A stretch of 64,000 nt of DNA from assembly GCA_022821645.1 (NCBI GenBank), contig JAJEDE010000018.1, positions 1 to 64,000 of the forward strand, written 5' to 3'. Origin of the DNA: Chloroflexota bacterium (GTDB lineage: Bacteria > Chloroflexota > UBA11872). Under the pieces are notes generated by a model. It was not told the DNA's origin. It ran no database searches and saw only the letters and a list, made by a program, of their open reading frames with translations. Numbering within the stretch: position 1 is the first letter of the stretch; each line of letters starts with the position of its first letter. A program made the position numbers and the translations under genes. This document shows, piece after piece, positions 1 through 64,000 of this stretch.

Positions 1-92
1 CGGCGACGGCAGGCCGGATGCCAGCCGCAGCCGCTCGGGGCGGTCTCCCGCCATTGCCGAGGCCAGGGTGGCCCGGCTGCGAGGAGAGCCCC

Positions 93-2627
93 ATGTACAA
101 GCGCCATGCGCATACCGTCGTCAACCACCACTCCGGCTGGGCCCGCCTGGCGGCGGGCGCCCGCGTCGGACGAGCAGCGGCGTCACGCCCCCCGACGTTC
201 ACGCCCGCGGGCGCCTGGCGATGGGCGGTGGCGGCCGTCCTGCTGCTGGGGCTGGCCCTGGTGGCCGCGGGTCCGGCGAGCGCGAGCAGCCACTGTAGCT
301 CGCAGTCCAGCGCGGCCCTGATCCGCGACTGCGCCACGCTGCTGACGGCGAAGAACACGCTCGATCCCGCCGGCGAATTGCTGAGCACCTGGGACGGGGG
401 CCAGCCCATGATCGGGTGGGCCGGCGTGTCGAGCGACGAGACCTTGGGTGTGCGGGAACTGTCCTTCTCCGAATTGCGCGCTAGCGGCCGTGGATTCGGG
501 GGCACTATCCCGCGGGCGCTGGGCAGCCTGCCCAATCTCCAGGTCCTGCGTCTGATTGACATGGAATTGACCGGCTCGATTCCGAAGGAGCTGGGCGGCC
601 TCGAACAACTGGAGACATTGGATCTGGGCAACAACCAACTGAGCGGAAAAATCCCGTCCCAGCTCGGCAACCTGAGCAAACTGCGGACACTGGGCCTGTG
701 GAGTAACCGCCTGAGCGGCTCGATTCCGTCCCAGTTCGGCAGCCTCGGGGCCCTGGAGACCCTGTCGCTGAGCACCAACCGGCTGACCGGCAGCATTCCC
801 GCCACGTTGGGCAGCCTGAGCAACCTGACGTACCTGTGGCTGCGGGACAATCAGTTGAGCGGCCGGATCCCCGCCGAGTTGGGCAGCCTGAGTGCCTTGC
901 AGCACTTGCTGCTCAACAACAACAAGCTGAGCGGCAGCATTCCCACCACGTTGGGCAACCTGAACAGCCTGACGTACCTGTGGCTGCAGGAAAACCGGCT
1001 GAGCGGCAGCATTCCCGCCGCATTGGGGAACTTGAGCAACCTGCAGCACCTGCAGCTGTGGGATAACCGACTGCGCGGCTCGATCCCCGAGGAACTGGGC
1101 GACCTGGGCGCCCTGCTGCAGATTGGGCTCAGCGGCAATTCACTGAGCGGGCAGATTCCATCCCAGCTTGGCAACCTGAGCAACCTGACGTACCTGTGGC
1201 TGCATGAAAACCAGCTAAGCGGCCCGATCCCCGCCGAACTGGGGAGCCTCTGGAGCCTGGCGACCTTGTCGCTGTCCGAGAACCGGCTGAGCGACGAAAT
1301 ACCGGCCGCATTGGGCAACCTCTCGAGCCTGAAGAACCTGTGGCTGCGGGACAACCGGTTGACCGGCCCAATCCCCGCCGCGCTGGGCAACCTGAGCACA
1401 TTGCAGCAACTGCTGCTCAACAACAACAAGCTGACCGGCAGCATTCCCACCGAACTGGGCAATCTGGGCAACCTGGAGTTCCTGTGGCTGCGGAACAACG
1501 AGCTGACCGGCGGGATTCCCACCGAGTTGGGCAACCTGAGCGCCTTGACGAGCCTGTCGCTGCACCGGAACCCCAAGCTCGGATACGCCACGCCGGACGC
1601 CGAGGCGCCGACGCTCGGGATTCCCTGGCAGCTGGGCAATCTGGCGAACGTGGAGTACCTGTGGCTGGATAAGGCCGGGCTGACCGGCGCCATCCCGGCC
1701 GAGCTCGGGCAACTCTCGAAAGTGCAGGTACTGGCGCTCTCGTGCAACGCCCTCAGCGGCGCGCTGCCCAACGCCCTGGGGAATGCCGGCAGCGGGGTGA
1801 CGGGCAACGACGAGGACGGCAACCCCTTGAAGACCGAGCTGTACCTGCAGGGCAATCGCGAGTTGCAACTGCGCACCGCCGACTTGCCGGCCAGCCTGGC
1901 CACGCCGCGCGCCAGCCCCGAACTGAAGGTGGTGCGGAGCGGGCGCTGCCGGGGCGACCCCGCGCCCAAGCCGACGCCGTCCCGGTCGTCCGGGTCGTCC
2001 CCGCCGCCGCCGCCCGCCCCGCCGCCACCACCCGCCCCGACGGTGCTGGGCGGCACGACCTGCGCGCGCGCCCTGCTGCCGCCCGAGGGCGGCCACGTGA
2101 TCCTGGAGCGCCATACGCCCCCGGCGCCCGCGCTGTCGGTGGCGCTGGGACAGGTGGCCGCCGACGGCCAGACAGTCACGCTGGGCGGAGTCATTCGCGA
2201 CGCCAGTCGGGGCCAGACCTACCTGGTGGTGCAGCGCGCCTCGGATGGGGCGGTAGTGCGGCGCTGGGTGCCGCCGGACAGCCCGCTGGTGGACCAGATT
2301 CCCTGGCCGGTGGTAATCACCGACTTCACGGTGCCAACCTGCGTGCTGGCGGCGCTGCCGCTGGACACGCAGTTCGGGGCGCCGGGCCAGTTGGTACAGC
2401 GCCATGACGGCGTGGACCCGCGCATTCTGGGCTACGACGCGACGCTGAACCAGTGGCGGCACGTCCCGGACATCGCAACCTTCCAGGCGCGGGGCTACTA
2501 CTGGTGCGACGTGACCGCCGCGGACACCGCCTTCTTTGAGCGGCTGCCCGACGCGCGGCTCGGCCCGGCCTACCCCGCCAGCACAACCCCAGCCCGCGCC
2601 GACTACCCCAACTGCCGCACCGCCTGA
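93..2627 (+). CDS. Secreted plant-type leucine-rich-repeat protein
   Basis: An 844-residue exported LRR protein. The ATG at 93 was preferred to one at 18 because it places a hydrophobic segment (residues about 42-60) before an ASA-type signal-peptidase site near residue 65. From about residue 115 to 560 there are roughly 18 repeats of 24 residues with the plant-receptor form LxxLxxLxLxxNxLxGxIPxxLGxL. The DNA repeats with a 72-base period. A Ser/Pro-rich linker (about 625-650) then leads to a C-terminal domain of about 190 residues that I do not recognise. LRR solenoids bind proteins or glycans, so an extracellular recognition or adhesion role is likely but inferred. The Cys pair after the signal resembles the N-cap seen in plant LRRs. 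Confidence 0.85.
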   Translation: MYKRHAHTVVNHHSGWARLAAGARVGRAAASRPPTFTPAGAWRWAVAAVLLLGLALVAAGPASASSHCSSQSSAALIRDCATLLTAKNTLDPAGELLSTWDGGQPMIGWAGVSSDETLGVRELSFSELRASGRGFGGTIPRALGSLPNLQVLRLIDMELTGSIPKELGGLEQLETLDLGNNQLSGKIPSQLGNLSKLRTLGLWSNRLSGSIPSQFGSLGALETLSLSTNRLTGSIPATLGSLSNLTYLWLRDNQLSGRIPAELGSLSALQHLLLNNNKLSGSIPTTLGNLNSLTYLWLQENRLSGSIPAALGNLSNLQHLQLWDNRLRGSIPEELGDLGALLQIGLSGNSLSGQIPSQLGNLSNLTYLWLHENQLSGPIPAELGSLWSLATLSLSENRLSDEIPAALGNLSSLKNLWLRDNRLTGPIPAALGNLSTLQQLLLNNNKLTGSIPTELGNLGNLEFLWLRNNELTGGIPTELGNLSALTSLSLHRNPKLGYATPDAEAPTLGIPWQLGNLANVEYLWLDKAGLTGAIPAELGQLSKVQVLALSCNALSGALPNALGNAGSGVTGNDEDGNPLKTELYLQGNRELQLRTADLPASLATPRASPELKVVRSGRCRGDPAPKPTPSRSSGSSPPPPPAPPPPPAPTVLGGTTCARALLPPEGGHVILERHTPPAPALSVALGQVAADGQTVTLGGVIRDASRGQTYLVVQRASDGAVVRRWVPPDSPLVDQIPWPVVITDFTVPTCVLAALPLDTQFGAPGQLVQRHDGVDPRILGYDATLNQWRHVPDIATFQARGYYWCDVTAADTAFFERLPDARLGPAYPASTTPARADYPNCRTA

Positions 2628-2636
2628 CCCGCCGGC

Positions 2637-2682
2637 TGACGCCAGCGCGGGCCGGGCGGGCGGCCCGCGCCGCGGCGTCAGT
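2637..2682. terminator. Long GC hairpin after the LRR gene
   Basis: CTGACGCC pairs with GGCGTCAG, and inside it GCGCGGGCCG pairs with CGGCCCGCGC around a short GGCGGG loop. It starts 9 bases after the LRR stop codon. It lacks a T-tract, so it may be a structured 3' end rather than a classical intrinsic terminator. Confidence 0.5.
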
Positions 2683-2761
2683 GCAAGACTGGCTGGAATC
2701 GTGATCACGACCGCAATCCCGGGTCGCCCTCAATGTGGCGGCCGGTCAAGGACGAACAAGC

Positions 2762-3751
2762 ATGAGTGACGGTGGTTGGACTGCTGAATTGAGCCGGCGA
2801 TGGGACGAAGGAATCGTTCGGTATCCGGACCCGGCGGTGGAGGTCTTGGACCCGCGGTTTGGGGCGTACCGGCTGGGAAATGCCGCCGTGGAGAGGCTGT
2901 ATTCGGGGGTTCGGTGGGCGGAAGGGCCGGTGTGGTTTGGGGATTTCAGGTCGCTGGTGTTCAGCGATATCCCGAACAACCGGATGCTGCGGTATTGCGA
3001 GGTCACGGATGAGGTAACGCTGTTTCGTCAGCCTTCCAACTACAGCAACGGCAACACGCGCGATCTGCAGGGACGGCTGATTACCTGCGAGCACCGGACG
3101 CGGCGGGTTACGCGGACGGAGCACGACGGGCGCCTGACGGTTTTGCTGGATCGGTTCGAGGGGAAACGGCTGAACGGGCCGAACGACGTGGTGGTCGATT
3201 TCGAAGGAGCCGTGTGGTTTACGGACCCCGGCTATGGAATCGTGATGGCGTACGAGGGGGAGCGGGCCGAGGCGGAACTTCCGACGCGGGTGTACCGGCT
3301 GGTTCCGGACACCGGTGAGGCGACGGTGGTGGCCGACGACCTGGTGAAGCCGAACGGGTTGTGTTTTTCGCCGGACGAGGCGCGGCTGTACATCTCGGAT
3401 ACGGGTAACTCGCACGATCCGGATGGGCCGGGGCACATCCGGGTGTTCGAGGTGGTGGAGGGGCGGACGCTGCGCGGCGGCGAGGTGTTTGCCGATATGT
3501 CGCCCGGATTTGCCGACGGGATTCGGACCGATCAGGACGGAAACCTGTGGTCGAGCGTGGGTTGGGCCGGGCCCGGAACGGACGGGGTGCATTGCCTGAC
3601 GCCCGAGGGTGAATTGATCGGCCGGATCGTGCTGCCGGAACCTTGCGCCAATCTGTGCTTCGGCGGCGCCAAGCGGAACCGGTTGTTTATGACGGGGAGC
3701 CAGTCGCTGTATTCGTTGTACGTGGAGGCGGTTGGGAGCCAGAGGCCTTAA
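2762..3751 (+). CDS. SMP-30/gluconolactonase family protein
   Basis: A 329-residue six-bladed beta-propeller hydrolase of the SMP-30/gluconolaconase/LRE family, expected to open sugar lactones using one divalent metal. Family landmarks are visible: EGPVWFGD (metal Glu) near residue 60, NGPNDVVVD (metal Asn) near 140, KPNGLCFSPDEARLYISDT near 195, and FADGIRTDQDGNLW (catalytic Asp) near 250. The ATG at 2762 was chosen because the 9 codons upstream carry no family sequence. No signal peptide is seen, so it is probably cytoplasmic. The last 16 codons are echoed at 4522-4572 beyond higBA, as the tail of a lost paralogue. Confidence 0.88.
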   Translation: MSDGGWTAELSRRWDEGIVRYPDPAVEVLDPRFGAYRLGNAAVERLYSGVRWAEGPVWFGDFRSLVFSDIPNNRMLRYCEVTDEVTLFRQPSNYSNGNTRDLQGRLITCEHRTRRVTRTEHDGRLTVLLDRFEGKRLNGPNDVVVDFEGAVWFTDPGYGIVMAYEGERAEAELPTRVYRLVPDTGEATVVADDLVKPNGLCFSPDEARLYISDTGNSHDPDGPGHIRVFEVVEGRTLRGGEVFADMSPGFADGIRTDQDGNLWSSVGWAGPGTDGVHCLTPEGELIGRIVLPEPCANLCFGGAKRNRLFMTGSQSLYSLYVEAVGSQRP

Positions 3752-3822
3752 CGGTTTCTTCGGCGATGACGAGGCAAGCCAGACTCACGTCGTGGAAAGG
3801 GCGGAGGCAGCGGTAGCGTGAG

Positions 3823-4101
3823 GTGATCGTCTCGTTCAAGCACCGAGGATTGCAGGCCCTGTACGAGGGACGCGGATCACGGCGGGTTGCTCCGCACCAC
3901 GTCCGAAAGCTGAGGAATATCCTGGCCGTGCTTGACCGCAGCCGTGAGCCGCGAGATATGGACCTCCCGGGGTTTCGATTCCACCAGCTTCGAGGACAAC
4001 TTCGCGGGCACTATGCCGTCTCCGTGTCGGGAAACTGGCGCGTCACGTTCCGATTTCAAGACGGCTATGCCGCCGATGTGGACTACACGGATTATCTTTA
4101 G
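3823..4101 (+). CDS. higB: HigB-type mRNA interferase toxin
   Basis: A 92-residue RelE/HigB-superfamily toxin starting at GTG. The fold signature is readable: a basic helix (HHVRKLRNILAVLDR), then LPGFRFHQLRGQLRGHYAVSV, NWRVTFRFQDG and a short DVDYTDYL end. HigB toxins cleave mRNA on the ribosome. As in host-inhibition-of-growth loci, the toxin comes first and an XRE antitoxin follows 19 bases later, the reverse of most type II systems. The pair sits between an intact lactonase gene and the relic of a second one. It appears intact. Confidence 0.9.
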   Translation: MIVSFKHRGLQALYEGRGSRRVAPHHVRKLRNILAVLDRSREPRDMDLPGFRFHQLRGQLRGHYAVSVSGNWRVTFRFQDGYAADVDYTDYL

Positions 4102-4120
4102 CCCTGAGAGGAGTTGAGCG

Positions 4121-4426
4121 ATGGCTATGGTCGATCCGCCGCATCCGGGCGGAATCGTCAAGCGTGAGTGCCTGGAGCCGCTTGGGCTTTCCGTAACCAA
4201 GGCCGCCCAAGGTTTGGGCGTGAGCCGCCAGGCGCTGTCCGAACTCGTCAATGAGAAGACTGCGGTTTCGGTCGAGATGGCGATTCGACTGTCGAAGGCG
4301 TTTGGGTCGTCGCCGGAGACCTGGCTGGGGCTGCAAACGGCTTTTGACCTCTGGCAGGCTCGACAGCGATCGAGCCAACTCCAGGTGACACGGCTCGCGC
4401 CGGCGTCTGCAACAACTGATCTGTAG
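4121..4426 (+). CDS. higA: HigA-type XRE antitoxin
   Basis: A 101-residue HigA/VapI-family antitoxin. It opens with the family hallmark HPGGIVKRECLEPLGLS, followed by a helix-turn-helix (KAAQGLGVSRQALSELVNEKTAVS) and the IRLSKAFGSSPETWLGLQ segment. It should neutralise HigB (3823-4101) and repress the shared promoter. A good Shine-Dalgarno (GAGAGGAG) lies 7-12 bases upstream of the ATG. The last 20 residues (DLWQARQRSS and beyond) match the usual C-terminal extension of this family. Confidence 0.92.
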   Translation: MAMVDPPHPGGIVKRECLEPLGLSVTKAAQGLGVSRQALSELVNEKTAVSVEMAIRLSKAFGSSPETWLGLQTAFDLWQARQRSSQLQVTRLAPASATTDL

Positions 4427-4521
4427 CCAGGTTTCGCTCAGAGTTCGACGCCCCGACATCCTCGGCTCCAGGCCCTCCACAATCGCGGCTGGCCGCCCTC
4501 CCGTAGCCGGTGAAACCACGG

Positions 4522-4572
4522 TTGTCGCTGTATTCGTTGTTTGTGGAGGCGGTTGGGAGCCAGCGGCCGTAG
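4522..4572 (+). pseudogene. Tail of a lost second SMP-30 lactonase gene
   Basis: Read in one frame, this encodes LSLYSLFVEAVGSQRP followed by TAG, almost the same ending as the intact lactonase at 2762-3751 (SLYSLYVEAVGSQRP, TAA). About 49 bases align with only four changes. Apart from one Tyr/Phe change, these are synonymous (AGG/CGG, CCT/CCG, TAA/TAG). That pattern means the segment evolved as coding sequence, so it is the relic of a tandem paralogue rather than a fresh copy. Homology stops abruptly upstream, between higA and this tail. Confidence 0.75.
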
Positions 4573-4627
4573 CAGTTACTTCCGCATTGAAGAAGAAACA
4601 CGCGGGCGCCATCTGTACTATCGATAG

Positions 4628-5554
4628 GTGTCGACTTTTGGGAACGGGCAACGGCGGACGAGCCAGGCCGGGTCAGGGAATGACGCCCAGGGCCTGGCTG
4701 GTGGGGCGTTGAGCGCCGATTCCGCGGCCCGGGATGGTGGCAGGCGTGCCAGGTCACGGGCGCGCGTGAATCGTGTAGCGCAATCGTCGCCGAGCACCGG
4801 ACCCGAGGCTCCCGGACCACGTGCCCCCACGATCCTCATCAGCAGGCGGGATCAGCTGCGAGTACTGGGAGTTGCGAGTGTCGGGGTGCTGGCCGGGTGT
4901 CTGCCGACAGGCGCCGCTGACGACTCCGGGCCGGCGCAGACTCCAACCCAGACGACCGAGCCAGGCGCCGCGCAAGTCGCCGCAGCTTCCCAGCCCGACT
5001 GCGTGATCTCGCCACGGCAGACGGCGGGACCGTTCTACTTCGATGCCGGCCTGGTCCGACGGGACATTACCGAGGGCAGACCAGGCACGCCGCTGATTGT
5101 GGCGTTTCGCCTGGTGCACGCGGACTCGTGCCAGCCGATTCGTGACGCCGTGGTGGACATCTGGCACGCGGACGCGGTGGGCCAGTACTCCGGCTACCGG
5201 GGACAGGGGGACGACGGGACCGACACGAGCGACGAGACCTTCCTGCGCGGAATCCAGGTCACCGACGCGGAGGGACTGGCCGAGTTCGAGACGATCTACC
5301 CAGGGGCATACTCCGGCAGGACCGCTCACATCCACTTCAAGGCCTATACCGACGAACGGAGCTTCATCACTTCGCAGTTGTACTTCCCTGACGAGGCCAC
5401 CGACGCGGTGTTCACAGCCGAACCCTACGCAGCGCGCGGTGCTCGGCGTACGACGAACGCGAACGATGGGATTTTCAGGGCCGACTTGCTGGCGCAGGTT
5501 ACGCCCGACGCCGGCGGCTACGTGGCTTCACTGACCGTGGGGGTCGGAACGTAA
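4628..5554 (+). CDS. Exported intradiol ring-cleavage dioxygenase
   Basis: Protocatechuate/catechol-type intradiol dioxygenase, which opens catecholic rings between the two hydroxyls using non-haem Fe(III). The iron-ligand pattern is present: Tyr in WHADAVGQYSGY, then Tyr in YPGAYSGR leading to the paired ligands in TAHIHFK. The N-terminal region contains SRRDQLRVLG, a twin-arginine-like motif, followed by a hydrophobic stretch and the lipobox VLAGC. It is therefore probably an exported lipoprotein, as in other surface intradiol enzymes. The open frame begins at 4628, but a GTG at 4766 gives a more normal distance to the RR motif and is a plausible true start. The upstream 4573-4627 has no gene. 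Confidence 0.85.
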   Translation: MSTFGNGQRRTSQAGSGNDAQGLAGGALSADSAARDGGRRARSRARVNRVAQSSPSTGPEAPGPRAPTILISRRDQLRVLGVASVGVLAGCLPTGAADDSGPAQTPTQTTEPGAAQVAAASQPDCVISPRQTAGPFYFDAGLVRRDITEGRPGTPLIVAFRLVHADSCQPIRDAVVDIWHADAVGQYSGYRGQGDDGTDTSDETFLRGIQVTDAEGLAEFETIYPGAYSGRTAHIHFKAYTDERSFITSQLYFPDEATDAVFTAEPYAARGARRTTNANDGIFRADLLAQVTPDAGGYVASLTVGVGT

Positions 5555-5642
5555 GTCGTCCTACGTAGTCGTTCGGCTCTTAGCTATCGGCATGGTCGGC
5601 ACGACCTCGAGTCGATGTGCTAGGTAGCACTGGCTTGCCGGA

Positions 5643-7163
5643 TCACCAGGGGTTGGTGGCGTCCATTTCCCATTTGGAAATGTCCTTAACGGCGATCGGG
5701 TGGTCCTCGGTGAAGAGCCTGAATCCCAGGCTGTCGGGTCGGGTGGGGTAGATGCGTTGGACGATGCAGATGCGGGAGTTGATGAAGAGTTCGATGACGG
5801 AGCGGTCGATGAAGCAGTCGATGTGGAGGGGTTGGTTGGGGTGGAGGGGAAAGGGGACGACTTGCCGGCGGGTGGCATTGGTGGTGTCGCGGGGGTTGCG
5901 GCCGTAGGTGAGGTTTGGGTCGAGGCTGGCACGGTCGAAGTCGACGATGAAGTGCTGGTGGTGGGTGTCGTAGGTGATGGGGGTTTCTTCCTGGCCGTCG
6001 GGTGAGCAGCAGAGCTTGAGGCCGAAGCGGGTGGCCTGGTTGGGGTAGATGGTGAGGGTGATTTCGGCACAGTCGGATTGGAAGCCGTGAAGGGTGCGCT
6101 CTTCGCCGGGAGACAGGGTGACGTCGGGGTGGCGCTGCTCGTCGTAGCGCAGGTTGCGGAGTTCCTGGACAGGATCGATGCGGAGGGTGTTGTCGGGGGC
6201 GGGGGAGAGGTGCCAGGGGAGGGACATGACGCCGCTCCAGCCGGTGTCGGCCCAGTCGCGGGCTTCGCGGATCCAGCCCCAGAAGAGTCGGCGGCCGTTG
6301 TCGTCGATGAGCGTTTCGGGACCCGCCAGCAGGCTGCCGAGGTGGCTGAGGCGGCCGTAGGCTTCGGGGTGGAACTGCTCGTCTTCATAGTGGCCGATGT
6401 AGTACTGGGCGCGGCCGTAGGGCTGGTGGGTGTGCATGAGGAGCATGTGCCTGTCGCCGAAGGGGAAAAAGTTGGAGCAGGCGCAGTCTTCGATCTCCTC
6501 GGTCAGGCTGCGGTCGGACTTGTAGAAGGGGCCGAGGTATTCCCAGTCAACCAAGTCGGTGGATTTGAAGAGGCTGGTTGAGTCGCCCTGGTAGCCGGGG
6601 CGGTGGTTCTTGTTGCCGATGAGGGCGTAGTAGGTGTCGCCTTCCTTCCAGCCGCTGGGGTCGAAGATGACGCATTCGGGGAGCCGGCTGTTTGACCTGG
6701 TTGGCTGGCCTTCGGGGGCGGGGTCGAGGGGAATGACGGGGTTCTGGGGCAAGGGGATCCAGCGGTCGAGGTTGTCGTCATGAGACTGGTAGATGCAGAT
6801 GCCGTGGCGGGGCATGTTGGTGATGATGGTGGGGACAGGCATGCCTTCCATCACGTCGCCGCTGTTGAAGTAGTCGCCCCTGGCGCCCTCGAAGGGTTCG
6901 CGCAGGGAGGCCGGGTGGTAGCGCCAGTGAAGCAAGTTGCGGCTGCTGATGTGTTGCCAGCTGGAGAAGTCAATCGGGCTGCCGTCGTTGGGGATCTTTT
7001 GCAGGTAGCCGAGGTGGTAGCGGCCGTTCCAGTAGACGGCGCCGTTGATGTCGTTCCAGCGGCCTTCGGGCGGGACGAAGTGGTAGCGGGGGCGGTGCTT
7101 GTCGGCGACGAGCTTTTCGCGGAGCTCGTAGGACTGCATGAGGTAGTCGTTGAAGTCCTGCAT
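5643..7163 (-). CDS. Glycoside hydrolase family 32 (fructofuranosidase-like)
   Basis: A 506-residue GH32 enzyme with an N-terminal five-bladed propeller and C-terminal beta-sandwich. The nucleophile motif is WNDING (residues 36-41, Asp38), in place of the usual W(M)NDPNG. The later acidic motifs read VIFDPSG near 165 and EEIEDCACSNFFPFG near 220, where canonical invertases have RDP and ECP. The C-terminal domain (FIDRSVIELFIN) is typical of the family. GH32 enzymes hydrolyse beta-fructosides. The divergent acid/base motif suggests a subfamily with a different substrate. A GGAG lies 7 bases before the ATG. There is no signal peptide and no sugar-transport neighbour. Confidence 0.87.
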   Translation of the reverse strand: MQDFNDYLMQSYELREKLVADKHRPRYHFVPPEGRWNDINGAVYWNGRYHLGYLQKIPNDGSPIDFSSWQHISSRNLLHWRYHPASLREPFEGARGDYFNSGDVMEGMPVPTIITNMPRHGICIYQSHDDNLDRWIPLPQNPVIPLDPAPEGQPTRSNSRLPECVIFDPSGWKEGDTYYALIGNKNHRPGYQGDSTSLFKSTDLVDWEYLGPFYKSDRSLTEEIEDCACSNFFPFGDRHMLLMHTHQPYGRAQYYIGHYEDEQFHPEAYGRLSHLGSLLAGPETLIDDNGRRLFWGWIREARDWADTGWSGVMSLPWHLSPAPDNTLRIDPVQELRNLRYDEQRHPDVTLSPGEERTLHGFQSDCAEITLTIYPNQATRFGLKLCCSPDGQEETPITYDTHHQHFIVDFDRASLDPNLTYGRNPRDTTNATRRQVVPFPLHPNQPLHIDCFIDRSVIELFINSRICIVQRIYPTRPDSLGFRLFTEDHPIAVKDISKWEMDATNPW

Positions 7164-7235
7164 TGGCGGCGCTCCGTTGCCAGCGGTGGCTTAATGTAGA
7201 GCGAACGGCGGGAGTCGGGGGAGAAGGCGGGCGAG

Positions 7236-8054
7236 ATGGCAGCGGACGAGTTGAGCGCTTCCGAACTGATCGACAAGGCGATTGCGGACATGGGGGACTG
7301 GCGCGGGGAGCGGTTGTTGGAGATTCGGGCGTTGATTCACGAGGTCGATCCGGAGGTGGTGGAGGAGTGGAAGTACCGGGGGAGTCCGACGTGGTCGCAC
7401 GACGGGACTCTCGCCGTGGGGAACGCGCGCGAGGACAGGGTGACGCTGAGGTTTGCGCAGGGAGCGCAGTTGCGGGACCCGAAGAAGCTGTTCAACGCAG
7501 GCCTGGGCGGGAAGAAGTGGCGGGCGATTGACATCAAAGAGGGCGATCGAATCAACCGGACGTCGCTGAAGGCGTTGCTGCGGGAGGCGGTGGCGTACAA
7601 CAAGACGCACGGGTATTCCGCTCGCAGGGCGGCGGCTAGGGGTAAGCCGGTGCTGCTGTCGGGCGGGAACCCGCAGATCGCGAAGGCGGACGGGGACGCG
7701 CCGGTGCAGGCGTATATCGCGGCGATGCCGGAGTGGAAGCACGACGTGGGGCGGCGGCTGGACGCGCTGATCGAGCGGATGGTGCCGGACGTGCGCAAGG
7801 CGGTGCGGTGGAATTCGCCGTGGTACGGCGTGGAGGGCATGGGCTGGTTCCTGAGCTACCACGTGTTCACCCGCTACGTGAAGGTGACGTTTACGAACGG
7901 CATGCGGCTGGACCCGCTGCCGCCCGGCGAAGCCAAGGACCCGGATTCGCGCTGGATCAACATCCACGAGGGCGAACTGGACGAGGCGCAGATGGAAACG
8001 TGGGTGCGGCAATCGGCGGCGGCGCCGGGGTGGTTTGGGTTTGACGCGATGTGA
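7236..8054 (+). CDS. Tandem DUF1801 (YdhG/YjbR-like) protein
   Basis: A 272-residue protein made of two DUF1801 (YdhG-type) domains. The first (about 10-125) carries EVDPEVVEEWKYRGSPTW and VTLRFAQGAQLRDPKKLFNAGLGGKKWR. The second (about 150-265) carries RRLDALIERMVPDVRKAVRWNSPWYG and VKVTFTNGMRLDPLPPGE. Single-domain relatives are common and of unknown role; the fold resembles frataxin/YjbR. The ATG at 7236 is preceded by a GGCGAG-like site. It is divergent from the GH32 gene, with only 72 bases between the starts, so the two may share a control region. Confidence 0.8.
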   Translation: MAADELSASELIDKAIADMGDWRGERLLEIRALIHEVDPEVVEEWKYRGSPTWSHDGTLAVGNAREDRVTLRFAQGAQLRDPKKLFNAGLGGKKWRAIDIKEGDRINRTSLKALLREAVAYNKTHGYSARRAAARGKPVLLSGGNPQIAKADGDAPVQAYIAAMPEWKHDVGRRLDALIERMVPDVRKAVRWNSPWYGVEGMGWFLSYHVFTRYVKVTFTNGMRLDPLPPGEAKDPDSRWINIHEGELDEAQMETWVRQSAAAPGWFGFDAM

Positions 8055-8178
8055 GGGTGAAAATTGGCGAGCACACTTATCTCGTACCGTTCGTCCGGCG
8101 GGCCGGTGGCACTCGCTTCCCTAAAGCGATCATTCTGAGCCGGAAAGCGACGCGCGACTATTGGAGGAGGCAATCGAG

Positions 8179-8346
8179 GTGAGCGACAAGCTGAGCGCGG
8201 AAGAACGCGACGTCCTGGAGCGCTTCGAGCGGGGCGAGTTGCGTTCCGCCGCCGGCTCCGACCGTGAGATCGAGGCGGCCCGCAAGGCAGCGCGCTGGAC
8301 GCCCAACAAGGTCGAGCAAAGGAATCCCAGGCGCCGCACGCAATGA
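8179..8346 (+). CDS. Truncated CopG/BrnA-like antitoxin N-terminus
   Basis: A 55-codon gene starting at GTG, 8 bases after a strong GGAGGAGG. The opening (LSAEERDVLERFERGELRSA ... EIEAARKAAR) matches the flexible N-terminal part of CopG-type antitoxins. The protein then ends after NPRRRTQ, where relatives continue into the DNA-binding ribbon-helix-helix. No toxin gene is next to it. Its TGA overlaps the ATG of the dehydrogenase at 8343 (ATGA), so the two may be translationally coupled. It is probably a decayed antitoxin whose strong ribosome site now serves the downstream gene. The family call is tentative. Confidence 0.55.
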   Translation: MSDKLSAEERDVLERFERGELRSAAGSDREIEAARKAARWTPNKVEQRNPRRRTQ

Positions 8347-9416
8347 CGAGTGCCCGGCCGCGGGTGTTGATCGTGTGCAGCCGAGAGGTGCGCGACCTGA
8401 GCCTTCTGGCAGAGGACCTGGAGCGACTGAAGGCGGTGGCGGATTGGGAGTGGTTGCGGGTTGAGGGCGGGGAGGCGTTTGGGGCGAATGAGGATGCGGG
8501 GGCTATCGGGCGGCTGATGGCGAGGGTTGGCGACGTAGATGGGGTGGTGGTGTCGCATGGGTCGCCGCGGATCAGCGCGGAGGTGATGGACACGGCGCCG
8601 AGGCTGAAGATCATCGGGGAGTTGGAGGGGGACCGGTTTGCGTACCGGATCGACGTGGAGGCGGCGTGGGAACGCGGGATTCGGACGGTGGATACGACGC
8701 ATGGGTCGTCGTATCCGGTGGCGGAGTGGGCGCTGGGGCTGATGCTGATCTCGCTGCGGAATGCGGGGGAGAGCTTTCGAAACATCCTGGCGGGAAATAC
8801 CGACAAGCCCGCGCGTGACGACTTTGGGTTTGTGCACGGCGAGCTGACCGGCAAACGGGTTGGGCTGATCGGGTGCGGGCACATTGGGCGGCGGCTGGTG
8901 AGGTTGCTGGAGCCGTTTGAGGTGGAAGTTCGGGTTTACGACCCGTACCTGGCCAGCGAGATGCCGGATGCCATCGGGGTGGTGAAGACCTCGCTGGAGA
9001 AGGTGCTCTCGGAGTCGGACGTAATCGTGTGCCTGGCGCCGCACACGCCGGCGACGGAGGGAATGATCGGACGGCGGGAATTGGAGATGATTCCTTCCAA
9101 CGCGGTGTTCGTAAACGTGTCGCGGGGAGTCGTGGTGGACAGCGATGCGCTGATCGAGCGGCTGAAGCGCGGGGACATCGTGGCGGGGCTGGACGTGTTC
9201 GATCCGGAGCCGATTCCGCCGGACAGCGAGATCATCGGACTGCCGAACGTGTTCCTGAGTCCGCACATCGCGGGAGTGACGCTGGCCAGCCGGCATCGGT
9301 TCTTCAGCCTGATGGTGGATGAGTTGGAGCGGTTCTTCGGTGGCGAGGAGCCGCTATTCGAGCTGACGCCGAGGTCGATGGCGAATCGGAGGGGAACGGA
9401 GACGGCGGAGGGTTGA
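8343..9416 (+). CDS. D-isomer-specific 2-hydroxyacid dehydrogenase
   Basis: A 357-residue NAD(P)-dependent dehydrogenase of the phosphoglycerate/glyoxylate reductase superfamily. The Rossmann fingerprint VGLIGCGHIGRRLV is followed by the catalytic set: Arg in VFVNVSRGVVVDS, Glu in DVFDPEPIP and His in LSPHIAG. It should interconvert 2-oxo acids and D-2-hydroxy acids; the substrate cannot be told from sequence. The ATG overlaps the stop of the small antitoxin-like gene. An amidohydrolase follows 85 bases later on the same strand, suggesting a small catabolic operon. Confidence 0.9.
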   Translation: MTSARPRVLIVCSREVRDLSLLAEDLERLKAVADWEWLRVEGGEAFGANEDAGAIGRLMARVGDVDGVVVSHGSPRISAEVMDTAPRLKIIGELEGDRFAYRIDVEAAWERGIRTVDTTHGSSYPVAEWALGLMLISLRNAGESFRNILAGNTDKPARDDFGFVHGELTGKRVGLIGCGHIGRRLVRLLEPFEVEVRVYDPYLASEMPDAIGVVKTSLEKVLSESDVIVCLAPHTPATEGMIGRRELEMIPSNAVFVNVSRGVVVDSDALIERLKRGDIVAGLDVFDPEPIPPDSEIIGLPNVFLSPHIAGVTLASRHRFFSLMVDELERFFGGEEPLFELTPRSMANRRGTETAEG

Positions 9417-9501
9417 ACGGGTTCGTTCGCGTTAGGCTTCGTCTCGAAGCCGTCGTTAGGACTTGGCTCCCAACCCAGCAAGCGAAAGCGAGCTACAAGC
9501 G

Positions 9502-10377
9502 ATGAGTGACAAGCTTGATTTCGTCGATTCGCATGTTCACTACTACGACATGCAACACCCGGAACTGGTGTACGGCCACTGGCAGCCGGGGGTGCCGCAT
9601 CACACGCTGGGGTGGCAGATACAGAAGCTGGCCGAGCGGAACTACATCGCCGAGGACTATATCGCCGAGACGCGGAACGCGAACGTCACGAAGTCGGTAC
9701 ACGTGCAGGCGGCGATTGGGAGCCCGGACCCGGTGACGGAGACGGAGTGGCTGCAGGAGGCGGCGGAGCGCACGGGGTTTCCGCACGGGATCGTGGCGCA
9801 CGCCGACCTGCGTGACCCGGGCGTGGGCGCGGTGCTTGAGCGTCACTGCCAGTCGCCGAACATGCGGGGGATCCGGGATTTTTCGTACGGCGATTACCTG
9901 GTGGAGCCGGACTATCACCGGGGGTTTGCGCTCTTTGAGCAGTTCAACCTGGTGTCGAGCATGCCGGCGCAGTGGCAGGACATGGAGAAGGTGCGGGACC
10001 TGGCGCACAAGTTTCCGAACATCACGATCGTGGTGGATCACACCGGCATGCCGGACGAGCGAACGGACGAGTACTTCGAGAACTGGAAGCGCGGCGTGGC
10101 CATCGCGGCCAGTTGCGACAACATCCGCTGGAAGATCTCGGGCCTTGGGATGGGCGACCACGACTGGACGGTGGACAGCATCCGGCCGTGGGTCCTCACA
10201 TCGATCGAGACGTTCGGCGTCGAGCGCTGCTTCTTCGGGACCAACTGGCCGGTGGACTGGCTGTGGAGCACGTACGACGAAGTGATTGATGCCTACACGG
10301 CGATCGTTGCGGACTTCAGCCGGGACGAGCAGATTCGGCTGTTTTCAGGGACGGCGGAGGAGATTTACCGCATCTGA
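9502..10377 (+). CDS. Amidohydrolase-2 family metal hydrolase
   Basis: A 291-residue TIM-barrel hydrolase of the amidohydrolase-2 (PF04909) group, close in look to sugar-lactone hydrolases of the L-fucono-lactonase type. Metal-site motifs are DSHVHYYD at residues 9-16 (HxH), TIVVDHTGMP in the middle and CFFGTNWPVDW near residue 250 in the usual terminal Asp/Asn region. The start at 9502 was chosen because MSDKLDFVDSH gives the normal short lead to the HxH motif. It lies downstream of a 2-hydroxyacid dehydrogenase, which fits a sugar-acid or lactone catabolic pair. That pairing is inferred. Confidence 0.85.
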   Translation: MSDKLDFVDSHVHYYDMQHPELVYGHWQPGVPHHTLGWQIQKLAERNYIAEDYIAETRNANVTKSVHVQAAIGSPDPVTETEWLQEAAERTGFPHGIVAHADLRDPGVGAVLERHCQSPNMRGIRDFSYGDYLVEPDYHRGFALFEQFNLVSSMPAQWQDMEKVRDLAHKFPNITIVVDHTGMPDERTDEYFENWKRGVAIAASCDNIRWKISGLGMGDHDWTVDSIRPWVLTSIETFGVERCFFGTNWPVDWLWSTYDEVIDAYTAIVADFSRDEQIRLFSGTAEEIYRI

Positions 10378-10542
10378 GGGGCGTTGGCGCAACCCGAGGG
10401 GCGGTTGCCTGGCAGCCCCCTTCAGCTTGACCTCCTACGCCATTCCATCGCCGGCTAGAATCCAACAGGGCGGATGTTTCTGACCATTGGCCTGATGCCA
10501 CCTGATCGGCGGGGACCACGAATCCTCGCCACGGAGGGACCG

Positions 10543-10797
10543 ATGGATACAGGCGCGACGCTCGATGTGGGGACGTTCTTTGCCGCGCTCGGCGTGATGT
10601 TCACAGGGATTGTGCTGCTTTTCGGTTGGGTACTGACGGACATCCGGGACCTACGCAAGCGCGTCGATCGGATCATTGATCACGGTGCGGACTCCGGAAC
10701 CGTCACGCTCGATCGGGCGGCCCTGCGCGTGCTGATCCGCGAGGTGCTGCAAGAGGAAGGCGTGGCCACCTCGGCACCGAGGCGCGATTCGGGCTGA
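10543..10797 (+). CDS. Small single-pass membrane protein
   Basis: An 84-residue protein of unknown function. The ATG at 10543 follows a clear GGAGGGAC site. One membrane helix (about residues 14-34, FAALGVMFTGIVLLFGWVLT) is followed by a charged helix (DIRDLRKRVDRIID) and a C-terminal helix (RAALRVLIREVLQEEGV). The layout is a short anchor with a cytoplasmic coiled segment, similar in style to the coiled-coil protein at 26517. A weak GCCCCG/CGGGGC hairpin lies 29-45 bases after the stop (10826-10842). Confidence 0.6.
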   Translation: MDTGATLDVGTFFAALGVMFTGIVLLFGWVLTDIRDLRKRVDRIIDHGADSGTVTLDRAALRVLIREVLQEEGVATSAPRRDSG

Positions 10798-10884
10798 CCT
10801 CCCCGCATTCCATAACAGGAATCCGGCCCCGCTTGACGGGGCGCACGGGTCAGGCGCCCTCGGAGGCGGGCGGGCGGCGTCCGG

Positions 10885-12024
10885 TCAGTAGACCCAGGGG
10901 CAGATGCGGTACTTCACGCGGGCCTTGTATTCGGCCCACTTTTCCTCGCCGTACTTCTCGGCGCAGTGCGCCTCGTCGTCCCATTGACGCCAGGTGAACA
11001 GGGAGACGATGAAGATGAAGTAGGTCCAGGCCCACAGATTGGTGAAGTGACCGAATGACAGGCCGATGGCAAAACAGGCAAACCCTTCGCCCATGTAATT
11101 GAAGTGACGGGCTGCACCCCAGAAACCGCTGCAGAGGATCTTGCGGTCGCCGGCCTGGATGTACTGGGGCTCGATGATTCCCAGGAACTTGCGGTCGGGC
11201 CAGCGCTTAAACCAGTACTTCTGCAGGTTGCCGCCACGCGAGATGGACCAGCCGAAGACAAGGAGCAGGCCCGTTCCGACAAGCCACACGTAGGTCCAGG
11301 CCGTCGAGAATTCAGGGTTCGGATATACGGCCATGCCCCAAAGCGGGAGGATATATAGCCAGCCGTAGATGATGAGTCCGCCCCAGATCAACTTGAAGCC
11401 GAGCTTTTCATGAATCAGATCGTAGGTGTAGAGCTGGACGCGCTCGAAGATGAAGTAGTCAAGGATGTAGAGGGTGAAGAACGCGGTGTATAGAAAGACG
11501 CCGGGGTTGAAGTTATCGCCGAAGCGTTCGTAGTGCCAGGCGGCTCCGGACATGGCGTTGAGGACCAGCATGGTGCCGCCGACGACGTACAGATACATCT
11601 TCAGATCGAAGCGTTCGTTGAACAGCGAGTGCTCGAGAGACCGCCCGGTCCAGAAGGCGTGGAAGGGATTCTTAATTTCGCCTTGCGGCTGGCTGAGCAT
11701 GGCGACGAGTGCAATCAGGGCGGCGAATACGGTGCCTCCAGCCACGGCGTAAATCGCGGAGCGGTAGAACCAGTCGCGCGGCAACCCCAATGGCTCGATG
11801 GCCCATACGATGATGGCGATGATGAAGACCAGGAGACCGTTAAGACGATAGTTGCTGGGTTTACCGGTCTCCGGGTTGATGACGTAGCCGGGAACTCGGC
11901 GGGCCGGCAGGACCACCTGGGCAACGAAGAACACGGCAAAGATGACGAGCGGCGTGAAGAAGCCGAGGATCGCTTCGGTTGGGGAGAGTTCGAGAAGGTG
12001 TTCGATACCCAGCCACTCAATCAT
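10885..12024 (-). CDS. ERG4/ERG24-family sterol reductase, copy A
   Basis: A 379-residue multi-pass membrane protein of the ERG4/ERG24 family, the NADPH-dependent sterol C-14, C-7 and C-24(28) double-bond reductases. The C-terminal family signatures are clear: SGFWGAARHFNYMGE, matching the LxSGWWGxxRHxNYxGD box, and the end EKYGEEKWAEYKARVKYR followed by ICPWVY, matching the family's KYG...YRIIPxxY. About nine hydrophobic helices are visible. It is about two-thirds identical by eye to copy B just upstream (12149-13288), same length and same ends, so they are tandem duplicates. Such reductases are rare in bacteria. The position beside a sterol methyltransferase homologue supports a sterol substrate. 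Which double bond it reduces is unknown. Confidence 0.85.
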   Translation of the reverse strand: MIEWLGIEHLLELSPTEAILGFFTPLVIFAVFFVAQVVLPARRVPGYVINPETGKPSNYRLNGLLVFIIAIIVWAIEPLGLPRDWFYRSAIYAVAGGTVFAALIALVAMLSQPQGEIKNPFHAFWTGRSLEHSLFNERFDLKMYLYVVGGTMLVLNAMSGAAWHYERFGDNFNPGVFLYTAFFTLYILDYFIFERVQLYTYDLIHEKLGFKLIWGGLIIYGWLYILPLWGMAVYPNPEFSTAWTYVWLVGTGLLLVFGWSISRGGNLQKYWFKRWPDRKFLGIIEPQYIQAGDRKILCSGFWGAARHFNYMGEGFACFAIGLSFGHFTNLWAWTYFIFIVSLFTWRQWDDEAHCAEKYGEEKWAEYKARVKYRICPWVY

Positions 12025-12148
12025 GATCGATTACCCCGACTTCCAGCGCTGCGGCGATTATGGAGACGGGAAAGGAAATGGTCAACGAGCGACCCGCCGC
12101 TCCTCGCAGGGTCGGCGGCACACGTTTTGGCGCTCACGGGGTCCTGGC

Positions 12149-13288
12149 TCAGTAGACCCAGGGGCAAATGCGGTATTTGACGCGGGCCTGGTACTCGGCC
12201 CACTTCTCAGGGCCGTATTTCTGCGCGCAGTAGCGATCGTCTTCTCGCTGCCGGGTGACGAAGAGCGCGACGATCCAGATGAAGTAGGTCCAGGCCCAGA
12301 GGTTGGTGAAGTGGCCGAAGGCCAGGGCGATCGCGGAGGAATGGAACCACTCGCCAAGGTAATTCATGTGACGGGAGGCGCCCCAGAAGCCACTGACAAG
12401 GATCTTGCGGTCGCCGGCCTGGATGTATTCGGGTTCGATCAGTCCGAGAAACTTGCGGTCGGGCCAGCGCTTGAAGGTGTACTTCTGCATGTTGGCGCCG
12501 CGGCTAATCACCCAGCCCGTCATCCACAGGGCCGCTACGGCGATGAGCCAGACGTACGTCCAGACCGTGGAGAATCCGGGACTCGGATGCGCGGCCATGC
12601 CCCAGAGCGGGAGGATGTAGATCCAGCCGTAGACCATCAGACCGCCCCAGAACATCTTGAAGCCGAGCTTCTCGTAGATCACGTCGAAGGTGTAAAGCTG
12701 GACACGCTCGAAGATGAAGTAGTCCACTACATACCACGTATAGAATGCCGCGACCAGGAAAACTCCCGGATTGGCGTTCTCGCCGAAGCGCTCGACGTGC
12801 CAGGCGGCCGCGGAAAGGGCGTTGAGCGAAAACATGGAGCCGCCGACGACGTAAAAGTACATTTTCAGGTCGATGCGTTCTTTCAGGAACGACAGCTCCT
12901 GGACCCTTCCGAGCCAGAAGGCCGCAATCGGGTTCCTGGTTTCGTCTTGCGGCTGGCTGAAGACGGCTATGAGAGTAAGGATGGCGACGACGACCGTTCC
13001 GCCGGCCACCGAATAGACGGCTGATTCGTAGAACCAGGTGCGCGGCACTCCGGTGACTTCGGTCGCCCACACAGTGACCGCTATGGCATAGACCAGGAGG
13101 CCGTTGAGCCGGTAGCTGCGCGGTTTTCCCGTGTCCGTATTGGTGACGTAACCGGGAACGCGGATTCCGGGCAAAATGATCTGCACAACGAAGAATACGG
13201 CGAAGATAATCAGCGGAGTGAAGAACCCGAGAATGGCTTCCGCCGGGGAAAGCTCGAAGAGGTGTTCGATACCAAGCCACTCAATCAT
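12149..13288 (-). CDS. ERG4/ERG24-family sterol reductase, copy B
   Basis: Tandem paralogue of the reductase at 10885-12024: 379 residues, same start (MIEWLGIEHL) and same terminal YRICPWVY. The reductase signature reads SGFWGASRHMNYLGE. Differences cluster in the middle helices and loops, consistent with a change of sterol or of double-bond position. A GGAGG lies upstream of the ATG, and the 124 bases between B and A make a B-A operon likely. In eukaryotes the family supplies 14-, 7- and 24(28)-reductases; two diverged copies could cover two such steps. This assignment is inference. Confidence 0.85.
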   Translation of the reverse strand: MIEWLGIEHLFELSPAEAILGFFTPLIIFAVFFVVQIILPGIRVPGYVTNTDTGKPRSYRLNGLLVYAIAVTVWATEVTGVPRTWFYESAVYSVAGGTVVVAILTLIAVFSQPQDETRNPIAAFWLGRVQELSFLKERIDLKMYFYVVGGSMFSLNALSAAAWHVERFGENANPGVFLVAAFYTWYVVDYFIFERVQLYTFDVIYEKLGFKMFWGGLMVYGWIYILPLWGMAAHPSPGFSTVWTYVWLIAVAALWMTGWVISRGANMQKYTFKRWPDRKFLGLIEPEYIQAGDRKILVSGFWGASRHMNYLGEWFHSSAIALAFGHFTNLWAWTYFIWIVALFVTRQREDDRYCAQKYGPEKWAEYQARVKYRICPWVY

Positions 13289-13436
13289 GATCGAGGACTC
13301 CCTCCTCTAACGACATGGTCATTCCGGGTATCGGCGCCAGATCGGCCAAGAACGGTTGCAACGAAGTCCGCAGCAGGCGAGCCCTCATCACGACCATGCC
13401 GAACTGGAATCGTTACTTTGGCCGCCCGCGTGAGAG

Positions 13437-14297
13437 CTACCAGACTTCGTCCTTGGAGTAGAGGGACTTGGCGGGGCCGATCAGTTTCGGATCGGGCTGA
13501 CGCACGTGCCCTGCGACTCCCGGGTCATAGTCGAAGCTGCGCAGCACGTAGCGCATGCAACTGAGGCGGGCGCGCTTCTTGTCGTCCGACTTCACGACTA
13601 TCCAGGGGGAGGCCTTGGTATCGGTAGCGGCGAACATGAGCTTCTTGGCCTCGGTGAATTCGTCCCAGAGCGGGAGCGATCGCCGGTCAACATCACTCAG
13701 CTTCCACTGCTTGAGGCTGTCCTGGGCGCGGGACATGACGCGCCGGAGTTGCTCCTCCTGGCTGACCGAGAACCAGAACTTGAACAGCCGCAAGCCTTCA
13801 TTAATCAGCATTTCCTCAAACAGGACGGTGTCGCGGAGGAAGCGCACGGTTTCGGCGGGCGTGCAGAAACCCATCACGGGCTCGACCACTGCCCGGTTGT
13901 ACCAGGAGCGGTCGAAGAACACGATCTCTCCACTGCTTGGCAGGTGCTCCACATAGCGCTGGAAGTACCACTGGCCGCGTTCCCGCTCGGTCGGGGCCGG
14001 CAACGCCACGACCGACGCGCCGCGAGGATTGAGGTGCTCCATGAAGCGCTTGATGGTGCCGCCCTTGCCAGCGGCATCCCGCCCCTCGAACAACATGACA
14101 ATGCGCTGCCCGGACTCCTTGACCCAGTTCTGCAACTTCAGCAGTTCGACCTGCAGCTCGGCCTTGCGCGCCTCGTAGCGACGCCGCGGCATCTTGGTTG
14201 GATAGGGATAGGAGTCGCTAATGATCTGCTTGCGGCGGGAGCGTTCGACCTTGTGCAGGACTTCCTGCGGAATCCCGGCCGTTGGAATTAGAGTCAC
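13437..14297 (-). CDS. ppk2: Polyphosphate kinase 2 family protein
   Basis: PPK2-family kinase that moves phosphate between polyphosphate and nucleotides. Walker A is FEGRDAAGKGGTIKRF, and the second phosphate-binding motif is FFDRSWYNRAVVEPVMGFC. The basic lid (RRVMSRAQDSLKQWKLSD) and the C-terminal PWIVVKSDDKKRARL segment are canonical. The GTG at 14297 gives 286 residues, the family's usual length. The frame is open to an ATG at 14429, but that would overlap the start of the divergent flavoprotein gene and adds a non-conserved tail. There is no obvious link to the sterol genes around it. Confidence 0.88.
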   Translation of the reverse strand: MTLIPTAGIPQEVLHKVERSRRKQIISDSYPYPTKMPRRRYEARKAELQVELLKLQNWVKESGQRIVMLFEGRDAAGKGGTIKRFMEHLNPRGASVVALPAPTERERGQWYFQRYVEHLPSSGEIVFFDRSWYNRAVVEPVMGFCTPAETVRFLRDTVLFEEMLINEGLRLFKFWFSVSQEEQLRRVMSRAQDSLKQWKLSDVDRRSLPLWDEFTEAKKLMFAATDTKASPWIVVKSDDKKRARLSCMRYVLRSFDYDPGVAGHVRQPDPKLIGPAKSLYSKDEVW

Positions 14298-14450
14298 AGG
14301 ACTATCTCGGACTGAACCTGGACTTGCCACGGGATAACCGTACGAGGGTGGTTTGGCCGCGTCAATCGCTGAGGCGGGTGACACACGAGGGGATTCGAGG
14401 CGCGGTGGTAGGGTTCCACGGCGCAGCAACTAGCGAAGCGGAGCGCAACG

Positions 14451-15806
14451 CTGCGGCGGATTGCCGTTGTCGGTGGAGGTGTTTCCGGGCTAGGCGCCGC
14501 GTGGGCGCTGCATCAGCATCCGGACCGCTTTGACTTCCGGCTATACGAAGCGAACGGGCAGGTTGGCGGGAACGCGATTACCGCCGACATGTCGCAGGAC
14601 GACGGCAGCTCGATTCCCTTTGATATCTCCGTAACCGCGTGTATCCCATCGGTCTATCACCACATCCTGTTGTTGATGGAGAAGTTTGGCATCGGGCTGA
14701 TCGACACCCGATTCAGCTACAGCGTGAAATACGGAGGCCGTGTATACGCGCACGACTTCGATTCCGACATCAGGCAGCACCTGCAACCCGAGATCAGGAA
14801 GTTCCAACGCCTGTTGCGGCGTCTGCATCGCATTGGCTGGCTGACGCGTTCGCGGTCGAAGCTGCTGAATGCGCTGAACCCGTTCAATTACATCAGCATG
14901 GGGACGGTGCTGAACCTGGGCGGGTTTACCGGGGACTTCCGGTACAAGGTTCTGAAGCCGATGTTCGTCAATTTCCTAATGGCGACGAACGTGTTCGACA
15001 TGCCGGCCGCGCTGTTTTCGAGGTATCTCGAGTTCTTTGATATCGAGACCTCGACGCCAATGCAGACATGGGACCAGGGAACGCGGCGTATCTACGAGAA
15101 CCTGTCGGCGGACTTTAGGGACAAGATTTATCTCAGCCGACCGGTACGCAAGGTATACCGACGAGCAGATTGCGTCGAAGTCGAGGACGAAGACGGGCTG
15201 CGGGAGACGTTTGACGACGTAATCTTTGCCTGTAACGCGAACCAGACGCTCATGATCCTGGACAAGCCGACGTTGCTTGAGCGTTATCTTCTCTCATCGA
15301 TACGTTACGAGAGCGAGCTGCATAATCATGCGATCGTTCACTCCGACGCGTCGGTCCTGCCGGACAGTGAGGTGAAGCCGCTGGAAACGCGGAGTAATCA
15401 CATCGAGCAGTATGGGGCCAGGCCGGATAATTATGAGATCACGTACATCATGCACAACCAGCAACCGTGGGCCAATCGGTCCGACAAGCCGTGCCTGGTG
15501 ACCTATAACCCGATCAGCCGCATCGACGAAGGCAAGATCATCAAGCGGTGGTGGTTTCAGCACATCGTGCATGACGTAAAGCACGTTGCGGTGCTGATCA
15601 ACCTGTTCCAGTTCGTGCAGGGCAGGCGGCGAACGTGGCATTGCGGGGCGCACACGCTGGTCAACAGCCAGGAGACGTGTTTCGTCAGCGGGCTGGCCGC
15701 GGCCCGGCAGATCGGCGCCGACTACCCGTTTGACGATCCCGCGGCGCGGCGGTGGTTCAACTATTACGGGAGCATCATGTACGGGCTGGGGTTCAGGAAG
15801 GCGTAG
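14451..15806 (+). CDS. FAD-dependent amine-oxidase-like oxidoreductase, no canonical start
   Basis: Flavoprotein resembling the COG2907 NAD/FAD-binding group. The dinucleotide fold VVGGGVSGLGAAWAL is encoded at 14466-14510, followed by an acidic strand end (LYEANGQVGGN). The C-terminal FAD motif is WHCGAHTLVNSQE then VSGLAAARQIG. The first ATG in frame (14589) lies after the FAD motif. The frame is closed by TAG at 14409-14411, and no ATG, GTG or TTG occurs in between. CTG at 14451 has GGAG 7 bases upstream and is the best candidate; ATT at 14460 or ACG at 14448 are alternatives. A lost start codon or sequence error is also possible. Its place among sterol genes suggests a sterol or isoprenoid oxidation step. 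Confidence 0.75.
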   Translation: MRRIAVVGGGVSGLGAAWALHQHPDRFDFRLYEANGQVGGNAITADMSQDDGSSIPFDISVTACIPSVYHHILLLMEKFGIGLIDTRFSYSVKYGGRVYAHDFDSDIRQHLQPEIRKFQRLLRRLHRIGWLTRSRSKLLNALNPFNYISMGTVLNLGGFTGDFRYKVLKPMFVNFLMATNVFDMPAALFSRYLEFFDIETSTPMQTWDQGTRRIYENLSADFRDKIYLSRPVRKVYRRADCVEVEDEDGLRETFDDVIFACNANQTLMILDKPTLLERYLLSSIRYESELHNHAIVHSDASVLPDSEVKPLETRSNHIEQYGARPDNYEITYIMHNQQPWANRSDKPCLVTYNPISRIDEGKIIKRWWFQHIVHDVKHVAVLINLFQFVQGRRRTWHCGAHTLVNSQETCFVSGLAAARQIGADYPFDDPAARRWFNYYGSIMYGLGFRKA

Positions 15807-15850
15807 CGCGCAGGGCCACGGGGAGTCCCGGCGAACGGGCGCAGCGAGTT

Positions 15851-16960
15851 CTAAGGGGCGGAGGCGTCGCCAACGCCGGGTTCGGGATAGAACTGGGCGC
15901 AGTAGTAGCGGAAGGGCATGATCTCGCCGTCGGAACGGCAGAGGCGGGGGCGGCTGGTGTACTGCTTGCGGCCCCAGATGACGACGTCCTGCAGGACATC
16001 CTCCTTCTGCTGGAGCGCCATGAACTTGTTGATGAGGGGCGCGCGGAACTGTCGGGGAAGAAAGCCCAAGCCGACAAACAGCCGCTTCGGGCTGCGGATC
16101 TCCCGTACCTGGGAAACCAGCGTCATGTCGATGAGCGTGCCGTCAACCGGCGCGGCCAGCACCCAGAGCCGCATGTTCATGCCGATGGTGTGCTCGCGGA
16201 TGTCAACGAACGAATAGCCCAGCCCATAGATGTGGGTGTCGGCGGAAACGCTGAAAGACAGCCTGGCAAACCTGGCGACGGTGCGGACGCGCCTGAAGTT
16301 GAAGCGGCTCACGAGGCGGTGCCCGTCAATGGTCATTCGCTCGGGTCTGTCCACGTTGTCGTAGCCGTGGACGTAGCGCAGGTGGGCCAGGTCAACGGAG
16401 TTTTCGGTGGTCTCCTGGGGATGGCCTGGAAAACGCAGGGTCGTGATCTCGTAGTCGCACCACCCGTCTTGTTCCAACGGTTCAGTGGGAAGCGTCCATT
16501 GCGGCGGGCGCCCGTCGATGCCCCACCAGGCGAAGATCAGACCGTGAAAGTCGCGGGTCTCGAAGACGCGCAATTTGGCGGTCTTGGGCGCCGGGGCGAA
16601 GGGGGTGGCGACGCACTGGCCGGTTGTGTCGAACTCGTAGCCGTGGAAGGGGCAGACGAGCCGGCCCTCGCAGACCTGGCCTCCCGCCGACGGGCCCAGA
16701 TCGGCGCCCAGGTGCGGGCAGACGGCGTCGGCAACGCAGATGCGGCCGTCGGGGTCAGCCCAGGCGACGATGTTTTCGCCCATCCAGGTCTTCTGGATGA
16801 GCCCGGCCTCGCGGATGGCCTTGCGCGACGCGACGAAGTACCAGCCCTCCGGGAAAGGAGACAACTCAGGCGCAAGGACAGCCCGGCGGCGTTGCGCCGC
16901 CGGGGTCTCACGCTTGTTATCGTCAGACCCGGCAAGACCTGTTCCCTGCTGGACTTCCAT
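15851..16960 (-). CDS. Rieske oxygenase, sterol-desaturase (DAF-36/Neverland) type
   Basis: A 369-residue Rieske non-haem iron oxygenase. The 2Fe-2S site is CPHLGADLG (Cys81, His83) with CPFHGYEF (Cys103, His106). The mononuclear iron site is NSVDLAHLRYVHG (Asp190, His193, His198) with the third acid in QDVVIWGRKQY (Asp325). The order and the QD-x-x-IW motif resemble the eukaryotic cholesterol 7-desaturase DAF-36/Neverland and bacterial KshA. Bacterial SdmA, a Rieske sterol C-4 demethylase, is an alternative comparison. There is no membrane helix near the N-terminus, unlike animal DAF-36. It is divergent from the P450 fusion gene across a 136-base control region. Confidence 0.82.
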   Translation of the reverse strand: MEVQQGTGLAGSDDNKRETPAAQRRRAVLAPELSPFPEGWYFVASRKAIREAGLIQKTWMGENIVAWADPDGRICVADAVCPHLGADLGPSAGGQVCEGRLVCPFHGYEFDTTGQCVATPFAPAPKTAKLRVFETRDFHGLIFAWWGIDGRPPQWTLPTEPLEQDGWCDYEITTLRFPGHPQETTENSVDLAHLRYVHGYDNVDRPERMTIDGHRLVSRFNFRRVRTVARFARLSFSVSADTHIYGLGYSFVDIREHTIGMNMRLWVLAAPVDGTLIDMTLVSQVREIRSPKRLFVGLGFLPRQFRAPLINKFMALQQKEDVLQDVVIWGRKQYTSRPRLCRSDGEIMPFRYYCAQFYPEPGVGDASAP

Positions 16961-17096
16961 GTACGCCCGATATCTCCTCGCACTCGGCGATTGGTCCTTT
17001 GCCTCGCCTACTGTGCTAAAGTCAATTGAGTCCCGACACGCCCGATATAGCTTCAGTTTACAGGTTTGTCTGGGTTAGGCGCGGGGAGCCAGAGCG
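16961..17096. promoter_or_regulatory. Divergent control region with CGCCCGATAT direct repeats
   Basis: The 136 bases between the Rieske and P450-fusion starts contain two exact copies of CGCCCGATAT (16964-16973 and 17039-17048) in the same orientation, 75 bases apart, in a locally AT-richer stretch. Such repeats may be regulator sites co-ordinating both genes. The P450 gene has GGGGAG about 9 bases before its ATG. Confidence 0.35.
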
Positions 17097-19124
17097 ATGA
17101 CTCTCACTTCTGAGCCTGTTGCAAACAAACAGCTAAGTTTGCCCGACGAGCTCGTGCTGATGCTCCTCAACGAGGAGTCCGGCTACTTCTACCAGGTGCC
17201 TGGTTGGCACTTGAACTGCGCGGTCGTGGGCGCCGTCCTTGCCGAACTCTCACTCTTATCTCGCATCGATACGGATATGGACTCGCTGTTTCTTGTGGAT
17301 TCCACTGAAACCGGCAACCCGATATTGGACCAGATTCTGAAGGAGATTGCCAAGGAATCAAGTCAGCGGAACTCCCAGTACTGGATCGAACGGCTGGCGC
17401 CGCGTGCGGACGCGATTATTGACGCCACGCTGGATCGCCTGGTTGAACTGAATATCCTCGAGCACCACGAGGGGGAGTTCTGGACGCTGTCGCGTACTGC
17501 CTGGCAGTCTGAAATTCTCGGCAGTCCCGCCGAAGGCACGGCGGCTCAGTTCGTCAGAACGCGCATCGGCAAAGCCATCTTTAATGACGATATACCTGAC
17601 CCGCGGGATGTCATCATCGTCTGCCTCGTAAATACCTGCGATGTATTTCGCTTCATGTTTCAGCTCGAAGACCGGGATGAGGAGCGCATTCAGTTCATTT
17701 GCAACATGGATCTGATTGGACGCGCCATCGCCGCCGCGGTTTCCGAGAGCCTTGCCGGCCCGTCGCTTCGACATTCGGCCTTCACCAAGAAGATCCCGAC
17801 GGTTTCACTGTTTCGAATGCTGCTCAACCCGCATCTTCGCAGCGGGAACTTTCCCGCGCTCTTCGCGGATCTCGCCGAAGAATACGGCCCGGTGTTTGAG
17901 CTACGCCCTCCCTTCCAGGAACCCATGATCTTCCTGGCCGGTCCCGAGACAAATCGCTGGGTGCATCGCAGCGGGCGCATGTACCTCAGAACCAAGGACT
18001 ACTTTTCGGACTTCGAGAAGGTCTATGGCGCATCCGGCGTTCTGCCTTCACTGGATGGCGCGGAGCATTTTCGGCTTCGCAAGTCGCTGGGCGCAGCGTA
18101 TTCCCGCGGCAGACTCATGGGGCAGTTGGACTTCCTCTGCCGGCAGGCGCGCGAATTCATGGCGAGTTGGTCGGTTGGCGACGCCTACCCCGCCACCAGC
18201 ATGTGCCGGCGGATGATAAACGCGCAAATCTCGCCGCTTTTCATAAGTATCGATACGCAGGACATCTTTGACGATATGACGTCGTTCAAAGAACGGGCGC
18301 TTAACGTTCACATCTTGAAAATCCTGCCCAAATTCATGCTGAAGACTCCGGGCATGAAACGCCGAGCCAGGCTCCTGGACGATTTGGTTGAAAAGGTCCA
18401 AAGCGTACATACGCCGGCCCAGCGGGCTGGAGCTCCGCGGGACCTTGCGGATGACCTGCTCAGCCTGCATTCGAGCGATCCGCAGTTCGTCCCGGAGTCG
18501 AATCTGCCCTTCACCTTCTCGGCCGCGCTGATTGCAAGCGTGTACCTTGGCGATGCGTTTAGCTTCGTCTTGTACGCCATGGCATCGCAGCCGGAGATCT
18601 ACGAGAAGATCCAAGTCGAAGCTGATGCCGCGTTCGCCAACGGTGATCCTGACCCAAGTTCCCTCAGACCGCATGCGATCGACGTGACGCACCGCTTCCT
18701 GATGGAATGCCTGCGTGTGTACCCGATCGTCCCGGTGTCTTTGCGCAACGTGATGAATACGTGCGTGGTCGAGGACTACGAAATACCCGTGGGATCGCGG
18801 GTCTACATTGCCCAGACGGCGTCGCACTATATGGAAGAGGTCTTTCCCGACCCCTTCAAATTCGATATCGACCGCTATCTGCCTCCGCGCAACGAGCATC
18901 GCAGTCCCGGGTACGCGCCGTACGGGCTGGGCACGCACCGATGCCTTGGGACAGGGTGGCTGGAACTGCAGCTGGCGGTAAACGTGCTGACGGTCGCGCA
19001 CTACTTCACGCTCGAGGTCTCCCCACCCAACTTCAAGCTCGGATTCAACCCGCTGCCGTCAATGAAACCCAGCAAGAAGCTGAAGTTCCGCATTGCCGAG
19101 CAGCGACGCGAACTGAAGGTCTAA
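17097..19124 (+). CDS. GPP34 (GOLPH3-like) domain fused to cytochrome P450
   Basis: A 675-residue two-domain protein. Residues about 12-225 match GPP34/GOLPH3: LSLPDELVLMLLNEESG, the AVVGAVLAELSLLSRI helix, ETGNPILDQIL, the LDRLVELNILEHHEG helix-turn and DPRDVIIVCLVN. Residues about 235-670 are a P450: C-helix HFRLRKSLG, ExxR as ECLR (537-540), FKFDIDRYLPPR, and haem loop YGLGTHRCLG with Cys616. The I-helix reads YLGDAFSF, where most P450s have AGxDTT, so the usual oxygen-activating Thr is missing. GOLPH3 binds phosphoinositide membranes in eukaryotes. Here the domain may dock the P450 at a lipid surface. Neighbours suggest a sterol substrate. The fusion itself is seen in one uninterrupted frame. 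Confidence 0.85.
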   Translation: MTLTSEPVANKQLSLPDELVLMLLNEESGYFYQVPGWHLNCAVVGAVLAELSLLSRIDTDMDSLFLVDSTETGNPILDQILKEIAKESSQRNSQYWIERLAPRADAIIDATLDRLVELNILEHHEGEFWTLSRTAWQSEILGSPAEGTAAQFVRTRIGKAIFNDDIPDPRDVIIVCLVNTCDVFRFMFQLEDRDEERIQFICNMDLIGRAIAAAVSESLAGPSLRHSAFTKKIPTVSLFRMLLNPHLRSGNFPALFADLAEEYGPVFELRPPFQEPMIFLAGPETNRWVHRSGRMYLRTKDYFSDFEKVYGASGVLPSLDGAEHFRLRKSLGAAYSRGRLMGQLDFLCRQAREFMASWSVGDAYPATSMCRRMINAQISPLFISIDTQDIFDDMTSFKERALNVHILKILPKFMLKTPGMKRRARLLDDLVEKVQSVHTPAQRAGAPRDLADDLLSLHSSDPQFVPESNLPFTFSAALIASVYLGDAFSFVLYAMASQPEIYEKIQVEADAAFANGDPDPSSLRPHAIDVTHRFLMECLRVYPIVPVSLRNVMNTCVVEDYEIPVGSRVYIAQTASHYMEEVFPDPFKFDIDRYLPPRNEHRSPGYAPYGLGTHRCLGTGWLELQLAVNVLTVAHYFTLEVSPPNFKLGFNPLPSMKPSKKLKFRIAEQRRELKV

Positions 19125-19164
19125 CAGACCAGGGAACTTCCCGAGCGGCCGGGAACGAGCGCGG

Positions 19165-20229
19165 CTACAGGGGTTTGCGGGCCAGGAAGCAGTACAACGG
19201 CGTGAAGATCCCGGTCTTGCCGCCAGCGACGTAGGCGTTGGCGGTGCGATCCATCAGCCCAACGACTTCGGCGGAACCCTTCGGGAACAATCCCAGCATC
19301 TCGGCCAGCCTTGATGCCGCGATGAACACCTTGCGGCCCAGTGGAATCCGGTGCAGGGCGTTGCCCAGCGTGCTGCGCTGGGTCACCATGGGCTGATACC
19401 ACGGGATGGTGGGACCGCTCTCGGCGATGGCCCGGTCCCTGCCCTCGATGACCTGAAATCCCACGGATTCAAGGGCTCGGTCGACTTCCCCCGTCGTCGC
19501 GATGTCCTTGAGCGCGATGCCGTGCATGAGCTCCTGCTTGATGGCCCGATGCCGATCGTCGTCGGCATCGAACTTGTCCGTCATGCACATTTCCTGACCC
19601 CAGAAGAGGGCGCCGGGCTTCAGCACGCGATAGATCTCGGCGAACGCGCCCACCTTGTCGGGCGCATGGCAGGTCGATTCGATTGCGTAGCCGCGGTCGA
19701 ACGTCTGGTCAGCGACGGCGCCCATGTCCATGAAGCTGCACGCGAGATAGTCGACCATGTGATCGAGCCCCGCCTCGGCGTTCAGGGCTTTCGCTTTGTC
19801 CAACTGGACTTCACTGCTATTGACCCCCATGACCCGGACGCCAGCCTCGCGGACGACGCGGCGCATTGGGCCGCCGATCCCGCACCCGACATCGATCACC
19901 GTCATACCCTTGCTCAACTCCAGCTTGGCAATCATGAGTCGCTGGTGACGGATCTTGGAGTCTTCCAGGCTCTCCCGCGGCGATAGCGGCGCGAAGTGGA
20001 GGGATGCGCCCCAACCGAACACCATGAACTCACTGCAAAGGTCGTAATACTCCGTGACGGTCTTGGTGTGGTCGTAGCCCGCCGCGGCGGCATCCTCCGC
20101 CGTCGCTCGGCGCGTCCATCCATCCAAGTGCTGCACGCGGCCGCGGGTATCCGATCCACGGTAGGCGGCCTTGAGCCCGCTGGATAGATTGCGGAGATTC
20201 GCAATCTCCTTCGAAAGCGGGAATTGCAT
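19165..20229 (-). CDS. Sterol C-24 methyltransferase homologue
   Basis: A 354-residue SAM-dependent methyltransferase with all the sterol methyltransferase (ERG6/SMT) regions. Region I is YYDLCSEFMVFGWG then SLHFAP (residues 61-81). The SAM site is VIDVGCGIGGPMRR (111-124). Region III is YAIESTCHAPD (181-191). Region IV is RVLKPGALFW then MTDKFD (201-220). ERG6-type enzymes transfer a methyl group to the C-24 double bond of the sterol side chain. The eukaryotic YEYGWG is replaced by FMVFGWG here, which may alter substrate fit. Bacterial homologues have been reported from uncultured, partly sponge-associated lineages. It is convergent with the P450 fusion and shares its strand with the RND gene upstream. 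Confidence 0.9.
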   Translation of the reverse strand: MQFPLSKEIANLRNLSSGLKAAYRGSDTRGRVQHLDGWTRRATAEDAAAAGYDHTKTVTEYYDLCSEFMVFGWGASLHFAPLSPRESLEDSKIRHQRLMIAKLELSKGMTVIDVGCGIGGPMRRVVREAGVRVMGVNSSEVQLDKAKALNAEAGLDHMVDYLACSFMDMGAVADQTFDRGYAIESTCHAPDKVGAFAEIYRVLKPGALFWGQEMCMTDKFDADDDRHRAIKQELMHGIALKDIATTGEVDRALESVGFQVIEGRDRAIAESGPTIPWYQPMVTQRSTLGNALHRIPLGRKVFIAASRLAEMLGLFPKGSAEVVGLMDRTANAYVAGGKTGIFTPLYCFLARKPL

Positions 20230-20418
20230 GCCTAATTCAGGAAAAAGCTCAAAGGCTGGGTGAGCAAGAGGTACCTGCTTTGGATGGTCCTAGCTTAACC
20301 GAATAGCGCGCTGTCAATGGCAACGCCACAAGCGTCTCTCGGCGGCATTCGTACCGACGATCCCCAGCCCGCCGGCACACCACAGAGGCTGCCCGTCCGC
20401 AAAGCCGGAGGGTGTCAA

Positions 20419-22896
20419 TCAGGACTGCGCCTGTTCCTCTTCGTGACGCCGAAAAACGTCGTCGATGGCCAGGTCCAGATCCGACCACTCGCGCTCCACC
20501 ATCGAGCGCAGGCGCATGTTCTGGTAGGCGCCCCAGATGGTCATGGCCGGTGGCACCAGCACAACGGCGACGATGAGCGAGTAGGCGATCGTGATGGCTG
20601 CCGTTATGCCGAACTGCTGCGACCCGGCCAACGGCGAAGCCGCCAACACGCCCAGGCCAAGCGCGGTGGTCATGGCGGAGCCCAATAGTGCCGACCCGGT
20701 GGTGGCCAGGGTTCGAACGGCCGCTTCCTCCGGGTTGCGCAGGCGGGCGAACTCCTCCCGATATCTATGGATCACGTGGATGGTGTAGTCCACCCCGATG
20801 CCGATCGAGAGCGCGGTGATGATTGACGTGATGATCGTGTAGGGGATGCCGAGCAGCGCCATCGTGCCGAGCACGCAGATAAGGACGAGCACGATGGGAC
20901 CGACGGCGACGATCGCCAGGGCCGGCTGCCGAAGCGTTATCCAGAAAAAGATGGCCAGGACCGTCAGCGCCGCCGCGACCGTGGTGGCGATGGCCTCGGT
21001 CTGGCGCGCCGTGATCGAGTCGGTGACGGTGATCGAGATGATGCTCTGCGAGGTCGCCGTGATTGCGTCGTCGTCACCGGCCCAGAGTGCCTCGAGTTCC
21101 TGCTGGAGGACCTTGGTTGCCTGCGTATCGCCGCCATAGCTCTGGAACTGGAGCAGCATGGTGTCAATGCCCTGCGGGTTGTTGACGAGCAGGCGGGACA
21201 GCGCGGGGTCCCTGGCCTCGATCCGGTCGAGCACTTCCTGCATCAGGTGCGGATCGAGCCGCACCCCTGCCGAAGCCTCGCGGAACAGCGCCGCGATCTC
21301 GGGATCGTACTTGTCTCCGGGCTGGCCGCTCTGCGTGGTCCAGTCACGCACCAGCAATTCGTACGAGGCCTGAATCGGTCCGGCCGCGGTGGGCGGACGC
21401 CGCGTTTCGTCGGCAAAGGCGTTCGTGAGGTCCTGCACGTTGAGGAGGGTGCGCGTCTGCGTCGCCTCGGCCTTGATGAGCACGCTGGTCACCTCGGCCG
21501 AGCCACCGACCGCCGCCTCAAGGGTGTCCATGTCCGCGTGCACGACTCCGCCCCTGGGGAGGATGTCCTTGATGCTGAATTCCGACTTGAGACCCCGGAC
21601 CGATATCCCGAGCGCGACGGTAATCGCGAGCACGACCAGGATGTACGGCAGGGGCCAGCGGGTCACGCTGCGACCGATCACCCCGGCCAATCCCTGGACA
21701 CCCGGCAACGCGTTGACGATCGGACGGGCGGGCTTCAGCTTGCCGCGGGCCTCGCGCCGCCGGTCAATGATGACCCGACTGGCCGGGACCAGCGTCAGCA
21801 TGACGATCAGGCTCATGCCAACGCCCATGCCGGCGACGACTCCGAAGTCGCGAACGATGCCAATCGGCGAGAACAGGCTGGCCAGCATGCCCACGATGGT
21901 GGTGACGGCGGCCAGGACCAGCGGAACCGTGACGTGACTGAGACCCAGGCGAATGGCCGTGAGCACGTCCTGCCCCTCGACCCGCTGCTCGCGGTAATGC
22001 GAGATGGTCTGGATCGCATAGTCCACCGTCAGCCCGATCACGATGATCGGCACCAGCGAGGTCAGCGAGTTGGGCGGGCCGATGAGGCCCAGCGCGTTCG
22101 GGCCGAGCCAGCCTTCCGCGCCGATGATCCAGATGATGGACGTGAGGAGTCCCGCCAGCGTCAGCCACATGTCCGACAACGCGCGCGTGAAGAGCAGCAG
22201 CAGCAACGCAATCAGCAGGAACGCCACCCCGATCAGCGGCAACATGCCTTGCTCGATGCCCGCCTTGTAGGCGTCCTCGATTACGTAGAACGAGACGCTG
22301 GTTGCCTGTAGCGGTCCGTCGGACGCGGCAGCCAATTCGTTGACCGTCCGTTCGGCGTCCACAACGCGCTCGTCGGCGGTGTCGAGCAGGCGAATGTTGC
22401 CGATCGCAATCTTCGTGCCGTCCGTATCGGTGCCGGTCATCAGGGCAAGCAGCGGCTGGACTTCCGGAAGTACGCGTACCGCGTCTATCTGCGCCTGCGT
22501 AACCGACTCCAGGCTCTCGACTTGAAGCGCGAACTTGATCAGCGTGGCGGGTGAGAACACCGGGTTTTCGGGGGCCAGCAACTGTTGCACCCCCGGATCG
22601 CTGACGATGTCATTGAGCAAGGCGTCCATCTGGGACAGCCCGGCGGGCGTGAGCGCGTCGCCGCGGAACAGGAGGGTGACGGCGCTGACCTCACCGTGGT
22701 CGCCGAACAGCTCATTGATCTCGTCCATGGCGTCGGCAATGGGGCTGTTGTCAGGCAGCGTCTCCGCCGTTGAAGGGAGCGGCGCACGCACCGCGCCGCC
22801 GGCGCCGAGGGCAATGGTGACGATGAAGATGACGAGAAGCGTTATCCAGGGTCGAACCGTGACCAGCGAGCTGAATTTAGTGAGTACCTGGTTCAT
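20419..22896 (-). CDS. RND/MMPL-family exporter (sterol/hopanoid transporter type)
   Basis: An 825-residue RND-superfamily transporter. It has one helix near the N-terminus (17-37), a periplasmic loop of about 170 residues, a helix bundle including PIIVIGLTVDYAIQTISHYR and VVAGMGVGMSLIVMLTLVP, then a second half with the same plan (ILVVLAITVALGISVRG; IGIGVDYTIHVIHRYRE; ALGLGVLAAS). The GxxxDYxI-x-x-Ixx-YRE motifs mark the MMPL/HpnN/Patched-like branch that moves lipids, hopanoids and sterols. There are no fusion-protein or outer-membrane partner genes nearby. Its position 190 bases upstream of the sterol methyltransferase, same strand, makes a sterol-trafficking role (compare bacterial BstA) attractive but inferred. 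Confidence 0.82.
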   Translation of the reverse strand: MNQVLTKFSSLVTVRPWITLLVIFIVTIALGAGGAVRAPLPSTAETLPDNSPIADAMDEINELFGDHGEVSAVTLLFRGDALTPAGLSQMDALLNDIVSDPGVQQLLAPENPVFSPATLIKFALQVESLESVTQAQIDAVRVLPEVQPLLALMTGTDTDGTKIAIGNIRLLDTADERVVDAERTVNELAAASDGPLQATSVSFYVIEDAYKAGIEQGMLPLIGVAFLLIALLLLLFTRALSDMWLTLAGLLTSIIWIIGAEGWLGPNALGLIGPPNSLTSLVPIIVIGLTVDYAIQTISHYREQRVEGQDVLTAIRLGLSHVTVPLVLAAVTTIVGMLASLFSPIGIVRDFGVVAGMGVGMSLIVMLTLVPASRVIIDRRREARGKLKPARPIVNALPGVQGLAGVIGRSVTRWPLPYILVVLAITVALGISVRGLKSEFSIKDILPRGGVVHADMDTLEAAVGGSAEVTSVLIKAEATQTRTLLNVQDLTNAFADETRRPPTAAGPIQASYELLVRDWTTQSGQPGDKYDPEIAALFREASAGVRLDPHLMQEVLDRIEARDPALSRLLVNNPQGIDTMLLQFQSYGGDTQATKVLQQELEALWAGDDDAITATSQSIISITVTDSITARQTEAIATTVAAALTVLAIFFWITLRQPALAIVAVGPIVLVLICVLGTMALLGIPYTIITSIITALSIGIGVDYTIHVIHRYREEFARLRNPEEAAVRTLATTGSALLGSAMTTALGLGVLAASPLAGSQQFGITAAITIAYSLIVAVVLVPPAMTIWGAYQNMRLRSMVEREWSDLDLAIDDVFRRHEEEQAQS

Positions 22897-23231
22897 GCCG
22901 GGGAGATTCCAGCGGGGCCGGGAGCGGCGCGGGACTCTGCCGGCGCGGCCGTCAGCACAGCCAGGATTGATGCAGAGCCTTGTGCCATCACTCTGTCTTT
23001 CGTCTCAGCCGAGACGGGGACGGTGACGGCACAACCGACTCACAGCTCCGCCCGGCAATCTGCCTGGTGGCATCATACGTCCTTACCACCACGGCGTCGC
23101 AGGCGGGTCTGAGACAGCGAGGGTCAACGAGGGCGGGCGGTGGCCCTGCGCTACGAAGCCGGAAGGCAGACCGGCTCCGCACGGCTTGCCGGCTCGGATT
23201 GCATGCCGTCCCCCACGCATTGGAAAGGCCA
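22897..23231. other. Intergenic region, no gene seen
   Basis: 335 bases between the divergent RND and VOC genes. Both promoters should lie here. No conserved protein reading or RNA structure was recognised. Confidence 0.5.
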
Positions 23232-23675
23232 ATGTCAATGACGAAACCCATTCCGGACGGATACACGGCCATTACGCCGTACCTGATCGTTGAGAACGCG
23301 GCGGGATACCTGGACTTCCTGGGGAACGCCTTCGGAGCCGCGGAGCGGACGCGCGTTCCAATGGGCGAGGGCCTGATTGGCCACGCCGAAGTGGAGATAG
23401 GCGGCGCGGCGGTGATGCTGTCGGACGCATTGCCGCCGGCTTTTCCCGTCACCAGCTCCCAGATCCACCTGTACGTGGAGGATGTCGACGCGGTCTATGC
23501 GCAGGCAGTGAGCGCGGGCGCGACCGCCGTGGCCGAGCCGGCCGACCAGTTCTACGGCGACCGCATCGCGCGCGTGGCCGATCCCTCAGGCAACCAGTGG
23601 TCGATCGCGAGCCACGTTGAAGACGTGGACATGGACGAACTGATGCGGCGGCTGGCGGCGATGGGCGACGGGTAG
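23232..23675 (+). CDS. VOC (glyoxalase/PhnB-like) protein
   Basis: A 147-residue vicinal-oxygen-chelate protein. The PhnB-like opening is IPDGYTAITPYLIVENAAGYLDFLGNAFGAAE, seen as GYTAITPYLIVENA and YLDFLGNAFGAAERTR. The second half has SSQIHLYVEDVDAVYAQAVSAGA, then DRIARVADPSGNQWSIASHVE. VOC proteins use a metal held by residues of two beta-alpha-beta-beta-beta units for varied chemistry; members of this subgroup are mostly uncharacterised. The ATG at 23232 has a GGAAAGG site just upstream; a second ATG two codons later is an alternative. Confidence 0.85.
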   Translation: MSMTKPIPDGYTAITPYLIVENAAGYLDFLGNAFGAAERTRVPMGEGLIGHAEVEIGGAAVMLSDALPPAFPVTSSQIHLYVEDVDAVYAQAVSAGATAVAEPADQFYGDRIARVADPSGNQWSIASHVEDVDMDELMRRLAAMGDG

Positions 23676-23700
23676 GCGGAACCGAAATCCGCAGTGACGA

Positions 23701-25137
23701 ATGAACCCGGCGATGCCTGATCAAGTGCCTTCGAACAGGCGGTCGTGCGATCTCCTGATTCGTAACGGGCAGGTCGTCACGATGGATGCGGAGCGGCGGA
23801 TCTATCGGCCAGGCGCGCTTGCGATTGCCGGTTCGCGCATCGTCGAGGTCGGCCGCGACGCGGACCTGACCGATCGTTTTGACGCGAAGCAGACCGTGGA
23901 TGCCGGCGGGGGCATCGTGCATCCGGGCTTCATCGACGCGCACAACCACATCGTGCACACGTCCTGTCGAGGGGTCTTCGGCAACATTCATGACACCAGC
24001 TCCTCGCCGATCAACTTCGCCGACTGGAAGGCCGGTGTAACGCAGCACGACGAAGCCGCGGCCACGGCAATGGCCTGCCTGGAGATGCTGCGGTGCGGCT
24101 TCACGATGTTTATCGAGCCGGGTTCGCTGTTTTCGACTGACGCCGCCGCGGCGGCGGTTGAACGGGTGGGGCTGCGAGCCCTGTTTGCCCCCCTCTATCT
24201 CTGGGACCGGCGCGAGTGTTTTGAGGCAATGCCCGCGCTGGAGAGCCCGAGCCTGATGGCTCGGGCGCCGATTGACCGCGCGCGGTCGTTGGCGCAATTG
24301 GATGCGGAGTTACACCGCAACGACAATCCCGGGGCGCTGGTTCGCGGGTATGTCTTCGTCTACGGAGTTGGAACCGGATCACCCGAGTTGCTGCAGGCCG
24401 CTCATACCTGCGCTCGCGACAACAACGTCCCGCTGCATCTGCACGCCGGTTACGTTCCCGAGGAGGCCAAGATCTATCAGGCATTGAACGGCACCAGCCA
24501 GGTGGCGCACCTGCACGAACTGGGCGTGCTGGACGAGCACACGGTTGTGGTGCACGCGAATGCGCTGGACGAGACCGACGAAGCGGCGGTCCACGAGTCA
24601 GGCTGTCAGATCGTGTGGTGCCCGACGGCTTTCTTCTCGCTGGGTATCGGAGGTCGCACCCGCTTCAAGATGGCGGAGCGATATCGGCACGGCGTCCGCG
24701 TGTCGCTAGGCACTGACGGCGCCTTCGACTGCCCGCCGAGCGAGACCATGCTGGCGGCGCACCTCCAGGCGCAAACCTACGCCGACTCGATGTCACCCGG
24801 CGCACTCCTGGAGATGCAGACCCTCAACGCCGCCGCGGCGGCAGGCATGGAAACCGACCTGGGCAGCCTGGAGCCGGGCAAGCGGGCCGACGTGGTGGTT
24901 CGATCGCCACGGGCGGCCGAGGCCTATCCCGATAACAACCCGGTGCATCGGTTGGCACTGACGCTGCGAAGCGGCAGCGTGGACACGGTTCTGCTGAACG
25001 GTGAGATCGTGCTCAGCGGCGGGCGATCGACTCGAGTGGACGAGGCCGAGACTCTCCGGGCTGTTTCGGATTCGGTGGTTGCGCGAGCGCAGCGGCTGGG
25101 GATTGATCTGGCTCCCCAATGGCCAATGGTCGGGTAA
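23701..25137 (+). CDS. Amidohydrolase (SsnA/chlorohydrolase-like deaminase)
   Basis: A 478-residue amidohydrolase of the TrzN/AtzA/SsnA class that hydrolyses or deaminates heterocycles and similar amines. It opens with LLIRNGQVVTMDA, then the metal motif GFIDAHNHIVHT (HxH). The further metal ligands sit in VPLHLHAGYVPEE, TVVVHANALDETD and VSLGTDGAFDCPPS (Asp). The terminal LGSLEPGKRADVVVRS is the typical composite-domain closure. Codons before the first conserved residues contain ATGs at 23701 and 23713. The substrate is not predictable. It follows the VOC gene by 25 bases and may be cotranscribed. Confidence 0.88.
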   Translation: MNPAMPDQVPSNRRSCDLLIRNGQVVTMDAERRIYRPGALAIAGSRIVEVGRDADLTDRFDAKQTVDAGGGIVHPGFIDAHNHIVHTSCRGVFGNIHDTSSSPINFADWKAGVTQHDEAAATAMACLEMLRCGFTMFIEPGSLFSTDAAAAAVERVGLRALFAPLYLWDRRECFEAMPALESPSLMARAPIDRARSLAQLDAELHRNDNPGALVRGYVFVYGVGTGSPELLQAAHTCARDNNVPLHLHAGYVPEEAKIYQALNGTSQVAHLHELGVLDEHTVVVHANALDETDEAAVHESGCQIVWCPTAFFSLGIGGRTRFKMAERYRHGVRVSLGTDGAFDCPPSETMLAAHLQAQTYADSMSPGALLEMQTLNAAAAAGMETDLGSLEPGKRADVVVRSPRAAEAYPDNNPVHRLALTLRSGSVDTVLLNGEIVLSGGRSTRVDEAETLRAVSDSVVARAQRLGIDLAPQWPMVG

Positions 25138-25141
25138 GGCC

Positions 25142-25534
25142 CTATTCGCCAGCCTGGGTCTGCGATGGGCGGCTATCGGAGCGGTTCGTTCTGGCGGCCA
25201 TCACCAGCGCGTAGAGCACTCCGACGGTCGGAACCACCGCAAATATCACGGGAAGCTCCCAATCGCCTTTCATCGCGCCGCCGGCAATCGACGCGGCGAG
25301 CGACAAGTCCGCGGCCACGGTGGCCAGCAGCAGCGCGGCAACGGCGAGCGCGAGCTTTCGCGAAGCCCTGACTTTGAGGACGAGCAGCAGGAGAGCGCCG
25401 GCAGCCAGGGGGTGGAGAACCACCAGCACGATCCGCGACCAGATGTCGCCTCCGTCGGCGAATGAACCGACCGCCGCGGTGAGCATGGCCAGCGCCGCGT
25501 AGACAAAGGCCAGCACGAGCATCGCAATCCGCAT
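25142..25534 (-). CDS. Small four-helix membrane protein
   Basis: A 130-residue membrane protein of unknown function. The ATG at 25534 is preceded by GGAAGGGAG. Four hydrophobic helices are evident: MLVLAFVYAALAMLTAAVGS, IVLVVLHPLAAGALLLLVL, ALAVAALLLATVAADLSLAAS and LPVIFAVVPTVGVLYALVMA. The basic patch VRASRK between helices 2 and 3 suggests a cytoplasmic loop. It is convergent with the amidohydrolase, with 4 bases between the stops. It lies 43 bases downstream of the SRPBCC gene on the same strand and is probably cotranscribed with it. Confidence 0.7.
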   Translation of the reverse strand: MRIAMLVLAFVYAALAMLTAAVGSFADGGDIWSRIVLVVLHPLAAGALLLLVLKVRASRKLALAVAALLLATVAADLSLAASIAGGAMKGDWELPVIFAVVPTVGVLYALVMAARTNRSDSRPSQTQAGE

Positions 25535-25577
25535 CGGTTTGCTCCCTTCCGGTCGCGTGCCCGGTGTTCGCCGCAGC

Positions 25578-26219
25578 TCAGCCGGCATCGGTCTCCTCGC
25601 CGGTGTAGAAGGCGGCGGTGCGCGCGGCGGCGGTGCGGGCAAGGGCGGGGTCGGTCCCGGCGGCGATATCCGCGTCTCCCCAGGCCTGGCTGCTGCCGGT
25701 GAGCAAGGCCTTGCCGTCGGGCGACATGGCGAATTCCATCGGGTCGGGCTTCGGCTGGTCCGGGTCCGTGAGATGCATGGACAGCCCAAGCAGGCCCATC
25801 TCGAAGCCGACGCCGGTTGCGCCGGGGCCGTAGGTTTCCCAGTGATCGGAGTGGTTGAAGGTGTGGGTGACGGTGAGCCGGGCCTGCCCGCCCCCATCGT
25901 CAGCGACGCGAACGTCCACCCAACTCACGTCGCCGCCGAACTCCCAGGTGATGGCGTAGTGCGATGGAGGCTCACACGCCGTGATCGAGCCGCCGGCGTT
26001 GCCTTCCAACTGATAGCGGCCGCCAAGTTCCAGGTCGCCGGTGATCGGCAGAAACCAGCCGGGGATTCGCTCGGCGTTGGTCACGGCGTCCCACAGGTCC
26101 GCCTGCGTGGTTGCATAGCTGCGGGCGAGGATGACCGCATGGGCCGGCTGTCCGTCGCGCTCGAGTGACGAAACCGAGCGTTCGACGGCGCCCAGGTTTT
26201 CCTCGACGTTGAAGTTCAT
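25578..26219 (-). CDS. SRPBCC (AHSA1-like) family protein
   Basis: A 213-residue START/SRPBCC ligand-binding protein of the AHSA1 (Activator of Hsp90 ATPase-like) type. The domain covers about residues 28-150, with LWDAVTNAERIPGWFLPITGD, LGGRYQLEGNAGGSITACEP, YAITWEFGGDVSWVDVRV and LTVTHTFNHSDHWETYGPGATGVGFE (the last two shown as separate strand motifs). The C-terminal 60 residues form an extra helical region (FAMSPDGKALLTGSSQAWGD). Such proteins bind hydrophobic small molecules in a deep cavity; no catalytic role is evident. It starts the two-gene unit with the small membrane protein. Confidence 0.85.
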   Translation of the reverse strand: MNFNVEENLGAVERSVSSLERDGQPAHAVILARSYATTQADLWDAVTNAERIPGWFLPITGDLELGGRYQLEGNAGGSITACEPPSHYAITWEFGGDVSWVDVRVADDGGGQARLTVTHTFNHSDHWETYGPGATGVGFEMGLLGLSMHLTDPDQPKPDPMEFAMSPDGKALLTGSSQAWGDADIAAGTDPALARTAAARTAAFYTGEETDAG

Positions 26220-26516
26220 GCGTTGCTCCCTGCGGGGCTTGCCGGATTATTGAATGCGAAGAGCTTCTTCAGTGGGCAGCCCGTCAACATTCAGATGGCC
26301 TTCCCCGGGTTGACTGGCTCGAATGAGCCAATCGTGCGTCAGGCGGTGGCCGTTGCGGACGCAGGCCCGTGGAGACTGAGCGTAGCGCCCTGCGCGGGCT
26401 GGCCAAGTTGCCGGGGGCTTGAGCACTTGATGCGGTAGGGCGTGAGTGATAGAAGACTCACAGGACGTCGATCGGTTGGAGGGCGGCTGCCGAGCACACG
26501 CGATTAGAGGGGTCAC
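26220..26516. other. Intergenic region, no gene seen
   Basis: About 300 bases upstream of both the SRPBCC gene (minus) and the coiled-coil gene (plus). It carries no convincing reading frame. A GGGG-type ribosome site precedes the ATG at 26517. Confidence 0.4.
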
Positions 26517-26825
26517 ATGGACTGGGCGATGCTTGGCTTGATGCTCGGGTGGATCGGGATTGTTGCTGGGGCGGCGTGGCGGTTCGGGAAGGTCGAGGAG
26601 GGCATCACGGAACTGAAAGACGCCGACGCGCAGTTGCGGGTTGACATGCAGAAGCTCGATCAGCGGTTGACCGCCGAAATCAGCGAAGTGCGAGTTGAGG
26701 TTCGCGCCGTCAGGCAGGAAGTTCGCGACGTGCGGCAGGACGTTCGCGATGTGCGGGAGGATGTTGGCAACGTGCGGGAGGTTGTCCAACGCATTCTTGA
26801 GCGCATGCCCCCGCCGGCCGACTGA
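26517..26825 (+). CDS. Membrane-anchored coiled-coil protein
   Basis: A 102-residue protein of unknown role. An N-terminal membrane helix (residues 4-22, AMLGLMLGWIGIVAGAAWRF) is followed by a long charged helix. From about residue 55 the sequence repeats in heptads (VRAVRQE, VRDVRQD, VRDVRED, VGNVREV), with valine at a/d positions giving a regular coiled coil. The DNA shows the matching 21-base periodicity. The layout parallels the small protein at 10543-10797. It may be a scaffold or tether. AGGGG lies 5 bases upstream of the ATG. Confidence 0.65.
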   Translation: MDWAMLGLMLGWIGIVAGAAWRFGKVEEGITELKDADAQLRVDMQKLDQRLTAEISEVRVEVRAVRQEVRDVRQDVRDVREDVGNVREVVQRILERMPPPAD

Positions 26826-27045
26826 GCCAGTCGCCGGAACGTAACGCTCGACAGTCGGCCATTCCTGTTCGGTCATTGGGACCAGGTGTCCTGACCACTG
26901 GCTCTTGAGACGCGCCTGACGGGCGGCTGACGGCCCAGTAGCTTCGCGCCTCGGTCGTTCGACCTTCAGGATTGGCGGCGTGCCTTTGCCGGATTCGGCG
27001 CAAGTGCGAAAAGACGGGAATGCCCGACACCACCGAGCCGCAGGG

Positions 27046-27444
27046 TCAATTGATCGATATAGGAACCCAGGCAATGCCGTCGACGTGCTCGAAGTGACGG
27101 TCGGCCGAAACGAGGTCGGCGCCGGTTTCCATCGCGTGCGCCGCAATCCACATGTCGTTGGTCGGAATGGGACGGCCTTTGGCACGTAGCGAAGCCGAGA
27201 TTCGGGCGTAGCGGTCGGCGGTGACGGATCCCACGGGTATAACGGAAACGAATGAGTTGTCCAGAAAAGCGCGCAGGTCAGCCATGTTCTGCTCGAAGCG
27301 CGATCCTGACCGGAATCCGGCAAGCAACTCACCGACCACAATCGCTGAGAGAAACACCTCCTCGGCTACCCGCACGAGCTCAGCGACGTGACGGTGTCCA
27401 TGCGCCAGCAGGCTGAACGCATTGGAGTCGAGGAGTAGCCTCAC
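27046..27444 (-). CDS. vapC: VapC-type PIN-domain toxin
   Basis: A 132-residue PIN ribonuclease. The acidic active-site residues are in LLLDSNAFSLL (Asp7), VVGELLAGF (Glu), NDMWIAAHA (Asp) and LVSADRHFEHVDG (Asp). It is of the tRNA(fMet)-specific-endonuclease look (LLDSNAF, SGSRFEQN). Its ATG overlaps the antitoxin stop by four bases, the classical vapBC coupling. It appears intact, unlike the other vapC in the window at 45969. Confidence 0.92.
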   Translation of the reverse strand: MRLLLDSNAFSLLAHGHRHVAELVRVAEEVFLSAIVVGELLAGFRSGSRFEQNMADLRAFLDNSFVSVIPVGSVTADRYARISASLRAKGRPIPTNDMWIAAHAMETGADLVSADRHFEHVDGIAWVPISIN

Positions 27445-27704
27445 TGCCAGAGTTCCTCATCAATCTTCTCGAATTCCTGCAGCACCTCGTTCAGTTCGTC
27501 AACCTGCTCCTGGGTCCAGGTTCCGATCAGGTGATCCAGCGACGAACCAACCTTGGCGCGGCCCTCGGCGCCGTCGGCCAGCCCGGCGCCTTTGCGCAGG
27601 AGCCGCAACGCGGCCTTATTGAGCGAGATGCCTTCCCGCCTGGCAAGGCCCCGAACCGCGTCGCTCAGTTCGTCGTCGAAGCCTCGAACCGTGAGTTGCT
27701 TCAC
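27441..27704 (-). CDS. vapB: VapB-type ribbon-helix-helix antitoxin
   Basis: An 87-residue antitoxin. It opens with the ribbon strand KQLTVRGFDDEL and an RHH helix pair (SDAVRGLARREGISLNKAALRLL, read as two helices). The C-terminal half (DHLIGTWTQEQVDELNEVLQEF) is the acidic toxin-binding tail. It precedes and overlaps vapC. A four-box GTGAGTC operator lies immediately upstream (27718-27760), fitting autorepression by stacked RHH dimers. Confidence 0.92.
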   Translation of the reverse strand: MKQLTVRGFDDELSDAVRGLARREGISLNKAALRLLRKGAGLADGAEGRAKVGSSLDHLIGTWTQEQVDELNEVLQEFEKIDEELWQ

Positions 27705-27717
27705 GCTGACACTCCCC

Positions 27718-27760
27718 GTGAGTCATCAAGTGAGTCATTCCGACTCACCTTACGACTCAC
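27718..27760. promoter_or_regulatory. vapBC operator: four GTGAGTC boxes at 12-bp spacing
   Basis: GTGAGTC occurs at 27718 and 27730, and its reverse complement GACTCAC at 27742 and 27754. All four start positions are exactly 12 bases apart, and the arrangement is a dyad centred near 27739. It begins 14 bases upstream of the vapB start codon. Direct plus inverted boxes at helical spacing are what ribbon-helix-helix repressors use for co-operative binding, so this is very probably the autoregulatory site. Confidence 0.8.
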
Positions 27761-27840
27761 CTGCACGCGCGGCAATCAAACCGCGGGTTCAACCGGTCGA
27801 GCGGGCGACACATCAGGGTCGTGGACGGGTCTGGGATGGA

Positions 27841-28983
27841 TCAGGGAGAGGCCGCGCGCCAAGTGTAGCCGTGGCGCTGGAGGGTGGCGGTGTCGAGGCG
27901 GGCGCCGAGGCCGGGGGTAGTGGGAAGGACGAGGCGTCCTTTCTGGACGAGTTCAGGTGGATCGATGAGGTCGGCCCGCCAGGGACACTCGTAGGCGCCG
28001 AACTCCAGCGGCAGAGCCGCGGGCATGGCGGCGGTCACGTGGCCGCCGGCCAGGATGGACACGGGGCCGCTGGGGCCATGGAGCGAGATGCGGCCGCCGT
28101 TGCGGGCCACCAGCTTTGCAGCACGGACAGCCTCCGCGACGCCGCCGCAGTGCTTGATGTCGGGCATGGCGATTTCGACGGCGCCCCTGGCGACCAGACG
28201 CTCGAAGAACTCGGCCCCATAGGCGTGCTCCCCGCCAGCGACGGGCATTGAAACACGAGCAGCGATCTCCGCCAGGACTTCCGGGTCTCGTTCCGGATTG
28301 ACGGGTTCCTCAAACCAGCCGACGTCGAGCTGCGCCAATTCATCGGCCACGGAGCACGCCGACCGCAGATCAAAGCGGCTGTGGCAGTCCACCAGCAGGG
28401 TGATGTCAGGACCGATGGCGCGGCGCGCGGCGGCCAGGCGTTCAATCCCGGGGCGGGCAACTTCCGCGAGGTCGGCGCCTGGAGCCCTGGGATCCACCTC
28501 GTCAAACGGCGTGCACTTGATGGTGCGAAAGCCGTCGCGAACGGCTCGTTCGGCGACGGCCGCGAAGTCAGCTGGTCGCCGGGCCGTCGTTAGCAGGTAC
28601 CGATTGGTGTTGGCGTAGAGTTCGACGCTGTCGACGGTCTGACCGCCGAGGGTCTCGGTGAGGGAGAGGCCGTTTCGTTGGGCGCGGATGTCCACGACCG
28701 CGCTGCGCACGGCGCTAACGGCGGTGGCCAGGGCGAAGTCTTGGCCGAGTTGGCACGGCGCAAGCCCGGCGACTCGAACAACCTCAGCCTCGTCGTCAAT
28801 TGGGCGCCCGCTGAGGGCCTGTATGAGCGGCGTCAGGCGACTGGCGACGTCACCGCCGGACGTCGTTTCAACAACGGCGGTCAGGCCCTGGTCATCGCCG
28901 ATCTCCGCAAAGTTCCACTGGGTGCGGTCGTTGACGGTGACGGAGGCGTAGCGAAGCGTGCCGAGGGTGACGCCTTCAGGCAT
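27841..28983 (-). CDS. Mandelate racemase/muconate lactonizing family enzyme
   Basis: A 380-residue enolase-superfamily enzyme. The metal ligands are visible in order: Asp in LLVDCHSRFD, Glu in GWFEEPVNPE and Glu in VAGGEHAYG. IKCTPFDE supplies the barrel Lys, and MPDIKHCGG and SLHGPSGP follow in the later barrel strands. The superfamily abstracts a proton alpha to a carboxylate, giving racemases, sugar-acid dehydratases and cycloisomerases. The IKC lysine and the missing KxK pair argue against a simple MLE and for a sugar-acid dehydratase-like or galactarate-type member. That is tentative. The NUDIX gene begins upstream on the same strand. Confidence 0.87.
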   Translation of the reverse strand: MPEGVTLGTLRYASVTVNDRTQWNFAEIGDDQGLTAVVETTSGGDVASRLTPLIQALSGRPIDDEAEVVRVAGLAPCQLGQDFALATAVSAVRSAVVDIRAQRNGLSLTETLGGQTVDSVELYANTNRYLLTTARRPADFAAVAERAVRDGFRTIKCTPFDEVDPRAPGADLAEVARPGIERLAAARRAIGPDITLLVDCHSRFDLRSACSVADELAQLDVGWFEEPVNPERDPEVLAEIAARVSMPVAGGEHAYGAEFFERLVARGAVEIAMPDIKHCGGVAEAVRAAKLVARNGGRISLHGPSGPVSILAGGHVTAAMPAALPLEFGAYECPWRADLIDPPELVQKGRLVLPTTPGLGARLDTATLQRHGYTWRAASP

Positions 28984-29043
28984 GGGAACTACAGGCTACA
29001 CAGGCGCTTTCCATGCGAACCAAGAGCACAGCGCGATACGACG

Positions 29044-29442
29044 CTACGCCTGTATTGGGCCTGCCTGGTTTGCGGCGCGCAGCCGGTTCCGTACAGACGT
29101 GACGGAGGGGTAAACGGGTACGTCGGATTCCATGTCCCACCACAGGAACCCGTGGATTTCGCCGTCGGCCTTGATCCTGCCTTCGTCCAGCGGACCCTCG
29201 GCGTCAACCGCGAAGACGTGATGCCGGTTGCTTGCCGTCTCGAACACGTACAGATACTGGGTGCGGGTTGCGACCAGCCCTGTCTCTTCAAGCAGTTCGC
29301 GCACGGCGGCGGCCTCGATGGTCTCACCGGGCTCGACGCCGCCGCCCGGCAGCAAATACTTCAGCTTGCTGTCCGCTACCAGGAGCAGCTTTCCGTCTCG
29401 AGCCACAATGCAGGTGGCCCGCTCGCGGAGATCCTCGGTCAT
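29044..29442 (-). CDS. NUDIX hydrolase
   Basis: A 132-residue NUDIX hydrolase with a complete Nudix box, GGVEPGETIEAAAVRELL followed by EETGLV, which binds Mg2+ to cleave nucleoside-diphosphate-linked compounds. It begins ERATCIVARDGKLLLVAD, as expected for the first strand. The ATG at 29442 was chosen because 29 upstream codons in the open frame (to 29529) are low-complexity and unlike the family. The substrate is unknown. It is followed after 60 bases by the enolase-superfamily gene. Confidence 0.9.
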   Translation of the reverse strand: MTEDLRERATCIVARDGKLLLVADSKLKYLLPGGGVEPGETIEAAAVRELLEETGLVATRTQYLYVFETASNRHHVFAVDAEGPLDEGRIKADGEIHGFLWWDMESDVPVYPSVTSVRNRLRAANQAGPIQA

Positions 29443-29606
29443 CGGAGCACCAGGGCTTGCGGCCTGACGGTGAGCGGCAGCGCCAGGGCCCGCCAAAAAG
29501 GCGCTCACTCTAGCATCGTCGGCAGACACGGGCTGTGAGCTTATCGGCGACGGTCAAAACGCATGTGGCAGCATATGCAGGCGGCAAGCATTTACAGGAG
29601 TGACCA

Positions 29607-31340
29607 ATGGCGACGGAGCCTGTGAACGAGAACATTCGTTTCGAACCGGACGAGAAGCCGCCCGCTCCGCTGGCCATTGGCGCCGGCTTTCAGGCCGCCC
29701 TGATCATGCTGGCGCCGGTTGTTCTGACCGTGGCGATTGTGCTGCAGATCAGCGGACAACCGGTGGCGTACACGGCGTGGGCCGTTTTCGCGGCAATGCT
29801 GGTAAGCGGCCTGACCACCATTTTGCAAGCCGTGCGCGTGGGACGCTTCGGGTCCGGGCACGTGCTGTTCATGGGCACGTCGGGAGCCTTCATTGCCGTC
29901 TGCATCGGGGCGCTGACCGTCGGCGGTCCGGCTGCGATGGCAACCCTGGTCGTGATCTCGTCGCTCTTTCAGTTTCTGCTGTCATCGCGGCTCGCCCTGC
30001 TGCGGCGAATCTTCACCCCTACGGTGACCGGTACGGTCATCATGTTGATTGCCGTAACGGTCGTGCCGCTCCTCTTCGACGCCCTGACCGACGTGCCCGA
30101 GGGGGCGCCGGATGCCGCCGCTCCAGTCGCGGCGCTCGCCACGCTGCTGACGGTGGCGGTGCTGGTTCTGCGCGCACCGCCCGCCTGGCGGCTGTGGTCG
30201 CCGTTGATCGGCATCGTCGTCGGGTGCTCGGTGTCGGGCCTCTTCGGCATCTACGACCTCGCATCGGTGCAGGACGCGGCCTGGATTGGCGTTCCGTTCG
30301 GTGAGTGGCCGGGATTCGACCTCACCCCGGACGAGAAGTTCTTGGCCCTGCTGCCGGCCTTCGTGGTGGTGACGATCGTGGGCGCCATCGAGACCATCGG
30401 TGACAGCGTGGCGATTCAACGCGTGTCGCGACGCCGGCCGCGGGCAACCGACTTCCGGGTGGTGCAAGGTGCGTTGAACGCCGACGGCGTGGGAAACCTG
30501 CTCTCGGGTCTGCTCGGGACACTGCCCAACACCACCTACTCCAGCAGCATTCCGCTGACCGAGGTCACCGGGATCGGGGCCCGACGCGTGGGCGTGGTGA
30601 TCGGCACGATCTTCGTTGTGCTGGCGTTCTTTCCCAAGGTGGCGGCCTTGCTGATTGCCATTCCGCCCCCGGTCGCGTCCGCCTACATCACGTTCCTCAT
30701 CGGCGTTCTCTTCGTCCAGGGCATGCGAATCGTCGTTCAGGAAGGTGTGGATCACCGAACGGCGGCCATCGCGGGCCTGTCGTTCTGGATCGGGTTTGGC
30801 TTTCAGAACCAGCTGATTTTCTCCGATTTGCTGGGCGATGGGTTTCTCGGAGTTCTGCTCGGCAACGGGATGACCTCCGGCGCGCTGGCCGCCATCATCA
30901 TGATGGTCTTCATGGAGCTGACCAGCCCGAGGCGCCGGCGGCTGCAAGTGGCCCTGGGCATGGATGCGCTGCCGGCAATCGAAGAATTCCTGCGCGGCTT
31001 CGCGTCAAGGCACGGATGGAATGCCGGGTCAACGGATCGGCTGACGTCAGCCGGCGAGGAAACCCTGTCGATCCTGCTGCAAGAGAGCGGTGACGACGGT
31101 GGCGGGCGGAGACTGAACCTTGCCGCGCGCATGGACGGGCAGTCGGCGGAGTTGGAGTTCGTGACGGGGCTTGAAGGGGTCAACATGGAAGACCACCTGG
31201 CCTATCTCAACGAGTTGCCGCCCAAGCCCGATGAACGCGAGGTCTCGTTCCGTCTCCTGTGGCACTACGCGTCCTCGGTCCAGCACCAGCGGTATCACAG
31301 CGTCGACATCGTGACGGTCACCGTGGACGAGCAGAGGTAG
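29607..31340 (+). CDS. NCS2 xanthine/uracil permease with C-terminal ATPase-like domain
   Basis: A 577-residue protein. Residues about 25-445 are an NCS2 (nucleobase:cation symporter-2) permease. Visible are GSGHVLFMGTSGAFIAVC, the TPTVTGTVIMLI helix, ETIGDSVAIQRVSRR, and GNLLSGLLGTLPNTTYSSS, the family's substrate-loop signature. After the last helix an extra domain of about 125 soluble residues begins (LPAIEEFLRGFASRHGW, then RLTSAGEETLSILLQE). It resembles the N-box part of HATPase/anti-sigma kinase folds, but a G-box is not clear. Ordinary NCS2 proteins end near 450 residues. The extension could be a regulatory module. A GGAG site precedes the ATG. Confidence 0.85.
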   Translation: MATEPVNENIRFEPDEKPPAPLAIGAGFQAALIMLAPVVLTVAIVLQISGQPVAYTAWAVFAAMLVSGLTTILQAVRVGRFGSGHVLFMGTSGAFIAVCIGALTVGGPAAMATLVVISSLFQFLLSSRLALLRRIFTPTVTGTVIMLIAVTVVPLLFDALTDVPEGAPDAAAPVAALATLLTVAVLVLRAPPAWRLWSPLIGIVVGCSVSGLFGIYDLASVQDAAWIGVPFGEWPGFDLTPDEKFLALLPAFVVVTIVGAIETIGDSVAIQRVSRRRPRATDFRVVQGALNADGVGNLLSGLLGTLPNTTYSSSIPLTEVTGIGARRVGVVIGTIFVVLAFFPKVAALLIAIPPPVASAYITFLIGVLFVQGMRIVVQEGVDHRTAAIAGLSFWIGFGFQNQLIFSDLLGDGFLGVLLGNGMTSGALAAIIMMVFMELTSPRRRRLQVALGMDALPAIEEFLRGFASRHGWNAGSTDRLTSAGEETLSILLQESGDDGGGRRLNLAARMDGQSAELEFVTGLEGVNMEDHLAYLNELPPKPDEREVSFRLLWHYASSVQHQRYHSVDIVTVTVDEQR

Positions 31341-31475
31341 CGGCAGCGGCGCGGCCAAACAGCGCTATCGGGAGTGGTGCACTGGTCAGCAAACACGTGG
31401 CTGATACGACGCTGAGTAAGGTCGGCGCCGCGCTCGTTCACGGGCCGACCGAACTGGATTCCAGGGGTGCGCATC

Positions 31476-32648
31476 ATGCGTTTTCGACCTAGCCGACGGA
31501 TTCCGGTCGTGGGCCTGCTGCTGGCCCTGAGCCTGGCGCTGGCCTCCTGCGGCGAGGACACCAGCCAACCCTTCCGCATCGGAGTCATGGAGTCGCTGAC
31601 CGGCGCCGGCGAGACCTACGGAACCGTGGCCAGCCAGGCCAAGCAGATGGCGCTGGACGAGATCAACGCGGCGGGCGGAGTCAACGGCCGTCAGATCGAG
31701 TTCATTGTCGAGGACTCCAAGTGCAACGCCCAGGACGCGATTACGGCCTACAAGAAGCTGACCGAGGTCGACGGGGTCAAGATCATCCTGGGCACCTCCT
31801 GCAGCGGGGCCATGCTGGGGGCGGCGCCGCTGGCCGAGGCCGACGGCGTGATCCTCTTCTCCGGGCTGGCCAGTAACCCGGACATTGCCAACGCCGGCGA
31901 CTACATCTTCCGCACCCAGATCAGCGATATCCAGGTCGGCATTGACACCGGCAACGTGCTCTGGGCCGACGGGATTCGCGGCCTGGCCACCATTACCGAA
32001 ACGACCGACTACGCCGAAGGGGTGCGGCGCACAACGGTCGCCCAGTTTGAGGAGCGCGGCGGCACGATCGTGGCCGAGGAGTATTACGCCTCCGATGTGA
32101 CCGACTTCCGGTCGCAGCTCACGAAGCTCTTCGACGCCAACCCCGATGCCCTGCACCTGGCGCCGCAGTCCGAGGCGTCCGCCGGAACCATCATCAAGCA
32201 GGCGCGCGAACTCGGCTATGACGGTCCGATCTACGCGGAGACGATTTCGGTCGGCACAACGGCCCTGGAGATCGCCGGCGACGCGGCAACCGGCATGAAG
32301 GCGATCACCGCCGACCTGGACCCCGACAACGAGAAGGCCCAGGAGGTCCTGGCCGACTTCCGGGAACGCTACAACTACGTCACGCTGCCCTGGCACCTGG
32401 GATCCGCCTACGACGACGTCTACATCACGGCCGAGTGCCTGAAGCAGACCGGCGACGACCAGGACGCCGACGGGTTCCGCGACTGCATGTACGAGATCAC
32501 CTGGAGCGGCGCCATCGGCGACAACTACAGCTTCGACGAGCTGGGCGAGGTGGTGGGTCTGTCGCGAGTGGTCGTGGAAGTGCTGCCAACGGCTGAGCGG
32601 ACCGAGGACCGGAAGTACGTCGTGCTGGGACCGGCGCCGCGGCCATAG
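31476..32648 (+). CDS. Branched-chain-amino-acid-type ABC substrate-binding lipoprotein
   Basis: A 390-residue periplasmic-binding protein of the LivK/Leu-Ile-Val class (type I fold). The lipoprotein signal is RRIPVVGLLLALSLALASC, with the lipobox Cys about residue 26. The mature protein begins FRIGVMESLTGAGETYG and contains AAGGVNGRQIEFIVED, ILGTSCSGAMLGAAPLAE and LAPQSEASAGTIIKQARELG. AGGGG lies 8 bases before the ATG at 31476; a GTG at 31467 is an alternative. No permease or ATPase genes of a LIV transporter are adjacent, so this is an orphan receptor between two secondary transporters. Confidence 0.88.
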   Translation: MRFRPSRRIPVVGLLLALSLALASCGEDTSQPFRIGVMESLTGAGETYGTVASQAKQMALDEINAAGGVNGRQIEFIVEDSKCNAQDAITAYKKLTEVDGVKIILGTSCSGAMLGAAPLAEADGVILFSGLASNPDIANAGDYIFRTQISDIQVGIDTGNVLWADGIRGLATITETTDYAEGVRRTTVAQFEERGGTIVAEEYYASDVTDFRSQLTKLFDANPDALHLAPQSEASAGTIIKQARELGYDGPIYAETISVGTTALEIAGDAATGMKAITADLDPDNEKAQEVLADFRERYNYVTLPWHLGSAYDDVYITAECLKQTGDDQDADGFRDCMYEITWSGAIGDNYSFDELGEVVGLSRVVVEVLPTAERTEDRKYVVLGPAPRP

Positions 32649-32682
32649 CACCTGAAAGCCAAGGCTGCCGGAAAGCCTGCGC

Positions 32683-34197
32683 ATGACTGCCGACGCGTTG
32701 AGCGCCGCCTGGACCATCACGGTATTCGTCGCGTACTTCGCGATTCTGATCGGCATCGCGATCGTCCGGGTGCGCCAGATGTCGGCGATGTCGGACTACG
32801 TGCTGGGCCGCCGGCGGCTCAGCAGCTTCACGACCGCCCTGAGCGCCGGATCGTCCACCACCAGCGGCTGGACGATGCTGGTATTCCCGGCGCTGGCATT
32901 CACAAGCGGCGCCAACCAGCTCTGGCTGGTCGTCTTCCTCGTCATTGGCGCCTGGTTCAACTGGACCATCGTCGCGAGACGCCTCCGTCGCTACACCATT
33001 TCGATGGAGGACGCGCTGACGCTTCCCGAGTTCCTGGAGCGCCGCGTGGGAGACCAGGGCCAGACGCTGCGCGCCGTGTGCGCGGCCATGACGATTTTCT
33101 TCGTCGTCTTCTACATCACGTCAGGCCTGGTCGCCGGGTCCAAACTGCTCAACACGGAATTCGGCCTGGATCCGACGCTTGGGCTGATTCTCACCCTGAT
33201 TGCCGTCTCGTCATACACGTTCATCGGCGGCTTCCTGGCCGTCTCGCGGACCGACGTGTTCCAGGCCGTGCTGATCCTCGTTGGCTTCGTCATCATGCTG
33301 GCCACCGTAATCGTGGCGGCCGAGGATCCGCTGGGCGGCGTGGGGGGCAGCGCAACCGGCTTCATGAACCCCTTCACCGACGACCGCGGCGATGTCATCA
33401 CCCCGGTATTTGTCCTGGGCACGATGGGGTGGGGGCTCGGGTTCTTTGGCGCGCAGCACGTCCTGCAGCGCTTCATGGCGATGGAGCGCGAGGACAAGAT
33501 CAAGGAGAGCCGCAATCTATCGACGTTGTGGCTCTGTCTCGTTTACTCGCTGAGCTTCCTGCTCGGCCTGTTTGCTCGGCCCGCGCTTGACGAGGCTGGC
33601 ATCACCGTCTCGGATGCGGAGCGGGTGTATTTCCTGGTATCCGAGCACTTCTTCCCCGTCATCATCGGAGGCCTGCTGCTGACGGCCGTGATCGCGGCGG
33701 TGATGAGCACGGCGGACTCGCAGTTGCTGTTGGCATCGGCCATCGCGGCCGGCGACCTGCCGCTCTTGCGCCGGTATGCAAGCGCCCTGAACGCCTCGCA
33801 ACGGGTCTGGCTGGGGCGTGCGCTCCTGGTTGTCATCGGGGCGCTGGCGGGCTACCTGGCCATCGCCTTCCCCGACACCGTGCTCAACCTGGTGGCGTAT
33901 GCCTGGGGCGGCATGGGCGCCACCTTTGGCCCGGCGGTGATCCTGGCGCTGTACTGGCGGCGCTTTAACTTCGGCGGCGCGCTGGCGGGCGTTGTGGTCG
34001 GATTCGTGGTCGCCTCGCTCTGGCAGTTCGTGCTGACAGGAGGGCCGCAGGGCATGTTCGACGTGATGCCGGCCCTGCCCGGATTCCTTGCGGGCGGGCT
34101 GGCGGCCATCGCCGGTACGTTGCTGACGGCCCCACCGGCGGAGCACCGCACGCGCGAGTTCGACCAGGTGGTACGCGACGGACTGGCGGAGGCCTGA
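32683..34197 (+). CDS. Sodium:solute symporter (PutP-like, SSS family)
   Basis: A 504-residue SSS-family Na+-coupled symporter with about 13 membrane helices. Family signatures are SDYVLGRRRLSSFTTALSAG with SSTTSGWTML (Na+ site region), YTFIGGFLAVSRTDVFQAVL (core helix) and AVIAAVMSTADSQLLLASA (second Na+ site). It is closest in look to proline transporters. It starts 34 bases after the binding-protein gene on the same strand. Its 3' end forms an inverted repeat with the intergenic DNA (34190-34208). Confidence 0.9.
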   Translation: MTADALSAAWTITVFVAYFAILIGIAIVRVRQMSAMSDYVLGRRRLSSFTTALSAGSSTTSGWTMLVFPALAFTSGANQLWLVVFLVIGAWFNWTIVARRLRRYTISMEDALTLPEFLERRVGDQGQTLRAVCAAMTIFFVVFYITSGLVAGSKLLNTEFGLDPTLGLILTLIAVSSYTFIGGFLAVSRTDVFQAVLILVGFVIMLATVIVAAEDPLGGVGGSATGFMNPFTDDRGDVITPVFVLGTMGWGLGFFGAQHVLQRFMAMEREDKIKESRNLSTLWLCLVYSLSFLLGLFARPALDEAGITVSDAERVYFLVSEHFFPVIIGGLLLTAVIAAVMSTADSQLLLASAIAAGDLPLLRRYASALNASQRVWLGRALLVVIGALAGYLAIAFPDTVLNLVAYAWGGMGATFGPAVILALYWRRFNFGGALAGVVVGFVVASLWQFVLTGGPQGMFDVMPALPGFLAGGLAAIAGTLLTAPPAEHRTREFDQVVRDGLAEA

Positions 34198-34208
34198 GGC
34201 TCAGGCCT
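34190..34208. terminator. Perfect inverted repeat between convergent genes
   Basis: AGGCCTGA, a 3-base GGC loop, then TCAGGCCT: an 8-bp perfect stem that includes the symporter stop codon and lies between convergent genes. It could act as a bidirectional terminator or transcript-end hairpin. There is no T-tract. Confidence 0.4.
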
Positions 34209-34262
34209 CGGATTCCCCGACCGGCAGCCGCCGCGTGCCGCGCGCTCGCACCGAAGCGAGTC

Positions 34263-35414
34263 TTACAAGGCGGCGGGTCCCGCGTTCGTCCCCGGCCGGA
34301 ACACGGCCAGGCTGGCCGTGTAGCCATGTACGAAGTTGGCCGAGCCGATCGGGCCAATCTCGCCGCCGCAGAAAAACCCGGTCACCGGCACCTGCTCGCC
34401 TAGCGCGTTGCCGATGATCGCGACGTCGGCGTCGCGCTCGCCAAAGAAGCGTTCGCCTCGGCCATTGCACGTGAAAAGCAAAGCGCCGGCGGCGGTTTCT
34501 TCGAATACCTGCGGCGTCAGCAGCATTTCCAGGTCGTCGCGGGCGCTCTGCGCGTCGCGCACGTGAAACTGCACGAACTCGCCCTCACGCACCCGGTCGG
34601 CCACGCTGATGGCGCCGGACTCGCGGTCGGCCCCGAGCACCACTCGGATGATGAAGGACCCGTGCCCCAGGTCATCCGGCTGCTCGGCCACCCCGCGCCC
34701 CAGGAGAATGCCGGAGCGCATGAGCTTCTGATCCTCCGGGCTGGCTTCGCTGAAGACGTCCTGGAGGACCTCGAGCGGCGGCTTCCCGTCGAGTTCCTGG
34801 ATCAGGTTGCTGCGGCTGCTCGTAACGGTGAACCAGTCGCCCACCGGTCGGCACCCTTGCGACACGATGGTGCTGACCTGCACGTTGCCGCGGAGCGTGA
34901 CCCCAACGAAGCCGGAATTGGAGACCTCGCCATCGAGCACCAGGCGATTGCGTCCCGGGGCCGAGGCCCAACTGGCCACGCCGCCCACAACCGGGATGCC
35001 GGGCGCCAACTGGTCAAGCCGTTGCAGCAACGCTTCGGTCGCCGTGGAGAACGGATCGACCAGCACAATGCAGGCCCGCAGGTCATCCGGTTCCAGGGTG
35101 ACTGCGTCGTCGTCGAGATCGGGAATCGGATCGACCCTAACGCCGGGAAGCCGGGCGGCCAGCACCGCAGTCGCCGTGTCGTCCTCGATTTCGCGTCCGG
35201 CGCCCACGATCCCACCCGCCGTGCAGCCGATGAATCGTCCCGGCGCAAGCCGCTCGTACAGCCCTGAGAGGATGTCGGCGCCCGCCGGATCGGTTGGCGG
35301 CCGGACAAAGACCACCACCAGATCGAACGGACCCTCCGCGGCGAGCTGATCGTGGATGTCCTGGGCAATGCGCTCAGGCTCGGCCTCAAGCGAGACAGCC
35401 GAGACGAACTTCAT
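34263..35414 (-). CDS. FIST N/C domain signal-sensing protein
   Basis: A 383-residue protein with the two FIST domains. FIST_N (about 10-200) has PFDLVVVFVRPP, FIGCTAGGIVGAGREIED and GIPVVGGVASWAS. FIST_C (about 220-370) has VTSSRSNLIQELDGKPPLEVL and the terminal NGRGERFFGERDADVAIIG with VTGFFCGGEIGPIG. FIST domains are thought to sense small ligands such as amino acids in signal transduction. Here the domain pair stands alone with no kinase or cyclase fused. The ATG at 35414 was chosen because MKFVSAVSLE begins the domain; the open frame continues to 35516. Confidence 0.87.
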   Translation of the reverse strand: MKFVSAVSLEAEPERIAQDIHDQLAAEGPFDLVVVFVRPPTDPAGADILSGLYERLAPGRFIGCTAGGIVGAGREIEDDTATAVLAARLPGVRVDPIPDLDDDAVTLEPDDLRACIVLVDPFSTATEALLQRLDQLAPGIPVVGGVASWASAPGRNRLVLDGEVSNSGFVGVTLRGNVQVSTIVSQGCRPVGDWFTVTSSRSNLIQELDGKPPLEVLQDVFSEASPEDQKLMRSGILLGRGVAEQPDDLGHGSFIIRVVLGADRESGAISVADRVREGEFVQFHVRDAQSARDDLEMLLTPQVFEETAAGALLFTCNGRGERFFGERDADVAIIGNALGEQVPVTGFFCGGEIGPIGSANFVHGYTASLAVFRPGTNAGPAAL

Positions 35415-35605
35415 TCGCTGGGTCCCCGGCAGTCCTCGCACCATCCAGCCTACACGCCGGCAAGGCGAGGCTGGCTGCGACCGGAACCAACCGTGTACCA
35501 CTCGGTACGACGGCACGATTCCATCGAAAACACGTGACCCATAGGGAACTCTCTGGTCGTGTCCGCGGTCGCGGACCGGCAGCCCGGACTAGCTGAAGGC
35601 GGTCG

Positions 35606-36001
35606 TCACGACGGCTGACGGGTACCGGTCGGCGCCGAGCGCGCACCCACCTGCACAAAAACCTCGCCGCTCTCGACTTCAACCGGATACCCCCGCAGCC
35701 GTTCCCTGCGGCCGCGCAGGCGGCGGCCGCTGTCCAGGTCGAACTCCATCGTGTGCCACGGACAGATCAGCACCCGCCCTTCCAGCACCCAGGCCAACCG
35801 CCAGTCGGTATCGGCGGTAGCCACCAGCGTGCCGCTGACCGGACCCGTGCACACCGGCCCCTGCTGGTGGGGACAGCGGTTGCGATAGGCGCGGAAACCA
35901 TCGTCCAAACGGAAGACGGCAATCTCGATCTCACCATGCGTCACAAAGGCCGGCTGGCCGGGCTGGATCTCGTCCGCCGCCCCAACCCGGATCCGCGCCA
36001 T
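35606..36001 (-). CDS. Rieske [2Fe-2S] ferredoxin
   Basis: A 131-residue single-domain Rieske ferredoxin. The cluster site is RCPHQQGPV (Cys-x-His) with LICPWHTMEFD (Cys-x2-His). The usual closing strand YPVEVESGEVFVQVG follows. The spacing between the two halves is long because of an insertion (about 25 residues, VATADTDWRLAW region). Its ATG shares one base with the stop of the upstream amidohydrolase (TGATG), so the two are translationally coupled. It may feed electrons to an oxygenase elsewhere; no oxygenase is in this operon. Confidence 0.9.
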   Translation of the reverse strand: MARIRVGAADEIQPGQPAFVTHGEIEIAVFRLDDGFRAYRNRCPHQQGPVCTGPVSGTLVATADTDWRLAWVLEGRVLICPWHTMEFDLDSGRRLRGRRERLRGYPVEVESGEVFVQVGARSAPTGTRQPS

Positions 36002-37116
36002 CAGGCGACGGAAACGGGAACCGGCAGCTTGAAGAGGCGGCGGGCGGTCTCGCCCATGATGTTGCGCTTGAGCTGCGCGTCGAACGGCATGTTCAGGACT
36101 TTGCGCGGATGGTCGAAGTCATGGTGCGGCCAGTCCGACGCGAAAATGACCTTATCCCGCCCGTCGAACAGGTCGATCATCGTCACCAGGTCACGGGCCC
36201 GTTCCGGTTCCTCGATAGGCTGCGTGCAGTAGTACATCTCCTTGATGTAGTCGCTCGGCGGACGCTCAAGAAACGGGGCGCCCGTGGGAATCTCCGCGTA
36301 CTCCTTGTCCATCCGCCACATCACAAAGGGCACCCACGAAACGCCGCCCTCGGTAAACACGATCTCCAGGTCTGGATACCTCACCGGCACCCCGTTGGCG
36401 ATCATCGTGAACAGGTTGGCCATCAGCGCGAACTCATGGTTGATGGGATGACGCACGATCCGCGACTCTACGTGCTCCAGGTTGAACGGGAAGTGCGGGT
36501 GGATCAGCCCCACGCTGTGCAGCATCACCGGCAGCCCCATCTCCTCGGCCGCTTCGTAGATCGGGTCGTACATCCGGTCGCCCCACAGCGGACGCAGCCC
36601 TGCAACCGGCAGGTAGACCGCCACAAACCGGTCATCCGCCCCGTAGGTCCGAATCTGCTCCGCCGCGTCCTTCGGATCCTGCGGCACCGCCAGCACGGCC
36701 CCGTAAAGACCTTCCTCCCGGCTCACCCACGCGTCCGCCAGCCAGGCGTTGTAGGCCCGCCCCAGCGCCGCCGCGTAGTCAACGTGCGGGAACACGGCGA
36801 TCTTCAGCAGGTTGTCCGGAAACAGGATGCCGACGTCGATCGACAGCTCGTCCAACTCGTCGCGCATCTGGCGGGCGCTGGTGACGGTCCGGTTGGCGAT
36901 GCCGCGGTCCGGGAACGGGGGATCCAGGTTCAGAATCGGCGCGTAGCCGGGAATATCCAGGTAACGCTGCGCCCCTTGGCCCAGCAACTCCAGCGAGCGC
37001 CGCCACGGCATGTCGATGTACGGCGCCAGCGCCTCGGGCGGTTCGTTGGCATGCACGTCGCAGTCGACGATGAACACATCGTCCAGCCCAAGCGGCTTTC
37101 TGGAGTCCCGTGTCAT
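36001..37116 (-). CDS. Amidohydrolase-2 family protein (ACMSD-like)
   Basis: A 371-residue amidohydrolase-2 enzyme. The HxH metal motif is VFIVDCDVHANEP (residues 14-26), central His residues sit in VMLHSVGLIHPHFPF, and the closing catalytic Asp is in VIFASDWPHHDFDHP. Related enzymes decarboxylate or hydrolyse aromatic-derived acids. Together with the coupled Rieske ferredoxin it suggests a step in aromatic or meroterpenoid degradation, which is inference. The ATG at 37116 begins MTRDSRKPLGLDDVF. Upstream reading to 37635 overlaps the divergent flavoprotein gene and is not conserved in style. Confidence 0.88.
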   Translation of the reverse strand: MTRDSRKPLGLDDVFIVDCDVHANEPPEALAPYIDMPWRRSLELLGQGAQRYLDIPGYAPILNLDPPFPDRGIANRTVTSARQMRDELDELSIDVGILFPDNLLKIAVFPHVDYAAALGRAYNAWLADAWVSREEGLYGAVLAVPQDPKDAAEQIRTYGADDRFVAVYLPVAGLRPLWGDRMYDPIYEAAEEMGLPVMLHSVGLIHPHFPFNLEHVESRIVRHPINHEFALMANLFTMIANGVPVRYPDLEIVFTEGGVSWVPFVMWRMDKEYAEIPTGAPFLERPPSDYIKEMYYCTQPIEEPERARDLVTMIDLFDGRDKVIFASDWPHHDFDHPRKVLNMPFDAQLKRNIMGETARRLFKLPVPVSVA

Positions 37117-37245
37117 AAGCTCAGACCCGTCCCCCGAACGGCGTGGGATTCTAGCCCGGTGAGTGCAGCAAGGATGAGGGTGACGGCCGATCTGGCACAG
37201 GGGTGCGAGCCAATCGGCACGGGCTAGCGGCAAAAGGAGCGAACC

Positions 37246-38793
37246 ATGGCCGAGAACAAGAAAGTCGTAATCGTCGGCGGCGGGCACAACGGCTTGGTGG
37301 CCGCGGGCTATCTCGGCCGGGCCGGGCTGGACGTGCAGGTGCTGGAGCGTCGCGACGTGGTCGGCGGCGCGGCCGTCACCGAGGAGTGGTTCCCCGGCTT
37401 CCACATCTCCACCTGCTCCTACGTCTGCCACATCCTCCAGCAGAAGGTGATCGACGAACTCGAACTCCGCAAGCACGGCTTCCACGTCTACCCGCTGGAC
37501 CCCGGCCGCCTGCACCCGTTTCCCGACGGTCGCGCCGTCAGGCTCTGGCACGACGACGAGAAGACGGCCGAAGAGATTCGGCAGTTCTCGCCCGAGGACG
37601 CCGAGGCCTGGCTGGACTGGGCTGACTTCTGGCACCGCGCCGTGCGGATCCTGAGCGACTACTACCTGGGTCCGCCGCCCTCCCTGGCCGAACTCAGCGA
37701 GCGGTTCAAGGACGAGGAAGAAGAGGAACTGCTGGAAACCCTGCTGACGGTTCCGGTGCGCGACCTGATCGACCAGACCTTCGTCTCGGACGAGATGCGG
37801 GCCATGGCCAGCATCGGCGCTATCGACATGGGCAACCTCAGCGCGCCCGGCAGCGCCTACATCATGGCGCTCTATCGCTTCAGCGCGTACCGCAAGGACA
37901 CCGAGAACTACGGCATCGTCCGCGGCGGCATGGGATCCATCACCCAGTCAATGGCCCGCTCGGCCGAGTCGGTCGGCGTGTCGATCCGGACCGGCGCGGA
38001 AGTCGCCCGCATCCTGACCGACGACGGCAAGGCCACCGGCGTGGAACTGGCCAACGGCGAGGTCATCGAGGCCGACCTCGTCCTCTCCAACGCCGACCCC
38101 AAGCGCACCTTCACGCAACTGCTGGGCGGCGACGACGTGGAGCAGGAGGTCGTTGACGAAGTTGAATCGCTGAAGACGCAGTCGGCCTCCGTCAAGTTCC
38201 TGTGCTCGCTGCGCGAGTTGCCCGACTTCTCGCGCCACCTCGGCGACGACTACGACCCCAAGCACCTCTCCATGATCAATCTCGCCCCCTCAACCGACTA
38301 CTGCGAGTCCAGTTGGCTCGACGCCACCAACGGCCGGCTCCCCGAGACCCCGATCATCCAGGTCCAGATTCCCACCGTCTACGACCCATCGGTGGCGCCC
38401 GAAGGCCAGCACGTCTTGTCCATGTGGGTGTTCTTCGTGCCGGCGCACCTCAAGGACGGCTCCTGGTCGGAGAAGCGACAGGAGTTCGGCGAAAAACTCA
38501 TCGACGAGTTCTGCCGCTACGCCCCCAACTTCAGGGACGCCATCATCGACTGGACGATGCTGACGCCGGAGGACATCGAAGACCGCATCGGCCTGACCGA
38601 CGGCAACATCCGCCACGTCGACATGATCCCGCAGCAAATGATGTCCCGCCGCCCCCTCCCCGGCTGGTCCGACTACCGCACCCCCATCCAGAACCTCTAC
38701 CTCTGCGGCGCCGGCACCCACCCCGGCGGCGAAGTCACCGGCGCCCCCGGCCACAACGCCGCCCACGTCGTGCTCGAAGCTCTGAAACGCTGA
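37246..38793 (+). CDS. PYROXD2/phytoene-desaturase-like FAD oxidoreductase
   Basis: A 515-residue flavoprotein of the carotenoid-desaturase-like (CrtI/PYROXD2, COG1233) family. The N-terminal FAD fold is KVVIVGGGHNGLVAAGYLG followed by ERRDVVGGAAVTEE. Later landmarks are YGIVRGGMGSITQSMARSAE, ADLVLSNADPKRTFTQLLG and the C-terminal NLYLCGAGTHPGGEVTGAPG, all standard. Such enzymes desaturate or oxidise polyisoprenoid or other lipophilic substrates; the human homologue has no firm substrate. An AGGAG lies 7 bases before the ATG. It is divergent from the amidohydrolase/Rieske operon with 129 bases between. Confidence 0.9.
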   Translation: MAENKKVVIVGGGHNGLVAAGYLGRAGLDVQVLERRDVVGGAAVTEEWFPGFHISTCSYVCHILQQKVIDELELRKHGFHVYPLDPGRLHPFPDGRAVRLWHDDEKTAEEIRQFSPEDAEAWLDWADFWHRAVRILSDYYLGPPPSLAELSERFKDEEEEELLETLLTVPVRDLIDQTFVSDEMRAMASIGAIDMGNLSAPGSAYIMALYRFSAYRKDTENYGIVRGGMGSITQSMARSAESVGVSIRTGAEVARILTDDGKATGVELANGEVIEADLVLSNADPKRTFTQLLGGDDVEQEVVDEVESLKTQSASVKFLCSLRELPDFSRHLGDDYDPKHLSMINLAPSTDYCESSWLDATNGRLPETPIIQVQIPTVYDPSVAPEGQHVLSMWVFFVPAHLKDGSWSEKRQEFGEKLIDEFCRYAPNFRDAIIDWTMLTPEDIEDRIGLTDGNIRHVDMIPQQMMSRRPLPGWSDYRTPIQNLYLCGAGTHPGGEVTGAPGHNAAHVVLEALKR

Positions 38794-39060
38794 ACGTGGC
38801 GGCATTGAGCGCGCAAGCAGCGTTCACGCAACGGCCGCGCACCGCAACGGCGGTCCTGGTAGTCCATGACCGATGGCGTGCAAAGTGCAATGTCCTCCTT
38901 TGACTTGGGTAACGGTCAGGTCTGACTTGCAGGAGAGAACAAGCCACGCGGGAAGAGTAGGCCGCTCCGGCGAGGCGGCCCTACGCTTGGAGTAGCGGGC
39001 GTCATGGCATACCGCCAGCGGTTGCTAAACTCAGAGAGTACGCCCACATCGCGCCGGTCC
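38794..39060. other. Intergenic region before accessory genes
   Basis: About 270 bases with no convincing gene. An in-frame ATG at 39004 could extend the next gene by 19 residues, but that stretch is low in conserved character. Confidence 0.35.
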
Positions 39061-39561
39061 ATGAGTACCGAGGAGAGTCTTCGGCAACAGATCTGGCTTG
39101 GTCTTCTTGACTCGGAACGAGCAGCCCGGTACTACCGAGCCGCCGGCGACAAGTACCGCCAGTCGTACCACCGGACCGCCATGACGATCGCGTTGGGGTC
39201 GGTCCTTACGGGCGCATCGACGCTGGCGGCAAAGCTCACGAATGCAGGAGTGGCTGAGGCGGCCACTGTCGTGTTTTCCACCGTCACGGCGCTTGCGGTC
39301 GCGTGGCTGTTGCGACGGAATGATGCACGCACGCTCGCCCAAACCCAGAGTGCCAGCGCGTACTTCGCCGTGATGTATCGGGAATGGCGCCATGTGTGGG
39401 ACAACCACGACGACCCGAACGATGCGAGCAACGTGCGAGTCCTTGCGGAGCGCATGCACGCGGGACCGCCGGTGGACATGGAAGACGACGAGGCCCTGAA
39501 CCAAGCCTGTTACGAAAAAGCGATCCAGGTTGTGCAACACGACTTTGCATACGCGAAATAG
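39061..39561 (+). CDS. Two-TM SLATT-like membrane protein
   Basis: A 166-residue protein with a charged N-terminal helix (ESLRQQIWLGLLDSERAARYYRAAGDKYR, seen as two segments), two closely spaced membrane helices (about 48-66 and 72-92) and a cytoplasmic helical tail. This order is that of SLATT-type two-TM proteins, which act as predicted pore effectors in nucleotide-triggered anti-phage systems. No nucleotidyltransferase or SLOG partner is next to it, so the call is tentative. It begins an accessory stretch containing toxin-antitoxin relics and an ADP-ribosylglycohydrolase. Confidence 0.5.
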   Translation: MSTEESLRQQIWLGLLDSERAARYYRAAGDKYRQSYHRTAMTIALGSVLTGASTLAAKLTNAGVAEAATVVFSTVTALAVAWLLRRNDARTLAQTQSASAYFAVMYREWRHVWDNHDDPNDASNVRVLAERMHAGPPVDMEDDEALNQACYEKAIQVVQHDFAYAK

Positions 39562-39723
39562 CCAGGACATTGAAAGGAGGACTGGGGGGCCGCCCTCCCG
39601 TCCGCCAAAGCCGCCGCCACCGCCACCGCCGCCTCGCCGCTAGGCGGCATGCCCCTTCACAAGAAAGACGTGAAGGTTAGACTTGCGCTCCGGGAGTACC
39701 TGAGTACGTAAGGGTGTGAGGCC

Positions 39724-39930
39724 GTGCAGTTCAAGGCCCACTGCCTCGCGCTGCTGGACGAGCTTGAATCCGATGGCCTGATCATCACCAGGGGCGGCAA
39801 GCCCGTCGCGCGGGTGGTGCCCTACGCCCGGGGTGATGCCGACCTGGTCGGCAGCCTGCGGGGCAAGATCAGAATCAAGGGTGACATCTCCACAACCGGA
39901 GTCCGCTGGAACGCCGATGCCAGGTCTTGA
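39724..39930 (+). CDS. Orphan Phd/YefM-type antitoxin
   Basis: A 68-residue Phd-family antitoxin starting at GTG. It reads QFKAHCLALLDELESDGLII then RGGKPVARVVPY, the family core. The C-terminal DLVGSLRGKIRIKGDISTTG is the toxin-binding tail seen in Phd antitoxins of VapC pairs. The first strand is short by about 8 residues because TAA closes the frame at 39709-39711. No toxin follows: the next gene runs on the other strand. It is therefore an orphan, perhaps the survivor of a broken vapC pair. Confidence 0.75.
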   Translation: MQFKAHCLALLDELESDGLIITRGGKPVARVVPYARGDADLVGSLRGKIRIKGDISTTGVRWNADARS

Positions 39931-39954
39931 TTACCCACGGCCCCATCCACAGCG

Positions 39955-40731
39955 TCAGCGGCTCGCCTCGCCATACATCTCTCGGACGATTCCCAGGATG
40001 TCCTTCGGCACGTAGCGGTCTTCAGCCTCGGCCCGGATGTCAGCAGGAATCCCGTGAAGCGCTTCGGCTATGGGCCCGGCAATCGCAGCCAGGGTGTCTG
40101 AATCCCCGCCAAGGGAAACGGCGTTGCGGATCGCGTCCTCAAAACTGTCGGACTCCAACGCGCAGGTGATGGCTTCGGGCACCGTCGTCTGGCAGATCTC
40201 GTTGAACCGGTAGTCGGGCCGGATGTCGTCGACGCTACGCGACAGGTCGTAGCCATACATTTCGGCGATTGCGGCCCGAATGCCGTTGGCCGGCTCGCCC
40301 TGGAAAGCCAGCCAGATCGCATGCACCGTGGCGCGGGCGCCCTTCAAGCCTTCCGGATGGTTGTGAGTGACGGCTGTCACCAGGTCCGAAGCCTCCAGCG
40401 CGGCCGAAAGGTCCCCTTTACGGTTCAGGTAGGCCGCCGGCGAAACCCGCATGGCCGCCCCGTTGCCAAAGCTGTCGTACGGACGCGGCGGCTCCATCCA
40501 GATCCATGACGCAAACGAGCCGCCGTAGCTCGCTTCCGGATAGCGCCGACACCAGTCCTGCAGGGCCTGAGCCGGTTCTCGGTCGTGCAGCAACGCATCC
40601 GCGACGGCGGCGGTGCACACCGAGTCGTCCGTGACGAAGCCGTTGTCGTTGAAGAACTCGAACGACTTGGTCTTGATCCACTCCCACTCATACACCGACC
40701 CAACAATGTCCCCAATGACCGCGCCAATCAC
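39955..40731 (-). CDS. ADP-ribosylglycohydrolase family protein
   Basis: A 258-residue ARH/DraG-family enzyme that removes ADP-ribose from proteins or related targets. The dinuclear Mg2+ residues lie in NGFVTDDSVCTAAVADALL (Thr-Asp-Asp) and in SLGGDSDTLAAIAGPIAEAL (Asp-x-Asp-Thr); short forms are TDDSV and GGDSDTLA. The N-terminal GDIVGSVYEWEWIKTKSFEF is typical. The start is GTG at 40731 with GGAAG upstream. A diverged, broken copy of its first part lies at 50471-50583. Such genes are often found near toxin-antitoxin and defence genes, where they can reverse ADP-ribosylation. Confidence 0.9.
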   Translation of the reverse strand: MIGAVIGDIVGSVYEWEWIKTKSFEFFNDNGFVTDDSVCTAAVADALLHDREPAQALQDWCRRYPEASYGGSFASWIWMEPPRPYDSFGNGAAMRVSPAAYLNRKGDLSAALEASDLVTAVTHNHPEGLKGARATVHAIWLAFQGEPANGIRAAIAEMYGYDLSRSVDDIRPDYRFNEICQTTVPEAITCALESDSFEDAIRNAVSLGGDSDTLAAIAGPIAEALHGIPADIRAEAEDRYVPKDILGIVREMYGEASR

Positions 40732-40807
40732 CGTGCGCTTCCATCGGTGTCGTCCTTCGGCTCAAGCTCCCCGTAGCGAGTCGAAGTCAATAGGAGAACA
40801 TTGAACG

Positions 40808-41011
40808 TCAGGATTCAACTCCCCGACGCATATATCGAACTGTAGCCTCAGCCTTCGCGTCCTTGGCTTCGCGGGACGCCACATCGAAGTCCCCGGACCT
40901 AGCGACAGGCTGCACGGATCCGTAAACCGCCTCAAGTCTCAATTGAGGGGCCCTGGGCAATTCCGCAGCCTCATCATCGATTGCGTGGGCATTCTTCTTC
41001 TTCACTGGCAA
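40808..41011 (-). CDS. Small antitoxin-like protein (C-terminal half)
   Basis: A 67-residue protein. The segment YGSVQPVARSGDFDVASREAKDAKAEATVRYM resembles the toxin-binding C-terminal tail of AbrB/VapB-like antitoxins (motif GSV-x-P, then D-F-D, then REAK...A). The DNA-binding N-terminal half is lacking, replaced by a short basic start (MPVKKKNAHAIDDEA). No toxin lies downstream. It is probably a decayed or reduced antitoxin. The assignment is by eye and uncertain. Confidence 0.45.
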   Translation of the reverse strand: MPVKKKNAHAIDDEAAELPRAPQLRLEAVYGSVQPVARSGDFDVASREAKDAKAEATVRYMRRGVES

Positions 41012-41080
41012 CGACTCTCGTCCATAGACCTCGCCGACTGCTCGGCAGTAGTGTAAGCGAAATACGCCGTCGGTCCAGCC

Positions 41081-41739
41081 TTAGTCCTTACTCTCTTCCA
41101 TCTCTCTTCGATAATTCTCAACGGCAATGTTCACCGCCTCCCATGCTGCCGATGGTGCAATCGAGAGGAATTCAACCTTGCTATGGTCGTAACGATTATA
41201 ATGGTAAACCATTGCTCCCAGACCAACAAGCAGGTTGTTGCGCCATGTCGGCGTTGCTAGTCGCATAGTTCGGTTGAGGACTACGAGTGTTGAGGCTACT
41301 GACATAGCCGCTACATCACCGAAGAGCGAGACTTTCGGTCGACAACTGAGTTCGCCGCCCCGACCCCGCTGCAATTCAGCACTCCACTTTTTGCGAGGCT
41401 TTACAGGACTTTCTTTGATCTCATAGCCAAGATGAGGCAGTTCAAAGACACTATCGCATTGGCCCATCAATTCTTCCCAAGTGGTCAAGGTGCTGCCTAG
41501 CCGCTCAATTGTATCAATCAGTGTTCGCGCGGCTTCATGTTTCCCAAGGTTGTGCATCATACGGGACCAATATGTAAAACAAAACAACAGCCTGTCACTG
41601 TGAACAAGCCCTTCTGGCTCTAGCGATGCTGGACCGAAAAACTCACCAACACCTACCTGCTCATATTCACCAAGAAAGAAAACTCGTAGCGTAATACAAG
41701 CCCCTGGGGCGCGTCAGGATAGTCAATTACTTGTGACAC
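41081..41739 (-). pseudogene. Frameshifted gene of unknown function
   Basis: Two overlapping frames together read as one protein of about 218 residues. From GTG at 41739 frame one gives MSQVIDYPDAPQGLVLRYEF then SFLVNMSR and a stop at 41653-41655. Shifting by one base within the AAGAAAGAAAA tract (41671-41682) continues as LGEYEQVGVGEFFGPASLEP then EGLVHSDRLLFCFTYWSRMM and on to the stop at 41081. The downstream frame has no ATG, GTG or TTG before a TTG at 41587, well inside the conserved-looking sequence. So a one-base deletion, a sequencing error in the A-rich tract, or programmed slippage is likely. The function is unknown. The later part is helical with an NYRREMEESKD end. Confidence 0.6.
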
Positions 41740-41813
41740 TGCAACGTCCTCTCAATGCCCGAGTTTAATTGGTCAGGCGGTCAACGGTATTGTGCCTCAG
41801 TCCTTCGGTCATC

Positions 41814-43229
41814 CTAGCGTGAACGCCGGTGAGGAAGCCGAATCGTCACCGCAACCCCCTGCCCCAGCCCCTCACTAGTTATGTCAACCGAGCCGTCGTG
41901 CGCTTCGACAATCGATCGGGCAATCGACAATCCCAACCCCCGGCCTTGCCTGCGGCGTAGGCGAGAGTCCTCCGTACGGTAGAACCGGTCGAAGACGTGG
42001 GGCAGGTCGGCCGCGTCGATGCCCACCCCGTCATCGACAACGGAAACAGCCACCGCCCCGTCGCCTTCCACTTTCGCCTTCAGCACGACACACCCGCCCT
42101 CGGGCGTGCAATCAATGGCGTTGCCCACAACATTGCCCAGGGCCTGGCTCATCCGCATCCGGTCAAGGCGCAAGTCCGGGAGTTGTGAACCGGCCGCAAG
42201 CGACAATTCGATCTGCCGAGCCTGCGCCTGCGGCCTCCAGCGTTCCATCTCGGAAGCGAGCAGCTCGCCAATCGACATCTCCTCGCGCGCAAGACTCAAC
42301 TCCCCGTGGTCGGTTTCCGCCAGCGCGTTCAGGTCGGTCACCAGTCCGCACAGCCGCTCGACTTCCTGGACGATGTGGTCGAAAGTCGCCTCCGGCGTCT
42401 GCAGACCGTCCCGCAGCCCTCGCGCTTCGAGTTGGATCACGCTCAGCGGCGTATTCAACTCATGCGCCACGTCGTTCACCAGCCGCCGCCGCAGTTCGCG
42501 CTGCGTCTCCAGGCTGGACGCCATGCGGTTGAAGGCCGCGCTCATCTGCCCCAACTCGTCCCCGGACGTGACCGGCACGTTGCTCGTATCGCCCTGGGAA
42601 ACCGCCTGGGTCGCCTTCGTCAGTGCCATCACAGGTCCGGTGATCCGCTTGGACAGCCAGGCGGCCAGCAACACCCCAACCCCTACCGTCAACAGCCCGC
42701 CAATCCCGGTGATATAGAGCAGCGTATTCAGAAACCCGACCGACTCGGTCGCCAGGAGCTCGTGGTGGACATCCACGTAGACGTGGCCGACGGGCTGATT
42801 CGTCGCTAAGTTGACCACGGTCCCGCGACGCCCGCCCAGGTCCGGCGCGACCGTTCCGGGTGACAGCGCGGCCGCAGTGTCCCTTACGACTCGTCCATCG
42901 ACGTCGACCACGACCACGCGCAGCGAATCTTCATCGCCGGACCCGGCGCCTTCGCTCCCATGCTCGCCGGATCGTTCTCCCCGCGGGCCTGATTCCGCCA
43001 GGTATCCGGCCTCCGACAGTGGGCGGTCCACCGTCTGCCAGCCGCCGGCCGTCGCGTACTCGCGGCTCAGGTTCTGCGCCAGCCGACTCGCCTGGGAGTC
43101 GCCGAGATCCTCGACGAAGACACCCAGCCGCGCCTGCGTCGTGAAATAGCCCACCACCACGCTGACGACCACGGTCAGCAGGATGACCGACACGATGGAC
43201 GCCATGATCCGCCAGCGCAGGGACATCAC
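41814..43229 (-). CDS. Sensor histidine kinase (BaeS-like)
   Basis: A 471-residue membrane kinase. TM1 (about 8-28) and TM2 (about 168-191) flank a periplasmic domain of about 140 residues. It is followed by HAMP (192-245), HisKA with VNDVAHELNTPLSV (His256), and HATPase with the N-box (NVVGNAIDCTPEG), G1 (VVDDGVGIDAADLPHVFDRF) and G2 (GRGLGLSIARSIVEAHDG). The periplasmic loop carries GERSGEHGSEGAGSGDEDS, like the Gly/Glu/His tracts of the lipoprotein at 43991-45094 in the same operon. It starts at GTG 43229 or ATG 43226, overlapping the response-regulator stop. The signal is unknown; a metal ion is a reasonable guess. Confidence 0.93.
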   Translation of the reverse strand: MMSLRWRIMASIVSVILLTVVVSVVVGYFTTQARLGVFVEDLGDSQASRLAQNLSREYATAGGWQTVDRPLSEAGYLAESGPRGERSGEHGSEGAGSGDEDSLRVVVVDVDGRVVRDTAAALSPGTVAPDLGGRRGTVVNLATNQPVGHVYVDVHHELLATESVGFLNTLLYITGIGGLLTVGVGVLLAAWLSKRITGPVMALTKATQAVSQGDTSNVPVTSGDELGQMSAAFNRMASSLETQRELRRRLVNDVAHELNTPLSVIQLEARGLRDGLQTPEATFDHIVQEVERLCGLVTDLNALAETDHGELSLAREEMSIGELLASEMERWRPQAQARQIELSLAAGSQLPDLRLDRMRMSQALGNVVGNAIDCTPEGGCVVLKAKVEGDGAVAVSVVDDGVGIDAADLPHVFDRFYRTEDSRLRRRQGRGLGLSIARSIVEAHDGSVDITSEGLGQGVAVTIRLPHRRSR

Positions 43230-43903
43230 GCGTCCTCCACCACGAACTTATAGCCGGCGCCGTAGACCGTCTGAATCGGCTGGCGCCCGTCTCGACCAAT
43301 CTGCTTGCGCAAGCGCGTGATCTGGCTGTCGATGGCGCGGTCGAACCCCTGGAATTCGCGGTCGAACGTCAACTCGATGATCTGATCCCGCGTCAGCACC
43401 TGGTTGGGATGGCGCATAAAGGTGGCTAGGAGCGCCATTTGCCGTCGACTCAGCGGCACGGACTCTCCATCGATGGTCACGCTCCCGTCGGTTTCGTTGA
43501 GGCTGATATGGCCGCGCGTCAGCACCTGCTGAACCCGGCCCTTGACGCGGCGCAGCACGGCTTCGGCGCGGGCGATCAGCTCGCCCGGATCGAAGGGTTT
43601 GACGATGTAATCGTCGGCCCCGCTATCCAATCCGATCACTCGCTCCGTGTGGGCTTCCCTGGCCGTCAGCATGATGATCGGCACGTCCGACTCGCGGCGC
43701 AGGGTTCGGCACACCTCCACGCCGTCGACCCGCGGCAGCATCAGGTCCAGGATGATCAGGTCCGGCGTCAGCTCGCGGGCCCGCGCCAGCCCGGCGGCTC
43801 CGTCCTGCGCCACCTCGGCGGCAAACCCGGCGCGCTCGAAGTACACCTGCACCCAGCGCGCGATGCGCGGATCGTCTTCCACGATCAGGACGCGGCGGCT
43901 CAC
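43226..43903 (-). CDS. OmpR/PhoB-family response regulator
   Basis: A 225-residue regulator. The receiver domain has VLIVEDDPRI, LIILDLMLPRVDGVEVCR (phosphorylated Asp) and MLTAREAHTERVIGLDSGAD with VKPF (Lys). The C-terminal winged helix ends FDREFQGFDRAIDSQITRLR then TVYGAGYKFV. It overlaps the kinase gene and lies 87 bases downstream of the lipoprotein gene. It is the likely binder of the ATTT(C/G) repeats at 11-bp spacing upstream of both lipoprotein genes, since OmpR-type regulators bind direct repeats at one helical turn. That link is inference. Confidence 0.95.
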   Translation of the reverse strand: MSRRVLIVEDDPRIARWVQVYFERAGFAAEVAQDGAAGLARARELTPDLIILDLMLPRVDGVEVCRTLRRESDVPIIMLTAREAHTERVIGLDSGADDYIVKPFDPGELIARAEAVLRRVKGRVQQVLTRGHISLNETDGSVTIDGESVPLSRRQMALLATFMRHPNQVLTRDQIIELTFDREFQGFDRAIDSQITRLRKQIGRDGRQPIQTVYGAGYKFVVEDA

Positions 43904-43990
43904 GTCGATACCTCCACGAGTCCGGCGATGCCGCGGCGCCTCATTGAGACGCCGCGGCTCCGCCCGGATGGGCTGTCGCCTAGGCTAGCC

Positions 43991-45094
43991 CTAGCCACGG
44001 CCGCTCCGCTCGCCGCCCGAGCCATGCTCGCCACCGCCTTCACCGCCCTGGCTGCCGCCGCCGTGCTCGCCCCCGGCTTCGCCGCCGCTGCCCACTTCGG
44101 CGTGGGCGATCCAGCCCGTGAACGGCGCCGCCGTCGCCGGCAGCTTCACCGCCAGCACCTGGCCTGGCGCCAGGTCCACCGGCGTCGTCGGCCCCAGCTC
44201 CACCCCGTTCGAGAGGTGGACCTCGATCCGCACCTGCGGCAGGACGCCCGAGGTCGTGTTCTGCACCGTCCCCGTGAACGCGTTGCCCGCCGCGTCGTAG
44301 CTCAGGATCAGTCGGGCGCCGCCGCGCACCGCGTCGAAGGTCTCGTCCAGCGCCAGGTTCGCGCCGCTGCCTTCTTCGCTGCCCGCCGCCCCGCCTTGAC
44401 CGGAGCCTTCGCTCCCGCCTTCGCCGCCGGGCCCGTGGCCTTCGCCGCCCGCGCCCTCGCCGCCACCGCCTTCACCGCCGGTGTGCGGCACCGGGCCCGG
44501 TCCGCCGCAGTCGAACACTTCCACGTGGATCACGTAGCCGTCGAACGCCGCCCCGGCCAGCTCCGGCTCACTCGCCACCGCCAGGCTCGAAGTTGCCTGC
44601 TGGCCCGGCTGGAGTTCGCCGACCTGACCCGGCCCCAGCTCGCCGACCGTCTGCGTGCCCGACTTCAGGTGCGGTTCCACTTGCACGTAGCACTGCTTCT
44701 GGCCCAGCGCGTTGCTCACGGTGGTGTGGATCGTCTGCGTCGCCGCGTCGTAGCGCGCGTCTACCGCGATCCCGCCCAGCACCCCGGTCCAGGGCTGGTC
44801 CAGCGGGGTGCTCGGGCTCGACATCGCGGCCTCCCGCGCGGCTTCCGCGCCGGCCGCTCCGCCTTCGCCCCCACCTTCGCCGCCGGGACCATGGTGGTCG
44901 CCGCCCTCGCCGCCGGCCCCTTCACCGCCCGCGCCATGCTCCCCGGCGGCCTCTCCGCCGCTTCGCTCGGCAAGCACTGGCCCGCCGGAGCCCGCCTGCC
45001 CGCAGCCCACCAGGATCCCCGCTCCGAGAATGGCTCCCAGAACCGTCCCCGCCAACAGCTGCTTGGTCTTCGCCGCCAGTCTCATGCCAGTCAT
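43991..45094 (-). CDS. Gly/Glu/His-rich lipoprotein with two beta domains
   Basis: A 367-residue predicted lipoprotein: MRLAAKTKQ, hydrophobic LLAGTVLGAILGAGILVGC, then mature Cys at about 31. Low-complexity tracts rich in Gly, Glu and His (GEHGAGGEGAGGEGGDHHG; GEGHGPGGEGGSEGSG; a C-terminal EHGGGSQGGEGGGEHGSGG) separate two similar domains. Domain one contains DARYDAATQTIHTTVSNALG then QCYVQVEPHL. Domain two contains LILSYDAAGNAFTGTVQNTT then QVRIEVHLSNGVELG. They align with each other, so the protein is an internal duplication. The His/Glu tracts could bind metal ions. It is first in an operon with the response regulator and kinase. Its promoter and leader are duplicated at 46461-46790. Confidence 0.8.
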   Translation of the reverse strand: MTGMRLAAKTKQLLAGTVLGAILGAGILVGCGQAGSGGPVLAERSGGEAAGEHGAGGEGAGGEGGDHHGPGGEGGGEGGAAGAEAAREAAMSSPSTPLDQPWTGVLGGIAVDARYDAATQTIHTTVSNALGQKQCYVQVEPHLKSGTQTVGELGPGQVGELQPGQQATSSLAVASEPELAGAAFDGYVIHVEVFDCGGPGPVPHTGGEGGGGEGAGGEGHGPGGEGGSEGSGQGGAAGSEEGSGANLALDETFDAVRGGARLILSYDAAGNAFTGTVQNTTSGVLPQVRIEVHLSNGVELGPTTPVDLAPGQVLAVKLPATAAPFTGWIAHAEVGSGGEAGGEHGGGSQGGEGGGEHGSGGERSGRG

Positions 45095-45180
45095 CGCTGT
45101 CCCGCCTTCGTGTTGTGCCTTTCACACGAATGACGGTAGGGACGAAATGTGGCGGAAATATGTCGCCGCCGACGGAAGTT
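45095..45180 (-). promoter_or_regulatory. Lipoprotein operon promoter/operator, copy 1
   Basis: The roughly 85 bases upstream of the lipoprotein start closely match those upstream of the small lipoprotein at 46461-46697. Shared blocks on the transcribed strand are CGCCACATTTCGT and CATTCGTGTGAAAGGCAC. ATTTC occurs twice at 11-base spacing (ATATTTCcgccACATTTC), suiting an OmpR-family regulator. Exact promoter elements cannot be fixed by eye. Confidence 0.6.
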
Positions 45181-45693
45181 GAACTCCGCTGTTCTGCAGC
45201 CGGCAGCGGCGAATAGACGTCGAAAACCCTTGCAACACGGACCAACCGTCCGAGCAGCTCCCGGCGCCAGTCAGCCTCGACCGAGACTCTTGCAGACGCC
45301 CCTCGCCCTCGCGAGAGGGACGGCTCTTGCTCCCTTTCCCCGTGGGAGTGGGCAGACCGGAGACATCATGAACACCCGTTCGGAGACATGGTGAACACCT
45401 TGGGGAGCCATCAGCGTATGGTCGAGGCCTCGGGTGAGGGTGGCTGGCTCGCTTGGCAACCAAATCAGGGCGAGCCCAGGACGTTCAGCCTCGAGCACCT
45501 CTTGCTCCCGCCCTTACGACAACGGAACAGGACAACAACGCTCGCCGTTCTGTTATCGCAATCTCCCTTACCGTCTCCGCCACCTCCATCCATCAACCCC
45601 AATCACTTCGACCGGAACTCCGTCGCCGTCATCACTCGGGACGCCCCATGCAACCACCTTGACGCCACAAGGCAATGATGCTCTGATGCCTCC
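45181..45693. other. Intergenic region, no convincing gene
   Basis: About 510 bases between the lipoprotein promoter and the vapB-like gene. Several open frames exist on both strands but none has conserved or low-complexity-free protein character. Directly after the promoter copy, 45165-45190 holds a degenerate relative of the CCGGAAcTTCGAAtTCCGG hairpin seen at 46776 and 55881. Confidence 0.4.
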
Positions 45694-45972
45694 ATGCGAA
45701 CTACCCTCACCCTCGACGACGATCTCGCCGACGCCCTCAAGCAACGGGCGAAGCTGCTGGACGTCCCATTCAAGCAAGTCGTCAACGACGCCCTCCGCCG
45801 CGGCCTCGCGCCAGAAGCCCCCGAGGATCGGCCAGTGTTTCGTATTCGACCGCTCCGCGGCGGATTCCGGCCGGGAATCGACCCCATGAAGTTGAACCAG
45901 CTCAACGATCAACTCGAGGTCGAGGACTTCCTCGAAGAGCAGCGGAAGTTACTCGAAGAGCACCGGGAGTGA
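45694..45972 (+). CDS. vapB: VapB-like ribbon-helix-helix antitoxin
   Basis: A 92-residue antitoxin with the ribbon-helix-helix start MRTTLTLDDDLADALKQRAK then VPFKQVVNDALRRGL. It ends in an acidic helical tail (NQLNDQLEVEDFLEEQRKLL) that should wrap the toxin. Its TGA overlaps the GTG start of the PIN toxin frame by four bases (GTGA). The partner toxin carries a premature stop codon, so this antitoxin may now be acting alone. Confidence 0.88.
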   Translation: MRTTLTLDDDLADALKQRAKLLDVPFKQVVNDALRRGLAPEAPEDRPVFRIRPLRGGFRPGIDPMKLNQLNDQLEVEDFLEEQRKLLEEHRE

Positions 45973-46394
45973 TCGTTCCGGACGTCAATCTGCTGCTTTA
46001 CGCCCATGACGAGGCGGCGCTCTTGCATCCTTAGGCCCGGCATTGGTGGGAGCGTCTGCCCAATGGCACGGAACGCGTCGGCGTTCCCTGGGTCGTTGCT
46101 ATCGGCTTTGTGCGCCTGGCCACGCACCCGTCCGCGCTCGCGCATCCACGGTCTCCGGAAGAGGCCGTTGACTACGTGGACGAGTGGTTTCGCTTGCCTC
46201 ACGTCACGCCCTTGAATCCCGGCCGGCAACACCTAACCCTCGTACGCCGCGCCCTTCAAGCCGCTGGCGTTGGCGGCAACCTCGCCACCGACGCCCACAT
46301 CGCCGCCCTTGCCATCGAATACCAGGCCGAAGTCCACTCCAACGACACCGACTTCAGCCGCTTCCCCGGCCTCCGCTGGCGCAACCCTCTCTAG
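45969..46394 (+). pseudogene. vapC: VapC PIN-domain toxin with premature TAG
   Basis: A full PIN-toxin reading of 141 codons from GTG 45969, interrupted by TAG at 46032-46034 (codon 22). Before the stop it reads VPDVNLLLYAHDEAALLHP (PIN Asp). After it, ARHWWERLPNG, GVPWVVAIGFVRLATHP, NLATDAHIAALAIEYQAEVH (Asp) and NDTDFSRFPGLRWRNPL (Asp) are all in the same frame. The rest is intact, so the nonsense change is recent or is read through. A sequencing error is possible. A lone active antitoxin with a silenced toxin is a common decay route. Confidence 0.85.
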
Positions 46395-46460
46395 TCGCGC
46401 GTTCCCAACCTGCCGCCCGACCCCTCGAAGCCGTCTGGCGACCTCCCCAATCGAATCTCC

Positions 46461-46697
46461 TCACGGATTCAACACCCGCTCCCTATTGATCTCCGCCCCG
46501 CACTCCACCCCAATCGGCGCTCCAATGCCACCGCGAATCCGAATCTCGGCCCCAGTCACCCAACCGGACCCCTCGTGCGTGCCGGCCGGTCTCAAACCGG
46601 CCTCTTCCGGGCACCCACCCCCAGCCCCCACAATGGCCCCCAGGACTGTCCCCGCCAACACCTGCGTCGTCCTCGTCGTCAGTCGCATGCCAGTCAT
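46461..46697 (-). CDS. Small lipoprotein, paralogous leader
   Basis: A 78-residue protein whose first 25 residues (MTGMRLTTRTTQVLAGTVLG ...) copy the signal sequence of the lipoprotein at 43991-45094 (MTGMRLAAKTKQLLAGTVLG). The lipobox would be GGGC. The rest (ITGAEIRIRGGIGAPIGVEC-like) is short and shows no recognised domain. Because the upstream control region is duplicated too, it is probably a second member of the same regulon or a truncated remnant of a longer lipoprotein. Confidence 0.6.
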   Translation of the reverse strand: MTGMRLTTRTTQVLAGTVLGAIVGAGGGCPEEAGLRPAGTHEGSGWVTGAEIRIRGGIGAPIGVECGAEINRERVLNP

Positions 46698-46794
46698 CGC
46701 TCGCCCGCCTTCGTGCGGTGCCTTTCACACGAATGAACGGTAGGCACGAAATGTGGCGCAAATTTGTCGCCGCCACCGGAACTTCGAATCCCGG
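46698..46794 (-). promoter_or_regulatory. Duplicated promoter/operator, copy 2
   Basis: Near-copy of the region at 45095-45180: CATTCGTGTGAAAGGCAC-like block, CGCCACATTTCGT block and ATTTG/ATTTC pair at 11-base spacing. It ends in a CCGGAA/TTC(C)CGG hairpin-like element (46776-46794) that recurs at 55881-55899. Confidence 0.55.
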
Positions 46795-46970
46795 TCCCTT
46801 CAGCGCCGATTTGTCCTAGAGAGTCGCCGGCCGGCGCAATCCCGACCAGTTGACTTAGCCGCCCTGGAGAACTCTCAGCGGGCCCAACGAACGGTCGCGC
46901 GGCAACTCATCGGCGACCGTGGCAGTGCGGATGCAGAGGTCGGTGGTGACACGCCAGTCGCTGTGTCGCG

Positions 46971-47230
46971 CTAGAGACCAAGTCGTTCCTGATCTCTCTC
47001 GTAGCTTGAACCGCTCATGTCGCGATCAATCACGCCCACCAGCCCACGCTCCTTTTGAAGGTGGAGCAGTGTTCGCCCGACGTTGATACCGACTCAGTAC
47101 GCCGATGGAGCTGTGACTGGCATTCGTCCCATGATCAAAGATCGACTCCATCCAGACCTGAGATGCGATCGAAGCCCCGGTCGTAACTCATGACCGCGAA
47201 CCCACCCTTCCGCTCCCCTAGAGGGGTGCC
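46971..47230 (-). pseudogene. Decayed coding fragments (PIN toxin tail and unknown)
   Basis: On the minus strand one frame reads GGFAVMSYDRGFDRISGLDG then VDL and a stop at 47135-47137, which looks like the last strand and Asp of a PIN toxin. Overlapping and following it, two further frames read ESIFDHGTNASHSSIGVLS and, after a one-base shift, INVGRTLLHLQKERGLVGVI then DRDMSGSSYERDQERLGL with a stop at 46971-46973. None has a start codon or full length. These are probably relics of former accessory genes. Confidence 0.4.
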
Positions 47231-47741
47231 GCAGCTACATCAGTAGTCATGTTGCCGGGGACCGCCCGGCTGTCACACTTTCACTCGTGGATGAGCTTAT
47301 TCAGAAACCTAGGGTCTCAGATCACCAGAGTGAGACCTTGGGCCTGAGTTGGCGCAGCGATTCGGTCGAAGCTGGACACTCCGGTGCGCCGGAATCCCTC
47401 CACATGCATATCCGTTAAGCCCCAATATATGGGAGTCATCTTGCGCCGGCGACGATATCTATTGTACGATTACGATCCTTGATGCTCTGAATGGGCGGAA
47501 GTTCAGGTGACATCGACAGTTGACTGTCAAGGCCTATCAAGGCGAACTCGCTACCGGACCGGTCATACACATCGGAGGCACACTAAGTGCCCAACGGATG
47601 GCCTCAATCCATCTCACTCGAACAATCGGTCAGAGCTAAGGCATACGAACAGCTGTAAGTCCGGGGCGCCCTACTGTGAGTCTTGGCCAACAGCAGTAGG
47701 ACTGCAGGAGTCGCTTGACCAGGTCAGTCTTGGCTACCGCA
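47231..47741. other. AT-richer intergenic region, no gene seen
   Basis: About 510 bases upstream of the PHP-AAA gene. Base composition falls here compared with the metabolic regions, and this continues through the gene. No convincing frame, repeat or RNA structure was recognised. The promoter of the ATPase gene must lie here. Confidence 0.4.
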
Positions 47742-50414
47742 ATGACTGACTCTCAAACAATCAAATCTCTACTTAGCGCAAGTACAGGAGCTAAGTTCCG
47801 TAAAGCGGATCTCCATGTACATACTCCTGCCTCCAAAGACATGGGACGCAACTGGAGAGGTGCAAGTCCACGCGACGTAGTTGACTTCGCCCTCGCTGCC
47901 AAACTGGACATCATCGCAATCACCGATCACAACACAATCGACTGGTGCGATTCCGTACGCGAAGCTGCAAGTGACACTCAGTTACACGTTCTTCCAGGTA
48001 CAGAGATTTCCACTAGGCACGGACACCTTTTGGCGATTTTCGATGAAGCTACCGACGTTGATGACATTCGTAATCTCCTTATCCAGGCCGACTTCACTCG
48101 CGATCGCTACGGAAGCCTTGATGCAGCCAGCCCTCTCGGAATGGATGTCTTGGCCGAGAAAATCGAAGAAATGGGAGGCATTGCTATACCAGCCCATGTA
48201 AATGGGCCAAAGGGTCTAATGTCATTTCCCATAGCGGACGAGCGCCGACGCGTAGCCTCGTCGTCCGCAATTAGGGCCTTTGAAATTACCGATCCTAATC
48301 GGAGATCTGAGTACGAAGAGGCTGCGACATCCGACATTGATCGACGAATCGCTTGCGTCATGGGCTCGGATTGTCGTTCTCCATCATCATCCAGTCACGA
48401 GCTCAATGCCATCGGAACTCGCTTCACAGAGCTAAAGATGGAAGAAGTATCCGTATATGGCATACGACAAGCCCTCATAGATCCTCGCATGCGTGTTCGT
48501 TTTCCAGGTGATACTGTAACATCTCCAGTCAATACAATAGACGGAGTCTTGGTTAATGGCGGGTTCTTGGACAGTCAGAAGTTGCGGTTCAGCGACAATC
48601 TAACATGTATGATCGGCGATACTGGATCGGGAAAGTCGTTTGTCATCGAGCTCATTCGTTCAGCGCTTCAGCAACAAGCTTCAATTGCCAAGATATCATC
48701 TGAAGTTAAGTCTCTTTTGAAGGCGTGTTTGAGCGGCATCAACAGCATTTCCGTCGTCGTGACAAAGAACGATACGTGCTATTTGATTCATCAAACGCTC
48801 GACGACGGGGCCGGTGACCCTCCGATTGTAAGCCGAGTAACTGCGGATGGCCTCGAGGAATTGGATGAACCAATTCATGTCCCGGACTTCTTTCCAATAA
48901 AAGCCTACAGCCAAAGCGAGATCCTTGAGTTCGCACGACAGCCAGAAGCCAGGCTGTCCTTGACTGACGATCTGATCGACATCACCGCCGAAAAATCAGA
49001 AATCAAGGACACCAAGACTGAGCTAGAGGTGAACGCATCCCAGATGCTCGACTCGCAAAGACAACTATCAGAAGCCGTCCAGCAACTTGAGAGCCTCGGT
49101 ACCATTCAGGAGCAGATTCAACGCACCGCCGACATTCTCGATCACCCTAGGGTAAAATCCCATACCCTTTGGGGTGCAGAGCAGCGTGCTCTCAAGGGCC
49201 TCTTGAGCACAGTGCTGGTCTTTCAGGAATCGGCTCAGCAGTCATTCCCGACTTGGCCCATGGAATCCACACAAACCTTGCCCGAGAATACTCCGAATCC
49301 AGACCTCCTAGCTTCAGCTGGCAAGGTCCGCGAAGATATCCTTAACCTGATCAATTCAACGAAGACTGACTTTCAGCACAAAGTCATGAAGCAAAAGGAG
49401 CATTTGGGGACTATCTATGACTCTTGGAACGATCGCTTCGTGATAGAACAGAAAGAGTATGAAGACCTCCTGAAGTCGATTGATACAAACGACCGGGGCC
49501 TCGCCGCCATTTCGCGACGCCTCAAATCTCTACAGGATCAAGAGGCTAGCTTACTCAGCCTAAAGGCACAAATCGATAACGAAATACAACCATCAATCCT
49601 ACACCTTCACGACTCCCGCGAAGCCCTACTGACTAAACTACAGAAGCTGCGCTCAGCCATTACAAAGAAACGCCGAACGAAAGCCTCTCAACTCACTCGA
49701 GTCCTTGCCCGACGCATTGTAGTGGATGTCAATGAGGCCGGTCACGGCGAACGATTCCGTGAGAAGCTAAGAGAAATACGAGTTGGATCAAGAGTGCGTG
49801 ACAAGGACATTGAGACAATGTCACTTAAGTTGCATCCAGTGCCATTTGTGAAGTCCATCTTTTCGGAGGACTTCGACGAACTAGCCAGAGTCTCAGGTGT
49901 AAGTGCTGGTGTATTTCGTAGACTCCATGACAGTATCGTTGAGCGAAAACTCTTGAATGAACTCTACGAACTTCAGTTGGTTGATGTCGATGACATCATC
50001 CGCATAAAGTTTGCAGTCGCCCAAGGAGAGTACAGGGAGCTTGAAAGGCTGGCGCACGGACAGAAGTGTACCGTCATACTGGCCGTCGCAATGGCTGAAG
50101 GCGACTCTCCACTCATTGTTGATCAGCCGGAAGACGCACTGCATGCTCCGTACATTGAGGAAAACATTGTCAGATCACTACGGGACCATAGAGGTCTGCG
50201 CCAATATATCTTTGCTACCCGAAACGCTAATGTTCTCGTCTCGGGAGATGCAGAGCAGGTCATCGTGATGGATGCAGAAGCCAACACTGGAAGCGTTCGA
50301 AGGACGGGATCTATTGATCAATTTCATACAAGGGATCTGGTCCTGTTGCACTTGGAAGGTGGACGAACAGCCTTTGATCGCAAGCGGCTAAAGTACGCCA
50401 TTGGAACTTCGTAG
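47742..50414 (+). CDS. PHP-domain/AAA ATPase fusion (TrlF-like, predicted defence)
   Basis: An 890-residue protein. The N-terminal PHP phosphoesterase domain (about 1-270) has ADLHVHTPAS, IIAITDHNTID, PGTEISTRHGHLLAIF, AIPAHVNGPKG and GSDCRSPSS, which supply the metal-binding His/Asp/Glu set. Next comes an SMC/ABC-like ATPase with Walker A GDTGSGKSFVIELI (near residue 300). A long coiled-coil region (about 430-690) leads to a late Walker B/signature region with LIVDQPEDALHAPYIEENIV and IFATRNANVLVSGDAEQVI. The layout matches TrlF-type AAA-like ATPases found in defence islands. Codons are clearly AT-richer than the neighbours, indicating horizontal transfer. A TTG at 47715 after GCAGGAG is an alternative start. 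The role in defence is inferred. Confidence 0.8.
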   Translation: MTDSQTIKSLLSASTGAKFRKADLHVHTPASKDMGRNWRGASPRDVVDFALAAKLDIIAITDHNTIDWCDSVREAASDTQLHVLPGTEISTRHGHLLAIFDEATDVDDIRNLLIQADFTRDRYGSLDAASPLGMDVLAEKIEEMGGIAIPAHVNGPKGLMSFPIADERRRVASSSAIRAFEITDPNRRSEYEEAATSDIDRRIACVMGSDCRSPSSSSHELNAIGTRFTELKMEEVSVYGIRQALIDPRMRVRFPGDTVTSPVNTIDGVLVNGGFLDSQKLRFSDNLTCMIGDTGSGKSFVIELIRSALQQQASIAKISSEVKSLLKACLSGINSISVVVTKNDTCYLIHQTLDDGAGDPPIVSRVTADGLEELDEPIHVPDFFPIKAYSQSEILEFARQPEARLSLTDDLIDITAEKSEIKDTKTELEVNASQMLDSQRQLSEAVQQLESLGTIQEQIQRTADILDHPRVKSHTLWGAEQRALKGLLSTVLVFQESAQQSFPTWPMESTQTLPENTPNPDLLASAGKVREDILNLINSTKTDFQHKVMKQKEHLGTIYDSWNDRFVIEQKEYEDLLKSIDTNDRGLAAISRRLKSLQDQEASLLSLKAQIDNEIQPSILHLHDSREALLTKLQKLRSAITKKRRTKASQLTRVLARRIVVDVNEAGHGERFREKLREIRVGSRVRDKDIETMSLKLHPVPFVKSIFSEDFDELARVSGVSAGVFRRLHDSIVERKLLNELYELQLVDVDDIIRIKFAVAQGEYRELERLAHGQKCTVILAVAMAEGDSPLIVDQPEDALHAPYIEENIVRSLRDHRGLRQYIFATRNANVLVSGDAEQVIVMDAEANTGSVRRTGSIDQFHTRDLVLLHLEGGRTAFDRKRLKYAIGTS

Positions 50415-50470
50415 TATCAGTACATGAGCTGGTTTGTCGACTCTCGTTGTACCTCTTCCTATGTTGGGCG

Positions 50471-50583
50471 TATGGTGTCTTCGGCGCACTCGCAGCGTTC
50501 GACGATGAACTCGAAGCTATGGTCTTGAAGTCGTTTCACTCATAGACCGAACCGACGATGTCTCCAGAGATCGCGCCGAGCAC
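50471..50583 (-). pseudogene. Broken 5' end of a second ADP-ribosylglycohydrolase
   Basis: From GTG 50583 the minus strand reads VLGAISGDIVGSVYE, then TGA where the intact gene (39955-40731) has TGG, then NDFKT. After a one-base shift it continues FEFIVERCECAEDTIRPT to a stop. This aligns with GAVIGDIVGSVYEWEWIKTK and SFEFFNDNGFV of the intact gene. Divergence is high enough that it is an old paralogue, not a recent copy. It lies just beyond the 3' end of the PHP-AAA gene. The rest of 50415-50784 holds no other gene. Confidence 0.75.
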
Positions 50584-50784
50584 TCGGCGATCCCGCCGGC
50601 AGGGGAGTATTCTCGCGAAGTCAGACTACGACTGCCGACGCTAGCCCATTCGGAGTTCCGGAACGGCATCGGGACCGGAAGTCTATGTATTCAGTAGTCG
50701 CGACGTTGAGTCGTCAGGCAGCCGGCGCTCCCGGGCGACGGCTTGAGGCTAAGCTCGGCTCACACCAGCTCCTGCGGGAGATAG

Positions 50785-52023
50785 ATGCTGACAGCCCTGA
50801 GGTCCGTGGGATGGCGACCGGATCCCAGCGGACCCGCCTTCACGATCCGCGATTTCATCAAGCTGGAATCGGCCGGCGGGATTCTGCTGTTCGGGGCCGC
50901 GGTGGCGGCCATGATCGCCGCCAATTCGCCGCTGGCCAGCGTTTATGCGTCGTTGCTGGACACGGTTGTGGCTGTCCAGGTCGGGGACCTCGTCATCAAC
51001 AAGCCCCTGCTGCTGTGGGTCAACGACGGCCTGATGGCCCTGTTCTTTTTTGTGATCGGGCTGGAAGTCAAGCGCGAGATCCTGGAGGGCGAACTCTCGT
51101 CCCTGCGGGCCATTGCGCTGCCCGGATTCGGCGCCCTGGGCGGCATGCTGGTCCCTGCGGCGATCTACATCGCCCTGAACTGGCAGGACCCCATCGCACT
51201 GGACGGCTGGGGCATCCCCGTCGCCACCGACATCGCCTTCGCCCTGGGCCTGTTGAGCGTCTTTGGCCGGCGCATTCCAACGCCGCTGAAGACCTTTCTG
51301 CTCACCCTGGCCATCTTCGACGACCTGGCCGCAATCGTCATCATCGCCATCTTCTATACCGGTGACCTGGCCGTTCCGGCGCTCCTGGTCGGCTCGGCGG
51401 CACTGGTGGCGGGGGTCGCGTTCAACCGGTTAGGCGTAACGCGCGTGTCGGCCTATGTGCTCGTCGGCATCGTGCTGTGGGTCGCCGTGCTCAAGTCCGG
51501 GGTGCACGCCACGTTGGCCGGCGTCTTGATTGCCTTCTGCATTCCCATGCGTGACCCGCGCGGCGAGTCGCCCTTGCGAAAGCTGGAGCACGATCTGCAC
51601 ACGCCCGTGGCATTCGTGATCCTTCCCGTCTTCGCCTTCGTGAACGCCGGGCTCGCGCTATCCGGCATTGGTGTCGATGAGCTCCTGCATCCCGTCACGG
51701 TGGGCGTAGCCGCGGGGCTATTCCTTGGCAAGCCGGTCGGCATTCTCGGCTTTGTCGCCATTGCCGCCGTCGCTGGCCTAGCGACGCTGCCGCGCGGCGT
51801 GACCTGGACACAGATTGCCGGGGTGGCGTTCGCCTGCGGGATCGGCTTCACCATGAGCCTCTTCATCGCCGGCCTCGCCTTCGAACACGGCAGCGGCGAC
51901 TACTTCGCCGGCGACCGCCTCGGCATCCTGGCCGGATCGCTGGCTTCCGCAGTCGCCGCCTACGTCGTCCTGCGCCTCAGCTGCCGGCGGGCGCCGGAAT
52001 CCCCCAACCAAAGCACCGGCTGA
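50785..52023 (+). CDS. nhaA: Na+/H+ antiporter NhaA
   Basis: A 412-residue NhaA antiporter, which expels Na+ in exchange for protons across the inner membrane. Family motifs are LWVNDGLMALFFFVIGLEVK (helix 2 region), GWGIPVATDIAFALG (helix 4 with Asp-Ile) and LAIFDDLAAIVIIAIFYT (helix 5 with the paired Asp). The C-terminal GVAFACGIGFTMSLFIAGLAF closes the bundle. About 11-12 helices are visible. GGGAG precedes the ATG. The 170 bases after the stop contain a short unassigned reading (AASESAGLTGAMDEWIEATD) with no start. Confidence 0.93.
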   Translation: MLTALRSVGWRPDPSGPAFTIRDFIKLESAGGILLFGAAVAAMIAANSPLASVYASLLDTVVAVQVGDLVINKPLLLWVNDGLMALFFFVIGLEVKREILEGELSSLRAIALPGFGALGGMLVPAAIYIALNWQDPIALDGWGIPVATDIAFALGLLSVFGRRIPTPLKTFLLTLAIFDDLAAIVIIAIFYTGDLAVPALLVGSAALVAGVAFNRLGVTRVSAYVLVGIVLWVAVLKSGVHATLAGVLIAFCIPMRDPRGESPLRKLEHDLHTPVAFVILPVFAFVNAGLALSGIGVDELLHPVTVGVAAGLFLGKPVGILGFVAIAAVAGLATLPRGVTWTQIAGVAFACGIGFTMSLFIAGLAFEHGSGDYFAGDRLGILAGSLASAVAAYVVLRLSCRRAPESPNQSTG

Positions 52024-52196
52024 CAGGCGCCCGGATCAGCCGCACCCTGGCCGCGTCCGAATCCGCCGGCCTCACCGGCGCCATGGACGAGTGGATCGAA
52101 GCCACCGACCAGCAACGCTAACTTCAGATAGCCGACCGGCCGGGGCGCTGGCACCATGGTCGGTCAGGGCAGTGGTTCCGAAAATCGGAGGGCTCG

Positions 52197-53201
52197 ATGC
52201 TTGGTATCGGAGTGGTCGGACTGGGCGGAATCGCGAAGTCGCACCTCACGGCGCTGCAGATCGCCGAGGACGAGGGGTTCGCCCGCTGCGTCGCCGCGGC
52301 CGACCTCGTGGAGGAACTGCGGGAGTCGCACCGCAAGGAATGGGAAATTCCGGCGGTCTACCCCAACCACCACAAGCTGCTGGAAGACCCTAACGTGGAT
52401 GCGGTAGCCATCATCCTGGGCCACCACCTCCACGCCGACCTGACGATCGACGCCCTGAACGCCGGCCGTCACGTCCTGGTCGAAAAGCCGATGGCCAACA
52501 CCCTGGAGGAATGCGACCGCATGATCGAGGCCGAGCAGGCCTCCGGCAAGATCCTGCAGATCGGCCTCACCGGCCGCTTCCACCCGGCCACCCGCAAGGC
52601 CCGCGAGATCCTGGATTCCAACGAGTTGGGACCAGTCGTCACGGCGCTCTCACGCTTCAACAAGAACTGGGGCTACGGCGGACGCCGCTACCAGTACCGC
52701 ACCCGCTGGATGGGCGGCGGCATGTGGATGGGCAACGGCGTCCACGCCGTGGACTGGCTGACGCACTGCATCGGCGCCAAGGCCGTCGCGGTGAAAGCCA
52801 AGCAGAGCACCTCCATGCACTACCAGGGCGCCGACGACGCGACGACGGCCTTCGTGCAGTACGCCAACGGAATCCCCGGCCTGCTGGTGGTGGTAGGCAG
52901 CGCCCACGGTTGCGCGACGGACGGAATCGAGGCGCACTGCGCGCTGGGCGAAATCCAGTACACCATCCGCGGCTCGGTGCGGGTCGGCAGGAACAACGAG
53001 TGGCGCGACGTGGAACACGACGGCAAGCACGGCTTCTGCGAGCAGTACCGGCACTTCGCGGACTCGATCGCCATGGGGATGCGTCCGCAGACCAGCAGCC
53101 ACTACGGCCGCCACATCATCGAGATCCTGCAGGCCGCCGAGACCTCGAGCATTACCGGCCGGGAGGTGCACCTGACCGACTACCACCGCATGCCCTGGTA
53201 A
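52197..53201 (+). CDS. Gfo/Idh/MocA-family oxidoreductase
   Basis: A 334-residue NAD(P)-dependent oxidoreductase of the glucose-fructose oxidoreductase/inositol dehydrogenase family. The Rossmann start is GIGVVGLGGIAKSHL, and the family EKP motif is HVLVEKPMANTLEE (residues about 95-108). The second domain has NWGYGGRRYQYRTRWMGGGM and VHAVDWLTHCIGAK, supplying the catalytic Asp-x-x-His. A GGAGG site lies 6 bases before the ATG. Sugar or cyclitol oxidation is likely; the exact substrate is unknown. The Lut-type gene starts 43 bases downstream. Confidence 0.9.
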   Translation: MLGIGVVGLGGIAKSHLTALQIAEDEGFARCVAAADLVEELRESHRKEWEIPAVYPNHHKLLEDPNVDAVAIILGHHLHADLTIDALNAGRHVLVEKPMANTLEECDRMIEAEQASGKILQIGLTGRFHPATRKAREILDSNELGPVVTALSRFNKNWGYGGRRYQYRTRWMGGGMWMGNGVHAVDWLTHCIGAKAVAVKAKQSTSMHYQGADDATTAFVQYANGIPGLLVVVGSAHGCATDGIEAHCALGEIQYTIRGSVRVGRNNEWRDVEHDGKHGFCEQYRHFADSIAMGMRPQTSSHYGRHIIEILQAAETSSITGREVHLTDYHRMPW

Positions 53202-53244
53202 GGCACGTGCGATTGCGTGCGTTCCCGCAAGCCGTGAGGCGGTG

Positions 53245-55401
53245 ATGGCGCCAGGAGCCGCCGGGCACGCGATTCCGCCGTTCAAGGAGCGGCTGCGCGA
53301 AGCGCTGGAGTCCGATTCGCTGCCGGTCGCGCTGGGCCGCTCGCTGCCGCAACTCAGCGAGCGCCGCGACGCGGCCTTCCGCGCCCGCGACTTCCAGGGC
53401 AGCCAGGCCGACCTGGGCGGCCGCCGCCAGGCCGCGCTGGACCGGATGCCGGAGCTGGTGGAGGAGTTCACAGCCGCGGCCGAGGCGGTTGGAACGGTGG
53501 TCCACGGCCCCACGGACGCCGCTGGCGCAGTTGCGACGGCGCTCCAGGTGCTGCACGACCATGAGGTCCAGATGGTCGTCAAGAGCAAGTCGATGGCCAC
53601 CGAGGAGATTCAGCTCAACGCGGCATTGGAATCCGACGGCATCGAAGTCGTGGAAACCGACCTCGGCGAGTTCCTGGTTCAGGTAGCCGGGGAACGCCCC
53701 TCCCACATCATCGCGCCCGCCCTGCACATCACCCGCGAGCGCGCCGCCGAACTGATCAGCAAAGCCACCGGCGAAGACCTGCCGCCGGACCCGGACGTGC
53801 TGGTAGGCGCGGCGGCCCGCCACCTGCGCAGCCGCTTCATCAACGCCGGCGCCGGGATCACCGGAGCCAACGCGCTGGTGGCCGCGACCGGCACCGTGAT
53901 GCTGGTGAGTAACGAGGGCAACGCGCGGCTGGCCAGCGCGCTGCCGCCGCTGCATATCGTGATCGCCGGGATCGACAAGCTGGTGCCCTCGCTGGCCGAC
54001 GCGACGACGATGCTTGAGAGCCTGCCGCGCAGCGCCACCGGTCAGCCGATCTCGACCTACGTGTCCTTCATTTCGGGTCCGAGCCGCAGCGCGGACATCG
54101 AGCTGTCGCTCTCGATGGGCGTGCACGGTCCACGGCACGTGCACATCATCCTTCTGGACAACGGACGCGAGGCCATTCGCACCAACCCGCGAATGCGCTC
54201 AGCCTTGCAGTGCGTCCGCTGCGGCGCCTGCTCGAACGCGTGCCCGGTCTACCAGCAGGTCGGCGGCCACGCGATGGGGCACATATACACGGGCCCGATC
54301 GGGCTGCTGGTGACGCCGTATCACCACGGCCTGGAGCACATTGCCGGACCGCAGTCCCTCTGCGCCGGCTGCGGCGCCTGCGCCAGCGTCTGCCCGGCGG
54401 GCATTCCGATACCCGACCTGATCCTGGACGTGCGCGAGCGGGCGGTGTCAGAGGGACATTCCGGCAACGCCATGAAGAAACGAGCCCTGGGCGCGCTGGC
54501 GGACGAGCGGCTGCTGGAGCGCGGCGCCCGGCTGGCCTCGAAGGCTCCGTGGTTGCAGGCGCTGGGTCAGCGACTACCCGGCTCGCCGCTGAAGAAGCGG
54601 CCGCTGCCACGCGTACAGGGACGGCCGTTCCGGGATCGCATTGGCGCTGTGACAACGCCCAACCCCAGGGCAGCCGCGCGGATTGCCTACTTTCCAGGCT
54701 GTCTGACCGACTGGCTGTCACCGGAAACCGGCGAGGCTGCCGTGGCGGTGCTGGAGGCGCTGGGACTAGCTGTGGAACCGGTGCAATTCGCCTCGTGCTG
54801 CGGGCTGCCAGCCATCAACGCGGGCTACAAGGACCAGGCGACGCAAATGATCCGGCAGACCGTGGAAGCCATCGAGCAGCTAGACGTAGACGCGGTGGTG
54901 AGCACGTCGACCAGCTGCGCTGGCGCCATGCTCCACGACTACGCCCGGCTGACGGATGACGATTTGGACTGGGCGGTGCGTGTCCGCGCGGCAGCGGCCA
55001 AGGTGAGGGACTTCACAAGCTACGTGGCCGAGATAGGACTTCCCGACGAGATGCTCGGCCGGGCGAGCGGCGTTGTGACCATCCACGACGCCTGCCAGTC
55101 GAAACACGGCATGGGGCTGGGTCCCGAAACCCGCGACTTGCTGATCGACGCCGGCTACACGGTCGTCGAAGCCCCGCCTTCAGGCGAATGCTGCGGATTC
55201 GGCGGCTCGTTCTCCTTCGATCACCCGGAAGTCGCCCAGCGCATGCGCCTCCGCAAGCTGCACGCCTTCGCCGCCACCGGCGCAGACCACGTATGCGTGG
55301 ACAACCCGGGCTGCCTGCTGCACTTGAGTGAAGGTCCGGGCCTTGCCGAGTCAGGGCGGCCTATGCACCTGGCCGAATTGCTGCGGGCGACGATCGGCTA
55401 G
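53245..55401 (+). CDS. LutB-LutA fusion (LUD, ferredoxin and CCG domains)
   Basis: A 718-residue iron-sulfur protein joining what are usually two Lut subunits. Residues about 70-300 are the LUD domain (VKSKSMATEEIQLNAALE, IINAGAGITGANALVA region). Two 4Fe-4S motifs follow: CVRCGACSNACPVY and CAGCGACASVCPAGIP. Residues about 470-710 form a LutA-like part with two CCG domains: YFPGCLTDW with ASCCGLPA, then HDACQSKHGMG with GECCGFGGSF. LutABC oxidises L-lactate in many bacteria. No lutC is adjacent. The neighbouring oxidoreductase suggests it may oxidise another 2-hydroxy acid. A GTG at 53242 directly precedes the ATG. Confidence 0.9.
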   Translation: MAPGAAGHAIPPFKERLREALESDSLPVALGRSLPQLSERRDAAFRARDFQGSQADLGGRRQAALDRMPELVEEFTAAAEAVGTVVHGPTDAAGAVATALQVLHDHEVQMVVKSKSMATEEIQLNAALESDGIEVVETDLGEFLVQVAGERPSHIIAPALHITRERAAELISKATGEDLPPDPDVLVGAAARHLRSRFINAGAGITGANALVAATGTVMLVSNEGNARLASALPPLHIVIAGIDKLVPSLADATTMLESLPRSATGQPISTYVSFISGPSRSADIELSLSMGVHGPRHVHIILLDNGREAIRTNPRMRSALQCVRCGACSNACPVYQQVGGHAMGHIYTGPIGLLVTPYHHGLEHIAGPQSLCAGCGACASVCPAGIPIPDLILDVRERAVSEGHSGNAMKKRALGALADERLLERGARLASKAPWLQALGQRLPGSPLKKRPLPRVQGRPFRDRIGAVTTPNPRAAARIAYFPGCLTDWLSPETGEAAVAVLEALGLAVEPVQFASCCGLPAINAGYKDQATQMIRQTVEAIEQLDVDAVVSTSTSCAGAMLHDYARLTDDDLDWAVRVRAAAAKVRDFTSYVAEIGLPDEMLGRASGVVTIHDACQSKHGMGLGPETRDLLIDAGYTVVEAPPSGECCGFGGSFSFDHPEVAQRMRLRKLHAFAATGADHVCVDNPGCLLHLSEGPGLAESGRPMHLAELLRATIG

Positions 55402-55440
55402 GTCGTGATGTTCAAGGACTCGCCGATCCGCGGACAACGG

Positions 55441-55947
55441 TTATTGTTCGCCGCTCCCGTTGTGACCGTCGATGACCGCCCAGAAGTCCGCGGTCACCGG
55501 CCAGTCGCGTTGGTGACTACCCACCCACAATTTGCGCACCACGCCTGCGGGATCGATGAGGATGAGTGATGGCCGTGCCATGTTCCACGACTCGAAGTTG
55601 ACCCGCACGTACACGCCATAGTCGCGGGTCATCTGCCGGTCGGGGTCCGCCAGCACGGGGAAGGGGAGTTCCTCACGCCTGGCGAACGCGGACACGGCAT
55701 CGAGGTTCTGCGGAAAGATGCAGGTGAGGGAGGCTCCTCTCTGTGTCCATTCGTCCAGCTCGACCTCGAGCCGCGCCAGGAAACCCTGGCAACTCAGTCA
55801 CCAGGTATGCCGCACAAAGACGAGGCACAGCCATCCGCCAGCGTAGTCTCGCAGCGTGGAGCGTTCGCCGGTTCCCGCCACCGGAACTTCGAATTCCGGC
55901 GCGCGATCACCGGTTGCGAACGTGGTCGAGCCTTCGGCACGGGGCAT
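55441..55947 (-). CDS. Peroxiredoxin-like selenoprotein candidate (TGA at active site)
   Basis: A 168-codon AhpC/TSA-like protein from ATG 55947, read through one in-frame TGA at 55798-55800 (codon 50). Before it: TGDRAPEFEVP, STLRDYAGGWLCLVFVRHTW, a textbook thioredoxin-fold start. After it: LSCQGFLARLEVELDEW, then ELPFPVLADPDRQMTRDYGV and ARPSLILIDPAGVVRKLW. The TGA falls precisely where relatives have the peroxidatic or resolving Cys of a CxxC (TW-U-LSC), giving a UxxC motif. A perfect 6-bp hairpin follows 7 bases after the TGA (55775-55790). Selenocysteine is the best explanation. A TGC-to-TGA nonsense mutation is the alternative, leaving only a dead C-terminal frame. No sel genes are in the window. 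Confidence 0.75.
55775..55790 (-). promoter_or_regulatory. SECIS-like hairpin after the in-frame TGA
   Basis: In the mRNA sense: GCCAGG, loop GUUU, CCUGGC, beginning 7 bases after the UGA. A perfect 6-bp stem with a G at the loop start suits a bacterial SECIS element read by SelB, though the distance is at the short end of the usual range. Confidence 0.5.
55881..55899. repeat. Small dispersed hairpin CCGGAActtcgaaTTCCGG
   Basis: CCGGAA and TTCCGG pair around a 7-base centre. 23 of 24 bases, including flanking CGCCA, match 46771-46794. Here it lies inside the peroxiredoxin-like gene, where it encodes PEFEVPVA, so the likeness may be coincidental. Confidence 0.3.
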
Positions 55948-56018
55948 GGTCGAAACTCTGAGTCAGGACATTCCGGCGGAGGCACAGTAATACCGAATCG
56001 TCGGAACCGGCAACAAAG

Positions 56019-57035
56019 CTACGGCGTGACCATGACCTTGATGTTGACGTCCTTGCGGGTTCGGGCGTCTTCGAGGGCCTTGCCGGCGGCTTCCAGCGGG
56101 TAATGGGCGGTGATCAGGGGCTTGATGTCAACCGAGCCGCGAGACAGCAGGTCCACGGCAACAGGCCAGGTGTTGGCGTAGCGGAAGACGCCCGTAACGT
56201 CGAGCGCCTTATCGACCAGTTCGTTGGTGTCGATGGGCGTCAGATCGGCGTCTGTCATACCCACCAGCACGACCCGCCCGCCACGGCGCGCGATGCGAGT
56301 GGTTTGGGTGAGGGTGGTGGAGTTTCCGGCAGTTTCGAAGACGAGGTCGAACTGGGTGGATCGGGATTGGCCGACGTCTTCGGCGCGGCCGTCGATGGCC
56401 TCGGTCGCGCCGAGGTCCAGGGCCTTCTGGAGACGGAATGGCTCGACATCGACCAGGGTGACGTCGTGAATGCCCTGGCTCTGGAGGGCCAGGAGGGTCA
56501 TGAGGCCGATCGGGCCTGCCCCGAGGATGGCTGCGCGGTCGCCCAGGCGGGCCTGTCCCCGACGAGCAGCGAAGAGCCCCACCGAGAGCGGCTCGATGAG
56601 GGCGGCCTCGTCGTAGGAGACGTGGTCGGGGATGCGGTAGGCGAAGTCGGCGGGATGGGCGACATATTCGACGAAGGCGCCATGGACAGGCGGCGTGGCC
56701 ATAAAAGCCACGTCATCGCACAGGTTGTAGTGGCCGGTCCGGCAGTGCGCGCAGGCGCGGCAGGGCACGCCGGGTTCGATGGAGACTCGGTCGCCTTCGG
56801 CGAGCGAGGTCACCGCGGGTCCGAGGGCGACGACTTCACCTGAAGGCTCGTGGCCGAGGATGAGCGGCTCACGGACGATGTAACGGCCGATGCGGCCGTG
56901 CTCGTAGTAGTGAACGTCCGAGGCGCAGACGCCAACCGAGCGGATGCGGATGAGGACTTCGCCGGGGCCGGGCTCGGGCAACGGGACGTCGCGGGTGCGG
57001 ACCTGGAGAGCGGACTCGAGGTAGGCAGCTTTCAT
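56019..57035 (-). CDS. Zinc alcohol dehydrogenase (polyol dehydrogenase-like)
   Basis: A 338-residue medium-chain zinc dehydrogenase of the sorbitol/xylitol dehydrogenase type. The catalytic zinc site is VCASDVHYYEHG (Cys) with LILGHEPSGEVVALG (His-Glu). The structural zinc lobe is EPGVPCRACAHCRTGHYNLC (four Cys). The NAD(H) fold is RAAILGAGPIGLMTLLALQ followed by VDVEPFRLQKA. The HYYEHGRIGRYIV segment is typical of polyol dehydrogenases. It should oxidise a sugar alcohol or related secondary alcohol. The cyclase gene follows on the same strand after 36 bases. Confidence 0.9.
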   Translation of the reverse strand: MKAAYLESALQVRTRDVPLPEPGPGEVLIRIRSVGVCASDVHYYEHGRIGRYIVREPLILGHEPSGEVVALGPAVTSLAEGDRVSIEPGVPCRACAHCRTGHYNLCDDVAFMATPPVHGAFVEYVAHPADFAYRIPDHVSYDEAALIEPLSVGLFAARRGQARLGDRAAILGAGPIGLMTLLALQSQGIHDVTLVDVEPFRLQKALDLGATEAIDGRAEDVGQSRSTQFDLVFETAGNSTTLTQTTRIARRGGRVVLVGMTDADLTPIDTNELVDKALDVTGVFRYANTWPVAVDLLSRGSVDIKPLITAHYPLEAAGKALEDARTRKDVNIKVMVTP

Positions 57036-57071
57036 CGGCGTCTCCGAGGGTGTTGGGTTGAGCGGCGGACG

Positions 57072-57869
57072 CTAGGCGATTGCGATGGGGCGGACGGGCG
57101 AGGCGGTTGCGCCGACGATCTTGAGGGGAGACATGACGAAGAGGAACTCGTGAACGCCGGCCGCAGCCAGAGACTCGAGATCGGCGTTTTCGAGGATGTG
57201 AATGCCGTGATCGACGAGAAATATCCCGTGAACCGGGAGGCGCTCGTCGCCGGCGGGGATGAACTCAAAGGTCATGGTGTCCGCGCCGCCGAGGTAGACC
57301 CCGGTCTCGGCGAGCCATTCGGCGCAGTCGGCGGTGATGCCTGGCTGGCCGTTCTTAAGATCGAGGAAGGAGGGGTCATTCCAGCGTTGCATGAGGCCGG
57401 TGCGAACCAGGAAGGCGTCGTCCTTACGGACTTCGACGCCGTGTTCACGAGCGACGGCCTGGGCAACGTCGGCGGTGATGGCGAAGTCGTTGGGCAAAAT
57501 GTCCACGCCCTCGGCCCCGGCTACGTCCAAAAGGACGCCGCGACGCACGATGGGCGGCACGCGCTCAATGCCATGCTCGGTCATGCCACGGCCACCGCTC
57601 TGGACCTTGACCGCTTCGAGGCCGCCGCACATGATTCCGTCACGCGCGAAGTGGGCAAGCGCGTCGAGGTGCGTGCCGGTGTGGCCGCACATGACGATCA
57701 ACTCGTTAGCGGAACCAAGTCCACCCGGGCGCATGGTGTCGCCGTGGCGCCGCTGCAGCGTAAACACGTAGGGCGGATGTGACGGATGGACCGGCATGCC
57801 CATGTTGTAAGGGGTGCCAAGGTCGTAGACCTGTCGATTCACTACGGAGTCAAGCACGGTCGGATCCAT
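57072..57869 (-). CDS. Cyclase family protein (metal-dependent hydrolase)
   Basis: A 265-residue protein of the cyclase/kynurenine-formamidase-like family (PF04199). The metal motif HxGTHxDxxxH reads MCGHTGTHLDALAHFARDG. Supporting segments are YDLGTPYNMGMPVHPSHPP, ERVPPIVRRGVLLDVAGAEG and the C-terminal GIFLVDHGIHILENADLESL. Members hydrolyse amides or lactones, for example N-formylkynurenine. The ATG at 57869 has GAGG upstream; an ATG at 57890 would add 7 residues. It is downstream of nothing on this strand and divergent from the amidohydrolase at 58030. The alcohol dehydrogenase gene follows it. Confidence 0.87.
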   Translation of the reverse strand: MDPTVLDSVVNRQVYDLGTPYNMGMPVHPSHPPYVFTLQRRHGDTMRPGGLGSANELIVMCGHTGTHLDALAHFARDGIMCGGLEAVKVQSGGRGMTEHGIERVPPIVRRGVLLDVAGAEGVDILPNDFAITADVAQAVAREHGVEVRKDDAFLVRTGLMQRWNDPSFLDLKNGQPGITADCAEWLAETGVYLGGADTMTFEFIPAGDERLPVHGIFLVDHGIHILENADLESLAAAGVHEFLFVMSPLKIVGATASPVRPIAIA

Positions 57870-58029
57870 GGCGGAGCCTCGGGCAGACATGGCTGCCGAA
57901 TCCTGCCGCTCTATGCCTAGGCAGGCAAACCCGCATAATCGGCGACGCTTGATGAGTTGACCGGAGTTGGTGCTTCGGTTGACGCCTCCCGCGGTTGCGC
58001 GACGACCGCGGACGAACGCACAGGTCCGA

Positions 58030-59001
58030 ATGCGAATCGACACTCAAAGCCACATCTGGCCCGAACCGTTCCTGGACTACCTGCAAACCCGTACCGAGGA
58101 GCCGCTGGCATTCCGGGACGGCGAAACGCTCTTTATCGATACCGGGAAGTGGCGGCGGACGGCCATGCCGGGGCACTCCGACATGGACGCCAAAGTGCGG
58201 ACGATGGATGCGGCGGGGATTGCCCTGACGGTGCTGTCGCCGAACGATCCGGGCCCCGAGCGCTTTGGGGACGATGGGCCAATGGTCGCGCGGCTGTTCA
58301 ACGACTACATCGCCGAGCAGACGCGGGTGTATCCGGGGCGCTTTGCCGGGCTGTGCGTGCTGCCGCTCTTTCATCAGGCGGAGGCTCGGGAGGAGTTGGA
58401 CCGGGCCGTGCAGGACCTGGACATGCGCGGCGTGCTGCTCTACGCCAACCTGGATGGCCGGCACCCGGACGAGCCGGAGTTCGAGTGGCTGTTCGGACGG
58501 GCCGAGGAGCTGAGCATTCCGCTGTACCTGCACCCAGCCTGTCCGGTGACGATTGACCAAGTGGAAGGCCGCAACCTGACGGGTGCACTGGGCCTGATGT
58601 TCGACACGACGATCGCGCTGGCGCGCATCATTGTGAGCGGGCTGATGGACCGCCATCCGGATCTGACAATCGTCTGTCCGCATGTGGGCGGCGCCCTGCC
58701 GTACCTGATCGGACGCCTGGACCACCAGACCATGGTGTTAAAGCGGGGCGCCGAGAACCTGACCAGGCCGCCAAGCGAATACCTGCAGCGGATCTGGTTC
58801 GACACGGTCTCCCCCTGGCCAGCGGCGGTGCGCTACGGCCTGGAGATGGTAGGGCCGAACCAGTTGATGTTCGCCAGCGACCATCCGTGGGTGGAGCCGG
58901 ACGTGATCAGCCCGATCGTGGACGCATTGCCAGTGAGCGACGAGGAGCGGGCACAGATTTATGCGGGGAACGCGGTGCGGCTGTTTGGATTGGACGCGTA
59001 G
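58030..59001 (+). CDS. Amidohydrolase-2 family protein (ACMSD-like)
   Basis: A 323-residue amidohydrolase-2 enzyme. It starts RIDTQSHIWPEPFLDYL, where the usual HxH has become SHIWP-like, so the first metal ligand pair is atypical. The central LYLHPACPV and TIVCPHVGGALPYLIGRLD supply His residues, and QLMFASDHPWVEPD supplies the catalytic Asp. These fit the aminocarboxymuconate-semialdehyde decarboxylase branch. A substituted first His could mean altered metal content. It is divergent from the cyclase, 160 bases apart. The start was chosen so that the conserved first strand follows directly. Confidence 0.87.
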   Translation: MRIDTQSHIWPEPFLDYLQTRTEEPLAFRDGETLFIDTGKWRRTAMPGHSDMDAKVRTMDAAGIALTVLSPNDPGPERFGDDGPMVARLFNDYIAEQTRVYPGRFAGLCVLPLFHQAEAREELDRAVQDLDMRGVLLYANLDGRHPDEPEFEWLFGRAEELSIPLYLHPACPVTIDQVEGRNLTGALGLMFDTTIALARIIVSGLMDRHPDLTIVCPHVGGALPYLIGRLDHQTMVLKRGAENLTRPPSEYLQRIWFDTVSPWPAAVRYGLEMVGPNQLMFASDHPWVEPDVISPIVDALPVSDEERAQIYAGNAVRLFGLDA

Positions 59002-59052
59002 GACGCCAAGTTCCAAACGCCGAGCAATTGAGCACGATTGGGTCCGCGGCGA

Positions 59053-59640
59053 TTAGGGATTCAGGTAGCCCAGTCGTACGGCTTCGTTGATCAGATTGCG
59101 GGCGAAGGCCCAGAGGGTCTCGGAGCCCTGGGCAATGTGGGCATTGACGGTTAGGACTTGGTCGCGGGCGACGCCGTGCTGGCGCCAGGCCTGGCCCCTG
59201 GTGTGAAAGTTGAGGATGAGGGGCTGGAGGCGGTCGAGAGAGGCGGCGAATCGGGCTTCGGGGGTCTGACGGGCTTCGAACTCTTCCCAGAGGGCACGGA
59301 GGCTCCGGCCCTGGCCAGCTGGCAGCAGGCCGTAGATGCGGTCGGCAGCCGCGCTTTCGCGCGCGGGTTGCAGGGCTTTCGCTTCCTCGTCGTAGACGAA
59401 GGCGTCGCCGGCGTCGATTTCCACGATGTCATGTACCAGCAGCATGGCAATGACTCGTGCGATGTCGGTGCCGGGAGGAGCGTAGGCGGCCAGCACCAGC
59501 GCGAACATGGTCACGTGCCAACCGTGCTCAGCGTCGTTCTCGCGACGTTCCTCGGCCGTGATGAGGTTGCGACGGAGGACACCCTTGGCCTTGTCGAGTT
59601 CCAGCAGGAACTCGACCCGGCGTTGCAGGTCGGCGCCCAC
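59053..59640 (-). CDS. HD-domain phosphohydrolase (YfbR/HDDC2-like)
   Basis: A 195-residue HD protein of the 5'-deoxynucleotidase (YfbR/HDDC2) group. The metal set is NDAEHGWHVTMFALVLA (His), MLLVHDIVEIDAGDAFVYDE (His-Asp and downstream acid) and, late, the Asp in FAASLDRLQPLILNF. Such enzymes remove phosphate from (deoxy)nucleoside monophosphates. It begins 17 bases after the stop of the quinone oxidoreductase gene on the same strand, so the two are probably cotranscribed. Confidence 0.88.
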   Translation of the reverse strand: MGADLQRRVEFLLELDKAKGVLRRNLITAEERRENDAEHGWHVTMFALVLAAYAPPGTDIARVIAMLLVHDIVEIDAGDAFVYDEEAKALQPARESAAADRIYGLLPAGQGRSLRALWEEFEARQTPEARFAASLDRLQPLILNFHTRGQAWRQHGVARDQVLTVNAHIAQGSETLWAFARNLINEAVRLGYLNP

Positions 59641-59657
59641 GCCAGGCGGTTCGGCGC

Positions 59658-60626
59658 TCAGGGAATCAGGAGCACCTTGCCGCTGGTTTCACGGCCCTGG
59701 AGGGCGACGTGAGCGTCGGCGGCGTTTGCCAGTGCGACTTCGCGGTCGATCATGAGGGTCAGTTCGCCAGCCGCGACCCAGGAGAGTACGTCACCGGCGC
59801 GCCACTCCAGTTCGTCGCGCGTGAGCGTGTAGTGGCCCAGGCTGGGACGGGTAAGGAACAGCGAGCCCTTGGCGTTGAGGATCTGCGGATTCAGTTCCGG
59901 CACCGGGCCGCTGGACGCGCCGTAGAGCGCAAGGAAACCGCGCGGCTTCAGGCAATCGAAGCTGCGCTCGTAGGTGGCCGCGCCAACGCCGTCGTAAACG
60001 ACTTCAACGCCGGCTCCGTCGGTCAGGCGTCGAACTTCCTCCAGAAAGTCGACTTCGGTGTAGATGATCACGTGGTCGGCACCAGCCGCGGCGGCGATCT
60101 CGGCCTTGGCGGCCGTACCGGCGGTGGCGATGACGCGAGCCCCGGCGCGCTTGGCCATCTGGCTCAGGAGTCGTCCCACGCCGCCGGCGCCGGCGTGCAC
60201 CACGGCGGTGTGACCGGCGGCCAACGGATACGTGCTGTGGGCCAGGTAGTGGGCGGTCATGCCCTGAAGCATGGCGGCAGCGGCCTGGCGGGTGTCGATG
60301 GCATCCGGAAGCTTAACGAGTTGCGCGACTGGGACAGCCTGTAGCTCGGCGTAGGAACCCAGTTGCATGGCATGCGCCACGCGGTCGCCAACAGCGAATC
60401 CGCTGACATCGGAGCCGACGGCCTCGACCACGCCGGCGCCTTCCATCCCCAGGGTGAACGGCGGATCAAGCGGATACAGGCCGCTGCGCTGGTAGGTGTC
60501 GATGTAGTTCACGCCGATCGCCTCGACTCGGATGACCGCCTCGTCGGCGGCCGGCGTCGGATCGTCAATGGTCTCGTAGGAAAGGGCTTCGGGTCCGCCC
60601 GGCTGGTTGACGCGAATGGCCTGCAT
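59658..60626 (-). CDS. Quinone oxidoreductase (zeta-crystallin type MDR)
   Basis: A 322-residue zinc-free medium-chain reductase of the NADPH:quinone oxidoreductase family. It starts MQAIRVNQPGGPEALSYE and has the family's GVNYIDTYQRSGLYPLDPPF with TLGMEGAGVVEAVG in place of zinc ligands. The nucleotide fold is AVVHAGAGGVGRLLSQMAKR. GVEVVYDGVGAATYERSFDC follows in the usual place. It reduces quinones or enones with NADPH. It is divergent from the MFS gene, with 77 bases between starts. Confidence 0.92.
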   Translation of the reverse strand: MQAIRVNQPGGPEALSYETIDDPTPAADEAVIRVEAIGVNYIDTYQRSGLYPLDPPFTLGMEGAGVVEAVGSDVSGFAVGDRVAHAMQLGSYAELQAVPVAQLVKLPDAIDTRQAAAAMLQGMTAHYLAHSTYPLAAGHTAVVHAGAGGVGRLLSQMAKRAGARVIATAGTAAKAEIAAAAGADHVIIYTEVDFLEEVRRLTDGAGVEVVYDGVGAATYERSFDCLKPRGFLALYGASSGPVPELNPQILNAKGSLFLTRPSLGHYTLTRDELEWRAGDVLSWVAAGELTLMIDREVALANAADAHVALQGRETSGKVLLIP

Positions 60627-60703
60627 TGAAATCCCCTAAAGGCACGACTGCTTGCGCCATTGTCCACGTTCGAGCCGGTCGTTGTGTCTTACCATGCGCG
60701 CTC

Positions 60704-61948
60704 GTGCATTCCGGGCGCGCGCTGAACACCGTCATCTCGCTAGTTCCGCGCGTCTACGTCCAGATATTCACCAGTTCGGTGGGCATGGGCATGCTGGTGC
60801 CCACGCTGCCGCTGTTCGTAGCCGATCTTGTACGAGACCCGGTCACGGGCCAGGAAAACATCACGCTGGTCGGCCTGGCCCTCGGGATGGCGGCGCTGGG
60901 CACATTGCTCTGGACGCTGCCATCGGGTCTGCTGCTCAACCGGATATCAGAGTCGGTAGGACAGGTTGCCGGCCTGGTGGTCATGGCCACCGCCGTGATG
61001 GTGCTGGCCGTCTCGCCGCCGTATTCGGTTCTCATCGTTGCCCGATTGCTGATGGGCGCGGGGATGGGCCTGTGGGCGCTCTCGCGCATGCAGTACATGC
61101 GGCGGGTGACCCCGCGGCACCAGCGCGGGCGGATCATGTCGCTCTTTGGCGGGACGAACCGGATCGGCATGTTTGTCGGACCGGGGCTCGGCGGATTCGT
61201 GGCGAGCACGCTGGGTTACGAGGCGATGTTCCTGATCGCAGGCGCGTGCATGGCCGTGGGGCTGATTCCGGCTCTGGCGTTTCGGGACGCGCCTGAGAGC
61301 GACACGGCAAGGACACAGTCAGCTACGAGCCTGCTTCGCGGGCTGGGGGAGACGCTGCACACGCACCGCCGCGTACTCCTGAGGGCGGGGACCGGCCACA
61401 TCTTTGCGCAGGCCATTCGTTCAGGGCGCCCGGTGGTCCTGCCGCTCTACGGCGCTTTCGCCCTGGGGCTGGACGAGAGGGAGATCGGCCTGGCCGTTAG
61501 CGCCTCGGCGGCCATCGACATGACGCTGTTTCCGCTGGCCGGCTACCTGATGGATCACTTCGGGCGAAAGTTCGCGATCGTGCCGTCGTTCGCGTTGTTC
61601 AGCGCCTCAATGGCGTTGCTGAGCCAGGCCCGGGACTTTACGGGGCTCATCCTGATCGGGCTCCTAATCGGGTTTTCGAACGGGATTGGTTCAGGCTCGA
61701 TGCTGACGCTGGGGGCCGATCTGACGCCGTCCCAGAGGCCAAGCGAGTTCCTGGCGGTGTGGCGCCTTGTCGGAGGAATCGGCGACATGGGCGGTCCGGT
61801 TGTAGTGGGCGGTGTGGCCGACCTGTTCGGTCTGATGCTGGCCCCGTTCTTTGTGGCCGCTATGGGCTTGTGCGGTGCGCTGACCTTCGGCCTCTTTGTT
61901 CCCGAGACACTGGAGAAGAGGTCGGCGCCGACAGCGGCAGAGCCGTAA
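60704..61948 (+). CDS. MFS transporter
   Basis: A 414-residue major-facilitator transporter with about 12 helices. Visible are the first helix (VYVQIFTSSVGMGMLVPTLP), ARLLMGAGMGLWALSRMQYM, FGGTNRIGMFVGPGLGGFVA (helix 5 region, motif C-like) and the second-half SASAAIDMTLFPLAGYLMDH with FGRKF (motif A-like). No substrate can be named; multidrug-type exporters look similar. The GTG at 60704 was chosen because no ATG occurs in frame before the first helix; the frame is open further upstream to 60626. Confidence 0.85.
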   Translation: MHSGRALNTVISLVPRVYVQIFTSSVGMGMLVPTLPLFVADLVRDPVTGQENITLVGLALGMAALGTLLWTLPSGLLLNRISESVGQVAGLVVMATAVMVLAVSPPYSVLIVARLLMGAGMGLWALSRMQYMRRVTPRHQRGRIMSLFGGTNRIGMFVGPGLGGFVASTLGYEAMFLIAGACMAVGLIPALAFRDAPESDTARTQSATSLLRGLGETLHTHRRVLLRAGTGHIFAQAIRSGRPVVLPLYGAFALGLDEREIGLAVSASAAIDMTLFPLAGYLMDHFGRKFAIVPSFALFSASMALLSQARDFTGLILIGLLIGFSNGIGSGSMLTLGADLTPSQRPSEFLAVWRLVGGIGDMGGPVVVGGVADLFGLMLAPFFVAAMGLCGALTFGLFVPETLEKRSAPTAAEP

Positions 61949-61993
61949 CCGGGACTGGTACCGTGACCGGCGGAGGATGTCCGGAGTCATTGG

Positions 61994-62683
61994 ATGTCGG
62001 AGGTGTTTGCCGGATTTCCGCGCGACGGCTTCGACTTCCTGCGGGACCTGGCCGAGAACAACAACAAGCCGTGGTTCAAGGCTAACCGGCGCGGCTACGA
62101 CAATGGGCTGCTGGGACCGGGTCGGCTCTTCGTCAGCGCGATGGGCATGGCGCTGTCGGAGTTCGCGCCCGGGATCCATGCCGAGCCGCGGGTGAGCGGG
62201 TCGATATTTCGCATCCATCGCGACATCCGGTTCAGCCGCGACAAGCGCCCGTATAAGACCCATTTCGATATGTGGTTCTGGCAGGGAAACCGGCACAGCC
62301 GGGATTGTCCGGGCTACTTTCTGCGGCTTACACCCGACGCGGTTGTGGCGGGGGCCGGACGGCATGCATTCGACAAGGCAACGCTGGAGGCCTATCGAAC
62401 GGCGGTGGCGGACGAGCACCGAGGTGCGGCGCTGGAGCAGGCGCTGGCGACAGTGCACGCGGCGGGCGCCGAGGTGGGTGGGGCCCACTACAAGCGGGTT
62501 CCGCGAGGTTTCGCGGCCGATCACGCACGAGCCGACTTACTGCGATACAACGCGCTGCATGCCTGGATCGAGGAGCCGTTGCAGCCCGAGGTGTATACAG
62601 CCGACTTCGTGGACTTCTGTTGTGAGCGGTTTCGGAAGGTCTCGCCAATACAGCGTTGGATACTTGACCTGCATGACTGGTAG
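61994..62683 (+). CDS. DUF2461 family protein
   Basis: A 229-residue DUF2461 protein. The characteristic opening FPRDGFDFLRDLAENNNKPW followed by FKANRRGYD is complete. The core IFRIHRDIRFSRDKRPYKTH then FDMWFW, and GYFLRLTPDAVVAGAGRHAF, follow. The last part has YKRVPRGFAADHARADLLRY. The family is widespread and of unknown function. It lies 45 bases after the MFS gene and 33 before the DUF3500 gene, all on the same strand. Confidence 0.92.
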   Translation: MSEVFAGFPRDGFDFLRDLAENNNKPWFKANRRGYDNGLLGPGRLFVSAMGMALSEFAPGIHAEPRVSGSIFRIHRDIRFSRDKRPYKTHFDMWFWQGNRHSRDCPGYFLRLTPDAVVAGAGRHAFDKATLEAYRTAVADEHRGAALEQALATVHAAGAEVGGAHYKRVPRGFAADHARADLLRYNALHAWIEEPLQPEVYTADFVDFCCERFRKVSPIQRWILDLHDW

Positions 62684-62716
62684 CTAGCCGACGGCGGCGA
62701 GAGGGAGCGTGACCCG

Positions 62717-63727
62717 ATGACGACGACGGACATCAGCACGGCCTCGCGAGCCGTAGCCGTTGCCGCCGAGATGGCCGAGGCGGCCTACGGCTTTGTTGAT
62801 TCGCTGAATGCCACCCAGCGGGACGTGGCGACGTTTCCGTTTGAGGGTGACGAGCGGTACCTGTGGCACTACACGCCGGTTGAACGGAACGGGCTGCGGC
62901 TGAAGGAGATGACGGCAACACAGCGTGCGGCGGCGTTTCGAATGATGAACACGGCGCTGAGTGCGCACGGTGCGCGCAAGGCGCGGGAGATCATCGAGTT
63001 GGAAGCCATCCTGGACGAGTGGGAGGGCATCCAGAACACGAGGATGCACTGGCTGCGCGATCCCGAGATCTACTACTTCAGCGTGTTCGGGGAGCCGGGC
63101 GGCGAGGAGCCCTGGGGCTGGCGGGCCGGCGGACATCACATTGGGATCCACGCGACGGTGATTGCCAACACCTATGTGTCGGTGCTGCCGCTATTCCTGG
63201 GCGCCAACCCGGCGGAGGTTCGGCACGGCGAGCACAAGGGCACGCGGACGCTAGCCGAGGAAGAGGATTTGGCGCGCGAGCTGTTGGGTCGGCTGGATGC
63301 CGAGCAGAAGGCGTTGGCGATCGTGGATCCGATTGCGCCGGACGACATCCTGACCAAGAACTACCGGGTGGCCGATCCCGAGGAGGTTCCGGGCGGGGGA
63401 ATCACGCTTGCGGAACTGCGGGATGAGCAGCGGGACGGGCTTATTGGGTTGCTGCGGCATTACGTCGACCGGAAGGCCGCGGACCTGGCGGAAAACGAGT
63501 GGCGGAAGATCGAGTTGGATGGCTTGGATAGAGTGCGGTTTCTGTGGGCGGGGCCGGAGGCGCGGGGTGAGGGGCATTACTACGCGGTCGCCGGGCCGGC
63601 GTTTGTGATCGAGTACGACAACACGCAGAACGAGGCGAACCACATCCACTCGGTGATGCGCAACTACTCGGGCGACTGGGGCGAAGATCTGCTAGCGGCG
63701 CACTACAAACACGGGCATCACCACTAG
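62717..63727 (+). CDS. DUF3500 family protein
   Basis: A 336-residue DUF3500 protein. Landmarks are FVDSLNATQRDVATFPFEGD, RYLWHYTPVERNGLRLKEMT, YYFSVFGEPG then WGWRAGGHHIGIHATV, and the closing FVIEYDNTQNEANHIHSVMR with the His-rich end HYKHGHHH. The conserved His residues (GHHIGIH, NHIHSV) suggest a metal site. No function is established for the family. GGGAG lies about 10 bases before the ATG. It is convergent with the helicase gene, whose stop lies 4 bases after this stop. Confidence 0.92.
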   Translation: MTTTDISTASRAVAVAAEMAEAAYGFVDSLNATQRDVATFPFEGDERYLWHYTPVERNGLRLKEMTATQRAAAFRMMNTALSAHGARKAREIIELEAILDEWEGIQNTRMHWLRDPEIYYFSVFGEPGGEEPWGWRAGGHHIGIHATVIANTYVSVLPLFLGANPAEVRHGEHKGTRTLAEEEDLARELLGRLDAEQKALAIVDPIAPDDILTKNYRVADPEEVPGGGITLAELRDEQRDGLIGLLRHYVDRKAADLAENEWRKIELDGLDRVRFLWAGPEARGEGHYYAVAGPAFVIEYDNTQNEANHIHSVMRNYSGDWGEDLLAAHYKHGHHH

Positions 63728-63730
63728 GAG

Positions 63731-64000
63731 CTAGCTGGCGGCGGCTTCGGCAGCGCCGGAGTCGGGGGGCGAGGGCCAGCCGTTGATGAGGGTGAGCTGG
63801 CGTCCGGGTTGGGCCGGGACGCGGGCGTCAGGGGTTATGACGCCTGTGAGGTTGAGGGGATCAACAGCAGCGAGCCGAAGAGTCTCGTCGGATCCCTGAT
63901 CGCGGCGTGCGCGGCGGAGGGCGTTGACGGCGTCGGGGAGCGCGAACTGCTCGCCGGCGAAGCCGGCCACGAAGCGGCCGCCGCGGACTTCGCCGCGGGC
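63731..64000 (-). CDS. Lhr-type DEAD/DEAH helicase, 3' end only
   Basis: Only the C-terminal 89 codons are in the window; the frame is open through base 64000. The sequence ARGEVRGGRFVAGFAGEQFA then LPDAVNALRRARRD and LRLAAVDPLNLTGVITP matches the last part of large Lhr-like ATP-dependent helicases (GGRFVxGFxGEQFALPxAV, DPLNLxG). Full members exceed 1,400 residues and act in DNA repair. It ends with an Ala-rich tail. Confidence 0.8.
   Translation of the reverse strand, partial: ARGEVRGGRFVAGFAGEQFALPDAVNALRRARRDQGSDETLRLAAVDPLNLTGVITPDARVPAQPGRQLTLINGWPSPPDSGAAEAAAS

What the first reader, a model, noticed from the sequence alone, without database searches (positions are those of the whole stretch)
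10885..22896. Possible bacterial sterol-tailoring island
Within 12 kb lie two ERG4/ERG24-type reductases, a sterol-desaturase-like Rieske oxygenase, a P450, an ERG6/SMT-type methyltransferase, an FAD oxidoreductase and an MMPL/RND lipid exporter. Family knowledge: late ergosterol synthesis uses ERG6, a C-22-desaturase P450, desaturases and ERG4 24(28)-reductase. The same activities seem to be assembled here in a bacterium, with a Rieske enzyme standing in for a eukaryotic desaturase. No squalene epoxidase or cyclase is in the window, so it may modify host or environmental sterols. The joint role is inference; the individual families are read from motifs.
Basis: partly seen in the sequence, partly recalled or inferred. 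Interest (0 to 1): 0.92.

Follow-up and report, generated by a model that had tools for sequence, protein, structure and literature searches.

The report
Sponge-symbiont sterol-modifying gene island
A set of genes that probably remodels sterols sits in a bacterium, apparently a sponge symbiont, that seems unable to make sterols itself; related sets recur in several bacterial phyla, which bears on whether unusual 'sponge' sterols, used as the oldest chemical fossils of animals, are partly bacterial.

Summary
10885-22896 encodes two ERG4/ERG24 reductases, PPK2, an FAD enzyme, a Rieske oxygenase with KshA_C domain, a GPP34-P450 fusion, a sterol methyltransferase (SMT) and an MMPL transporter. The genome shows no squalene epoxidase and one cyclase, of hopene type. 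The set is conserved in relatives. Of 225 SMT relatives, the best 80 were examined: they lie in MAGs named as nine phyla. P450 and Rieske both accompany the SMT in 44 of 80, in four named phyla. SMT identity exceeds ribosomal S2 identity in 20 of 20 non-Chloroflexota genomes (medians 72%, 48%), so horizontal spread is likely. Of 31 carrier genomes searched, 27 show no oxidosqualene cyclase and 18 no cyclase. In two Nitrospirota the core adjoins CYP51, ERG24 and squalene epoxidase-cyclase genes, which ties it to sterols. Best reading: a sterol-tailoring island that acts on acquired sterols where synthesis is absent. The detailed ergosterol parallel is not supported; no substrate or product is shown. 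Published bacterial SMTs and sponge sterol clusters make it a new variant.

The parts
10885..12024 (-). ERG_A, ERG4/ERG24-family sterol reductase (379 aa)
   Evidence: PF01222 4e-36; best solved structure 4quv delta14-sterol reductase, 106 bits; conserved beside the core in the genus; 73-74% homolog next to SMT + Rieske in Dadabacteria L093/L097
12149..13288 (-). ERG_B, second ERG4/ERG24-family reductase (tandem copy; relatives' orthologs of one copy are 69-72% identical to the other)
   Evidence: PF01222 1.3e-39; 4quv 115 bits; cross-copy identities
13437..14429 (-). PPK2 polyphosphate kinase 2, inside the island; its position varies between relatives, probably a passenger
   Evidence: TIGR03707 1.3e-108, over cut-off; beside MMPL in L037-L039 but between ERG and FAD in L040/L042/L052/L053
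14451..15806 (+). FAD-dependent oxidoreductase, amine-oxidase superfamily; start codon uncertain (CTG 14451 proposed)
   Evidence: PF01593 6.3e-15, PF13450 5.5e-10; best PDB LkcE amine oxidase 4.6e-26, then 2b9w putative aminooxidase 4.3e-08; 23 loci rows 76-94% identical to the window
15851..16960 (-). Rieske non-haem iron oxygenase with KshA_C domain
   Evidence: PF00355 3.9e-17, PF19298 1e-23; KshA best PDB hit 1.1e-25; C81, H83, C103, H106 and D190-x2-H193-x4-H198 invariant in the 26 rows aligned
17097..19124 (+). GPP34-P450 fusion: N-terminal GPP34 domain (aa 15-217), C-terminal cytochrome P450
   Evidence: PF05719 1.8e-31, PF00067 9.9e-36; E537, R540 and haem C616 invariant in the 36 rows aligned; AlphaFold pLDDT 83.9 and P450 fold matches
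19165..20229 (-). SMT-A, sterol methyltransferase
   Evidence: Methyltransf_11 1.3e-16 + Sterol_MT_C 7.7e-16, over cut-offs; 37-40% identical to four SMT-B copies, one of which (L120) lies in a squalene epoxidase-cyclase cluster
20419..22896 (-). MMPL/RND lipid transporter with sterol-sensing-like domain
   Evidence: PF03176 1.8e-43, PF12349 2.4e-11; HAE3 TIGR00921 1.2e-59, below cut-off

Best explanation
The region is a sterol-tailoring island of a Chloroflexota bacterium, probably a sponge symbiont. The bacterium does not appear to build sterols: no squalene epoxidase, oxidosqualene cyclase or SdmA-like gene was found, and its one cyclase is of the hopene type. It probably takes sterols from the sponge host, its food or other symbionts. 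Proposed working: SMT-A adds a carbon to the sterol side chain at or near C-24; one or both ERG4/ERG24-type reductases remove double bonds; the Rieske oxygenase oxidises or desaturates the ring system; the P450, perhaps held at the membrane by its GPP34 domain, makes a further oxidation; the FAD enzyme oxidises or shifts a double bond; the MMPL/RND pump moves the product between membranes or out of the cell. Shown: gene content, no detectable synthesis pathway, conservation, linkage of the core to sterol-synthesis genes in two Nitrospirota. Inferred: substrate, each reaction, order, transport direction, sponge origin of the window itself.
For: Families. No PF08491 match in 61 genomes, own included. 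Of 25 cyclase places in 23 of these, 24 carry the hopene-cyclase DxDDT(A/S) motif and 1 is an untyped fragment. Best SdmA-model score in 31 genomes 73 bits, own genome 32, against 415 for L118's SdmA-like protein. SMT-A carriers G019, G025 and G031 have no cyclase match. Of 31 carrier genomes reached through named loci, 18 have no cyclase match and 4 have OSC, which shows that the search can find OSC. In L120 the core shares 13 kb with ERG24, CYP51 (7.7e-100) and a squalene epoxidase-cyclase fusion; in L118 with CYP51-like, ERG24-like, SdmA-like and SdmB-like genes and SMT-B, the epoxidase-cyclase lying just past the fetched end on a contig of the same length. All 20 SMT-A genomes among 151 relatives also match the GPP34-P450 at 60% or more, two of them only in its P450 part at a contig end. 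Distances of SMT, P450 and Rieske correlate (r 0.60-0.68, permutation p 0.001).
Against: No enzyme activity or lipid data. 11 of 53 well-flanked SMT-A loci have none of five partners, including 4 of 4 Actinomycetota, 5 of 7 unassigned and 2 of 24 Chloroflexota; in Dadabacteria (5 of 5) no P450 match is seen. So SMT-A also occurs without the set. Three relatives have the P450 without SMT-A. The ERG pair is beside the core only in the window's genus, one copy in two Dadabacteria loci. The matching MMPL is confined to Chloroflexota (28 of 28). MAGs are incomplete and can be mis-binned, so absence of OSC is weaker than in closed genomes. KshA_C Rieske enzymes are also known from steroid breakdown; degradation genes were not searched. 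The distance correlation could in part reflect shared descent within lineages.
Confidence: 0.78

Rival explanations
1. Sterol breakdown: the Rieske enzyme is a KshA-like hydroxylase and the island starts the catabolism of host sterols.
For: KshA_C domain 1e-23 and KshA best PDB hit; PMC5790920 (search listing with start of abstract only) reports wide steroid catabolism in metagenomes.
Against: An SMT and two reductases build up or saturate sterols rather than degrade them; in two Nitrospirota a homolog of the same Rieske (60-61%) lies beside biosynthetic sterol genes. Whether the genome holds later degradation genes was not tested.
Confidence: 0.09
2. Hopanoid or other triterpenoid tailoring: the substrates are the bacterium's own hopanoids.
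For: The genome has a hopene-type cyclase and a neighbouring HpnE-like gene (gene name from reading the sequence); the MMPL resembles HpnN-type transporters (TIGR03480 5e-31, below cut-off).
Against: G019, G025 and G031 carry SMT-A (G025 and G031 the core cluster) without any cyclase match, as do 18 of 31 carriers in the named set. The core adjoins sterol genes in L118/L120.
Confidence: 0.05
3. Specialised metabolite pathway: the set makes an oxidised defensive steroid or an unrelated lipid, not a membrane sterol.
For: P450, Rieske and an LkcE-like FAD enzyme are common in natural-product pathways (recalled; LkcE hit); a sponge saponin pathway has been proposed from symbiont sterol genes (PMC7074536, passages read).
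Against: None of the island's eight genes is a glycosyltransferase; recurrence in several phyla suggests a general role in the habitat (inference).
Confidence: 0.08

Closest known systems
Bacterial sterol methyltransferases of uncultured and sponge-associated bacteria (Brown et al. 2023, PMC10070321)
   Same: SMTs with methyltransferase and C-terminal sterol domains; some in clusters; some methylate up to three times in vitro. One Chlamydiae SMT comes from a MAG without other sterol genes and is suggested to act on host sterols, so sterol salvage by an SMT is already proposed
   Different: 13 of 24 tested SMTs had an OSC in the cluster or MAG; 'Rieske' and 'ERG4' do not occur in the main text. 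Whether a tested SMT is an SMT-A ortholog could not be checked (supplements not available)
CSGs, clusters of steroid genes in Ircinia symbionts (Kelly et al. 2022, PMC9531527), and the msb cluster of Melophlus (PMC7074536)
   Same: Sponge symbionts in many phyla; CSGs spread by HGT; ERG24, CYP51, (squalene epoxidase-)cyclase, SMT. The L118/L120 neighbourhoods contain such genes
   Different: The window island lacks OSC, squalene epoxidase and SdmA-like genes and has a GPP34-P450, KshA_C Rieske, FAD enzyme and MMPL instead; these were not named in the passages read
C-14 sterol reductase (PDB 4quv)
   Same: ERG4/ERG24 family, aligned through the C-terminal signature
   Different: Only 106 and 115 bits against 242 for the ERG24 beside CYP51 in L120: a separate branch
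3-ketosteroid 9alpha-hydroxylase KshA
   Same: Rieske + KshA_C architecture
   Different: Homologs in L118/L120 lie in a biosynthetic neighbourhood; no ketosteroid context seen

Membership tests
Sterol 24-C-methyltransferase (SMT/ERG6) | SAM methyltransferase domain plus Sterol_MT_C domain | tested here: met
   PF08241 1.3e-16, PF08498 7.7e-16, both over cut-off
Sterol 24-C-methyltransferase (SMT/ERG6) | methylates sterol side chain | not testable with these tools
   needs expression and GC-MS
Sterol 24-C-methyltransferase (SMT/ERG6) | canonical sterol-binding region I (YEYGWGxSFHF; motif recalled) | tested here: inconclusive
   four SMT-B rows have YE[FY]GWGxSFHF; the window and its 12 orthologs in A1 have M[VE]FGWG[AE]SLHF; SMT-A of L120 has MVYGWGESLHF: related but altered
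ERG4/ERG24 sterol reductases | PF01222 over gathering score, C-terminal signature | tested here: met
   125 and 137 bits vs 27; alignments to 4quv
C-14 reductase subfamily (ERG24) | close similarity to a characterised C-14 reductase | tested here: inconclusive
   106/115 bits vs 242 for the CYP51-linked ERG24 of L120
SdmA 4beta-methylsterol monooxygenase | NF052579 match | tested here: not met
   31 bits (cut-off 600); the SdmA-like protein of L118 scores 415, itself also below the cut-off
KshA-type Rieske oxygenases | Rieske cysteine/histidine ligands, mononuclear iron D-x2-H-x4-H, KshA_C domain | tested here: met
   activity not tested
CYP51 sterol 14-demethylases | family-level similarity | tested here: not met
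   70 bits to CYP51 chains against 338 for the CYP51 of L120; by fold CYP184A1 and BM3 rank first, CYP51 15th
C-22 sterol desaturase P450s (ERG5/CYP61/CYP710) | similarity to a characterised C-22 desaturase | not tested
   no reference sequence was available
De novo sterol cluster (CSG/msb type) | squalene epoxidase and oxidosqualene cyclase | tested here: not met
   none found in the genome
HpnN / BstA transporters | NCBIfam equivalog score | tested here: not met
   HpnN 107.5 vs 751.85, BstA 36 vs 1400 bits; MMPL Pfam met

The most novel reading that the evidence does not exclude
SMT-A is a functionally separate sterol methyltransferase, with an altered region I, that works after a canonical SMT-B. 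13 of the 20 SMT-A genomes among 151 relatives also hold an SMT-B, and some OSC-bearing genomes hold both within one fetched locus (L118, L120, L148, L159). It would carry out the later or unusual methylations (second/third at C-24, or C-26) on sterols made elsewhere in the holobiont. A horizontally spread salvage island in OSC-less symbionts, and not only the sponge, would then make the 'demosponge' sterols behind 24-isopropylcholestane or 26-methylstigmastane.
Probability: 0.18. Interest if true: 0.95.

Novelty: new variant of a known kind. Interest (0 to 1): 0.77.

Why it matters
Unusual sponge sterols are read as possibly the earliest animal biomarkers, and their biosynthetic origin is debated (PMC10070321, parts read). 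A set of probable sterol-modifying enzymes shared by several phyla of apparent sponge symbionts, mostly without detectable means to make sterols, would mean that bacteria remodel sterols of the holobiont. It gives a concrete gene set for testing who makes which sterol, and a P450 architecture (GPP34-P450) for which I know no function.

Tried and rejected
Rejected: (a) hopanoid substrate: carriers without any cyclase match exist. (b) Rieske = SdmA: far below L118's SdmA-like protein. (c) P450 = CYP51: far below the CYP51 of L120. (d) Point-by-point ergosterol pathway: no support for C-22 or C-24(28) specificity. (e) Virus origin: one SMT scan of viral contigs found no relative. (f) PPK2 and the 8343-10377 genes as part of the island: PPK2 changes place within the genus; the 8343-10377 genes are linked in genus genomes, and outside it only weak 31% matches to one of them were seen.

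Led nowhere: AlphaFold of the FAD protein was too poor to use (pLDDT 57). The second structure aligner was not available. Searches for bin names in papers confirmed only the jk18x series. My first motif pattern for OSC could not match DCTAE; the 23 places typed each showed the hopene motif, and searches repeated the OSC check. The first SMT tree picked the wrong paralog for L118 and L148; rebuilt it. The first S2 comparison failed and was redone. Steroid-degradation genes were not searched.

Full report
Check of the observation. The window lies in contig C4 (71,955 b) of a 3.55 Mb MAG, 95% complete and 7% contaminated. Between 10885 and 22896 lie eight genes: ERG_A (-), ERG_B (-), PPK2 (-), FAD (+), Rieske (-), P450 (+), SMT (-) and MMPL (-). 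Two features were not mentioned: PPK2, and the GPP34 domain (PF05719 1.8e-31) in front of the P450. The FAD gene has no ATG, GTG or TTG between the upstream stop and its dinucleotide motif; CTG at 14451 is a possible start (inference).

The genome does not make sterols as far as can be seen. PF08491 (squalene epoxidase) has no match in 61 genomes, own included. PF13249 gives one cyclase; it carries DIDDTAE, the hopene-cyclase motif (recalled), and follows an HpnE-like gene (name from reading the sequence). In the 61 genomes there are 25 cyclase places in 23 genomes: 23 show DxDDTA, one DTDDTS (L056), one fragment could not be typed (L079). With the SdmA model (NF052579) the best score in 31 genomes is 73 bits (G019) and in the own genome 32 bits, the window Rieske itself; L118's SdmA-like protein scores 415. 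That PF13249 and PF08491 can find the real thing in such bacteria is shown below.

Conservation among kin. Of 151 genomes, 22 match SMT at 1e-30. In 20 of these the best copy is the ortholog SMT-A (74-93% apart from the own copy; three read from partial matches); in 2 only a 40-45% paralog (SMT-B) is seen. 13 of the 20 also have SMT-B. All 20 match the GPP34-P450 at 60% or more (two, G009 and G023, only in the P450 part at a contig end); G027, G029 and G035 have it without SMT-A. Nineteen neighbourhoods were fetched and two short loci added: SMT, P450, FAD, Rieske and MMPL lie together in genus, family and class relatives with changed order, some cut by contig ends; the ERG pair is beside them in the genus. 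L050 (G019) has SMT-A alone; L054 and L055 are SMT-B loci. G019, G025 and G031 have SMT-A but no cyclase match.

Spread over phyla. A scan of the species-genome collection with the SMT-A alignment gave 225 relatives; the best 80 were kept and only these were examined. Several are the same contigs as those of the relatives above, judged by equal contig lengths, so the two sets are not independent. NCBI names put the 80 in Chloroflexota 38, Gemmatimonadota 9, Pseudomonadota 8, Actinomycetota 6, Thermodesulfobacteriota (all Dadabacteria) 5, Acidobacteriota 3, Nitrospirota 2, Deinococcota 1, Nitrospinota 1, unassigned 7. By the thresholds the GPP34-P450 occurs in 55 of 80, Rieske in 50, FAD in 29, MMPL in 28, ERG_A in 7. 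P450 and Rieske together: 44 of 80, in Chloroflexota 26 of 38, Gemmatimonadota 8 of 9, Pseudomonadota 6 of 8, Nitrospirota 2 of 2, unassigned 2 of 7; in none of the Dadabacteria (5), Actinomycetota (6), Acidobacteriota (3), Deinococcota (1) and Nitrospinota (1) loci, though some contigs are short. The P450 of Acidobacteriota (47%) and Deinococcota (34%) is distant. In the 53 loci with at least 8 kb on both sides: P450 38, Rieske 41, both 37, none of five 11 (Actinomycetota 4 of 4, unassigned 5 of 7, Chloroflexota 2 of 24). In L104 (Acidimicrobiia) a P450 without GPP34 match lies beside the SMT. The window's type of MMPL is confined to Chloroflexota (28 of 28), but other RND-type pumps stand near the SMT elsewhere: AcrB-type in L147 (a similar 1,059-aa protein in L133), other MMPL proteins with sterol-sensing-like domain in L153, L097 and L159.

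Horizontal transfer. As a yardstick I compared ribosomal protein S2. Of 28 genomes given, 26 had S2; 24 were compared with the own genome. In the 20 not named Chloroflexota (3 unassigned) S2 identity had a median of 48% and SMT-A 72%; SMT was higher in 20 of 20. One housekeeping protein is a modest yardstick. The rebuilt SMT tree (79 rows: window and 78 of 80 loci) needs 18 label changes among named groups; the labels are still strongly clustered (all groups 22 changes, shuffled mean 39.5), and Dadabacteria, Acidobacteriota and Nitrospirota each form one group, so transfer is not rampant. Distances correlate for SMT-P450 (47 loci, r 0.60), SMT-Rieske (45, r 0.68) and P450-Rieske (36, r 0.67), p 0.001; outside Chloroflexota SMT-FAD (6 loci, r 0.23, p 0.20) and P450-FAD (5, r 0.58, p 0.18) do not. 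Mis-binned contigs could produce some of the mixing.

Sponge origin. The 80 titles fall into name series: RHO 17, SB 17, jk18x 13, 'bin NODE' 8, COS 7, long-code isolates 7, IRC 4, p16x 3, APA 2, other 2. jk18x names occur in the Ircinia paper PMC9531527. RHO, COS, IRC and APA fit host names in PMC8163846 (one passage read), which is inference. The rest is recall or unknown. The window's nearest SMT relatives are p16x44bins.42, jk18x7bins.100 and jk18x22bins.70.

Link to sterol synthesis. Of 32 carriers given as handles, 31 were held (not L093): 18 have no cyclase match and 13 have one or more. Four (genomes of L118, L120, L148, L159) have an OSC with VSDCTAE (motif recalled); the other cyclases show hopene-type motifs (DxDDTA, or variants DDAA, DDSA and DDTS). 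The OSCs are long; the one of L120 (the same gene as L181, judged by equal contig length) holds PF08491, PF13249 and PF13243 in one protein and matches osq_cycl at 4.6e-218, below that model's cut-off. In L120 the order along about 13 kb is ERG24, CYP51 (best PDB hit CYP51, 7.7e-100), squalene epoxidase-cyclase, SMT-B, a 296-aa protein, Rieske, SMT-A, GPP34-P450. In L118 it is a CYP51-like P450 and an ERG24-like protein (not scanned; read as near copies of L120's), SdmA-like (2.6e-124), SdmB-like (3e-90), SMT-B, FAD, a 298-aa protein, Rieske, SMT-A, GPP34-P450; both Sdm scores lie below the cut-offs. The epoxidase-cyclase locus of that genome (L182) starts 51 b beyond L118's end on a contig of the same length, 70,077 b. 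In the L148 and L159 genomes the OSC is on a contig of another length. This neighbourhood is the strongest evidence that the core acts on sterols, and it rests on two Nitrospirota.

The parts. SMT-A keeps the SAM and C-terminal motifs but its region I differs from SMT-B. I recall that the first tyrosine of this motif controls multiple methylation in yeast Erg6; this comes from no call. The window reductases score 106 and 115 bits against 4quv, the ERG24 of L120 242. The P450 keeps ExxR and the haem cysteine in the 36 rows aligned (window and 35 of 44 intact copies). By my own reading of the alignment its I-helix lacks the usual threonine; this was not computed. The AlphaFold model is good (pLDDT 83.9) and matches P450 structures. 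The Rieske protein keeps both iron sites in the 26 rows aligned (window and 25 of 45). The FAD protein's relatives in the PDB are LkcE and a putative aminooxidase, 2b9w, which I recall to be a fatty-acid double-bond isomerase.

Comparison with what is known. Papers: PMC10070321 (abstract, first part of the text, results section 7, discussion, passages); PMC9531527 (passages); PMC8163846 (one passage); PMC7074536 (passages); PMC13277303 (abstract and passages), whose 8,14-reductase is described as a different, bacteria-only protein. Bacterial SMTs, OSC-bearing clusters in sponge symbionts, an SMT in a bacterium without other sterol genes, and the squalene epoxidase-cyclase fusion (MsbE) are published. 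I found no paper describing the OSC-less island or a GPP34-P450; the searches were made, in an open-access library only, and I saw listings for most results. In one search, which ranks papers holding more terms first, the 12 listed of 4,873 all lack 'GPP34'. Supplements could not be read, so an SMT-A may be among the SMTs that Brown et al. tested.

Verdict. A sterol-tailoring island acting on acquired sterols is the best reading (0.78). The novelty lies in the gene set, its recurrence in several phyla and the absence of the synthesis pathway, not in bacterial SMTs as such.

Noticed in passing
L180-L183; L120:2967-6572 (same gene as L181): Long oxidosqualene cyclases (open frames 1,132-1,216 aa) with a squalene-epoxidase-like N-terminal part in two Nitrospirota, a Gammaproteobacterium and an unassigned bin; the fusion was confirmed by Pfam in the L120/L181 gene and is already described as MsbE in PMC7074536.
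   Followed up: yes
L054, L055, L086: SMT-B copies in Chloroflexota. In L055 the SMT-B lies beside a different ERG-type reductase and a second Rieske enzyme (73 bits to the SdmA model), in a genome (G019) without a cyclase match: perhaps a second salvage cluster.
   Followed up: partly
G000:C11:123246-123851: A separate GPP34 homolog (40% identical) in the own genome and many relatives: possible source of the fused domain.
   Followed up: no
L147:3682-7050; L153:1949-4633; L097:6162-8492; L159:4581-7019: Different RND-type pumps (AcrB-type or other MMPL) stand near SMT-A in other phyla, as if any lipid pump could fill the place.
   Followed up: partly
L104:9097-12398: In an Acidimicrobiia MAG SMT-A stands between an SDR dehydrogenase and a P450 without a GPP34 match instead of the usual set.
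   Followed up: partly
window 5643-7163: Glycoside hydrolase family 32 protein.
   Followed up: no
window 23701-25137; 27046-27444; 27841-28983: Amidohydrolase, PIN-domain protein (possible toxin of a toxin-antitoxin pair) and enolase-superfamily (MR/MLE) protein.
   Followed up: no
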